In this document: in pieces, positions 1 through 64,000 of the stretch
Layout of the letters: every line of letters starts with the position of its first letter
Position numbering within the stretch: the stretch's first letter is position 1
Origin: Galaxea fascicularis
Lineage: Eukaryota > Cnidaria > Anthozoa > Scleractinia > Euphylliidae
Assembly (NCBI GenBank): GCA_948470475.1
Contig: OX419343.1
Location: 12,102,934 to 12,166,933, forward strand
Reading direction: 5' to 3'
DNA: 64,000 nt
Position numbers and translations under genes: made by a program
Notes under the pieces: model-generated
The model's input: only the letters and a program-made list of their open reading frames with translations
Told to the model about the DNA's origin: nothing
Databases searched by the model: none

Positions 1-740
1 GATTAAGTTAACATGCAATCCAATCTAATGCTGTCAAATGTCGATTATCCAGACTTCTCTCATCAGTCCCAACTTTTTTCGTGAATATTGATTACTAGGA
101 TGAATGATCCACAGAACCCTTATTGAAATTGTTTATTCCAACGATCTGTCTTACTTTTGAGCCTGAGAAGCATTTGAAAAATTGCAAACTGTGTTTTCAA
201 AGTGTAAATTCAGCTGTTTGTGACTTGTTGTATGTGTAGTTTCTCTGTGGCTTAGTAACATTACATGTACATGCCTGACTAGTTATTTAAGCATGGTACA
301 CAACTTCACAACTTCATTAATTCATATTTTCCAATCTGGATTCTCGATTTTCCAGACTTTTTTTAGTTCTGCCAAGTCCGAATAAATTATCGACGTTTGA
401 CTGTAAACAGTCAAACCACAATATCCTCTTCAAAATTAAACAAAACATGGTTAAAATTCTGAACTTGAAGGGGCCCAACCACTTAAACACTCTGTGTCCT
501 CTTCAATTCCTGCATCATGGTACAAGGCAGTGGACACTAAGCAATCACTGCACTGCAACTGAATAAAGGCACTGAGGCCCTGTTTCAGGGAGCATGCGGA
601 TGCAGCCGAAACAATGAAAGGGGTGGCTGTAATCGCAGTTTTCAGGAGGAAAAGGTAAATTCCTCAGGTATCTTAAAGGGGGTAGTTTCTGAAGAAACTG
701 TGGTGCTGCATTGGTGGAGGAGTTGTACACAAAAATTTGG
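1..740. other. AT-rich stretch, no gene recognised
   Basis: No ORF with recognisable domains and no convincing repeat boundary was seen. It lies downstream of the ARHGAP-like gene's visible exons, so it could be intron of that gene; no exon was recognised. Confidence 0.4.
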
Positions 741-773
741 TTTTAAATTGACCACCATACAAGGATTCTAAAA

Positions 774-806
774 GCTGACGTTTCGAGCATTAGCCCTTCA
801 TGAGAG
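774..806 (-). repeat. Penelope-type hammerhead-like motif, remnant
   Basis: On the minus strand a CTCATGAAG box is followed by a short GC-containing arm, then GCTCGAAACGTCAGC. This is the arrangement of the hammerhead core (CUGAUGA, stem II, GAAA) known from Penelope-like element ends. The first box is degenerate, so I take it as a decayed element end and not a working ribozyme. Confidence 0.4.
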
Positions 807-974
807 TGAATCACAATGTTTGTTAGACTATTGCATAGACAAAGAGAATATATATATAATTATATATATAGTTTGCACAGATCCCACCACGGATATTTAC
901 CAGGGTGCCTGCTCTAGGGTATCACGAGCGTACATAGCACGGAGAATGCTCTTGCCACAAGACCTTTTATCAGG

Positions 975-991
975 CCGACGCGTTTCGCCGT

Positions 992-1004
<13 letters not shown>
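975..1004 (-). repeat. Second hammerhead-like motif, remnant
   Basis: The minus strand reads CTGAAGAAGCC, a short loop, then GGCGAAACGCGTCGG. The GCC/GGC arm and the CGAAACG box match the layout of Penelope-associated hammerhead motifs. The sequence differs from the motif at 774-806, so these are two different remnants about 200 bases apart. Confidence 0.4.
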
Positions 1005-1027
<23 letters not shown>

Positions 1028-1851
1028 TTGTATTATTCATTGTCCTATTTATACTTTCCAAAGCTCGTTAGCTTTGTTTACGTTCATGTGACGAAATTAA
1101 TTGCTTAATAAAATTGTTTACTTGTTTACAGCCTAGTGGTAATTAAGGCTTAATTAACTGTTTTATGCGCACTGTCAGCTTCGCGCGCTAATGCCATTGT
1201 TGACATTCCGAAACATTTAAGAATTACCTCCTCATCGTTGTGCTCATTAACATAAACAAGCTCATCAGTGGAACTGCTACGTGAAATTCTCCATCCCAGT
1301 GGAGGTGTCTGCCACTATAAAGATTAAACATTTAAAGGGACAGTTATATAGGAGCATGCCACACTGTAAGATCTCCTGACACAGCATAGTCTCAGTCTCC
1401 CCAATTAGTAAGGCACTGTGCCTGAGCTATAAGACATGAGACTTTAATAAGGTTCTTCATCATCATCATCATCATCATCATAGTGACTTAATGGTTTAAT
1501 GTAAGTAATAATTACTTACAACGATACATTAAGTAGCTTTTGTTTACTTTCTTCTTTATTTTATTTATTTAATTGTTCATTCATGTATTTCCTTCACTTC
1601 ACTTTATGACTTCTTCTGTACATGATGTAAACACCACCTGCCTTGACTAGCAATTGCTATTTGTTACCTGGTGTGGTCTTTAATGTAATACAGCTGCGCT
1701 TGTGATGATGAAAGAATAAACAGGTACACAAGATAATCAAAGCAAACAGTTTAAAACAGATGGTAAGGAAAAAGCTTAGTGAGTGATCTACATGCAGTAT
1801 AGTGAACCAAACAGCATGGCAAGTTCCAATACTGAATCCATCCATCCTGTA
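1005..1851. other. Intergenic or intronic, (CAT)n microsatellite
   Basis: No gene recognised. A (CAT)n run lies at about 1456-1482; the rest is AT-rich single-copy-looking sequence. Short ORFs here have no recognisable domain. Confidence 0.4.
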
Positions 1852-1854
1852 GTA

Positions 1855-1898
<44 letters not shown>

Positions 1899-2159
1899 TT
1901 TATTTAAGTCTCAAAGTGTTCTAGCTGAACATGAGTGCTCTACTAATTGGAGAGACTGTAAATTAATTAAATTCTAAATTAAATCAAATGTTGGTTTTTG
2001 AGGAGAGGGGAACACTGGAGTACCCGGAGAAAAACCTCTCAGAGCAGAGTAGAGAACCAACAAACTCAGCCCACTTATGATGCCGAGTCTGGGAATCAAA
2101 CCCAGGACACAATGGTGGAAGGCGAGTACTCTCACCACTGCGCTAACCTGCTCCCCAGT
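1852..2159 (-). repeat. tRNA-derived SINE with (ATT)n tail
   Basis: Read on the minus strand, the element has an A-box-like TTAGCGCAGTGG and a B-box-like GGTTTGATTCCC spaced as in a tRNA, then a unique body. It ends in an AATAAAG-like segment and a pure (ATT)n tract (1852-1898). Internal RNA polymerase III boxes plus a simple-repeat tail are the signature of a SINE mobilised by a LINE. A related head lies at 36650-36858. Confidence 0.6.
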
Positions 2160-2946
2160 ATCAAAGTACAGAAAACTTACAAGAATCTGTGGCTTTAGGC
2201 CAGTAACAAATCAAAGTGGCTATGAGCCAGTGAACTCAAAAAAAATGAATTACAAACCACTTACAGGTATAGGGTTTTGATTCCTTTGTCAGGAAACATT
2301 ACTGGAAGCTTCAGGAGAGAAGCATGATGCTTGTGTTACAATTTACACATGACATGTCTTTGGTGTGGTCAAATTTAATTGCAACACTATTCTTTTATTT
2401 GTTCCATTAATCTCAGACAAGGTTTCCAAAAGCAAGTCCTCCTCTTTTGTATATCTTTTGTTAGCCTTCTCACATCTTGATGAATTTTTTCTTTTTTTTT
2501 TTTTTTGTCATTTGGCTGTCTCCATAAGTGGTTCTACAGTTTCATGGTTGGATGTTAGTTAAGACCCCTGGAGGCATTAACGTGGGATGTGTATAAAATG
2601 GGCTATAATTTCTGAATTTGCTCAGGACCAATTTACCACTAACTTTGAATATGTCTGTGGGTAGCCAAACACACAATGGTTCGAGCACACTTGACTGGAA
2701 TGGAATTATTCACAATTTATTGAAAACACAAAACCAGAGCAATGAATGAAACAAATCAATCTCTTCCCAATCAGTTATAGTCAACTTACATGTATGTCAT
2801 GCCGGCATGAGAATGAAATCTTTACTTAAAAGGTTTTCTCAGACAATTGAGCAATTCCCAGTATGGTTCTGGACAAGCTTGGTTAATAAGAGATTTACTA
2901 CACAACTGAAGAAAGCTTTGAAGGTGATTCTATTTTAAGCCGTTTG
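2160..2946. other. Non-coding stretch, nothing recognised
   Basis: AT-rich sequence with a poly-T run near 2488. No domain-bearing ORF, repeat boundary or RNA gene was recognised. Confidence 0.35.
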
Positions 2947-3385
2947 CATATGTTGCTGTAAATAGTTTCTCATTGTAATGTTGCTTTATTTAGCCGAGTT
3001 GGAAAGTTCTAGAATCTTTGGTTGTAAAGTATATAAGCCGATCGGTGTAGCTTTAGAGTTTTTCTTTATAAGAAGAGTGTCTTAGAGTCTAAAAGTAAAG
3101 TAAGTCTGAGAGCTGAGAGCTGAGAGCTAAGAGTTGGCGGAGGCCGTGTTTATTGAAGTGTGACAGAGGTCGCGTGTACATTTGGCAGAGGCCGTGAGTA
3201 TTGAAGTGTGACGGAGGTCGAGTGTAATTTTACAAGCCTTTAGTGTGAGCTTATTGTGAAGTCTTGTGCGGAGTTTACTACTTTCGTTTGGAATAAATAA
3301 CCTTGTTGCTGTTCCGACAACCCTGCGTTCTGTTTAGTCTACAAACAACCCACTTCTCACTCATCAACACAACGAACTCGTAACA
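2947..3385 (+). mobile_element. Candidate solo LTR
   Basis: The segment has the layout of an LTR. There is a TATA-like GTATATAAGCC near 3029, short tandem repeats (GAGAGCT near 3108-3125, and a diverged unit of about 50 bases near 3138-3220), an AATAAATAA polyadenylation-like signal near 3292, and a terminal CGTAACA. No partner LTR or coding region is nearby. The left edge (TGTTGCTG near 2953) is a guess. Confidence 0.35.
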
Positions 3386-4393
3386 TCACGCACACAAGTT
3401 ATGGCCTGACAGACAATACTGTAGAATTGGATAATTTCTTTGTGTTGTTTTTTTAAATATTATTGTAAGCAGAAATGCAGGATCATTCAGGACAGCATCC
3501 AGTGCAATACTTGCAAAATATTGTACTGCTGTAACTAACCACACACATTATGATTGGTCAGACACTTTTTGTCACTAGTAAAAATATTGTACAGATGTAC
3601 GACCAATCACAGGCCGCAGTATCAGTTCTTCTGCCTTTCAGAAGAGCTTCCCAAGCTACTGATGCAAAACTTGGACACAGCTTTCATTATACCCTCTTAA
3701 TTGCCGTTTCTTTTTAAAGTTGTTCAAGATTTGCAGTTATTCCTCCAGTGGAGGAATTCATCAAAGGCCAAAAAAACAAAAACAAAAAAAACTCTACAGA
3801 ATGCCTCTTTGTTGAATGGTCAACCTCAATTTCATTTGCCTTGTTTGCTTGCATATGAGCCAACATGACCAGCAAGCAGTGTTGCTATTTACAGGTACTG
3901 TTATTTACAGTGTTGCATCCCAAATTAGCTTAGAAAGCCCATTGTGAGTTAATGTTTACGGAAAACTGTTGAACTGTCAAACTTAAATTTTCTTTAAAAG
4001 GACCCACTTAACATTTAAAAGCGTTATAATACATTAATTTAATGAACCGTTTAAAGTAAATTTTCACCTTCCCTTGGTTATTTGAAGCAGTTTCTAATTC
4101 CGTATTTGAGGTGCCTTGTACATTGAGTTAGCTCAAAGTAAAGTCCACATGTGTTCACGGCTCATTTTGCAGTCAGTTGACCATGATTTGTTAAGAGAGA
4201 AAATCTTAGTACTTATGTAATAAACAAATTACTTCATGGTTGGTTGAGTTGAATGACTTTTACTCACTTCATGTGAAGAATGAATCTTCACTTGTTCTTT
4301 TTACATGTATTCTTCACCATGCGTGAAGAAAAATCGTACACGCTCACCAACCATCTATTTTTCTACATTTCACTATGAAAAATACCTACTTAC
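3386..4393. other. Non-coding, probably ARHGAP-like gene intron
   Basis: It follows the donor site of the WW exon on the minus strand, so it should be intron. No further exon of the gene (second WW, PH or RhoGAP) was recognised. Confidence 0.4.
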
Positions 4394-7300
4394 CCCAGGA
4401 CTTGGTGGTGGAGTTTTGGCACGTGATACTCTGGGAGGCTTCCAACTTGTTTCACTGGTCTTGGAGTTATAATAACAGGGTCGACCACTTGCTTCATCAG
4501 TAATCACAGTCCAACCAGTAGGAAGTGACTGAGACTTGGGTCTTTCAGGTCTTGGCATTGAAAAGCTGCCTCCTGGACGAACACCAGACTAAAAAGTAAG
4601 CAAATGGCAAGATCACAATTGGCATGAACACCAAAACAATGTTGGACAGAAGGAATCTCCACTCTGGCTAAAAAATGGCATTACACTGATGGAAACAGAT
4701 TATTTTCAATTACTGGAAAAACATTAAAAAAAGACATATAAATACTTAGTGTCATTTTACAGGGTCCGACAAATATTTTTGACAAAACTTGTCCCTGGGC
4801 ATGTGGCATGTCAAAATCACTTGCCCAGCAGAATGACTTAGTTGTCCCAGTTAATAATGGTAGAGGACAAGCAATTCATTGAACTGTAGCAAAATCAGTT
4901 CATGCAGTCATTTTTCATCACACAGGCAATGTGATTCGCACTCTTAGCATGGGCATAAAGGGGGTCCTTTCGAAATTTGTCGCTTCCCATTACCAGTGGG
5001 CTCTTTGGGTCCGAAACATTTGGCCATGCATAGCATATTTTACACTTCATGACACCGTGTGTTGTGTCTATTGTCAGCCACCATTTCGGTTGGAACACCC
5101 GTCTGCGTTTGTTTGCATCATATTCCTTGTTGTATTCAACACATTTCGCCTTTAACTTTGCCGTACCCGGAGTACAAACATTGTCGCAAGATTATCCATA
5201 AATTATAATCAATCGTACCTTGAACTTTGATTCACGATATGGCGGAAAAACATGTTATAACGTGTATAGCAGCCAGGCCTTGAGAGGTTTACGCGGGAAA
5301 TTACTGGGTATGAACTCACAAACAGATGTAAAATGGCGATCGAAAAGTAAAAATAAAAGTGATACGTATTTATTTCATTTCGAAAGGCTTTGATGGGAAT
5401 TACTCAAGGTAAACATTTAATACTTGGATATCTATAAAAGTTTATTGCGCGAAAATGCTCGCAACTCAAATGCTACGGCCCGGTGGGCTTTTTCTAGAAA
5501 TAAAGCACTTGCCCGCTATTCTGTTCAACTTGTCCCGGGCGTCCGGGCCTAATATTTGTCGGACCCTGATTTTAGCTTACTCCTAATCTACTTACTACTT
5601 ACTTACGATAGTCTCGTCTCGCGAGACGAGAGTTTCGACTCGAGAGACGACAGTCTCGTCTCGCGAGAGCTAGTGAAGCATATATTTTGGAATAAATTAC
5701 AAGCAATTGGCTTGCGAGGAAACGATTAATTTCTCGCGACGCATTTATTGCCACAAATGTAGTTCCCGCTAATACAGCATGAAGAGGTTTTGAATTGAAG
5801 CTTGCTTCGCTATATTCAACATTATCATTACATACGAAGAATTTTAATGGAATTGGAATTATGAAAAGAAGAAGTTACGTGTCTGAAGAAACGAATGTCA
5901 AGACCTTCACGAAGTATTGTGTAATGTTGCGTCGCACCGGTCGGTGAAACACATGTAGTTTTAGGCTCTTAGCGTGTTGAATTTCCATGTTACATACGTG
6001 CGAGCGAATTGAAACGAAACTTTCTTTGCAAGATCGGTACTATCGCCAGAATTGAAGAAGCTGATCTGTTATGGAAAGCGCTTGGTAAAGTTTCAATCTT
6101 TCTCCGATTACTCAGTTATTCGTCAGTGCATCGAAGTTGCATTTAGTGCCTGTGCGAATCCATTGAACTGGAATTCATTGTTCTAATTACTAATGAAGAA
6201 ACTTAAACTCGAACTTAGATGTTGCCATTACAGACGAAAAGTTTTGAACGTAAGTACTCGTAATCAAAACATCAACCAGTGATAAAATCACTTTGCAAAT
6301 TCTTTGTTTGCGATTTTGATTACATAACAAATCGATAACGTGACTAACTACACGTTTGATAAAAGGTCTAGATTTTTCAGCATATAAGTATTTTCTGTTA
6401 GCAGTTTTGTATCTCCGAGAAAAACTACCAAAGAGTTTTTAAAAATGCGTTTTTGCTGAGGTGTGCGTAATTCCCGGCAGACGCCGAACGAAAGCAAACT
6501 GTAACAGCGCCGCCGTGAACAATATGGCCAAGAAAAGTGTTTTGGAAATAAAGATCTTTGAAATTTAATAAGACTGTGTGCATGTTGTCTTAACAGCAGT
6601 GGAAGCTACATTGTGGCTAAATTTCAGCTCGTTTGTGCTCTCTTGAGGTAAGATATTACAGCTTTGGAAAAAGTGTCCGGAAATAGGGCAACTATATGTA
6701 ACTGTACGCGGCAGCAATCGAATTCAATTCAGTTGATTGATAGAAATTGTGGAAACAAATTAATATGCTTTTAAACATAATCTAGATTTGGAAGAGTGTC
6801 CTAAACAAGTGTTTACCCAGTAAAAAAAAGCCCACTGCAATCCATTAAAGATTAGTTGTGCTACTGAACACGCTAAGAAGCAGAGAGTCACTAACGCCCT
6901 TCGATCGGCGATTTCGTCGACATTGAAAATGCAAATGACACAAAAGCCGAGAACGGTTTGTATGAGTTTGCTTTCAAACATGAAAATTATTAAATGTTTT
7001 GATCACTGATTTCTTCTAGGTCTACAAACCTTTCTAAATGACCGGTAAAAGTGAATTTAATAACTTCAATATCCACAACTTTCGCTTTATATAGTGGCAA
7101 AAGAGGACGATGCGATCGATCGGGAAACTTTCGTCGTACAAGTTTAAGCACTTTTCCTTACATTAATAAGGCAAAAGAAAATAAAACTGGGATGAACAAC
7201 ATTTTTGTGAGCTAGTTTAACAAAATTAATTTGAAGCACAAAATGTGTGCAATCAGTCAGTATTCAATGTCTACAGCCTTTTTTAGCATATCCTTATGTA

Positions 7301-8144
7301 GCATTTGGGTTCTTTCACGTTAAAAATAACATCAAACTGATAAAAAGTGCTGTACTGTATAGTACTGCTACAGTAAGTCTTATAAAATTAAGAGACACCC
7401 AAGTTTTATCCTTCACATTCTTGTTACAATTGTGCCTACATGTATGAATCTGGAATGCTACAGAAAAAACACAGTGTGCATGTACCATTTCTTTGCACTG
7501 TACCACTTCGCATTGTTTTTGCATGAAGTTAATTTCAAACCGCCAATCTTCCCCTCTGAGAATTCTAAATTTTGTTAATTGTACCTGCTCCCATCCTCCA
7601 AATACTTTGGCTAATGAGACCTTTCTCAAAATAATTGAAAATTCCATTGACCTTCCATGAGGAAGTTATGTAAATTTTTCTCCCTATAAATTTGCCTCGA
7701 TTAAAACAATGTGTCTGCAACTTCTGTATCAAGCAATATAAGAACCACATAGTTATCAAGCCTTATAACTCTTTGAAACTGAGCCTTTCGAACTTGAAGT
7801 AGAGAATTGGCGATTAACATATTGAGATCTTTTGCATCGATATTTTCAACCTCTCTCAGCTCATTCCTTGAAACTAAAAATTTGTTGAGCAACGAAACAT
7901 CTCTCTGTGTTTTGCTTAATGTGTTCTTGTATTCTTGATGCTGTACAAACTCATCTAAGGAGCAACCAACCAACACGAATTTAGAGCTTTCCTCCGCCTT
8001 CGCCATTTTCACAGGAAAAATTTGGAGGAGGCGCCGCTAGAAAGCCACCAAATCTGAAAAGCTATTTGAATGTAAACAATGCACGATTTTGATAGGCTAG
8101 GAAACGCCTTTACATTATCGTATAACACGTGAAAGAGCTGTACA

Positions 8145-8187
<43 letters not shown>

Positions 8188-10959
8188 AAGCATATAGATT
8201 TCCACAAATGAGTTTTATGGAATAAAATTCTCGTGTTATGTGTAATTAAGTATGTAACATTCTATGAAACTGGAATGTAGCTCTGTATTTTAATGCGAGT
8301 TATGTACTTATTGATTGAGTGGGAGGGCATGGGAAAATATTTGCCTCCTAATCAAGGCGTATGGACCAAGCATAGCAAGGGGACAGGAAAATCTTTCGCC
8401 CCTGGTCATGGAGTATGGACCAATCTCACGCAGTACCTTTCTTCATCTCCTCTAACCTATTACCTCCAGACCTTCTTTACTTCAAATCAGTTGCTATCTT
8501 AATGCATGATGTCTTCAATAATTTAACACCACCCCAAATAACTGATATATTTAATTTCCGATAGAATATTCACCCCTAAGTTAAGTAATCTGTTATCGTA
8601 AATCTCGTCTCTTTAATTAACTGTACACATCTAGTCCTAGTTCTTTGTCATTGTACTTTCGTTTCTCTTGTATTACCTGTTACTTTATTGAAAGTTTTTT
8701 TTTTCCTTTCACTTTGTAAGTTTGAATTGTTGTAAATTATTTGTTATGCGTCAAATCCAGTGCTCACCTCTAATAGCTGTTGCTAACTGTGAGCAGTGTG
8801 TATCTTTTTTCTCTGTATGTTTTTTAAGTCTTTAATAAACTTGAACTTGAACTTGAACAGCGAGGTACAGTGTATACACCATGACCAAGAGTCAAACATT
8901 TTCCCGTCCAGCCCAACCTAACTCAGTCAATAACCATTTTATCATATGACTGCAGCTGAATATTTAAAAATTTGCAAATGCTTAAATGTGAAAAGAATGT
9001 TGACACAAATATCAGATGGGCACACTGGGAGAACAATGAAAAAGATTGAGCAGAAAAGTGTCATTTATTTGTTCGCAACAAAACATGAAACTTTGAATAT
9101 TTATAAAAAATACATTATTTTTACCAAAGAGATTAAATGAACTCAGTAATATAAATATACTCAGAATCTAAAAGCAAAAGGATGGAAAGTGATTCACAAG
9201 TCTGAAATTTTGACTTGAGATTACTTGCTTGTTCCATAAGTTTGTCTAGTTAGTAAAACTCGCTTTCACGGTGTTCACGGCTGTCACTCATTTAGTGCAA
9301 ATAATAGTTAGTTAAACTTTTAAGTTGCACTTTTTTTCACCATTCCATATGAGCTTGAGTGGGGCCGGACGGCTTTTTCCAGACTGGCTCACATCAACCC
9401 ACCCTGCCCTGCTCACGCCATTTTGCAATTGAGTTTTTAATAGGATTGCGTGAGCAGGGCTGTACAGTCATATGATAATGTAACTTTGTGCCCTTGAGGA
9501 TTAATTAATAAAAAAATATTTGATGATAAGTATTAGGTGGCTCAACAAACAGTCCTTTTGTAACTTCAATCCTAATAGAAATCCCTATGTTAAAAAATTA
9601 CACGCTATTCAGTCAAGAGAGAATAACATGAACACAAAAATCCAGATAAGCTTTATGAATATGGAAAAAATAAGCTTCTAATGAATATGTTGTGGCTTAA
9701 ATTTGTTTTTTTTATTTTGAATTTTTTGAACCAGTTTATTTTTTATTTTCCTGCGGGTCATATTCATTGCCGTAATCTGAAACAAAGGAAATTAAAAATC
9801 AAACTTGTTCAAAACAATTTTAAACTAGGAAAAAATTTAAACCACGACATGTATTATTTAAAACGCACTGAGTTACTGTACCAGTTTTGTTATGATTAGA
9901 AATTACAAATTAGAAAACAAATTCAATGACTTCCACCAAATATTGATACAGCAAAACGTTACATCAATAAGCCATTTAAGTGAATGGAAGAGTCATTATC
10001 TGTGATATCTCATTCTTTGTCTACAGCTGCAATCACAACGGTTTTACGTGATAATAGCTTCAACAGACGTCCGCAATAAGTCTTGTTTTTATGACAACGA
10101 AATGAATGAATTCAAGACTGTGTTTTACGGCATACTCGACGTGTTTTATCCAATTACCACATGATATTCTCTAGTTTTTCATGTGGATCAGTTGTGGATC
10201 AAATATCTCATTACTTTGATACATAATTAATCAAAGATTAGCCCCCAGGGATGGACAGTACGTGCTGAAAACGTTGGAATTACAGTTTATCTTTCCAGAC
10301 GAACCTAACTAGACAAACCAAACTTTCGTTTTTGTGTTTATTTTTTAAGATATCAATAAGCTTCTTGTTGATTTGCCAAACACTGTGACAAACAAAAAGC
10401 GCGCTGGCTCCCAAAAACAACAAAGGGAAATAAAGCTTAGATACAATTCAAGCAGGATGCAACCAAAACAAATCAAACTCACCAATTCTAGAGACTTCGC
10501 TAGTGATTTCACACTGGCAGGACCAGTTTTCAAACCATTCGACTCCAGTACAACAGCGCTTGTATCTTCCGAATTTTCCTCCACATCGCCACTTCCTCTG
10601 TTTATATTGTTATGATCTGCGTTGTTGTCATCATCAAATATGGTGCTTTCTCCGTTCGATTCACTTTCCTTGTCTCTACTTTCAAAGTTTTCCCCATTTT
10701 CCTCGCGAAAAACACTTTCCCCATTATGTGGGTGATAGTTGTCAAAATCTTGTACATTTTCGTAAATTGGAATACTTATTTCCTTCACATATAACGCTGG
10801 GACGTAAATGGGTTTGTCAGTTCCCTTTCTAACTTGCCACCAATCTCCAGTCGTCTTGTTTAGCAAAGTGAATCTATCTCCTGTAGAAAATGCAATTGTC
10901 CTTCCATCGCCTGCTTCGTATGAATACGGAAACAGAGCTTCAACAGTTAGATTAGCCAT
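4394..10959 (-). CDS. ARHGAP9/12/15/27-type RhoGAP, 5' exons only
   Basis: Two exons of one minus-strand gene were recognised. Exon 10959-10483 starts with ATG, codes 159 residues and ends at a GTGAGT donor in phase 0. Residues about 5-62 form an SH3 domain with ALFPYSYEAGDG, the DWWQVR core and the final YVPALYV strand; the rest is acidic. Exon 4588-4394 (65 residues, phase 0 at both ends, AG acceptor, GTAAGT donor) carries a WW domain with LPTGW, the YYN core and the second Trp in ETSWKPP. SH3 followed by WW, with this SH3 sequence style, is typical of the RhoGAPs ARHGAP9/12/15/27, which switch off Rac/Cdc42-type GTPases at membranes and junctions. The PH and RhoGAP exons were not found and probably lie beyond the left edge. 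It is divergent from the CARD gene. Confidence 0.75.
4760..5568 (-). mobile_element. hAT-type DNA transposon remnant
   Basis: Terminal inverted repeats begin CAGGGTCCGACAAATATT at both ends, and ATTTTA abuts both outer edges as a possible target duplication. Inside, on the minus strand (about 5150-4895), lies a peptide with WWLTIDTTHGVMKCKIC, a later KFRKDPLYAHAKS and a terminal H. This is the Cys/His pattern of the BED/TTF-type zinc finger at the N terminus of hAT transposases. The catalytic domain is gone, so this is an internally deleted copy. It sits in the large intron of the ARHGAP-like gene. Confidence 0.65.
5569..7700. other. Intron sequence with palindromic repeat at its left end
   Basis: At 5610-5668 two copies of a 17-base unit containing CTCGTCTCGCGAGA occur; the first forms a perfect 18-base palindrome (5613-5630). 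Beyond that, no gene or repeat boundary was recognised. The interval is intron of the minus-strand RhoGAP gene. Confidence 0.45.
7701..8006 (-). pseudogene. Crypton-type tyrosine recombinase N-terminal fragment
   Basis: The ORF starts MAKAEESSK and contains KNTLSKTQRDVSLLNKFL and then an ELREVENIDAKDLN-like stretch. This order (ENKNT..KT..D..L..FL, then E.R.(I/V)E.I....L) is that of the N-terminal, core-binding-like region of Crypton-derived recombinases and their DUF3504 relatives. The expected RKKDG..YEP segment is degenerate (QVRKAQFQRV), and no catalytic domain follows. It is probably a truncated copy lodged in an intron. Family assignment is from remembered pattern and is moderately uncertain. 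Confidence 0.45.
8280..8870 (+). repeat. LINE 3'-end remnant with (TTGAAC)n tail
   Basis: The segment ends in TTAATAAACTTGAACTTGAA, a hexamer-repeat tail like those of CR1/L2-type LINEs. An imperfect repeat pair (ATCAAGGCGTATGGACCA near 8350; GTCATGGAGTATGGACCA near 8404) lies upstream. No reverse transcriptase coding remains, so the left boundary is approximate. Confidence 0.4.
8871..10344. other. Intron sequence, nothing recognised
   Basis: AT-rich intron of the RhoGAP gene. The pair GCCCTGCTCACGC / GCGTGAGCAGGGC near 9410-9465 can form a hairpin. No gene was seen. Confidence 0.4.
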
Positions 10960-11825
10960 GACAAGGCCTAGGCTTGAGATTTTTCCACCTTTAGAGTAGA
11001 TTCATAAGTTGATTTGGAGAAACGAACAACCTTTCTACATACACAGCCACCCGTCACTAGTTATGTTATTGAAGATGTAGACGCCATGTTGACAAAGCAG
11101 TTTTCAACGAGACTAACAAGTGACGTTTAGTGACTTTTCGATGAATGAATAAGCCAAACTTCTCAACGCTTGCAATCAACAACAAGAAAATATAAGCTCA
11201 ACCATTTAGCGAAACACGACTCTTTAAGCAAACGACATCCACGACGTATACATGTTCACGAATACTCCAAAACAATAAAGCGTGAATCAGTCACGTTATT
11301 ACGTCAATTACACCCACACATTCGCCTCACTTTTAGTTTTACGCTTGAAGGACCTCTCAGTGAGGAAATTTCCGCTACTTGAACGGTAGAAACCAGGAAA
11401 TCTCGACGTGTCCGAAGGCGAGCTATATTTCGCTTGACAAATTTTTGCTATGGCCTCGTTTCCAGATAAATTCTGAAATGCGAGAAGACTGAACACGAAT
11501 AAAAACCGGAACAGTAATCGGAGAGCGGAAAATGTGCCGAAATAATCACGAACACGTTCGGTAGAGATACAACCAATGAAAAACCAAGTAACCAAAATAA
11601 CAAATTTTCGGATGATTTCCCGCGTTTCTTGGAAAGAAACCGGAAGAATTGAAAGCGAAGGCAACATTCATTATTCGGGAGAATCCCTGGGCATATTTTT
11701 AGTCTTTGACGATTTGAATACAACTTATTTCTACCTGGCGTGGGCGAGGAAGTTTTTAGTTTCTTTGACCTCGGCGAAGTAATCACCGAGACCTCTGTAA
11801 ATCGCAGTGACAATTTTATCTTCAG
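10960..11825. promoter_or_regulatory. Shared upstream region of two divergent genes
   Basis: This interval separates the ATG of the minus-strand RhoGAP from the first coding exon of the plus-strand CARD gene. It should hold both promoters and 5' UTRs. The CARD exon is preceded by a good splice acceptor (TTTTATCTTCAG, ending 11825), so at least one upstream 5'-UTR exon is expected here; its donor was not identified. No TATA box was recognised. ORFs in this interval look spurious. Confidence 0.45.
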
Positions 11826-11843
11826 GTGTCAGACTTTGCTAAA

Positions 11844-14800
11844 ATGGATCCAATTCATAAAAAAGTCCTTGCATACAAGACATCCGAAATAGCGGGAAGG
11901 ATTTCCAGTCCAGTCGTTTTATCTGGATTTCTTTCCAGGGTATTCAGTAAATCCGACAAGGAAGAAATACAAGCGAAAACCAATTCAATGGGAGCTACAG
12001 TTGGAACACAAACCTTGCTACACCTGTTGGAGAAGAGAGGAAAAGAAGCTTTCCCGTTGTTTATCAGTGCATTGAAGGATCATGACATGAAACTCGACGA
12101 TTTAGCAGCAGAACTGGAGAGCGAAGAAAGGAGGCTACGGGGAGAAGTCGGTGAGTTTCCTCTTGATCAGGTAAACGTTTCCCACGCAATTAAGTAGTCA
12201 CGCGATGACAGCAAATTCTTATAGGTTCCCTGGGCATGTTGCACGGTCTGGTAAACATATATACACAATCCTGCAGAATTGCTACTGTACGGAAAGCTTT
12301 TTAAGATACACGATTTCCTTGTATACCACTTGCTGCACAACACTTAGACCTCACAACAAAACTCAGCGACAACAAAGGCATCCTAGTACATAATCACTAG
12401 TTTCTTTCTCAAGGAGAACATGACATATGTACACTTGTACACTCAATCCTTACATGTCCCCCTTGTCTCATGCCTACTAGAAGGTGAGAAGCATTTTGTT
12501 CTTACGTTGATTACTGGTTATGACGTTTACAACCATCTCTGACAGAAACTCCATTTAGAAGAGCTAAAAGCCTTCCTCCCACAGCTGAAGAGTCCATGGA
12601 TCAGGATTGTAAAGGGATGTCACCACCTCCACCATATTCAGCACCTGTTGTAACGAGTAGTGCTGAAATGTACATTTTCAGTCAAGAAGAACAGCACCCA
12701 CCTCTTGAAAATCAGCCTCCTGCATCGGAGAACAGCAGTCAAACAAATCAAGAACCATTGTCTCCAAAGGAAATTACCTTAGGTAAAAATTAGTTTACCC
12801 TTTAGTTGTCCTTTTTATGACCCCTAATTTCTAATAGTGCACTGAAGGTAGTGTTTTATTCAACACACATTTTTCATCATCATTACATTGCCAACCAGGT
12901 TTGATATTCTAAGGAGAAATAGAATGATGACGTTACTGTTGTTACATAAGAGGTTATCCTACATCTAGCTATGCTATGGAACACCAAAAGTAATACCGGT
13001 ACATACTGCAAAAAGAGAATGAAAAAGCTGTCAGGTGTTATTTTCTACAACCATCAAATGAAATGAAACGAAAAGTGGAGTGACTTGTTCAGTTGTTTTG
13101 TACTATGATTATGGATGTCACCAAATTAAAACTCATTAAAAATCACAAACTGAAGTTTTTGGCCACCATCAATACCTAGTTGATCATGAAATGAATGATT
13201 GGTACACTGCAGATACACTGTAATTGTACTGTTCTCTACTTCCTCCTTTAATAATGATAAATTAAGGTTAAAACAGAAAATGATCTTTTGTCCAATGTTC
13301 AATATTAAGCTAAATGTTTGTGTTATAATTGGGAATGTATCTATGCTTTTTTTTTCTGACCTGGTGGTAACCTTGGTGACATTTGTTTGTCATACAGACT
13401 CTCTTGTTAAGGACATCCCCTTCAAACTGCGTATCAAAATTGAAAACATGATGAACCAAGAAGCTGTTACCAACCATGACTGGAGGGGCCTAGCTTGTGC
13501 CATGAACATGTCTACCGATGAAGTGCGTCAAATGCAGGGTGATCAAGAAAAAGGAAAAATGGCAGGGCTGTTTGATAAAATGATGCATTCAAAGAAGACA
13601 GTAAATGATCTCTTAGGCCTTCTCAGACATGATGATGTTCAGAGACTGGATGTGATAGATGAAATCATTGTGGGATGTAAACTTCCTAAACCATCGGTGA
13701 CAGAAACTGGGAGTTCTGAAAACCAGGAGTCAGGTTTGAGTTTCTTTTTACACTATCGAGGGAAGGATAAGACCTGAATCACAACAATATGAGAACCTGC
13801 AGTGATTCAGTGATAACTTAGAAAAAATAGGTAGAAAAAATTATTGAAAAAAAAAAGAATTATTTGTTACCCAGTATTGAAGTTGAGTGCCTGTAAACTA
13901 GCTGATTATCTAAGTGCACTTTCACTATAAACATTCATTTCTTTAAAAAAAAAAAAAAGCAACAAGGAATGTTTCTGCTTCTTACTGAATGGGATCAGTG
14001 TTACCCCACCTAGGTTCTTACAGGTAATGTTAGAAAGTTTTGATTAGTTTGCAATCTTACATTGAAACAAGGGCTAAAAAATCAGAGGAATATCCTAACA
14101 GAGTACCCCAACATGACCAGAACACAATTAGGTTAGAGGTGATTTTCACTAGCTGCCAGCTGCATTTGACAACCCTGTTCTTGGACTTGATTGTACCTAA
14201 TTTACTTTTACCCAGATTATTACACCTGTATTGCTTGGGGTACCTCTTAAAGGGGAAGTATCATGAGTTGTGCATGTGCGAGTTGATCCAAGAATCAAAA
14301 ATAGTAGTCGATAGATAAATTCTTTTATGGCACTTGAACCACTCCTTGGGATCTTTGCGATCAGTTAGAGCTATCTTTTTTCGACAAGAATTGTCTCTCC
14401 GACCGCCATAACCAAGCCCGAATCCCACACTTGAGGATGCCATTTTGTTTTCACGGTTCAACTTGAAAAATCTTAGCCTACCGTAATCTTTTTCAAGTTT
14501 GAGCGTCAGCGGGAGCATGCGCAGCTCATGCTAGTTCTCCTTTAAGGAGGCTGGAAAGGGTTTTTAGCTTGACGTGCATGCACAATCTACACATGCCATA
14601 ACTAAGATGCACGTGTCAGCTGAATGAATCAAAATCAAGCACACCGGAAGTTAAACACTGCGTGAAATCATGAAAACGGGAAATAAAATCTGCAGAAAAT
14701 GTTTGTTTTTTGCTTGAAATTTTGCTTGGTGACCTATCTTGATTTTTTGCATGCACGTACCATTCACGATGGCACTTCAAATATAACAGTTTCAAGGAAA

Positions 14801-17800
14801 ATTATCTGGTAGAATTTTCTGTAAGCCATAAAACATGTTTTTTTAAAATGTATTAAATTCTACTAGATAAATTTTTATCATACTGAATTTAGAGAATTTT
14901 AAAGAATTTAGAGAGCTTTCCAACAAAGAAATAAAAAACGATAGGTCACCGAATTAGTTTTTCAGATAATTTACAAAAACTGACATAACTGACCTTGTTG
15001 TGGACCTGGGGCATTGCCATGGTAACTGATATGACGTCACAAGCACCCTTAAAATATAGCCCAACAATAGAGTTCCAAGGAGACATATAGTTTGCCTACA
15101 CCATTAAAAATCTTTCTTTGCAATCTTTCATCGTTTTGCAAACACTACATCAACGAAAAACCTTTTCAAGCCTCCTGAAAATTATCATCATATTATTATA
15201 ATTGTAATCACTATTGGCCCGAAGACAGAAAGATGCCCACAACCTAATCAATGATTTATCAAGACATTATTTTTTGTAGATTGCACGGATTTTCCATCCT
15301 CGCTTGAAGAATCCTGCAAATCTACATCAAAGTCCAAGCCATTACCATTTCCTAGACAAGAATCTCTAGATCTCCAGGAGATTGATAACAAACTCCCTAC
15401 TCCTAGCCAGGTGCAAAATGATGATGATCCAAAGGTCAAAAGTCTGTCAGAATTACATACCAAAGTTACATGCATACCAAGTCAGGCAGTAGACAATGAG
15501 GATGTACTCAAACCAAGTCAAGTGGAAGACAATGGGGACCTTGATCTGAAGAGCCAATCAAGCTGTCAGCTGTCATGCCACATGGAGAATAGCCACACAA
15601 TTTCTAATGATGATGAAGATGATGTCTTTGACTGTGCAGGTATCAATATTGACATTGCATGTATCAATGCTGCCATGCAAATCCTTCTGGTGAACAGATG
15701 TAACCCCATGGATGGGCAAAGGTCAATTCCATAATTGTGGCCAAAATTCCTAGCTTAAGAGGACTTTATGCTTGAGAATAGATATGTTTAACACCACCCT
15801 TCCCCACCCCCCTGCCACCTACCCACTTCCTCCTGCAGTGTTGATCTACTCAAGCATTTTGATCATCATGTGTAATCATTTTGAACATTAATGTAGTGCA
15901 AATATATGTATTCCCTGTGTTGTAAAGATGTAACACCATTTAGCAAATTATAACTGTTACCACAATTTATTGTACTAGTATGAAAAGATGTTGTCTGAGG
16001 GTACCCACTAGATTTCTGCCTGCAGTGCATTGCCCGGGTGCATTTGTTGAGTTATATAAGCACGTAGGAATTTTTTAAGAACACAAGAGAAGTGCCTAGA
16101 GAAGCACAAGCCGAAGGCGAGTGCTTCTCGCACTTCTTGAGTGTTCTTAAAAATTCCCAAGTGCTTATATAACTCAACAATGTACGAGTAACAAGTTTTT
16201 TATTTCTTTTATAAAATGTCGCAGAGATTTAAGCGAGCTTTCATACCTATTTGCTTGCACACGAGTTTGTAACGTAGGCAGCATGCATTATAACTCAACA
16301 GTACACACGCGTGACATACTGTAGAGTACGTGCTTTGTCGGGATATAATGAACTCGATTCAACCAAATCACGGCACGCATAACTCTTCCAACATTTTATA
16401 ATGGCTTATCAGGCATGCTCCAAACTGACTTGCAGTACAACTGGATTTTAGCAAAATGGCAGATGGATCAGAACCCTGCAAGGCAGCTAAAATTTCTCAT
16501 TGCAATTTGAAGACTTTTGAAAACAATTTTCATGACACAAATGCTATTCAAAGAGTATAGAGTATTGTCCAGGTGTAAAATTAAAATTAATTTCACCATT
16601 ACCATAATTTATTGAACATTTGATGAACAGCTTACAAATAATATGATTTATGATTAGGTTAATTTGATTATTAAAATCACATTATAATTCACTAGAATCA
16701 ACTGGGAGCAGTATATGTGAGTTTTCAGCACTATTTACTTGTCAAGTAATTGATTTTCAAATTTATTTTTTATTATCAGACAGTGAGGTCAAAAAGTGTG
16801 CACTACTCATAAGCTGCAATGGAAACAGTAAAAGTGAAAAACTGCATGACCGGAAATTGCGGGATTTGGAGGAAATACTGGCCGATGAAGAAGCAGGATG
16901 GCATGGTATGGGGGACTGTCTGACTTAACAATTATTGAAATAACATTACATTTCTACAAGGTAGTTGCATTCCCAGGGGGATACTCTGGACTTCAAGAGA
17001 CGGGCCATGATGATGAAGGATCTTTTTGAGTTTGACATGTTTGATTCCAGGATATTGTGGTATTCAAAACAATCTGAAGATTTGTGGCAGTGCCCCAGGG
17101 GTAGTGCCTGCATATCCTGGCCACCTAGATCACTTTCTAAAGGATTTTTTGTCTTATATTATTTAATCCTTTTTGGAAAATGTTAAGGCTCTGAGATTTG
17201 GTGTGGGAATTCTTTAGGGTTAGTTTGTTGGTCAAGGGGTTTTTGGGGTTTTGATATTTTCCCACATTCAATCATCCCCATCACTTAAATCCCCCCCCCC
17301 CCTACCCCACCCTTTCCATCCCACCTGGAAATTTTGCTTCAGAATTAATTATTTCTTTCATCAACTTTGGTTTACACTTCCAACCAAAATTTTGAGTAAT
17401 TTCCGCTGTTTTGTAGCTTTTCTCAGGTAATTTAATTTTCTTTTCTTTAATATAGTTTAGGAACAGTTGACTTCAATAAGTGAAGTAATTTAAGGAGGGT
17501 TCATCCTTACCCTTGTGTTTTAATATTTTTGGATAAATATTAATTTAATATAAGCAGCCATTGAAAATATTGCTAGACAACAGGCCATGTTTACTTTGTT
17601 TTGCTTTCCCAGTTGTATCTGATTCAGGTTTTCTGTGCTTATCTTTAGGTGATAAACAGGTTTGAAGCCATTTGGCATGCAATATGCTTATCAAGTAACT
17701 TAACAGATGTGTTTAAAATGTAAATTATTTTAATCTTGTAGTGATATATAAACCCAAGTGTAAAGTGTCTGAATTGATGCAAACTCTTCACTCCAAGTTG

Positions 17801-20800
17801 GGGGACCTTGGGAAATCTGGAGTTATCTCATTCGTTTACCTTGTGGGACCTACAGTGCATGTGAGTTGAATGTTTATTTTGATGATAAAGAAACTGTGTC
17901 ACATTGAATTCAGAGTGTGTGGTTCACAAAATATCCATGTACACACCACCCACCCCCACCCCTCCAAAAAATTTCAATTTAGCTCCATACTTTTCTTTAA
18001 GAATTTTTGCATTTGCTTTTGCTAACCTCCCCTCCCCCCTTGAATTTCCATTTATATTTCACGGGGGAGGAGGGTTGGATATGGATATTTCCTAGAACTG
18101 CACAATAATTGTTAATTATGTTTAGATACTGCAACATTTTTATTTCTCATTGTCTAACAAAAACATCAAAGCAACCTGAAGGTTGGAAATTATACAATTT
18201 GTGATCAATGCCTCCTGTCTGTGTAGAGACCCAGTTTGTGGAAAGGACAACCGAATACTTTGATATGCGTTGATGGTTTATTCCGTGTAAATCAGCAAAC
18301 AAACTTCCATCGCACCAAGCAAATGACTGGTACAATCAAATAAACTAACTAGCCAACAATTAACCAACGATTCACTGAAATAAATACAAATGAACTGAAA
18401 TTAGAAAATAATACGGCGAGCACAGAAACCAGCAAACAAAACCGACAGATATACGACGTACTTACAAGTATTTCGTGCCTAGATCACAGACAAAAACATA
18501 AAAATACAAACAATGAAATATGCCATGTGCCTTTATCAATACTTAACATCTAAAATGGAGGAAACAGTCGATGAGGCCAGCAGCTTGCTGTAGTTAAGCT
18601 GTCCTAAAGTGTCCTACTTGGAACCAACAGTCTGTTTTCTGAATTGCAGATAAATGGCGAGAATTACTTACTCCCTACTGACCTGAAAAGTCCTTCCTCA
18701 CGAGCTGACCTTGTACACAGTTCCTTGAACATCAACTGGCTGGTGGCACAACTGAGAAAAAATCATGTTCGTAGTCTATCTGCTCTTGAAATTTTAAAAT
18801 TTTTTACACCATGGCTGCTTAGTCTAGTTTGCTTAAACTGAAATGTGATGTGGTTGGTAATAATTGGATAGGTATTACTGTTCTAAGAAAGTTTCAGAAG
18901 TACATTTGAGGCAAAAACTTCAACCTAGCCCACATTTAGAGCACATATAAAAGAAGACAATAAAGTACATTTACAGGACAATAGATCAGGACAATAGAGG
19001 AATACGGATTTACATATTTGGCTTACCATGACGTTCTTGCCACATTTGAAATAGTATTGAGCATATTGCAGTGCATTATTGTTAGTATAGTCTATGTGGG
19101 TTAGTCCAAGTGAAACATGCAACATTTTCTTTCAATTTGTTGTGCTGGCACAAAGCATTGGTTGCAATAACAAGTTTTTTTTGTGTACATTACCACCTTT
19201 ACGCACAACAGACATACATGTTAGAATAAGTAGAAATCGTCTCTTGTTTCTGCAACAAGAAAATTTTGTGCAACAAAACAACTGCAACATTGTCAATGTT
19301 GCTCATCAAACTGAGAGAAACTGTTGCCTGTTGGCCGTGGCATTGATGTGCCGCCTTGATGTGTCATTCTCTAAAGCTAGTTTAACTAGTTGTTGTGCCT
19401 TGGCATTTCGATTCTTTTGTACTGAAGAAGCCATGAATGAATCAAACTCTGATTACACTGCAAACAGCCAGTGAATCTTGTAAGAAGAAATGACATGCGC
19501 CCTAACATTGAGCTATATGGGATGTAGAAGGCAACCAGGGGATCTCATAGATTACATAATTTATAATTTGAATTAAATTTAATTAATTAAAATAAATACC
19601 ATTAGTAGCTTATGTTCAACTAGTATTTTGTGTAATTTTTCAGATGCAAATAGTAATAGTTGATGGGGCCCATGAGAATGCTACCAATGATGTGAATCTT
19701 AATGGGGTCCTAGAGGGATTGGCACCAATGTGTCCACCGCCAAATGCAGTCATTGCTTTTCCATGTCACCCAGGCATGATTAGAAAACAACAAGAAAGGC
19801 TGTGAGTATCTTAGTATGTAATCTTTGGTTCACTTTAAACCGCAGTGCAACAGTTTAAGCCAGGGGGGCATCTTTGGGTCAGACACAAAGGATATAAACT
19901 TCTTACTTCCTGTTTCTTTAACTCTTCCTGCAGTTCATTTCCAAAACTCCTAAAAACATTTCAGGCCAAATTAAAGCTTTTGTCAAGTCGATTGATTGAC
20001 TGATTGATTGTAGCTCTGTTCAATTGTTTGATCAATTATTGAAGTTCCCCAAAAATACAAAACAGATAAGTAACAATAAATAATCAGAAAATCCATGAAG
20101 AAAAATACAACTGAGTCAGTCACTCAGTGTTTTCCCTTTTTTGGTACTTAAGCCTTTTGGACGTTTTAGACAAAGTGCCCCAATCTTTCCCTTAATTTTA
20201 CAGTGTTCTTTCAAAAGAGAGTGTTAAACGAATTTCTGTTAATGAACATACTGCATGTAAAAAAGTTAATTATTTGTTTCCAAAACATTTTCAGCAGTTT
20301 TCAGAGACACACACCTGCTTCAGTGAGCCCTTCATAATGTGTTCTCCCTTGATTAAATTGTTACTTACTAACTCTAGTGTCCACTGTTGCACAATCCACA
20401 CACTCTTTGCACAACCACACACTCCTCTCCAACCCCCTGCCTTTCTCATGTTCAGGGATGTCAAAATTAGGGTAGTTGCAAGAATGAGCTTTGGCTAATT
20501 TTAGAAGTTTTAAATAGTAATAATAATAGTTTGCTATTTTGTTTTCATGTTGTGTCATGTCAAATGACTTTAATTTGTTGTTGTTGTTGTTTTTTTTGTC
20601 GTTCAAAAATTTTAGGGCCTACATAGAAACTTTGATAAAAAACTTGGAGCAGAACGTGACTCTGGATGGTCTGTTTGATAACGTCAGAGAGGAGCTGTCA
20701 CAAAGGCAACCAGAAGTCAGCAGTTTACCTTTGGAATTTTCACTCACTTCGTCTCTTTTACCATTCCGTCTGAATCCTGGGGATAGCAAAGGTTAGTAGA

Positions 20801-23800
20801 GTCTATCAATGACAAAAGTTAACATTTTTGAGGTGGTACTGATAATGCTGTATGGCTCAGAGGATAACCATTTAATGTTATGTCACAGGTTGAAAGACTA
20901 GAATCAGCATGATCAACAAATAATGAATGATTATCTTTCCTTTCTGCTTCAAATGAAACAAAAGAACTCAGAGCTGCTGCAAATAAGATCTTCTTTTGAT
21001 TTTCATTTATAGAATTCAAACATTTTGGCCATGGAACTAACACAGAACTGCATGTTTCCTAAGCAATAGGCCAAAGTATAACAAATTCAGAACCCACATC
21101 ATCAGTTATGCATGTATGCCTTTTTGGACCAAATCCTTTAACTGAAATAGATAGACAACATCCACACAAAAGAACCAACTGAAGTTATTTTAAATTGAAG
21201 ACTTGCCACAATCCTTAACCTTTAATTGGCATAACTGCCAATAGTAAAGCTAATCTGGCCACAATATTTGTCACAACTTTTTGTATTTAATTTAATATGT
21301 ACTTACCTATATTTGTATTTGTATTTCATTTCCTAAGGACTTTTAGTACTTCCCACAAGGAATATTTCTTGCCATGCGATCATAGTTTCAAACTCCAAGT
21401 ATGATGGACTCATCATGAATACCCAGCAATGCGTTGAAGACCGTGAAAAGTTGAGGATGGCACTCTTAAAAAGTGGATGGTGTTGTGGTAAGGTTTATTA
21501 AATAAATATCAGCAGCAAAGTGAGGAAAGGTAAACCACAACATTCAATCAGATTAGATATCTCCCAAAGCTGTTGCAAGGGGCACCCGAAGAATAGCTCT
21601 GGGTGCCTTAATTTTTCACTGCAACACCTTTCACTTCATTTGTTGGGCTCCTAAGTTCTCAGCGTTCAGCTCCAAGGGCCCCTTCAAAATTTTCTTAGTT
21701 AGCAACCTTGATATCTCCCATTTCACTATGCAATAGAAGTGTAGATTATTTCTTTTATATAGAAACCTTTTTTGTCAGGTTTACACGAACCCCTGCAATC
21801 TTTAAAACTGTGCCCATGAAAGTTACCTTCACGACTAGATAGATGACACCAATCCTTTAACAATGTGCAACAAAAGTAGACTGTAAAGTTGCAAAGTTGC
21901 AGACTTGCAGATTTTATCACCTGGAATATGTCACGCAACTCTCGTCATTAATGCTAAATCACGCGGCACAACATATATATATATGTACCCTTACTTTCTC
22001 TTCGCCGCGATTCACCACCTTAATCGTCCCCGACTTTCTCTGTCCGACCTCGTAGCTTAGTCGGCAGAGCAACGGTAGATCTAATCCGGAGGTCGTGGGT
22101 TCGATTCCCACCGAGGTCATAAGAATTTTTTCTTTGCCTCGCCCAGTGGGTTTTTCATGGGTTTCTCTCAGCACTTTAATTTACACTGCAGAGTTAATTC
22201 TCTGTTCCACCACTTATTAATGCTAAATCACTTCACTACAGCGGATGGCAAAATAGCTGAAGGTAAGTGATGTTTCTTTTGAAGAAATTTTGTACTTAGT
22301 CGCTAATGTATTGATGATTAGCAAACTGAAGTAAATGTATTTACATGCTTTTGGCCACGCTCAAGTGTAACATCGTCACTCAAACCGAGTTTTGTCCAGT
22401 CATTCCTCATCAAAGACCTTCCAAGTCGATTTGGACGTTGTGGAAGCTGAGAAAGTCATGAGATAACCTTCAGATGTCACATTGGGTTAGAAATCCTTAG
22501 CTTCTAAGCTGTTACAGAAATGTGGCTTTGCTTAGAGATTTAGATTACGTTCGCTTACGCAGGAAAGGGGAGTAACTGCAGAATACCCGGCCACTTGAAG
22601 TTATACCCCTAAAAAATCTGGCTGTACTAAACAATTCACGTAGGTCACAAATTGATTGCCAAAACGTCGGGAAGGACTTCGCTATGGAATGAATGAACAA
22701 AACTCCAGCGACGTTGTCGCGCTTAAGCTCGGCCAAAAAGCATATGAATAAATCTACTTTATTTTGCTATTTATCGGTACATTAGAGACTGAGTACAAAA
22801 TCCCAAACAAAACAAAGAAACATCACCGACTTACCTTCAGCCATTTTGTGCTCTGTCCTACTCACCACGTGACTTATTTTAGCGAGAATGAAGAGACTGA
22901 CGTGACTGCGTGACATATTCCAGGTGTTGTGATAAAAATTGTCAAGTCTGAACTCCCCTCCCCCCCACCCCATCCAACGGAGAACCACCTCTTCTCTTAT
23001 CTTCCACGTACCCGCAAGTATTTCGGTCGTCACGCAACGCTTTGTGTGACGACCGACCCAATCAACGAATGCGTGATGGACCTCTCCTCCACAAATATTC
23101 ACAATGAGGGAGCACTCGTATGCTAGAATTCCTTTGATAATCACTTCCTAGGTTTGAACGCTGTTACGTACTAAGATGATATTCTGTTTTGCATTGCAAC
23201 AGAGGAAATCTGTGACAAGTCAGCAAAAGAAATCAAGGATGAGCTGAGGAAGGCTCTGAACAGCTTACGTGACCAGAACAAATGGGTGATGGTGTATTTC
23301 ATGGGTTACACCACTAAGGTCAGTCAATGTGTAATGTCTATCTGAATTTGTTTATTCTTAGGTTAAAAAAAGTGACTTAGCCGCTGAGATTTCGCAAACT
23401 GAACAGTCCTTGAATGAGAATAAGTACTCATGTGGATGTTTATGAGCCCTCAGAGGACGACTATGGGCTTTTTATGGCAAAACTCGATGACATATGTTTT
23501 TGTTAGCTTCCGGCCGCCATATTTGTGTCCCTCAGAGGGGCACAAACATGGCGTCTCCATACAAAAGCCTTAAAATTTAAGTGGAACATTTCTTCGAATA
23601 TCTCCCGCACGAAACATCGCACAAACCTGAATCTTTGCGAGACTGTTTGAATATTCATCTTCTTTTGTCTCTTTGATTCTTGACTTTATTTGTTACATGG
23701 TTTTGATGACGGTGTGACAGTGAAAACCGGCAATACGCTTTCATTAAGTAGGATACAAAAGTGGACAAAGTTAGGAGCTTAAAATTCCACACTATAAACC

Positions 23801-26783
23801 ACAATCTCGGTCAAAACAAATGAAAAATTTAACCCCCCCCCCCCGCCCATTTCAATGATGAAAAAGAGGCGCAGTTTGGTTTACGCGCGAACTCAACATT
23901 GATATGGGGGGGGGGGGGGGGGGAATTTTATTCTGTCCAAGATTGCAGGTTGCATAATGCGCCGCCAATTCAAGACAAGAGTGCACAAATCATTCCCTAT
24001 TTCAGACCAAAACGGTTGAAAAACCATACTTTTTGGCGCTGCACATACCTATATAGCCCATATAAGGGAGTACCCCTTCCCCACCCCCCCCGGAATACCT
24101 GTCCATGTGTTTTTACAAGTTTGAAAGCATTTTAACCTGACTTTTGACCTGTCAGCCGGAGGGTGGGCATCTGACAGTGAGCCAGTGGCAACCATGTTTT
24201 TGTTGTAATGATTTTTTTTTTCATCAATGTCTACGTGCGTAACAGGAGAGATTTTGAAAATGAATTGATTAAAAAGTTAAACGCTAAAAGATTTTTAAAA
24301 CACAAATATAAAAGTGAACGACGTTTCGGCGCTACGTTACGCCATTATCAAGTTAGATTTAGTGAAAAGTATAAGGTGTGAAGTAAATATATAATATTTG
24401 AAAAAATACATAAAATGCTTGCGGGTCCTATGGGTATTGGCCGTTCAGAAATTCAAAAGGGAACTGGGGCGAGTTTCAAATTTTGAAGTAATCGATAAAT
24501 TGACACCATCACATGAAAGATGACATTGAGATTGGTCGTTTGACCAAGTTTGACTCTTTTAGGTTGAACAGAGACCAAGTTATGGACCTTGAAACATAGC
24601 TCAAAATCCATACAAATGTCTCTAATGCAGCCTAATGCAGCCTAATGCAGCTCTAATGCAGCCTAATGCAGCCTAGCTGTGGCCTGACGGAATAATTCTG
24701 CGTTTTAAACATTTTTATAGAGTCAGCCCCCTCCTGGCCTCCGCACTTTGAAAAATGCTCCGTATATGCAGTGATTCCTAAACCATAAGGGAAGAACCAG
24801 TAGTTAACTAACAACTCTGCATTCGAAATGGCTATATTTGTTCTTATGACCTTCATGTATTTTATTGCTTAACGTAAACTTTCGCTGCTTGACGTCAATC
24901 TGTACCCCTAGCTGTGATCTCTGAGTGCCTAGATTCATATGAGTAATATTCGACATTAACCTACGCTTATAACTCCCAATTTATTGCAGATAATGGATGG
25001 CAACTATTTCGTTGGAAAAGATTTTACGGTTGGGTCTGCGGAGCCCCTTCGCTCGAGTGTACCCGTCCAATGGGCTCTAGATCTGATGTGTGAGAAGCTC
25101 CAAGGAGTAAGTATTTTGAGTGCTCTGTGGTATGAAGACTTATATGGGTACAATGTTTCTCCGTCTTCCCACGGCATAACTGGAGGGCGAACTATTATAG
25201 ACCCCTCCTCAGTTTTCTCTTGGCTCGAAAGTCTCGAAAATTGTACAGATCTAGACCATAGACGGCAAAATCGTGAATATCCCATGGTCAATACCCGAGG
25301 TACATGAGATTCGTATCCACAGTAAGGAAAACTAAGAAAAGTATTAAACTCTCAGGACGAGAAATGTAGTGTCGGATCGCCAAAGCGCAACTTGGACTAA
25401 AAATTATCAAAAGCAAATCTTGAATTGGTTAATGGTTTATACTACTACTCTATTTAGGTCAGTTAGAGGGGTGAGAACAGGATGTTTGACTTGTTGTTCC
25501 AGTGCTCCTCTGCGTCAATTGTCCTCACCTCTTCCTGTCTTTCCTACCTTAAGTTATCCTGCGAAATTGTGCGGAATTAGGCTGACTTGGCTTAAATCAG
25601 GCGTTGTTCCGCAGGATTGAACACACCAATAAGAAAGCACAATTTACTAAATTAACTACAGAAAAGCCCAGGGCCCGGTTGTTCGAAAGCCAATTAACCT
25701 AATCCAGGATTAGCGTAAACTTTGGTTTCAGGTTTTAACTTTCGGATGAAAATTGTTTCGGCTGCTTTTTGTTTTTCAGGATTGACTTCCCCTAATCTAA
25801 AATTTTACAGAATATCAGCAATGAACAACGTTTGGGGAAAGAGAATTAAGCTCCTTGATTAATTTTAATCTTGGATTAGCGTTAATCGGCTTTCGAACAA
25901 CCGGGCTCAGAAGAAAAGCGCTATTTTTCTACGCGTCGAACAAAATGAAGTACATCGCTCGCAGGATATCTTGAGTACGCACAGCGAATATCGAGTGCCA
26001 CGTGACCATATTTGGACAGTGTCACAATGTGCGGAATAATAAAAGGCATTATTATGCAACATGCCAATTCCGGATACTGTCGAAATTCTGCCATGTGTTC
26101 TCTCGTTTACTGCTAACAGTCACTTCTACTCCATAATATCCGTCCACATTTCCCGACCCCCCGCTTACCTGGTCATTTTCTGTCTGTGACAGTAATTTTC
26201 GCGGGACTCTTGGTGATAATAATCGTTGTTCATAACCTTCCTTTCTTTTTGTTGCAGCGTAAAATCTTGATACTTGATGATTTAAATACATGCAAGAAAG
26301 GACTGACGCAGATGACAGTCCCACTTGAAGTGATGGTCAGTTTACCAAAAGGAGGCGATTCTGGGTTAGTTATATTACTAATTCTGGCAGATCCACGATT
26401 TTACAACGATATCCTCCATTTAGCTTTGAAAATATGCTGGGATATTTTTCCTTGGACATTATAGGTTCCTCGAGGACAAATATCCGCGCATATTTGCGCG
26501 CCAATTGGAGACTTGTTTATATATGCTCCCCCTCCCTTGCAGGGTTATTTTTATGGCTGTACTGATGAGGATGTTCTGACATTTACAAAAGTTATTAAAA
26601 AGCTAATAGTGCTGCTATTTTTTTCGTTTTTACAGACAAGATCCGGATGGCGCTAGTTTTACCAGCAACTTTGCTCGCTTATTGGAAAACAAGTGGGGCG
26701 AACTGTCCCTCGAAGTGATGGTCCAAAAGGCTGCGGTATTTGACCGACATCGCCTCAGTTCCAATTTATTGTACTCAAAATGA
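11844..26783 (+). CDS. CARD-death domain-tandem pseudo-paracaspase protein
   Basis: Fourteen exons join in frame to 857 residues: 11844-12150, 12546-12782, 13398-13733, 15280-15639, 16780-16905, 17742-17860, 18650-18766, 19644-19801, 20616-20791, 21338-21487, 23203-23318, 24990-25106, 26258-26364, 26636-26783. All introns are GT-AG. Residues about 1-95 are a CARD; about 182-285 a death domain with HDWRGLACAMNMS; about 290-413 an acidic linker. Two C14 (caspase/paracaspase)-like domains follow, about 414-645 and 646-857. Each has the first strand (CALLISCN; HAIIVSNSKYD), the strand before the His loop and a NYLLPTD/NYFVGKD element. The catalytic His is replaced by Pro492 and Tyr731 and the Cys by Ala543 and Leu782, so neither should cut. 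CARD and death domains bind like domains in apoptosis and NF-kB-type complexes, so a scaffold or decoy role is inferred. The ATG at 11844 is the first in the exon, after an acceptor at 11825. The least certain splice is donor GTTCGT at 18767, supported by the equal 117-base exon in the second domain. Confidence 0.88.
14246..14546. mobile_element. MITE in intron 3 of the CARD gene
   Basis: Imperfect terminal inverted repeats of about 34 bases start CTTAAAGGGGAAGTATCATG on the left and, read inverted, CTTAAAGGAGAACTAGCATG on the right. The interior codes for nothing recognisable. Superfamily unknown. Confidence 0.55.
14545..15176. mobile_element. Second MITE abutting the first
   Basis: The ends read AGGAGGCTGGAAAGGGTTTTT and, inverted, AGGAGGCTTGAAAAGGTTTTT. 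The left end touches the right end of the preceding element, so one probably inserted into or beside the other. Non-coding, AT-rich interior. Confidence 0.55.
16045..16179. repeat. Fold-back element in intron 4 of the CARD gene
   Basis: An almost complete inverted repeat of about 60 bases per arm (outer end TGTTGAGTTATATAAGCAC) surrounds a loop of about 15 bases near AAGCCGAAGGCGA. A single strand would fold into one long hairpin. Its compact form suggests a small MITE or fold-back transposon. Confidence 0.65.
22044..22200 (+). repeat. tRNA-derived SINE in intron 10 of the CARD gene
   Basis: The head GACCTCGTAGCTTAGTCGG holds a perfect A box (TAGCTTAGTCGG); GGTTCGATTCC is a perfect B box, and CGAGGTC closes the acceptor stem with GACCTCG. 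The anticodon stem is mismatched (CGGTA against AATCCG). A unique body of at least 80 bases follows, so this is a SINE head and not a tRNA gene. The 3' end was not resolved. Confidence 0.65.
24321..24352 (-). repeat. Hammerhead-like motif in intron 11
   Basis: The minus strand reads CTTGATAATGGCG, a loop, then CGCCGAAACGTCG. The GGCG/CGCC arm and the CGAAACG box match the layout seen at 774-806, 975-1004 and 56388-56427. Probably the end of a decayed Penelope-like copy. Confidence 0.4.
24622..24675. repeat. Short tandem repeat of CTAATGCAGC
   Basis: Five copies of a 10-base unit (CTAATGCAGC), one with a two-base insertion (CT), lie in intron 11 of the CARD gene. They look like a small polymorphic minisatellite. 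Confidence 0.7.
25673..25906. mobile_element. MITE in intron 12 of the CARD gene
   Basis: Inverted ends GCCCGGTTGTTCGAAAGCC are identical on both sides and continue imperfectly for about 25 more bases, both including GGATTAGCG-like words. The interior (234 bases overall) is non-coding. Confidence 0.65.
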
Positions 26784-27791
26784 GACTGGTTGAATGAAAT
26801 GAATAATTATTTGATTTAGCTTTTAAGCAATCATAATGCGATGATTAGTGCTGAGATTATCTCTCTCTCTTTCTCTCTCAGAACAGCAAAAGTTTTCAGT
26901 TTGTGTTTCCTTGGTGAGAAAAATGAACAAAATACGTCCCTCGAATTCTTTTAAACTTTTAGAGGAAACAAAATCTTGGTTTTTACTCCGCGAAGCAGCA
27001 AAAGAGAAAACTATTTTAACAGAATTACTATAAAGGAGCTTTCACTTTAGAATCGATGTCTCAAACGATAGGTCAGCATACGATACTGAAATCAGTTAGA
27101 TTTCGACACGTACTGTAGTTTAATTGCCAGGAAAGGTAATTCTTTGTAAACGTACTTGCGGTTGTAGTGACGCCAAAGTTACCAGCAAATAGTTGGTAAT
27201 TTGGTAAGACGACCACTCCACTGTTTGGGGAGCTGAAGCAACGACAACAAGATCACCTCAAAACAACGGGTTCAATGAGCAAAAATCGCAGGGTTCCCTC
27301 TGCACGTGCATGTTACATTTTGGTACATTTCTTTGCCGTCCCTTTCAAAAACAACAACGCGAAATGAATGACCAGCGAGATTCAGGGTTGTGTCAAGAAC
27401 CTGAGTGCATCAACATGACGGTAAATTTTAGTTTCTTTTTTCTTTATTTCAACGCCTCTGAGAGTAATTTTGCACCCGGAAAGATCTCTCATATTTTGAA
27501 AAGTAGAGTCGAAAGTTGAGTTTTTGAAAGTTGAGTCGAATTAATAGAGTACCGTGAACAAGTTAAATTTTGAAGTGACGTTTGTCGTTATTTCTTAAGC
27601 TCGATTGTCGTTCAGATCAGCCTGAGGTCGCGCCGTATCTTAGGCGCTCACTACATTTAGACGAAGATGTGACCACAGCCAACGTTTCTATTGTGTCATA
27701 GTAAATGATTTTTAACTAACCAGCTACTGGGTGTTCATATTGATACTTGGATAAATTAAGAGAAATTATTTGGCCATGTACACGTGATTAA
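26784..27791. other. Region downstream of the CARD gene
   Basis: It follows the TGA stop at 26781-26783 and should contain the 3' UTR; no canonical AATAAA was seen in the first 200 bases. A CT-rich run lies near 26861-26879. No further gene was recognised. Confidence 0.4.
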
Positions 27792-28116
27792 GACCCAGTT
27801 CAGACGCCCTATACTTAATTAGCCGTTCCAGAGCCGTTCCTAATACAGTTGCAAGAAAACTAATCAATGGTTTTCAAAATGTACTGTATACCTAATAATA
27901 ATTTATGCATTGTATACGTTCGGTACCTGAAAAGTTAGGCGTCTGAATCAAAGCCGTTTTAAAGTCGAAATTCCCGGCCAAGCCAGGCGGGAAGAACGAC
28001 TGAGCCGTTCAAAATTGAAATAGCCGTGCCTAATTGATTCAGACGCCGAACTTTTCATGTACTTAATTCGATGAATTAGGTTCGGCTCATGAAAAGTACG
28101 GCGTCTGAATCGGACC
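27792..28116. mobile_element. PIF/Harbinger-like MITE
   Basis: The element is bounded by TAA on both sides (27789-27791 and 28117-28119), the 3-base duplication usual for PIF/Harbinger. Imperfect inverted ends read GACCCAGTTCAGACGCC and GGTCCGATTCAGACGCC. The word TTCAGACGCC also occurs twice inside in opposite orientations, so the element can fold internally. No coding capacity. Confidence 0.6.
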
Positions 28117-28757
28117 TAAAATAACTCAGATGAATCATAGATTTATAGCACCACATATTGCAGTTTTATAACACGAGTTGTAAAGAATAAACTTCTTTTC
28201 ATGCATGGATTATTAGAGTCTAACCCCTTTTTTGCCTGTTTTGTTCTGGCGTTGGTAATCTGAGAACGCTCCTAACGGCAAACCGAGGGAGTTCTCGATT
28301 TCCGTAAAAACTCCATAGATTTTGGTTGGAAGACAAACGATGCACCAGTACTCGAGGCCTGTTCAACGGGTGCTGTCCTTCTCTTTATGGATTGATTCCT
28401 TTTCGGGCAAGAAACTGGAAAATCAATGCATGGTTAAAAAGTCCAATTCGAACATTTCATTAAATTTGCTATAACAAAAAGTCAATTTGCGTGAAAACCG
28501 GATTAACACCGCATTTCGGTGTTTTTCGCTGGCTCCTTGTTCGACGGTCAATGCGGTGAACGCGACAGAGGAGAAACCTGGAAGAAGCCTGAAGACTCTG
28601 GATACGAGATTGTTCTCCCCCGCCACCACTTTGTTTTTCTTCAAAACAAACAAACAAGCAAAAGAAAATAAAATAAAAAAGGCTCACAGGGATCTGACCC
28701 GTCAATTAATTTTTATCAGTAACAGTAGAAGAGCGAGAAGGAGGTGCTACTGAGGGG
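28117..28757. other. Unassigned stretch before the LINE fragment
   Basis: No domain-bearing ORF or repeat boundary was recognised. ORFs of 76-88 residues on both strands overlap one another and look spurious. Confidence 0.35.
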
Positions 28758-29256
28758 CAATTGTTCAGACTGGTCACCCGTGATTTCAGGCGTGCCATAA
28801 GGAACAATACTCGGCCCAATCTTATTTATTATCTATATAAATGATATTTCGGCAAACATTACATCAACAGTCAAATCTCCGCTGATACTGTTATGCAGCG
28901 AAGCGTCGATAAAGGGCGAACACAGCGGCGGCCATGCTAAGCTAACTTTTTATTACAGAATGTCCATACACGAGTTCATACGGGAACTCCAGGATGTGTA
29001 TCACATGCGAGTAACGCAACGGTAACGTGACATCCCCCCCTCTCCGTTTAAACAAAAAAAAACTATAGGAGGCAAATAATGTCTTGGAAGCTAAATGCAA
29101 AAATTAGAAATAACAATAACAAGAAAATGCTTTATAAGCGAGGCACTGAGAATATGGAGTGTTCTCGCGATTTAGCATTTAGCTAGTGTACTTTCTAGCT
29201 GAGCTCATAGTCATTCAACTTCGTGGGCTTTCGGACCAGTCTTCCGGATCTGGTGG

Positions 29257-30777
29257 TTAGTTGTGAGTGTGGGGTCTGTGGGCCAGTTCAGGGGAGCTCT
29301 TATTTGTTGGCGGCTCCTGTACTTGAGGTTCATGCTCTGAAAAGGGTAGAGTGGAATAGCATTCAGCTTGAGGTGAAGCTGCAGTCGGTGGCTGGTCCGG
29401 TTTGTGTGGAGTGATGTGCTTGGAACTGGATGGTGTGTCTGGTAGGAAGAGCGGTGAAAGGGGCACTGGTGGAGATTGCTGCGGGATATTGCGCGGAGGT
29501 GCGGCTGGTCGTAACTGGGCCCGGTTTCGACGAAGGATGTGGTTGCCAGTATCTATGTTGTAGGAACGCGGCGACGGACTGGAGACAACCTGACCATATA
29601 TCCAGGGGGTCCCCCGTTGAGATGGCCTAGGTTTTCCATAGGCGTGGGAGCCTAGTGGTAATGGCATCAGAGGGGGTTGTGTCTGTTTGTCGTATTGTGC
29701 TTTGGTGGCTTCTTTGCGGAGAGCGATCTCAGAACAGACTGTTGAGGGGTCTGCGAGTGTAGGTTTGAGGAGTTCTTCTGAGAGAGGTAGAGTGGAGGGA
29801 GTGCGTCTCCCCATTAACATTTGGGCTGGGGAGAAGGAGTAGCCACGGGGAGGCGTATTTCTGATGTTGAGTAGAGCCAGGTAGATGTCATCAGATTTCT
29901 TGAGGGTGGATTTGGCATCGTTTACAGCTGCCTCAGCTTTTCCATTGCTGCGAGACCAGTATCGAGATGAGGTTATGTGCTCGAAGCCGTACTCTGTTGC
30001 AAATCTCTTGTAGTCGTTAGAGATAAATTGAGGGCCATTGTCTGTGAGACAACGTAGTGGGATGCCGTGGCGGGCAAAGTGGGCTTTGGTAAGATCGACA
30101 ATGGTGGCGGATTGTGTGTTCATTAGCAAGTCTAACTCGTAGAAATCGCTGTAGTGGTCCACAGTGACTAAGTACTGCTTGTGTTGGAACTCAAATATGT
30201 CTTCGAGACGAACTGCCAAGGTCGCGTAGGGATAGGATGAGATAGCATGGGCTCCGTGGCGGCTTGCTTTCCATACTGGGCGCATTCGGGGCATGACTGG
30301 CAAAATGTTTCATCTGCATCTCGAGCGAAGCGAAGACAGTATTCTGCTCCTCTATGAGAGTGGTGGATTTTGCTCAGCATGCTCGGTCTGAGAGACATAG
30401 GGACGATGGCACGAGTAGACTTGAGAAGGATTCTCTCTGCAACACTGACTTCCTCACGAAAGTGCCAGAATGCTTGCAGCTCATGGGGAAGGTGCTCCTT
30501 AGTGGATGGCCAACCGTGGAGGATGTAATGCTGCAGAATTTGCATGTTGGGGCATGATGCTGTGGCCTTGCGCAATAGCTCCCGAGTTGTATCAGTAAGG
30601 GCCGGCGAGGTGGGTTCCAGGTGAGCAAGATGTGCGCGAAAAACATGGAAGGTGTCTGGCAGAGATGGGGTGGTGTCTGTCTTGATATAGGGCTCTGGAT
30701 AGGGCGTCCGCTAAATGTAATGAAGAACCTTTCCTGTACACCACAGTGAAGTTATATCGTTGTAGGAAAAGCATCAT
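29257..30777 (-). CDS. pol: Gypsy RNase H end and integrase, frameshifted
   Basis: Minus-strand pieces 30777-30592 (RNase H end with YRKGSSLHLADALSRA), 30575-30168 (zinc-binding part with HHSHRG and SCPECAQYG) and 30303-29257 (catalytic core). The core shows VTVDHYSDF, LTDNGPQF and SNGKAEAAV, the three acidic residues of a DDE integrase. The C-terminal part is Pro-rich. A frameshift lies between WQFV and the core near 30200. The integrase inserts the element cDNA into the host chromosome. Part of the element 28889-34274. Confidence 0.75.
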
Positions 30778-30854
30778 CTTCTGTAGACATTTAGGTGCCG
30801 AGGCGAGGTCTTTCTGGAAGATAGACTGGAGCGGTTAGTGGTCGGTGTGGACTG

Positions 30855-31243
30855 TGTAAGATCCCTGGGCGCTAGTTCGTTTGTTTTATTCTTTGTAGCC
30901 TGCTCGTTAGTGTTTTATTGTTTGTGTGTCACACCTTCGTTCCGAGTTGTTTTTGCACTTCATCACAATTTGCACCTTTATTTTAGTCTCGTCGTGTTGT
31001 GCATATAATTACAGTGTTTGCCATATATAAGCCTTAGTTTTCTTGTTTTTTGGGGGTATAGCAGTTTTTCCTTGGCAGTGGACGCGCTACGCGCGAGTTT
31101 CTATTTTTCACATAGCACGTGTAGTGAAGTTCTCGCAGTTTATCCTGCAGTTGTTTTTTAGTAGCCGTAACAATTTTCAACCTACGGTTTACGTATACTG
31201 TGTTATGTACCGTCGAGTTTGAGAAGGTTTATCGGCAGTTATA
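30855..31243. mobile_element. Insert in RNase H: candidate solo LTR
   Basis: This 389-base insert begins TGTAAGATCC and ends CAGTTATA. GACTG occurs immediately on both sides (30850-30854; 31244-31248) as the target duplication. Taking out the insert and one GACTG restores the RNase H reading through HITVHTDH, which fixes the boundaries firmly. It has a TATA-like CCATATATAAG inside and no coding. A five-base duplication and a TG start suggest a solo LTR, though it ends TA and not CA. Confidence 0.65.
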
Positions 31244-32656
31244 GACTGTTATATGCGATTTGCCCAGCAGCCACTGATCAAATTTGTTGAAGGCTTCAAC
31301 GATGGCTAGGCAATCCTTTTCGATTTGCGCATAGCGCTGCTCGGTAGGGGTTAGGCTCTTGGAGCTGTATGCAATGGGTTGTAATGAAGATTCATCAAGT
31401 GTGGTACCACTGTGTGGTTTGCTGGGCTGCAAGAGGGCGGCTCCTAGACCATAGTCTGAGGCGTCCACCTGAAGGATCACTGGTGCAGTTACATCATAGT
31501 AGGCCAAGCATGGCGCGCAGGTGGCTAGGGCTTTTGCTGCGTCAAAGGCTTGCTGGTGTTTTACTGACCACAGGAACGGCACATCCTCTTTGGTGAGGTT
31601 GCGTAGTGGCTGGGTGACGCTGCTAAGCTGGGGACAAAATTTGGCCAGGTAATTGATAGCCCCAAGGAATCGGCGCACGGATTGCTTGTCAGTTGGAGTG
31701 GGCATGGCAACGATAGCTTGAACCGTGACGGGGTTGGGTTGGAGGCCATCTGTAGTAATAACATGGCCCATTAAGGTGGCTTTGCGAACAAGGAATTTCA
31801 TTTTGTTGACATTCAGCTTTACATGGTGCTGCTCAAATCGCTCAAGCACAGCGATGAGGTTTCGGTCGTGGTCGATTCTGGCTTCCTCGTCAGTGGCCCC
31901 ACAGCCAGGGACTAAGATGTCATCGGCGATACTGATGATTTGCAGACCTTCAAGAACCATATAAATTCGACGCTGCCATTCCTCGGATGCGGAGGATATG
32001 CCAAATGGTAGTCGAGACCATCTGTAGCGGCCCCATGGTGTAAACATCGTGGTCATCAAGGATGATCTCAAGGTCAGGGAGATATTCTGGAAGGCTTCTT
32101 TCACATCTATCACGGTCATGTATTTCATCCCATGCAGCTTGTGGAGATTTTCTTCCAAGGTTGGGATGATGTACTTTGGACGTCGGATGGCTTTATTGAG
32201 AGTCTGAGAAGGGTCTAAGCAGATTCGTATTTTTCCCGGTTTGCTGGGGGTTGGTTCTCTCTCCCGCACAACCATGTTGGAGATCCAGTCTGTTGGTTGA
32301 GGTACCCTTACTAGCTGGCCTGTGGCTTCATAGGCATCAAGGGCTGCTTTGATTGTATCCAACTTTGAGATGGGTTGGCGGTGAATGGGCGCATGGATGG
32401 GTTTGACATTTGGATCCAGGTCAAAATCAACGGGTGGGCCGAGGAAACCTAGACCTTGAAATAGGGATAGGCAGTTCTTTGAAATGAAGTCCAAAGTTAG
32501 AGTCCCTAATTTGGGCCAGACTCGCGTTGAAGTATCTGGGGGTGCTGGAGGTGATCCGGCAGCCGATACTTGGTTGTTTCCAGGTACGGTCATCGCCAGT
32601 TGGGCAGGGTCGCTTGTGGAGCATTTTCTTATAAAGTCAGAGTGTAGAACTAGCAC
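31244..32656 (-). CDS. pol: Gypsy reverse transcriptase and RNase H, truncated
   Basis: The frame holds the protease tail, then the RT with KIRICLDPSQTLNKAI, MTVIDVKEAFQ, RLPFGISSASEEWQ and the catalytic box IADDILV (A in place of the usual Y/F before DD). RNase H starts at VILQVDASDYGLGAALLQ. The frame breaks after KSHITV because a 389-base insert (30855-31243) lies there; RNase H resumes at HTDH on the far side, followed by an in-frame stop. RT copies the element RNA; RNase H removes the template. Confidence 0.8.
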
Positions 32657-32823
32657 ACCCAGTGTTTTGCTGGCTTCAATACTGAGTAAGGCTGGTTGGA
32701 CGGTGTCAATGATTTGGAAGGTGAGGTTGCACGTTTACTGGCCTGGAGAGTGACTTGACCAATGGGTTTGATTGGTGAACTGGCATAGGGTAGTATTACA
32801 GTTGAAGAGGGGAGAAGCTTGGC

Positions 32824-33999
32824 TCAGGGCATGTTGGAGAGGTGGTGGGATGGCAGTGTGTTGCAGGAAGCTGCGGAATCTATTTGGAAAGGAATTTGTG
32901 CGCTGTTGCTGGAATCAGGGTCCTTCAGAAGGAGCGAGACGAAATGGCCTTTGTCAGAGGGTGGAGCCGTTGGAGGGAGGCCGGTAGTAGAAGGTTGCAT
33001 GCCTGAGAGCGTGAGGCAGTTTTCATACTGTATACTTTCCTCAGGAGGGGTGAAGGAGTTTTCTTCCTGCTTCACTAATCTAATGTGTGCCTGTCTGGGT
33101 CCCGGTGGAGTACCTTTGTGGGAGGTAGGCTTGGGGGTCCGGTGGTCTTTGGCAGCCTGTTGACAGACATTTGCAAAGTGGCCGGTTTTGTGGCAATAGT
33201 TGCAAGTTTGGCCTGATGCTGGGCACATGTCACGAGAGTGTTGCTGCTTGCTACCACAAAAAAAGCAGGATCTGTTGGAGTAGGTTCCAGGTTTTGATCT
33301 GCCAGAAGATTTTTGAACCATTTTGTGCGGGGTGGTGGAAGTGGTATAGTGGATCTGTTCTTCTGTGATGGAATTGGCTAACAGCTGATTTGTATGTTGC
33401 GCCGCCTCAAATGATATGGCTTGACTCACCACAAAACCCAGGGTAAAAGGTGGGTCCTCAGGTTTCCGTTGACCATCTCTGTGAAATATATCTTCGCGGA
33501 AACGACTAAAGGATTCGTTGAGACCGAAGAGAAACTTATCCCTCATGAATTCGTCCGCGTTTTCACCAAAGGAACAGCGTCCGGCGGCGGTACGTACAGC
33601 GGTTTCCCATGTTGAAATGGAGGCATGGTCTGCTTGTGACATTTTCGCCCAGACGTGATATCGGTCTTGCATCAAAGTACTCGCACCGACGTAATGTTCT
33701 TTAATTTTTTGTAGCCAAATCCAGGGTTTCCCTGCGTCGTCGGTCGGTATCTTGGATGCGATAACGTCGTCTAAAGTGTTCCATTCAGTTGCAGGAATTA
33801 CACTACGAAGGACGGCTAATTCGAAGGGCCTCTTGGCGGCGATGTAGTGTTCCGCAGTTTCGGTGAGTCTGTCTTTAGCGGGGTTTCTGTAGCCTTCGAG
33901 TAAACAGTAATCATGGAATCTGGTCTCCCAGTGACGGTAGTGGTCACGATTTGACCGTACGGCCTGTACATCAAGGATGGGTTTGTCGTGCTTTGGCAT
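32824..33999 (-). CDS. gag: Gag with two zinc knuckles, start of protease
   Basis: 391-residue ORF starting MPKHDKPILD. The first half is a Gag capsid-like region (WETAVRTAAG near the middle). Two Cys/His knuckles follow: CFFCGSKQQHSRDMC, with five residues before the His, and CNYCHKTGHFANVC, the canonical CX2CX4HX4C. The C terminus begins the aspartic protease with FQIDSAASCNTLP, in which DSA is the active-site triad variant. The ORF stops at a TGA after HHLSNMP although homologous-looking protease sequence continues in the same frame, so the stop is probably a disabling mutation. Belongs to the Gypsy element 28889-34274. Confidence 0.8.
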   Translation of the reverse strand: MPKHDKPILDVQAVRSNRDHYRHWETRFHDYCLLEGYRNPAKDRLTETAEHYIAAKRPFELAVLRSVIPATEWNTLDDVIASKIPTDDAGKPWIWLQKIKEHYVGASTLMQDRYHVWAKMSQADHASISTWETAVRTAAGRCSFGENADEFMRDKFLFGLNESFSRFREDIFHRDGQRKPEDPPFTLGFVVSQAISFEAAQHTNQLLANSITEEQIHYTTSTTPHKMVQKSSGRSKPGTYSNRSCFFCGSKQQHSRDMCPASGQTCNYCHKTGHFANVCQQAAKDHRTPKPTSHKGTPPGPRQAHIRLVKQEENSFTPPEESIQYENCLTLSGMQPSTTGLPPTAPPSDKGHFVSLLLKDPDSSNSAQIPFQIDSAASCNTLPSHHLSNMP

Positions 34000-34403
34000 G
34001 GCGCGATTGTGAAGTGTCTGTGTAGCTTTTAGCTCTTGCTGAAGGAGTTGTTCGGTGTGCGTTGGTGTTGACGAGTAGCTGGCTCGCTGTAAAGAAGTAG
34101 AGGCTGGATATCAAACCGGTTCTGACACCATGTTATGCAGCGAAGCGTCGATAAAGGGCGAACACAGCGGCGGCCATGCTAAGCTAACTTTTTATTACAG
34201 AATGTCCATACACGAGTTCATACGGGAACTCCAGGATGTGTATCACATGCGAGTAACACAACGGTAACGTGACAATACCAAAATTTATCGCACGATCAAT
34301 GAGCCTGATAAGGATATACCAGCCTTACAGCTTGACCTGAACAAATTAAGCGATTGGGCTAACAAGTGGCAGTTGAATTGCGTTTAACAGTGCGACGCGC
34401 CTT

Positions 34404-44924: not shown

Positions 44925-46615
44925 GTAGTCATTTTAATTTTTACAAAATGATTGTAATTAAAATACTTAGCATAACTGAAGATTTTTAACCGAGTTTAAA
45001 TAAAGACTTTACCTACTTACTTACTGACTTATTTACTTACTTACTTTGCCACTCAGACCGTTTCGGAGTTCCGACGATTTTCTCCTCGAAATGTTCTTTT
45101 ATCAGGTTGAGATCGTATCTGCTGGAGTTGAACCCGAGCACAGGAACCTGGTTGCACCAATCTTTCATTCGAGCTTGGCGGGAGACGGGAATTGCCCAGA
45201 GGTCGTCGGGCAGAAAATCCTCTTGCACTTTTTTCCGGATTTCGTGCCCCCGCCGCTCCAGCTCGTCCACAAACTTGCGGCAAAGCTCTTTCGGATCTCT
45301 TTCGCAGATGTGCGTGGGTGTCGGGTTCAGGGTGTCGCCTATCGACACCGAAATCGGAACGTTTACGCACTCGAGTGTTAGGTCAGATGTTGGCTCCTTC
45401 CGCCTGTTTCTGTCGCCGAACGCTTCGAAGTCGAACAGGATTGCATGGGGGAAAGATTTGGTGAAGGTTTTCGGCTTTTGGCGACGCGCTCTGAAATTGC
45501 ACGCCCATTTTTCAACCACTCGGAACCCCGCTCTTCGGATATTGCTGGTTCTCAACCTTGTTTCTTGATAAAGTTGCTTCGCTGTTTTGTTTTGAATATG
45601 ATTTGCTCGCGCTCCTAGTAACATTTCCAGCACCCATGATAAAGGCAGCCGTGGAACTGGAAAACTGTTTTGCTGGGAGCGTGGAACCCGTCCACCCCTC
45701 CGTTCCCGACTCATCTTTGTCCGCCGTGCCCACACCCCGCATGGTGAATGTGGATCCCCCGGCGGAGCGATTCGTTTTCGATCCAGTTTTCGGCCTCTTG
45801 GAGGTTATTGAACTAGGGGGGACCCGTATTGGTGTAATGAAGGACGATGTCTTCGTTTTCGATGTTCAGCAGTTGAAAGCTGTAGACGTGACGGATGTAA
45901 AGGTATGTGTTCACCTCGTTTCGGATTTTGTCCATCATTTTTGGGGTGTTGTTGTTGCTCAAATCCTCGATGGTTCGCCAGCGAATAAACCTTCGACCCC
46001 ACCTTGCTTCGATCCCTTCGATTCTCTGGTCTTCCAACGGGGTGTTCAGGTCGCCGGCTTCATCCGGGGCTGGTTGTCTCATCCGCACGGGATCGAAGAG
46101 CCTTCTTGCAACTTCGCGCGCCGGTTCGGGTTGCCTTCTTCTTGGTCTCTGCGCCACGGTGCGCGGAGCTTGGGGTTGCAACGGCACGGGCAGCGCTGCT
46201 GGAACGGGGCTGTCTAGAGGGTTGAGCCCTTGCCTCCTCCTCGGCACCGGCACGAGGGCGACACGTCTTCACCGAGGAGCCGGAACTAGGCGCTCATTGG
46301 GAAGGCGGTCCCCAAGATCGAGACTCCCGTTCTCTCCTTCCAAGAGCGCTTCAAGCTCTGCTTGCGCTCTTGTCCAGGCATGGCCATGGGGTCGTGGTCA
46401 GGTATGTAAAACGGAACATTTTCTGCCTGGGCTGCCATGGTTCCCCTCCGGCGCCCTCCCTCTAATTGACAGGCCGCTATTGCTACTGCTTCCGCTGATT
46501 GACCAGCGGCTGCCATTGCTTCTTCTTGACCGAGCTCTAATTGACCCATTGCCATTGTTTCGCGGTTGTCTCTCTCTAAATGGCCGGCTCCCGGTGGTCT
46601 TTCCCTTAATGGAGT

Positions 46616-46796
46616 AGTATATCTTGAGTCTCACAAATCACCAACTGCAAGAGAAAGCCTCGAATTACCGAAATAAGGCCACCGGCATATGTTTTTTTGT
46701 GGCAACCAAAGAGCCGCAAAAAGATATGCTGGTGCCTTATTTCGGTAATTCGAGACTTTCTCTTCTAGGTGGTATTTGTGAGACTCCGGATATACT
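46616..46796. mobile_element. Fold-back MITE between two polymerase remnants
   Basis: AGTATATC on the left matches the inverted right end. Arms of about 75 bases pair with few mismatches (AATTACCGAAATAAGGC against its complement), leaving a loop of about 35 bases. It marks the junction between the GC-rich polymerase and the AT-rich one. Confidence 0.65.
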
Positions 46797-46819
46797 GCTA
46801 TAAACCACTAATTACGACA

Positions 46820-47602
46820 AAAGAAGATGAGGAAAATTTTAATGAAGCTAATAAATGCCATATCTGTGAGAAAAAGTTATTGAAAAAAGATGTTAGAGTT
46901 AAAGATCACTGACATATTACAGGAAAATACAGAGGCTCAGCTCATCAGGATTGTAATTTGAAACTTAAGATTGATCCTGAAAATATTAAGAGACCTGGTA
47001 TTTTTCATAATATGAGAGGGTACGACAATCACTTTATAATGCAGCAAATTGGTGAATTTTCCAAAAAGCACAAATATATCAACAAGAATGGAAAAGAACA
47101 ACAAATGAATATAAATTGTATACCAAACAATATGGAGAAGTATATGGCTTTCATTTTAGGAAAACAATTAACATGCCTTAATAATTTCCAGTTTATGAGT
47201 CAATCTCTTGAAAAACTTGCAAGTAACTTACGAGATGAAGGCTTCAAATATACAAGTGAAACGTTCCAAAATGAAAAGCTTAAATTGATGAAACAGAAAG
47301 GTGTATATCCTTATGATTTTATGGATAGTTTCCAAAAATTCAATCAAATAAAACTACCAAAACAAGAAGAATTTTATAGTATTCTAAATGATGAGCATAT
47401 ATCTGATAAAGACTATCAACATGCTAAAAGTTTTTGGAAAACATTTGATTTGAAAAACATGGGTGAGTATCATGATTTGTATCTTAAAGTGACATTCTTT
47501 TGTTATCTGATATATTTGAGAACTTGAGAAAGACTAGTTTACAGTAGTATAAGCTTGATCCATGTCATTATTTCACTTCTCCTGGTTTATCATGGGATGC
47601 TA
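46820..47602 (+). pseudogene. Second Polinton-type DNA polymerase B, AT-rich
   Basis: A Cys-rich segment CHICEKKL with a following HITGKYRGSAHQDCN is a zinc-binding unit found in a class of Polinton/adintovirus-like polymerases. Next come the exonuclease IFHNMRGYDNHF, NNFQFMSQSLEKLASNL, KGVYPYDFMDSF and YHDLYLK, in that family's order. A stop replaces the residue before HITG, and a frameshift follows YHDLYLK near 47490, after which SDIFENLRKTSLQ and PGLSWDAM are in another frame. Coding ends at 47602, where the BEL LTR starts. Codon use is AT-rich, and the sequence is clearly different from the polymerase at 39.3-46.3 kb, so it is another lineage. Palm motifs are missing. Confidence 0.75.
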
Positions 47603-47748
47603 TGTGGAGCGGCCACTTCCGGTCGCAGCCTCGCTCCAGGTTTTGTTTAAATTTCCCATGAGCGCGCGCGCGAGTGGGGGCACGAGGTCAAGCAAAATAA
47701 AAACATGTCTGCGTTGTGTTTAAAAATTAAGTTTATTTGGTCTATCCA
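47603..47748 (+). repeat. BEL 5' LTR candidate
   Basis: It starts TGTGGAGCGG right where polymerase coding breaks and ends TCTATCCA; the next bases TTGGTCCTTTCGAGCCGG look like the leader after a BEL LTR. The right edge is a guess without the 3' partner; at 146 bases it is short and may be incomplete. Confidence 0.5.
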
Positions 47749-48369
47749 AAATTGGTCCTTTCGAGCCGGATACAAGAAACCAGCCGCCTGAGGATGAGCC
47801 TCAAAAGTACGTGGCACTTGGTGGATGAATGTGTGTTATCCCCGCTTCGAAACAGTCCAGAAGTAAGTCCTGAAGACTCGATAAGTCAAGTTTCAAGTCA
47901 GAATGATTCCGTGAGGTCAAAATCCTCGTCCTCATCTGAGAGAAAGCGAGAAGCTAGAATAAAAGCTGCCGTCGCCAACCTACAGGCGAAACAGTTAGCC
48001 GAACAAGTGAAACGAGAAAATGAAGTCCGTGAAGAGGAATTCCGTGAAGAAATGGCTCAACGCGACTTAGAGTTAAAACTTGAATATCGGAAACGGGAGC
48101 TGGAGCTGCTTCGAAAGAAAAGAGAGATCGAAAAGGCAGTCATTTCAGCCCAGAATAAAGCCGAATTAGCCCAACTCGAACACGAAATAATAGGGCAAGA
48201 AGTTACCGAAAGAAATGCCGAAAAGAATCATGACAACAAGGTCAGTGAAACAGTAACATCTATGAAACATTGTTTAGTTCCAAGTCCTAATGTGAATACA
48301 GGTGCTGAAAGTATGGATGAATTTTCAAACCCATGTATTGAAGTCAATCCTGGAATGACTTCGGGATAT
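47737..48369 (+). CDS. gag: BEL Gag N-terminal coiled-coil part
   Basis: After a Ser-rich stretch (SSSSSERKREA) comes a charged helix of about 80 residues with AVANLQAKQLAEQVKREN and LELLRKKREIEKAV, a likely coiled coil for Gag assembly. The frame runs on through the 13-base duplication into Penelope-like RT sequence by chance, giving a 418-residue chimeric ORF that I do not regard as one gene. The true continuation of this Gag is at 56544. Confidence 0.65.
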
Positions 48370-49432
48370 CCGACTTATGCGGTTTCGAGTTATCTCGCGA
48401 AAATCTTGTCACCTGTTGTTGGGAATACTGGTTACACTGTCAAAAATTCCTGTGATTTTGCGGATTTTATAAGAGGTAAAACTCTTGACGCAGGAAACGA
48501 GTTGGTTTCTTTCGACGTTGTTTCCCTCTTCACCAAAATTCCGGTTGATCTTGCCATTAGTGTTGCTGAAAAAAGACTCAAACAAGACGCTTCATTGGGA
48601 CAAAGAACTTCTTTGCCCGTGGAGGATCTTATAGATTTGCTGTCTTTTTGTCTCAACACCACTCAGTTCGCATACAATGGCACCTACTACCAACAAGTTT
48701 TTGGTACGGCTATGGGTTCTCCCGTTTCTGCTGTCATTGCCAACATGGTAATGGAAGATGTGGATCAAAGGGCTCTGGCTTCCTCACCGATCCAGCCTTT
48801 GTTTTGGAAACGATATGTCGACGATGTCATCTCTGCGGTATCCGGAAATGAAGCGGAGCGCCTTCTTTCACATTTAAATTCAGTTGAGCCGTCTATCCAG
48901 TTCGCCATTGAGCGTGAGAATGATAGACGTTTGTCTTTTCTTGATTTGAATGTCTGTAGGGCGCACCGGGGAAATTTAGAGACAAGTGTTTAACGCAAAC
49001 CCACGCATACCGACAAATATCTCGCATTTGACTCCCACCACCCCATTTGCCACAAAAAATCCGTAACCAGAACTTTGCTCACGAGGGCTGATTGTTTGCC
49101 ATCTTCATGTGATTCTAGGGCCAAAGAGCGAAAATATGTTTTTGACGTCCTAAAGGTCAATGGCTACCCAAACACTTTCCTTCGTAACTGCTTAAAACCA
49201 GTTACGCCTTCTCTTAACACCTCCGGGGACGAGGTTTCGGCTACAGGTTTTGCCGTCATCCCGTACATCCGCGGTGTTACAGAACCCATTAAGAGAGTTT
49301 TGTCTAGCCACAATGTTAAAGTTGCACAAAAACCTTTTCAGACGTTGAGTCATATTTTTGCCAAACCTAAGGATCCTGTGTTGAAAGAACAACGAACTGA
49401 CGCTGTTTATTCTATTCCATGCAATGACTGTG
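48370..49432 (+). pseudogene. Penelope-like RT
   Basis: RT with ELVSFDVVSLFTKIPVDLA, GTAMGSPVSAVIANMVME and the catalytic WKRYVDDV, then LSFLDLNV. The N-terminal part is cut off by the 5' truncation. A TAA at 48991-48993 replaces the Tyr of the usual VYRKPTHTD; after it the frame continues unchanged to the Gypsy insertion. It is continuous with the endonuclease at 56051 once the insert and one CTGTG are removed. Confidence 0.8.
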
Positions 49433-50325
49433 TGTGATGATTTCCTTTTTTTTGTTAGTGTTAATTATTCATTGTAGTGTTTAGCTTGTAATTAGAGGTG
49501 TTTTGTAATTATAAGAATAGCTAGTAAGTTTATTGTACTTAAGTGTTACTAAAGCGTTATCGTAGGAGTGTGAGGTATCATGTTTTAACAATATGTAAGA
49601 TAAGTGTTGTAAATGAATTAGCATAAAACATATAAAATGATAAGAGTAAACGCCATGTGCTGCAGTACATTTTTGGTGAACGGACGAGCAAGGAAAGAGA
49701 GAGACGGATTACAGGGCCTGAGGGCAAGAAGAGAAAGAAGAGAGAATTCACTGCCAAGAGCCATTGGCAGGCGCCAGCCAAAATTACTTGACGAAACTCG
49801 TTTGTCAGTGGTGGCGAAAGAGCGGAGAAGTGCTACGTGCTGTCTACGTGCAGTCTACGTGCTGTGTAGCGACTGAGAGTACTGTTGAAAGACCACCTGC
49901 TGAGGAGAAATTGTCGACTGAAAGAAAAAGAAAAGTACGTACGAAGCAGAGCTTGGTTTGAAGTGAAGAGAACGAGGTTTGTGCAATCGGTTCAGATTTT
50001 GTGGTGTTGGTTTAGAAAAGTCAAGGATCTCGAAAAGGAACTGAACTGCGAACAATTTAACTGTAAATAATCAGTTTTGTAATTAGTGTCAGTTTTGTTA
50101 TCGTTTAGGTTTTATAATTACTCTAGGTAAAGTTATTTAAGAATTAGTTTTACTTTGTATAATTATTAGTATCCTATTTAAAGCAAGTTATTTTTAGTGT
50201 AATTGTTCAGTGTAATAAATACTTGTAGACTTATGTTTTGTTGTTGCGTGTTTTCTCGGGTTTGTTTATGCCTAGTATTTTTGTTTGTTAAGGAGTGCCC
50301 ACCTTTGTGGCGCGGTTTCGTCACA
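49433..50325 (+). repeat. 5' LTR of the Gmr1-type element
   Basis: 893 bases, TG...CA ends. Contains AATAAATACTTG near 50214, a polyadenylation-like signal, and should carry the promoter. The short ORFs in the LTR occur in both copies and are not taken as genes. Confidence 0.9.
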
Positions 50326-50415
50326 GATTTTTGGTGTCAGGAGTGGGATAGCTCTTTAACAGTTTGCATAAACAGCTCAAAAGGAGACACGCAAACAAAT
50401 AGCAGGAGATTTACT

Positions 50416-52170
50416 ATGGCTGCTACAGCCAACGATTATGATTCTTGGTCCTTACAAGATCTTAGAGTTGAGGCTACTAAACGAAGTATTTATTTTTCAT
50501 CTAAGGATGGAGTTAAGACCTTAGCGAGCAAACTTAGAACATCCGATCGGATATGCCAGAGATTCGATGCTCAAGATAGCGAAAACCTAGCAGAGAGGAC
50601 ATTGGAAACTAGTCTCAATTTTGAGCAGAGGTTACAGTTACAAGAGCGTGAACTGCAGATGCTAGAACTTCGGCGAAAAATTAGTCAGGAACATAGGGAA
50701 ATTAGAGAGTTGGAAAGGGAGGTGGAAAGAGAAAGGCGTCAGGCTGAGAGGGAGCTAGAGAGGGAGAGAAGAGAGTTTGAAATTCAAAAAGCCCAAGAGG
50801 AAGAAAGGCGTTTGTCACGAGAGGAGGAGAGGCTCAGAAACCTCAGAGCTGAAAAGGAAGAATTTGCCGAAAGAGAGTTTGAAAGGCAACAGATGAGTAA
50901 CAGTGAGACTAAAAAACCCAAGTTTATAAAAATCAGGGAAATGAGGGAGAGCGAAGATATAGATGATTATTTCCGGATTTTTGAAATGACTGCTAGGGCG
51001 CAATCGTTACCCGAGGGGGAATGGGTCGGTAATTTAGTACCCAAGCTCACTGAAAAAGCTAAGTCAATTTATTTAGAAATTCCAGACCCTGCATGCCAGG
51101 ATTACTATGAGAGTAAGGCAAGTATTATTAAGGCTTACCAGCTAACTGCTGATCACTATAGATATAGGTTTCGAACCTCGGAGAAAAAGCCCGACGAGGA
51201 TTTTGTTCAGTGGGGAAATAGGACCCGAAGATATCTTAGCCGTTGGATGGCCGTTGCCGAGGCTACTGGTGATGCGGACAAGATAATTGAACAAGTATTG
51301 ATGGAGCGACTTCTTGATGCGGTAAGTCCTGAGCTTAGAGCTTGGTTAAAGGAACAAAAGCCAAAAACAGCTGAAGAACTTGGTAATCTTGCTAATTTGC
51401 ATGTTCAGTCTAGGAAAGGGCCACTTGTTGAGGGAAAGTATGTGTCAACTGGCAGTAATGAGAAATTTGGGAAAAAGAAGAAGCCAGATGATAAGGTGGA
51501 TGATTCAATGTATGAACGAAAACAAGGTCAACACTTTGAAAGACCTCCCAAACCGTTTTCCCCTCCAGCCCGTAGAACCACAAAGCCTGAAATTAGATGT
51601 TACAAATGTGGTAAACCGGGTCATATGTCGTTCAATTGTGGTAGAGGCCGTGGGAAGCCTTCACAGGGGTATCTCCTCTGTATGACACCCTTAACGTCAG
51701 AACAATCTGAGTTTCCCCCTTGCAATGTTAGAGGTAAAATAAACGGTAAGATTGCAGAAATGGTCATTGACTCTGGTTGTACTAGGACCCTAGTCCACAA
51801 AAGTTATGTAAGCGATACAGCTTTTACTGGTGACAAAATCACAGTATTGACAGCAGCGGGAGAACGTCTTACAGTCCCCCTTGCAAAAGTTGAATTTGAC
51901 AGCAAAGAAGGTAAACATGTAGAATTAGTGGGAGTATTGGACAGGCTACCTGTAGATTGCTTACTTGGAAGGTCGTCTTTTGGACGAACACTTTCGAGAC
52001 AAAGTGTTTTGGACCAGTGGGAGAGAAATGCTTTAGCTGATAATACTGGTGGAGATGAGGCTTTCGTGATGACTAGGAGACAGAAAGCATTAGAAGAGGC
52101 CCAATTGAAAGCAGACGAGTTAATTGACAGGGAAAATTCAGTTGCCGTCAAGAGTTTATCAAAGAAATAA
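50416..52170 (+). CDS. gag: Gag-protease with SAP-like and SCAN-like regions
   Basis: 584 residues from ATG 50416. Residues about 10-45 (SWSLQDLRVEATKR ... VKTLASKLR) resemble a SAP DNA-binding motif. About 55-165 is a long charged coiled coil. About 180-330 is the capsid, whose end (YRYRFRTSEKKPDEDFV, then LMERLLDAVSPELRAWLKEQ) resembles the SCAN domain, known to derive from Gmr1-like Gag. A CCHC knuckle CYKCGKPGHMSFNC starts near residue 395. The protease has VIDSGCTRTLV near 450 and DCLLGRSSFG later. The ORF ends TAA at 52168-52170; the same frame continues open to 52590, so readthrough or a point mutation is possible. Confidence 0.85.
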   Translation: MAATANDYDSWSLQDLRVEATKRSIYFSSKDGVKTLASKLRTSDRICQRFDAQDSENLAERTLETSLNFEQRLQLQERELQMLELRRKISQEHREIRELEREVERERRQAERELERERREFEIQKAQEEERRLSREEERLRNLRAEKEEFAEREFERQQMSNSETKKPKFIKIREMRESEDIDDYFRIFEMTARAQSLPEGEWVGNLVPKLTEKAKSIYLEIPDPACQDYYESKASIIKAYQLTADHYRYRFRTSEKKPDEDFVQWGNRTRRYLSRWMAVAEATGDADKIIEQVLMERLLDAVSPELRAWLKEQKPKTAEELGNLANLHVQSRKGPLVEGKYVSTGSNEKFGKKKKPDDKVDDSMYERKQGQHFERPPKPFSPPARRTTKPEIRCYKCGKPGHMSFNCGRGRGKPSQGYLLCMTPLTSEQSEFPPCNVRGKINGKIAEMVIDSGCTRTLVHKSYVSDTAFTGDKITVLTAAGERLTVPLAKVEFDSKEGKHVELVGVLDRLPVDCLLGRSSFGRTLSRQSVLDQWERNALADNTGGDEAFVMTRRQKALEEAQLKADELIDRENSVAVKSLSKK

Positions 52171-53567
52171 ACAAAGCCTGAAGGTCCAGAGGAAGGAGAT
52201 TTACAAATGCTATTTGAGGGCATGATACAGGAAGACACAGGTAAGAAGAATTCGGAAAGTGATACTTTGGTAACAGAACCCAGTAAAGATAAACCCGCAG
52301 TAAACATTCTAGATAGGAACAGAAACCAGCTGATAGCGGATCAGAAGTCAGACGTAACTCTCGAGAAAGTACGCAAGGAATCGTCTAAAATGGCACCACA
52401 AGACTCGGATGGTTACTTTTTCACTAACGACCTCCTAATGCACCGTAAATATCTCCCAGAAGAACGCAATGGAACAAGATATGTTGATCGAATTGTAGTA
52501 CCCGAATCCTATAGGAACGAAATCCTGCGTGTTGGTCACACAATCCCCTTATCAGGTCATATGGGTGGCAAGAAGACACCAATCGTATAGATCGTATAGC
52601 TGCACATTTTTTCTGGCCTGGTCTAAGCTTTGATGTCCGCAAATATTGCGCAACCTGTCCGCAATGTCAGTTGGTATCCAGGAAATTGAAGTCAAAAAGG
52701 GCACCTTTGAGACCTGTGGATATTGTTACTGAGCCTTTTAAGAAGATTGCCATCGACATCGTAGGCGAGTTACCCAGAACTACGACGGGTTACAGGTACA
52801 TTTTAACAATCGTAGACTATGCTACACGATACCCAGAGGCCATACCCTTGCGATCAACAAGTTCTAAGGTGGTCGCAGATGCATTGATTCAGTATTTCTC
52901 TAGGGTGGGTATTCCTGATGAGATAGTGTCAGACCAGGGTTCCAATTTTATGAGTAAGCTTATCGCCCAGTTGTATGAGCAATTAGGCATCACTAAGATT
53001 AAGACATCAGTATACCACCCTGAGGCAAATGGGCTAGTGGAGCGCTTTAATGGCACTTTAAAGAGTATGTTGAAGAAGTTCGTTCAAGAGAGGGTTCAGA
53101 CCTGGGACAAATATCTCCCATACATGCTTTTTGCTTACAGAGAAGTTCCTTGTGAGTCCACCGGTTACTCGCCCTTCGAATTGCTCTATGGCCGTACGGT
53201 CAGAGGACCCCTCGCTGTCATCAAGGAGACTTGGTCGGAAGGATCATCTTCAGGAGACAATCTGATAACTCATGTCCTTGAGATCCGGAGAAGACTTGCA
53301 ACAATGCAACAAGTTGTTCAAGAGAACCTGAAACAAGCTCAAAGTAAGCAGAAACGGTTGTATGATATCTATAGTTCGAAACGGCGCTTACAAGTTGGAG
53401 ACAAAGCCTTACTTTTGCTACCCACCCCTGGCAGTAAATTAGAAATGAGATGGCAAGGACCCTTCACAGTCACTAGAGTGCTAGAGGACGGCTTGAATTA
53501 TGAGCTCGACACGGGTAAGATGTTCAAACAGCATCGTACTTATCATATTAATTTGCTTAGCAAATGA
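52171..53567 (+). CDS. pol: Gmr1-type integrase, placed before RT
   Basis: The frame after the Gag stop (52171-52590) leads to the zinc-binding start (ILRVGHTIPLSGHMGGKK). A one-base shift near 52577 separates this from the frame that continues with RIAAHFFWPG, CATCPQCQ and the DDE core: IAIDIVGELPRTT, VSDQGSNFMS, NGLVERFNGT. The C terminus has a GPFTVTRVL chromatin-binding-like strand pair. The ORF ends at TGA 53565-53567, overlapping the next ATG in ATGA. The position upstream of RT is opposite to ordinary Gypsy elements. Confidence 0.8.
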
Positions 53568-55072
53568 CAAAGCAGAATGAAATGACTGCCTTTGTAATGG
53601 TGGAATCCCCAGAAATGCCATTGCCACACGAAAGCAATGTTTCTCCATTTGATCATGATGAGTCTTGGAAAGAGGTAGTGATCTCTGATGATTTGACGGA
53701 AAGTCAAAGACGGCAGGTAAGAAACTTGCTACATGAGTATTCTGATGTGTTTTTAGGAAAACCAAATTTAACCAATGTAGCGACGCATAAAATCGACACC
53801 GGTAATTCTCCACCCATCAGGTGCTCCCCTTATAAGATTCCTCAAAAACTTGAGGAGGAGGTTAACAAAGAGATTGAGAAGATGCTACAAATGGGCATAA
53901 TACGGCCTTCTACTAGTCCTTGGGCGGCTCCTGTGGTCATTGTACCCAAGCCAGATGGTACAATACGACTGTGTGTTGATTACAGAAAAATCAATGCTGT
54001 CACAAAAATGGATGCTTATCCAATTCCATCCATGGAACGTATGATTGAAAAGATCGCCACTGCTAAGTATATTAGTACAATTGATCTCACCAAAGGTTAC
54101 TGGCAGATTCCCTTGGAGACCTCTACTATTGAAAAGTCTGCATTTATTACCACTAAAGGGCTGTATGAGTTTTTAGTTATGCCATTTGGTATGAAAACAG
54201 CTCCAGCATCCTTTCAGAGGATGATGTCTGAGAAGGTCTTACAAGGATTAGATTTTGCAGATGCGTATATTGATGATGTCGAAGTTGACACGTCAACATC
54301 TTTTCCCCAACACCTTCTTGAGCTTCAACAGGTTTTACAACGTCTGCGAGAATGCAAACTGAATGCTAGACCTTCCAAGTGCAAGATTGCAATGTCAACG
54401 GTGGATTTTGTCGGTCACAGAGTTGGAGGTGATAGAATTCAGCCCCGCGCAGCTTTGGTTCAAACTATTAAAGAATATCCCAGACCAGAAACTAAGAAAC
54501 AAGTAAGATCTTTTCTTGGTTTGGTTGGGTATTACAGAAGGTTTATCCCAAATTTTTCGGAACGGGCTGCTGTTCTTACCGACCTCACTAAGGGTAAAAA
54601 TCCTTCTAAGGTTCAGTGGAGTAATAATCATGAATTAGCTTTTCATGATTTGAAAACTGCAATGCAGACTCCCCCTGTTTTGAGGCCACCACACTGGAAT
54701 GACGATTTCATTTTGCAAGTAGATGCGTCAAATAGAGGTCTTGGGGCCATCTTAAGTCAGGAAGATCAGAATGGAGAGGAACACCCAGTAGCGTATGCTA
54801 GTAGAAAGTTACAGCCTAGAGAGGAAAAGTTGTCTACGACAGAAAAAGAATGCTTAGGAATTGTTTGGGCTGTAGAGCTATTTCGCTATTATTTATATGG
54901 TCGCACTTTTAGGCTACAAACAGACCACAATCCTCTTGTGTGGTTAAATCAGGTTCGCGACAAAAGTAGGAAACTATTAAGGTGGAGCATTACGTTACAA
55001 GAGTACGACATGAAAGTAGAACATAAAAGTGGTAAACAAAATTGTAACGTAGATGCCCTTAGCAGGGCGTAA
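53564..55072 (+). CDS. pol: Gypsy-type RT and RNase H
   Basis: 502 residues, intact. RT: MGIIRPSTSPWAAPVVIVPK, LCVDYRKINAVT, STIDLTKGYWQIPL, VMPFGMKTAPASFQ and the catalytic YIDDVEV; then LGLVGYYRRFIPNFSE. RNase H: LQVDASNRGLGAIL, TEKECLGIVWAVE, LQTDHNPLVWL, VDALSRA. This is plain Ty3/Gypsy sequence, so the unusual order is not due to Copia ancestry. ATG overlaps the integrase stop as ATGA, which would allow termination-reinitiation. Confidence 0.9.
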   Translation: MTKQNEMTAFVMVESPEMPLPHESNVSPFDHDESWKEVVISDDLTESQRRQVRNLLHEYSDVFLGKPNLTNVATHKIDTGNSPPIRCSPYKIPQKLEEEVNKEIEKMLQMGIIRPSTSPWAAPVVIVPKPDGTIRLCVDYRKINAVTKMDAYPIPSMERMIEKIATAKYISTIDLTKGYWQIPLETSTIEKSAFITTKGLYEFLVMPFGMKTAPASFQRMMSEKVLQGLDFADAYIDDVEVDTSTSFPQHLLELQQVLQRLRECKLNARPSKCKIAMSTVDFVGHRVGGDRIQPRAALVQTIKEYPRPETKKQVRSFLGLVGYYRRFIPNFSERAAVLTDLTKGKNPSKVQWSNNHELAFHDLKTAMQTPPVLRPPHWNDDFILQVDASNRGLGAILSQEDQNGEEHPVAYASRKLQPREEKLSTTEKECLGIVWAVELFRYYLYGRTFRLQTDHNPLVWLNQVRDKSRKLLRWSITLQEYDMKVEHKSGKQNCNVDALSRA

Positions 55073-55152
55073 ATACCTTATGCTACTATAATTTCACCTT
55101 TACTATTTTTGTATTCTCACTTTCCCCAAAAATAGCTATTTAAGGGGGGAGG

Positions 55153-56045
55153 TGTGATGATTTCCTTTTTTTTGTTAGTGTTAATTATTCATTGTAGTGT
55201 TTAGCTTGTAATTAGAGGTGTTTTGTAATTATAAGAATAGCTAGTAAGTTTATTGTACTTAAGTGTTACTAAAGCGTTATCGTAGGAGTGTGAGGTATCA
55301 TGTTTTAACAATATGTAAGATAAGTGTTGTAAATGAATTAGCATAAAACATATAAAATGATAAGAGTAAACGCCATGTGCTGCAGTACATTTTTGGTGAA
55401 CGGACGAGCAAGGAAAGAGAGAGACGGATTACAGGGCCTGAGGGCAAGAAGAGAAAGAAGAGAGAATTCACTGCCAAGAGCCATTGGCAGGCGCCAGCCA
55501 AAATTACTTGACGAAACTCGTTTGTCAGTGGTGGCGAAAGAGCGGAGAAGTGCTACGTGCTGTCTACGTGCAGTCTACGTGCTGTGTAGCGACTGAGAGT
55601 ACTGTTGAAAGACCACGTGCTGAGGAGAAATTGTCGACTGAAAGAAAAAGAAAAGTACGTACGAAGCAGAGCTTGGTTTGAAGTGAAGAGAACGAGGTTT
55701 GTGCAATCGGTTCAGATTTTGTGGTGTTGGTTTAGAAAAGTCAAGGATCTCGAAAAGGAACTGAACTGCGAACAATTTAACTGTAAATAATCAGTTTTGT
55801 AATTAGTGTCAGTTTTGTTATCGTTTAGGTTTTATAATTACTCTAGGTAAAGTTATTTAAGAATTAGTTTTACTTTGTATAATTATTAGTATCCTATTTA
55901 AAGCAAGTTATTTTTAGTGTAATTGTTCAGTGTAATAAATACTTGTAGACTTATGTTTTGTTGTTGCGTGTTTTCTCGGGTTTGTTTATGCCTAGTATTT
56001 TTGTTTGTTAAGGAGTGCCCACCTTTGTGGCGCGGTTTCGTCACA
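55153..56045 (+). repeat. 3' LTR of the Gmr1-type element
   Basis: 893 bases, the same as the 5' LTR except one visible C/G difference near 55617. Ends CGTCACA, followed by CTGTG, the target duplication. Confidence 0.9.
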
Positions 56046-56050
56046 CTGTG

Positions 56051-56277
56051 ATCATGAGTACATCGAACAGACCAAGCGTCAGCTTGGCACGCGTTTAAAA
56101 GAGCATCAAAAAGCAGTTTTTCTTTGCAAAAAAGAAAATTCCGCTTTGTCGGAACATGCTTGCCAAACCAACCACACAATAGCGTGGGATAATTCCAAAA
56201 TTATCACCACTAACCGGCGGTACCATCAACGGCTTTGTTTGGAAGCTTGGCACATTAACTCCGCCACGCTCCTTTAA
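56051..56277 (+). pseudogene. GIY-YIG endonuclease end of the Penelope-like element
   Basis: Reads CDHEYIEQTKRQLGTRLKEH, then ENSALSEHACQTNH and RLCLEAWHINSATLL with a TAA stop. This is the GIY-YIG fold of Penelope-type elements: YIEQTK stands where YIGQTK is usual (Gly to Glu), the catalytic Arg is in RLKEH, and the Glu in CLEAW. The nuclease nicks target DNA to prime RT. Confidence 0.75.
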
Positions 56278-56387
56278 ACCGTGACGATGGCGGCCTTTTA
56301 CCTGACACCTATTTACACCTCATCAAAACAAAAGGTCGTTAATTAGTAAGCGTATAAAAGGCTCCTTTTTGCAACACTAGATCACCT

Positions 56388-56427
56388 CTGATGAAGACAC
56401 TAGACAGGAGTGTCGAAACGTTGGGTC
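56388..56427 (+). ncRNA. Hammerhead ribozyme-like motif
   Basis: CTGATGA, then GACAC ... GTGTC (perfect five-pair stem II with an 11-base loop), then CGAAAC and GTTGGGTC with the cleavage-site-like GTC at 56425-56427. Minimal hammerheads with a very short stem III are known in Penelope-like elements (Cervera and De la Pena). Stem I pairing is weak here, so activity is doubtful. Confidence 0.6.
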
Positions 56428-56543
56428 GTGAATTGTAACTTTTTAAGTTACATTCATCAAATTTCAAACCAGAGTAGCATCAAACCATGTCTGATTATCC
56501 ACCTGGTTGCAGTGTGAACTTGAACATACCGACTTCGGGATAT

Positions 56544-58757
56544 GTTTCCCAAGAACACAAAACGTCAGATCATACATCTCTGCAATATGACAAACAAGTT
56601 GTCGTGTCGCATGCAGATACCCCAGTTAATGCAACAGCTAAGTGTTTACCGCCAAAGGTCCTAGAGTTTTATGCACCTAACAGCTGTGGGGGCACCTCAA
56701 CCAAAGCTCAGACACCCCTTATTAAAGACAGTGAATCCAATATGCATACTTACAGTTCTACCCTAAAGCCAACTCAGCCATACCCGTTCAGCCAAGGAAG
56801 TGAATATGTATCTCGGCCTATAATCACCCCTGTTGGGTTAGTGTCAGATCTTCAAACAAATACAGTATCCTCATGTGATTACGTCTATTCGCCCCAACAA
56901 TCGATTGCATGCAGTAGTGGATACGCAAGTCCAGTTACATCAGTTTCTTGGTCAACAAAACCTGAAATTGAGTGTTCAGGAAAACTGAGTAGTCAAACTC
57001 CTCAAGTCATTCCTTCATTGTTGAGACCTACATGTGTTAGTGCATCACCTGCTGTTAATAGTTTCTAAGCCTGTTCCCCTGATCATCCAAAGTTTGAAAG
57101 TCCATTGAACCACCCTTGCTCAAGTAGTTCACCACTGTGGTGCCCAAGCCCAAGAAGTACATCGACTTCCCAGTCAAGTCAAGTTAAGTCAAACCCTCTG
57201 CATCGACCAGTTCAAGTAGATCCTGTGGGAGAACCTGTAGATGCATTCATTGACAGGCTGGTAGATGGCCAGGAGACTGTCTTTACGGCAAATCTCAATA
57301 GCTCACAGACAGACTCTGGTATAGCTCTGCTCCGAGCACAGGAGCAGCAACGCTTGCCACCCCTTGAGCTTTTCAAGTTTACCGGCAAGCCGATTGAGTG
57401 GCCCAAGTTTATAGAGCGATTTCGTGACCAGATCCATAATAAGATGACACTGACTGACTCGGATGGAATGTCCTATCTCTTTCAAAATCTCAGCGGTGAA
57501 GCAAAGAAAGCAGTGGAAAGTTTGGGTATGACTGGCTATAGTTATCCAACAGCCCTCAAAATACTAAAAAGACAATTTGGGAACCCCAGCAGTGTGGCAT
57601 CAGCCTACGTAAAGAACATGCTTGATAACTCTGTTGTGACTTCACATGATAGACAGGCATTGCGTGATTATTATTATCAAGTGAAAGCTTGTACCACCTG
57701 GTGTGTCAAGATGGGTCAGTCTGCTATACTTTTAACACCAGAGTATCTAAGCAGGGCCACAATGCGGTTACCCATTAACCTCAGAGTGAGATGGTACGAA
57801 CATATTGATGGTCATACTGAGAGAGCTACCTTAATAGGGTTCGAAAGGTAGCTTTGCAAAAGAGTTGACACCCTATTCAACCCGCTTGAGGATTTCATAT
57901 GTGAAGAGTGGAACAAGAAGCAGTCGTATACGAGACCAAAGTCAAATCTGAAGCTTCATTCTCTCGCTACAACTACCAAACCTCCAAATGCAGTTCAAAT
58001 CCAGCCCTACAACAAGGAGGGTGGGAACTCAGCCCATCCTAATGAACAGAAGTGCGTTGTTTGTTCAGACAGGTACCGTGTTGCCTTCTGTCCTGCTTTT
58101 AAGTCCAAAGCCTTGAAGGAGAGGAAACAAGTTGTATGGGAACATAGACTTTGCTTTAATTGCCTGAAAGCAAACCATCAATCGAAAGAATGTCCAAGTA
58201 CCAACCGACCTCATCACACTCTCCTGCATGAAGATCATCAAAGCGACTCACATAGTCATATTTCAGCTCACTGCGAAAGCACTGATGTACGGTCACCAAT
58301 CTTTCAAAAGGAGAATGCTCAGCCGCAGGTACCCAGTACGAGCTCTCCTCAAGTTCCATTTGAAGTCCCGAGAAGCATCAATCAAGTGAGCGTTGAGCCT
58401 CGGAGAAAGGTCCTCCTGCAAGTCCTGCCGGTTCAAATACATGGTCCTCATGGTGTAGTTGACACATATGCTGCCCTTGATGCTGGGAGCGACTCCACCT
58501 TAATCAGAAGGGACTTAGCAGACCACCTGCGGCTTGGTGGTGAGGCACACCAGATTAGTCTAAACACAGTTGGATCTGATGCCAAGATCCAGAATGTAAG
58601 CCGAGTGAGTTTCTCCTTGTCATCTAAAATCTACCCTCAACCGATTTCTGTACAGGGAGCATGGGTGATTGACAGACTCAATGTCCCATCCGTCAAGGTG
58701 TCGAAGGAAAGGGTGACTGAACAATGGAACCATTTGTTGAACATTGACCTTCCTTAA
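56544..58757 (+). pseudogene. gag: BEL Gag and protease, with stops
   Basis: The Ser/Pro/Thr-rich Gag region (56544-57068) ends in TAA; the same frame goes on to a DUF1759-like core (57105-57851: LPPLELFKFTGKPIEWPKF, FQNLSGEAKKAVESL), then TAG, then KTLFNPLEDF-like sequence in frame. A knuckle CFNCLKANHQSKEC lies near 58155 and the protease AALDAGSDSTLIRRDLADHL near 58470. TAA follows NIDLP at 58755. Three in-frame stops mark this copy as dead. ATG 56487 lies in the insert, so I do not use it. Confidence 0.75.
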
Positions 58758-58800
58758 CTCGATGGTAGCGATCGATGTATAGGTTCTCGTTGGATCTGAC

Positions 58801-60777
58801 ATGGCTCGCTTACTGATTCACCTGGATGTTCGGCAAGGGCGATGGGATGAACCCATTGCCGTAAAAACACCCTTGGGGTGGACCCTGTTTGGAAATGTGG
58901 ACAATGAACACTGTGACACAATCAATGCCAATTTCCTTGTAACTGATCAACAAGCTCGACTGCAGAATCAAATTGAGCGGTTTTGGGAGATAGACTCCTA
59001 TGCTACCAAGCAAGCCCCCTCTGACTCTGGCGTGTCAGCTGAAGACAGACGAGCGTTGTCGATATTAGAAAGCAGCACAGTGAAGGAGGAAGGCCACTAC
59101 AAAATAGCACTGTTGTGGAAGGCGGAGCCAAGTTTGCCCAACAATCGTGCTGTGGCCGTTTCGCGTCTCCATTCTACTGAAAGGAAGCTTATAAAGAATC
59201 CAGAACTGGCCAGAAAGTACCAGGACGTGATTAACAGTTATATCAGTAAAGGACATGCTAAGAAATTGACACCTGAGGAGTCAAGGAAAACGACCTCAAG
59301 AACATGGTACCTCCCACACCATGCAGTACTAAACCCCAACAAACCAGGGAAGGTTCGTGTGGTTTTTGATGCAGCGTCAAAGTATGACAAAGTTTCCCTG
59401 AATGACAACCTGCTCACTGGTCCCGACTTGCTCAATAATTTGGTAGGAATCCTGTTGCGATTTAGAAGTGGAAAGATTGGTATTATGGCGGATATGGAAC
59501 AGATGTTCCATCAGGTCGGAGTTTGTGAAGAAGACAGGGACTCGCTGCGTTTTCTGTGGAGAGATTTAGATGAAGCTAGACCGCCAGATGAGTACCAAAT
59601 GACAGTGCATGTTTTTGGTGCGGTCGACTCACCCTGTTGTGCCAACTATGCATTGCAAAGAACTGCCCTTGATCCGTCAAAGAACTTCAATGAGGAAGCA
59701 GTCCGTGCAGTCTTGCGCAACTTTTACATGGACGATCTTCTCTCCTCGAAACCAAATTCCGATGGAGCTGCCAACTTGGCCAAGCAGCTAATTAGCCTCC
59801 TAGCAACAGGAGGTTTCAGACTCACGAAGTGGATGTCGAACAGCCGAGAGGTCCTGGCAGCGATCCCCTCCTCTGAAGTGGCATGTGATACTGTTGATCT
59901 TGATCGTAATGAGTTGCCACATGAAAGAGCCCTTGGTGTCAAGTGGTACACGGAACAAGATTTCCTATGTCTGCAACCGGTGAAGAGTGGCTTCCCTGAC
60001 ACCAAGAGGGGAATATTGAGTGCCACAAGTAGCGTGTTTGGCCCCTTCGGTTTGGCTGCGCCATATGTGATTAAGGCAAAGCTGATCATACAGGAGCTGT
60101 GGAGACGTCAAACTGATTGGGACAAAGAGCTACCTGATGAAATTCTTCGGAGCTGGCAAAGCTGGAAGGATGGTTTGAAGTCATCTCAGGTTATTGCGGT
60201 TCCCACGGGGTATGGATTCCACCGTGACGAATGCCAAGATGTGCAACTAGATGTGTTTTGTGACGCCTCAGAGATGGCTTATGGAGCCGTAGCCTATTTC
60301 CGAACAATCAGTCATGGACGTGTAAATGTGAGTTTCATCATGAGTAAGACAAGGCTAGCCCCGATCAAGACCTTGACTATACCACGCCTGGAACTGCAAG
60401 CTGCACTGATAGCAGTCAGGCTGAAGTCGAAGATATTGACAGAAATCGACTTCGAAGTTGACGATACGTACCTCTGGAGTGACTCAGAGATTGTGCTCCA
60501 CTATATTAGGAACAATCACAGAAGATTCAGCGTTTATGTGTCGCACAGAGTTGCTGAAATTGCCTCTACCTCCGATGGTAAGGAGTGGCACCATGTGCCA
60601 GGCTCAATGAATGTTGCCGATGACTGCACAAGAGGGATCGAAATGTGTGATTTGACCCCTAAGTGTCGGTGGATCAGTGGCCCCACTTTCCTCATGCTCT
60701 CTAAAGACCAGTGGCCAAGGAATGAAAAAAAGCAGAATTTGACGACAGTCAGCTGGAAGTCAAGGCTTCAGTCCTGA
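58801..60777 (+). CDS. pol: BEL/Pao reverse transcriptase and RNase H
   Basis: 658 residues. Protease-RT linker LGWTLFGNV; RT with RTWYLPHHAVLNPNKPGKVR, VVFDAASK, IGIMADMEQMFHQV and the catalytic NFYMDDLL; SVFGPFGLAAPYVIKAK follows, typical of Pao. RNase H: LDVFCDASEMAYGAVAYF, RLELQAALIAVRL, YLWSDSEIVLHYI. The frame is lost at a run of seven A near 60725-60732; in another frame coding continues to 60807, where the TA composite begins. Confidence 0.85.
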   Translation: MARLLIHLDVRQGRWDEPIAVKTPLGWTLFGNVDNEHCDTINANFLVTDQQARLQNQIERFWEIDSYATKQAPSDSGVSAEDRRALSILESSTVKEEGHYKIALLWKAEPSLPNNRAVAVSRLHSTERKLIKNPELARKYQDVINSYISKGHAKKLTPEESRKTTSRTWYLPHHAVLNPNKPGKVRVVFDAASKYDKVSLNDNLLTGPDLLNNLVGILLRFRSGKIGIMADMEQMFHQVGVCEEDRDSLRFLWRDLDEARPPDEYQMTVHVFGAVDSPCCANYALQRTALDPSKNFNEEAVRAVLRNFYMDDLLSSKPNSDGAANLAKQLISLLATGGFRLTKWMSNSREVLAAIPSSEVACDTVDLDRNELPHERALGVKWYTEQDFLCLQPVKSGFPDTKRGILSATSSVFGPFGLAAPYVIKAKLIIQELWRRQTDWDKELPDEILRSWQSWKDGLKSSQVIAVPTGYGFHRDECQDVQLDVFCDASEMAYGAVAYFRTISHGRVNVSFIMSKTRLAPIKTLTIPRLELQAALIAVRLKSKILTEIDFEVDDTYLWSDSEIVLHYIRNNHRRFSVYVSHRVAEIASTSDGKEWHHVPGSMNVADDCTRGIEMCDLTPKCRWISGPTFLMLSKDQWPRNEKKQNLTTVSWKSRLQS

Positions 60778-60809
60778 CAACGTCCGCTACATCCAGTGTG
60801 AGTATGGTA

Positions 60810-62731
60810 CAACGAGTTGCAAAAATACTTGAGACACTGTACGCTATTTGGCCTTGAATGACGTTTCCATGATCTTCCGCTTTCCCTCCCCCTCCCCCTC
60901 TTATCAATGTTGTTAACGGTGCAGCACCATGCTCGAAACTTTGAGGAACAACTTTGAAAGGGGGAGAGGGAGGGGGTGTGTATTGTATCTCACAGATTTG
61001 TTGGCGGCAGCGTTTTAGAGAAAGAAGAGACGTTTTTGATGGCGAATGTCTCAACAATTTTGCAACTGGTTGTCTCAATGCTAGTGCACTGTATGGCCAC
61101 TTTATTAGTTAGGGAATGTGGGCGAGAGCTATTGTAGTTTTTGCTTTTAATGAGGTGTTTAAAACAAATAGGGTTTCATTGTCTTACATCACGTGGATTG
61201 AAAATGGCCAGCGGATAAAGCTCATTTTGTGCTGTTTATCGTACGACGTAATCGGAGCGTATTTCACTGCTTTTACGGAGCAAACCCGAAAACATTCTTA
61301 AGCTTCGATATAGACTACTTATATAACTCCGTTTTTGCTCTTACGGTCTGTAAAGACGTGATTCTAAGCGATTTACTGTGAATCTCCGTCAGGCAGGAGG
61401 TTTACCTTTTCAAATGACGCCAAAAGCCGACACTAGATTGAGGAGATAAGCTGTTGTTAATGTAAAAGAATTAGCCACATAAACAGACATTCTAATGTGA
61501 TCGCGTGCCATTAAATCCAGCTGCTTAGAAAACAGCGGCAGAATATATAAAATGAAATGCCAAAGTGCTGTCAATGTTTTGCATCGTTTATGTTACACTG
61601 ATTGAAACGTTTTTTACGAATTTCCACAAAGGACTGTTACGAAATTCAACGGTCTACCATTCTAGCACGGTCTACCATTGCGTTCACTAAAAAATACATT
61701 AAGATATCATATATCTTACTCTTCGATGGTAGACCGTGCTAAAATGGTAGACCGTCAGAAAATCAAAGGAAATGCATATTACACTTATAATCGTTTTACC
61801 ACTGTTCTCGTTTGGTATTTGTCACTATTTAGGATTGGAAAGAAATGATAGTAGCCCAAGTAGTTTTCTCCTAAAGCCATTTACTCAAAAAGTAACGCAA
61901 TCACAGAATGTTACATGACCAAATAGCATGCCAATTGTTCTTGCGTTACAAAATAAAAGGGACGAAATTACCACACTGTTGTCAGGTGAAATTAATTGCC
62001 TAGTAGTCTTGTAGGGCGGTCTTTATTGTCGGCTAAAATCAAATGTAAGCAGTTATGCATTGGCGCGATAGTTTTGTCAATAATGTCACTTCGCATTGAG
62101 CATTGACTATGGTGTGCTCTCTACTGGTAGTGTTAACTCTTGAAAAGTCTCACACCTGTCATAGTCTATCATATCTTATAAACGCTTTAAGTTGGGCGTC
62201 TATGTCTAGACGCCCTAGACGTAAGGCGTCTATTAAGTTGCACGAACAAAAGGAAATAATACACTCCGATTTGTTACGTCATTAACTGCAAGTTAAGAAA
62301 ATTCGACGAATTCAAATTTAGTTTTTTGCATACTCTCTGACGAACTAGAGCGTCAATATGTCTAAGACTATAATAAGGAAATATAGTTCTTCAAAATTAA
62401 TTGCTAAGCTCCATTGTTGCATCCTTCATACCAGAGAAAACAAAGTTCACTTTTATACCTTAATTAGACAACGAGTTGCAAAAATACTTGAGACACTGTA
62501 CGCTATTTGGCCTTGAATGACGTTTCCATGATCTTCCGCTTTCCCTCCCCCTCCCCCTCTTATCAATGTTGTTAACGGTGCAGCACCATGCTCGAAACTT
62601 TGAGGAACAACTTTGAAAGGGGGAGAGGGAGGGGGTGTGTATTGTATCTCACAGATTTGTTGGCGGCAGCGTTTTAGAGAAAGAAGAGACGTTTTTGATG
62701 GCGAATGTCTCAACAATTTTGCAACTGGTTG
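60810..62731. mobile_element. TA-flanked composite element with 263-base ends
   Basis: TA lies on both outer sides (60808-60809; 62732-62733), and BEL coding is rejoined across it (VSMV on one side, AWERHSSWKK on the other). The two 263-base ends (60810-61072; 62469-62731) look identical and in direct orientation. Each end is itself bounded by inverted repeats: CAACGAGTTGCAAAA and, inverted, CAACCAGTTGCAAAA. So each is a MITE-like unit, and the two bracket 1.4 kb of other DNA. No transposase was seen. A TA duplication suggests Tc1/mariner-type or a similar TA-specific enzyme. Confidence 0.75.
61649..61755. repeat. Hairpin of GGTCTACCAT units inside the composite
   Basis: Left arm 61649-61678 and right arm 61726-61755 are reverse complements with one mismatch in 30. 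Each arm holds two copies of ACGGTCTACCAT, and the spacer contains the smaller palindrome AAGATATCATATATCTT. It lies in the non-coding centre of the composite element. Confidence 0.75.
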
Positions 62732-62733
62732 TA

Positions 62734-64000
62734 GCGTGGGAGAGGCACTCTTCTTGGAAGAAGCTAGTGCGCGTGTACGCATGGTGGATGAGGTACAAGT
62801 TCAAGTTAAAGTGTAAAGTGAGGAAGCAATGTCCTCCCTCAGAGCGACAAGGGAAAATGTTGTGCGCCAATGATCTTAAAGAGGCCTCTCTAGCCTTATG
62901 CCAGTCAGCACAGATTGAGTCGTACAAAGAAGACTATGAAGATCTTCAAGCCAACAGGGCGCTACCCCACAACAGTTCACTACTGCCACTGCAGCCTATT
63001 TTCTTTGGCGGAGTTATCAGAGTTGGAGGCCGTCTCAACAAAGGTCCTATACCATTTGAGGCAAAGCACCAAGTGATTCTTCCCCCATCACATCCAATTT
63101 CAAAACTCGTAGTACAAGACCTTCATGAGAAGCATCTACACGTTGGGAGAGAACATACTCTAGCCCTTGTGCGACAGCAGTTCTGGATTCCACAAGGACA
63201 GTCACTTGTTAGGAAGATCGTTAATGATTGCCTGTACTGTAGAAGAAGAAGAATAACCAAGCCTAAGGTGCCTGTAATGGCGGACTTGCCCAGAGAGCGA
63301 CTTGCACTTTTTGAGCCTCCGTTTACAAACACTGGTGTGGACTATTTTGGTCCTATGAATGTTAAGAAAGGAAGAAGCACCGAGAAAAGATGGGGATGCA
63401 TCTTTACCTGTCTAACCATCCGCTCGGTCCATTTAGAGCTAGCAGGAGACTTAAGTACTGATTCGTTTATCATGGCCTTGAGGAGATTTCGAAGCCGTAG
63501 AGGCAATCCTAGGACATTGCGTTCAGATAACGGAACCAATTTTGTGGGAGTTAAGAGAGAACTAGAGGAAGCACTGAAGTCATTAAATCAAGAAAGCGTC
63601 GCAAGTGAGCTAGCCCAGCAAGGGATTGCATGGTATTTTAACCCACCATCGTCCCCTCATATGGGAGGAATCTTTGAGTCACTGGTGAAGCAAGTTAAGA
63701 GAGCCATGAAGACTGTAATTAATGACTAGGTTATGCCAGAGGAGACACTCCATACAGTTCTTGTTGAGACTGAGACTGTACTAAATAGCCGCCCGCTAAC
63801 TTCAGTCAGTGACGACTTGAATGACTATGAAGCATTAACACCAAACCACTTTCTGATTGGAAGAGCATCTCCTAACAGCCCTCCAGGTCAATTTGAGGAG
63901 CGAGAAGTTAACAGCCGCAAGCGGTGGAGAATGGCGCAAGCGCTCGCTGATATGCTGTGGCGTTGGTGGCGGAAGGAGTATTTACCTAGCCTGACTACCC
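62734..64000 (+). pseudogene. pol: BEL/Pao integrase, cut by the window edge
   Basis: The frame after the composite opens AWERHSSWKKLVRVYAW. The zinc-binding region has HEKHLHVGREHTLALVRQQF and CLYCRRRR; the catalytic core GVDYFGPMNV, RSDNGTNFVG and SSPHMGGIFESLV with the third acidic residue. A TAG at 63727-63729 follows MKTVIND, but VMPEETLHTVLVETETVLNS and LTPNHFLIGRA continue in the same frame to the edge, so this is an in-frame stop in an otherwise good integrase. Confidence 0.8.

What the first reader, a model, noticed from the sequence alone, without database searches (positions are those of the whole stretch)
11844..26783. CARD-death domain protein with two tandem dead paracaspase-like domains
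Fourteen exons join with consistent phases into 857 residues carrying CARD, death domain and two C14-like domains. In both, the His-loop residue is replaced (Pro492; Tyr731) and the Cys position is Ala543 and Leu782. I know of CARD+DD adaptors (RAIDD) and DD+paracaspase (MALT1), but not of this four-domain combination with both enzymes dead. It may be a scaffold or decoy that joins a BCL10-like CARD function to a MALT1-like body in one chain.
Basis: partly seen in the sequence, partly recalled or inferred. Interest (0 to 1): 0.9.

Follow-up and report, generated by a model that had tools for sequence, protein, structure and literature searches.

The report
Coral adaptor with two dead proteases
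Stony corals carry a conserved protein that joins two signalling-assembly domains to a pair of protease-shaped domains that have lost their cutting residues, so it probably acts as a scaffold in innate immune or cell-death signalling rather than as an enzyme.

The parts
11844..12150 (+). Exon 1: CARD (residues 1-100)
   Evidence: Pfam CARD 3.7e-7, CARD_2 7.7e-7; family profile vs RIG-I CARD 3e-6
12546..12782 (+). Exon 2: disordered proline-rich linker 1 with PPPY motif (12626-12637)
   Evidence: pLDDT about 25-32 in the ortholog model
13398..13733 (+). Exon 3: death domain (residues 182-280)
   Evidence: Pfam Death in 10 of 13 members at E 0.1; profile vs IRAK3 0.0026, MyD88 0.012
15280..15639 (+). 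Exon 4: acidic disordered linker 2
   Evidence: pLDDT under 50 in the ortholog model
15351..15362 (+). PRQE, TRAF1/2/3/5 major-type motif Px(Q/E)E (residues 318-321)
   Evidence: consensus from PMC6125299
15477..15494 (+). PSQAVD, TRAF minor-type motif PxQxxD (residues 360-365)
15513..15530 (+). PSQVED, TRAF minor-type motif PxQxxD (residues 372-377)
16780..20791 (+). Exons 5-9 (16780-16905, 17742-17860, 18650-18766, 19644-19801, 20616-20791): dead paracaspase-like domain A; phase 1-1 cassette
17849..17851 (+). Codon for Pro492 at the catalytic His position of A
19668..19670 (+). Codon for Ala543 at the catalytic Cys position of A
21338..26783 (+). Exons 10-14 (21338-21487, 23203-23318, 24990-25106, 26258-26364, 26636-26783): dead caspase-like domain B and stop; second cassette
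   Evidence: Pfam Peptidase_C14 4.7e-10 for B alone
23307..23309 (+). Codon for Tyr731 at the catalytic His position of B
26282..26284 (+). Codon for Leu782 at the catalytic Cys position of B

Best explanation
A coral-lineage signalling scaffold built on an inactivated protease. The N-terminal CARD and the death domain join it, by homotypic assembly, to upstream immune or death complexes; the flexible acidic linker presents several PxQE/PxQxxD peptides that would dock TRAF1/2/3/5-type MATH domains; the tandem dead caspase-fold domains serve as a platform that holds partners (possibly an active paracaspase or caspase, as c-FLIP does with caspase-8) without cutting. Clustering on CARD/DD assemblies would bring TRAFs together and start NF-kB-type signalling. 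Shown: gene model, domains, folds (on an ortholog model), loss of both dyads, conservation, motif array, cassette duplication. Inferred: partners, TRAF binding, direction of the signal.
For: All four domains in 8 of 12 aligned relatives, the other 4 being partial sequences, at 45-64% identity to the window protein. Dead domains are as conserved (mean pairwise identity A 0.59, B 0.57) as DD (0.58) and CARD (0.54), linkers less (0.27, 0.39), so they look constrained, not decaying (21 pairs of 7 proteins). No His-Cys pair in A (13 of 13) or B (11 of 11). Caspase folds kept. P.QE ranks first of a.bc patterns in the linker, 38 seen against 1.35 expected, 12 of 12; PxQE/PxQxxD exceed residue shuffles in 12 of 13 linkers (p 0.0105 or less; the exception is P0009's 41-residue fragment with none). 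Both forms are published TRAF1/2/3/5 motifs (PMC6125299, passages).
Against: No binding, expression or functional data. The motif was chosen after seeing the linker, repeats within a linker are not independent, and several relatives are near copies (P0002/P0003; P0006/P0011/P0012). Under a first-order Markov control the window alone is p 0.038 and P0010 p 0.18. The review says D of PxQxxD may not matter for TRAF contact. TRAF6-type motifs are absent from the window's two linkers. The window has only one strict PxQE. Named relatives are all stony corals, so it is not shown to be a general cnidarian part.
Confidence: 0.5

Rival explanations
1. Decoy or brake: CARD and DD occupy receptor or adaptor platforms while the dead domains block recruitment of active caspases or paracaspases, as c-FLIP can.
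For: Both enzymes dead; in Acropora caspase-X the active domain alone killed cells more effectively than the full protein, which its authors take to mean that the dead domain may modulate it (PMC4715348, passages); FLIP(L) reviewed as a pseudo-caspase regulator (PMC7586951, abstract).
Against: A pure decoy does not need a conserved TRAF-type motif array or two complete caspase folds.
Confidence: 0.25
2. BCL10 and MALT1 in one chain: a self-contained CBM-type filament scaffold.
For: Domain A is nearest MALT1 by fold; a DD and a CARD are present.
Against: CARD nearest RIG-I and RAIDD, BCL10 not listed; DD nearest IRAK3 and MyD88; no Ig domain, whereas type 1 paracaspases have DD, Ig and paracaspase domains (PMC5978004, passages).
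Confidence: 0.1
3. A and B retain an unusual hydrolytic or other catalytic activity through different residues.
For: Some Cys and His are conserved (C426, C575 and H436 invariant, C768 nearly invariant); four pocilloporid-like proteins keep His in B.
Against: No His-Cys pair in register in any domain; B's Cys site is Leu or Val in 11 of 11, A's His site is Pro, Ala or Ser in 13 of 13. An off-register pair was not tested on the model.
Confidence: 0.05
4. Artefact: fused gene model or decaying pseudogene.
For: Model comes from genomic DNA only; one Acropora and one Porites model are truncated in B.
Against: Five proteins with all four domains lie in clusters whose longest contig is 3.0-4.0 kb, too short to hold introns of this size; junctions 6-7, 7-8, 11-12 and 12-13 lie in gap-free aligned blocks, the others have small length differences near by; domain conservation above linkers.
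Confidence: 0.03

Closest known systems
MALT1 (type 1 paracaspase)
   Different: CARD added; no Ig domains detected; second caspase-like domain; both sites dead; DD nearer IRAK3/MyD88; TRAF1/2/3/5-class rather than TRAF6-class motifs in the linkers
Caspase-X of Acropora (PMC4715348, passages)
   Same: Two caspase-fold domains in tandem in a coral, the first lacking His and Cys
   Different: Second domain of caspase-X is active; its table lists only two Peptidase_C14 domains, no CARD or DD; grouped with caspases
c-FLIP(L)
   Same: Death-fold domains plus catalytically dead caspase fold; regulator rather than enzyme (PMC7586951 abstract; PMC11121540 passages)
   Different: DEDs instead of CARD and DD (recalled); a single dead domain
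RAIDD (CRADD)
   Same: CARD followed by DD; RAIDD CARD is among the best matches
   Different: RAIDD ends after the DD (recalled); no protease-fold domains
MAVS and RIG-I-like receptors
   Same: RIG-I-type CARD; TRAF-type motifs in a disordered region (TRAF6-MAVS and TRAF3-Cardif complexes named in PMC6125299)
   Different: Has a DD and dead proteases; no hydrophobic C-terminal tail is visible (read by eye)
Pseudo-orthocaspases (PMC6426788, passages)
   Same: p20 domains with substituted His-Cys, including Tyr for His
   Different: Bacterial; no CARD or DD (recalled); the authors write that pseudo-forms seem restricted to prokaryotic orthocaspases

Membership tests
Type 1 paracaspase (MALT1 family) | Paracaspase fold | tested here: met
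Type 1 paracaspase (MALT1 family) | Catalytic His-Cys pair | tested here: not met
   A 0 of 13, B 0 of 11
Type 1 paracaspase (MALT1 family) | Ig domains beside the paracaspase domain | tested here: not met
   None in Pfam scans of 13 members at E 0.1; the stretch before A is disordered in the model
Type 1 paracaspase (MALT1 family) | MALT1-type death domain | tested here: inconclusive
   DD profile lists IRAK3, MyD88, Unc5h2 and Pelle at E 1; MALT1 DD not listed
Caspase-X | Dead first and active second caspase domain | tested here: not met
   Second domain also dead, 11 of 11 readable
RAIDD-type CARD-DD adaptor | CARD followed by DD | tested here: met
RAIDD-type CARD-DD adaptor | No further domains | tested here: not met
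   A and B follow
BCL10 | BCL10-type CARD | tested here: inconclusive
   BCL10 not among 23 PDB sequences at E 1; RIG-I 3e-6 best
MAVS | MAVS/RLR-type CARD plus TRAF motifs | tested here: inconclusive
   CARD best match is RIG-I, MAVS not listed; TRAF-type motifs present
MAVS | C-terminal membrane anchor | tested here: not met
   Last 25 residues printed are polar; read by eye, no TM program used
TRAF1/2/3/5 ligand | Px(Q/E)E or PxQxxD motif in a disordered region | tested here: met
TRAF1/2/3/5 ligand | Physical binding to TRAF MATH domain | not testable with these tools
   needs a binding assay
c-FLIP | Tandem DED plus dead caspase domain | tested here: not met
   CARD and DD instead

The most novel reading that the evidence does not exclude
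A dead-protease adaptor that links RIG-I-like receptors (through an RLR-type CARD) and Toll/IL-1-type complexes (through a MyD88/IRAK-type death domain) to TRAFs in stony corals, standing in for MAVS and IRAK, which a survey of 15 cnidarian species reports missing (PMC8260672, passages).
Probability: 0.17. Interest if true: 0.87.

Novelty: new variant of a known kind. Interest (0 to 1): 0.66.

Why it matters
It shows a paracaspase body turned fully into a scaffold, in duplicate, and joined to both a CARD and a DD, which separates MALT1's two jobs (cutting and scaffolding) by natural experiment. A survey says it is unclear how cnidarian RLR signalling works without MAVS (PMC8260672); this protein gives a concrete, testable candidate in reef corals, where immune and cell-death signalling bears on disease and bleaching.

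Tried and rejected
Rejected: alternative donor 18742 in exon 7 (relatives keep the residues it removes). Rejected: an intact active site in another frame (one minus-strand DGCRK before a stop). Rejected: NF-kB promoter site; one kB-like match at 11678, but 8 matches in the window against 8.08 expected. No use: bacterial promoter scan upstream (2 found against 2.1 expected), phage search with exon 9 (no match), tandem-repeat scan. Sequence-only PDB searches gave no caspase-domain or MALT1 hit for the window protein, the full-length profile or the A+B profile; the link to MALT1 rests on one active relative tested of nine (P0020: MALT1 3e-12 to 4e-10, caspase-7 0.074) and on fold. The domain-B search scored 740 candidates and returned 10 proteins, the query included, all seen before; it shows no sea-anemone relative, but needs shared exact words. 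The A+B profile search scored only the 8000 candidates sharing most words, as did the first, so active coral paralogs may have been missed. MALT1's DD, BCL10 and MAVS were not listed among DD/CARD hits, which does not exclude them. Literature: no paper found for the two locus names, for five pseudo/tandem-paracaspase terms, or for CARD + death domain + paracaspase + Porites; some searches gave the papers cited. Only open-licence PMC papers are held. [quoted passage not shown]

Full report
Gene model. Varying six junctions leaves two open 14-exon chains; the 857-aa one is preferred because the aligned relatives carry the residues that its exon-7 donor (18766) keeps. Five of the 12 aligned relatives are named, all stony corals: Montipora capricornis (P0002), Porites evermanni (P0005, P0010), Stylophora pistillata (P0006), Acropora digitifera (P0007). 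Eight of the 12 show CARD, DD, A and B; P0009 and P0012 lack the N-terminal part, P0007 and P0010 end within B. Five of the eight (P0001, P0003, P0004, P0008, P0011; 842-905 aa) are listed with a longest contig of 3.0-4.0 kb, although the gene spans 14.9 kb here, so those contigs should be intron-free; I recall the source tag 'lgn' as read assemblies, which would make them transcripts.

Domains. The CARD passes Pfam (CARD 3.7e-7; CARD_2 7.7e-7). Its family profile lists RIG-I (3e-6), RAIDD (1.2e-4), caspase-9 and MDA5 (0.003-0.004) in the PDB, not BCL10. The death domain is below Pfam's cut-off in the window protein but matched at E 0.1 by 10 of 13 members; its profile lists IRAK3 (0.0026) and MyD88 (0.012), both weak. 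AlphaFold on the Montipora ortholog (13-row alignment; mean pLDDT 61.8, pTM 0.44) gives 81-88 for the CARD, 62-83 for the DD apart from one block at 49, 65-89 for most of the first two thirds of A and B, 42-81 in their last thirds, and under 35 for most of both linkers. The orientation of the domains is not reliable.

Tandem origin. A profile alignment of A with B (E 2.4e-8), made without intron data, puts A's introns at residues 456, 496 and 535 on B's residues 695, 735 and 774; B's introns lie at 696, 735 and 774, with the same phases 1, 0 and 0; the fourth pair (587 and 809) lies outside the aligned part. The start phases of exons 5-9 and 10-14 are both 1, 1, 0, 0, 2. My rough, uncomputed estimate of chance is about 1 in 100,000. 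In a tree of 25 rows (8 A, 8 B, 9 active) A (98/99) and B (100/100) are each one group, so the duplication is older than the sampled coral split; the tool warns of long branches, so the placement of B against the active proteins is unsafe.

Constraint. Mean pairwise identity over 21 pairs of seven proteins: CARD 0.54 (from residue 16), linker 1 0.27, DD 0.58, linker 2 0.39, A 0.59, B 0.57. The dead domains are held as tightly as the death-fold domains. No dN/dS test was made.

The linker motif. Linker 2 (residues 281-413) carries PRQE, PSQAVD and PSQVED in the window, and 2 to 6 PxQE or PxQxxD motifs in the other eleven long linkers; P0009's 41-residue piece has none. To correct for choosing the motif after the fact I ranked the a.bc patterns over 12 long linkers by log-likelihood: P.QE is first (38 seen, 1.35 expected, 12 of 12), ahead of P.AR (6 of 12). 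Different relatives have QVED or QEE in what look like corresponding repeats, that is, the minor or the major published TRAF1/2/3/5 motif (PMC6125299, passages read). Against: repeats inside one linker share descent, contiguous KPD, DAR and SQV are also enriched as parts of the repeat, and the Markov control is weaker (window p 0.038; P0010 p 0.18; the other ten p 0.036 or less). Linker 1 shows no enrichment. Binding is inferred.

How it may work. CARD and DD assemble with partners of their own kind; the linker gathers TRAFs; A and B, unable to cut, serve as a pair that may hold or regulate an active protease. In what it works like, it resembles MALT1's scaffold role and c-FLIP. In membership it is neither: no Ig and no catalysis for MALT1, no DED for c-FLIP, and no active second domain for caspase-X.

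The boldest reading. A survey of 15 cnidarian species reports MAVS, IRAK1/4, TRIF, RIP1 and RIP2 missing and says it is unclear how RLR signalling proceeds, suggesting other CARD proteins (PMC8260672, passages). Nematostella RLRs carry CARDs (PMC8476169, passages). A stony-coral protein with an RLR-type CARD, an IRAK/MyD88-type DD and TRAF motifs fits that gap. Against it: no relative was found in sea anemones (limited method), the CARD and DD assignments are modest, MAVS itself is not among the CARD hits, and no partner is known.

Known or new. Passages read in PMC4715348 (caspase-X), PMC5978004 (cnidarian paracaspases), PMC6426788 (pseudo-orthocaspases), PMC11121540 and PMC8195603 do not describe this architecture, though PMC4715348 notes unverified database predictions with several caspase domains plus CARD or DD. 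Searches for pseudo- or tandem paracaspases found nothing. The database names are 'uncharacterized protein', 'unnamed protein product' or 'CARD domain-containing protein'.

Noticed in passing
window 4376-11001, - strand: Divergent neighbour with an SH3 ORF (10348-11001) and a WW ORF (4376-4588), perhaps one SH3-WW RhoGAP-type gene (name recalled, not tested), head to head with the CARD gene about 0.9 kb away.
   Followed up: partly
window 12626-12637: PPPY motif (WW-domain ligand type, recalled) in linker 1; PPxY present in 7 of 11 family members that have this linker.
   Followed up: partly
window 22046-22119: tRNA-Arg(tct)-like sequence inside intron 10, perhaps part of a SINE.
   Followed up: no
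window 49481-55790: Probable LTR retrotransposon: near-identical ORF sets at 49481-50070 and 55201-55790 flank a gag ORF with SCAN and zinc knuckle (50203-52167).
   Followed up: partly
window 58783-60774 and 31232-32734 (-): Pao-type element (Peptidase_A17) and a separate RT/RNase H element.
   Followed up: no
P0006 residues 1-316: The Stylophora model has two CARDs, whereas the very similar P0011 shows one; possibly a fused gene prediction.
   Followed up: no
residues 409-410 (end of exon 4): V409 and F410 in an acidic stretch just before domain A are invariant in 13 of 13 although the linker is otherwise variable; meaning unknown.
   Followed up: no
domain B of P0006, P0008, P0011, P0012: These Stylophora-like proteins keep His at the B His site but Val at the Cys site, a half-dead state.
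   Followed up: partly
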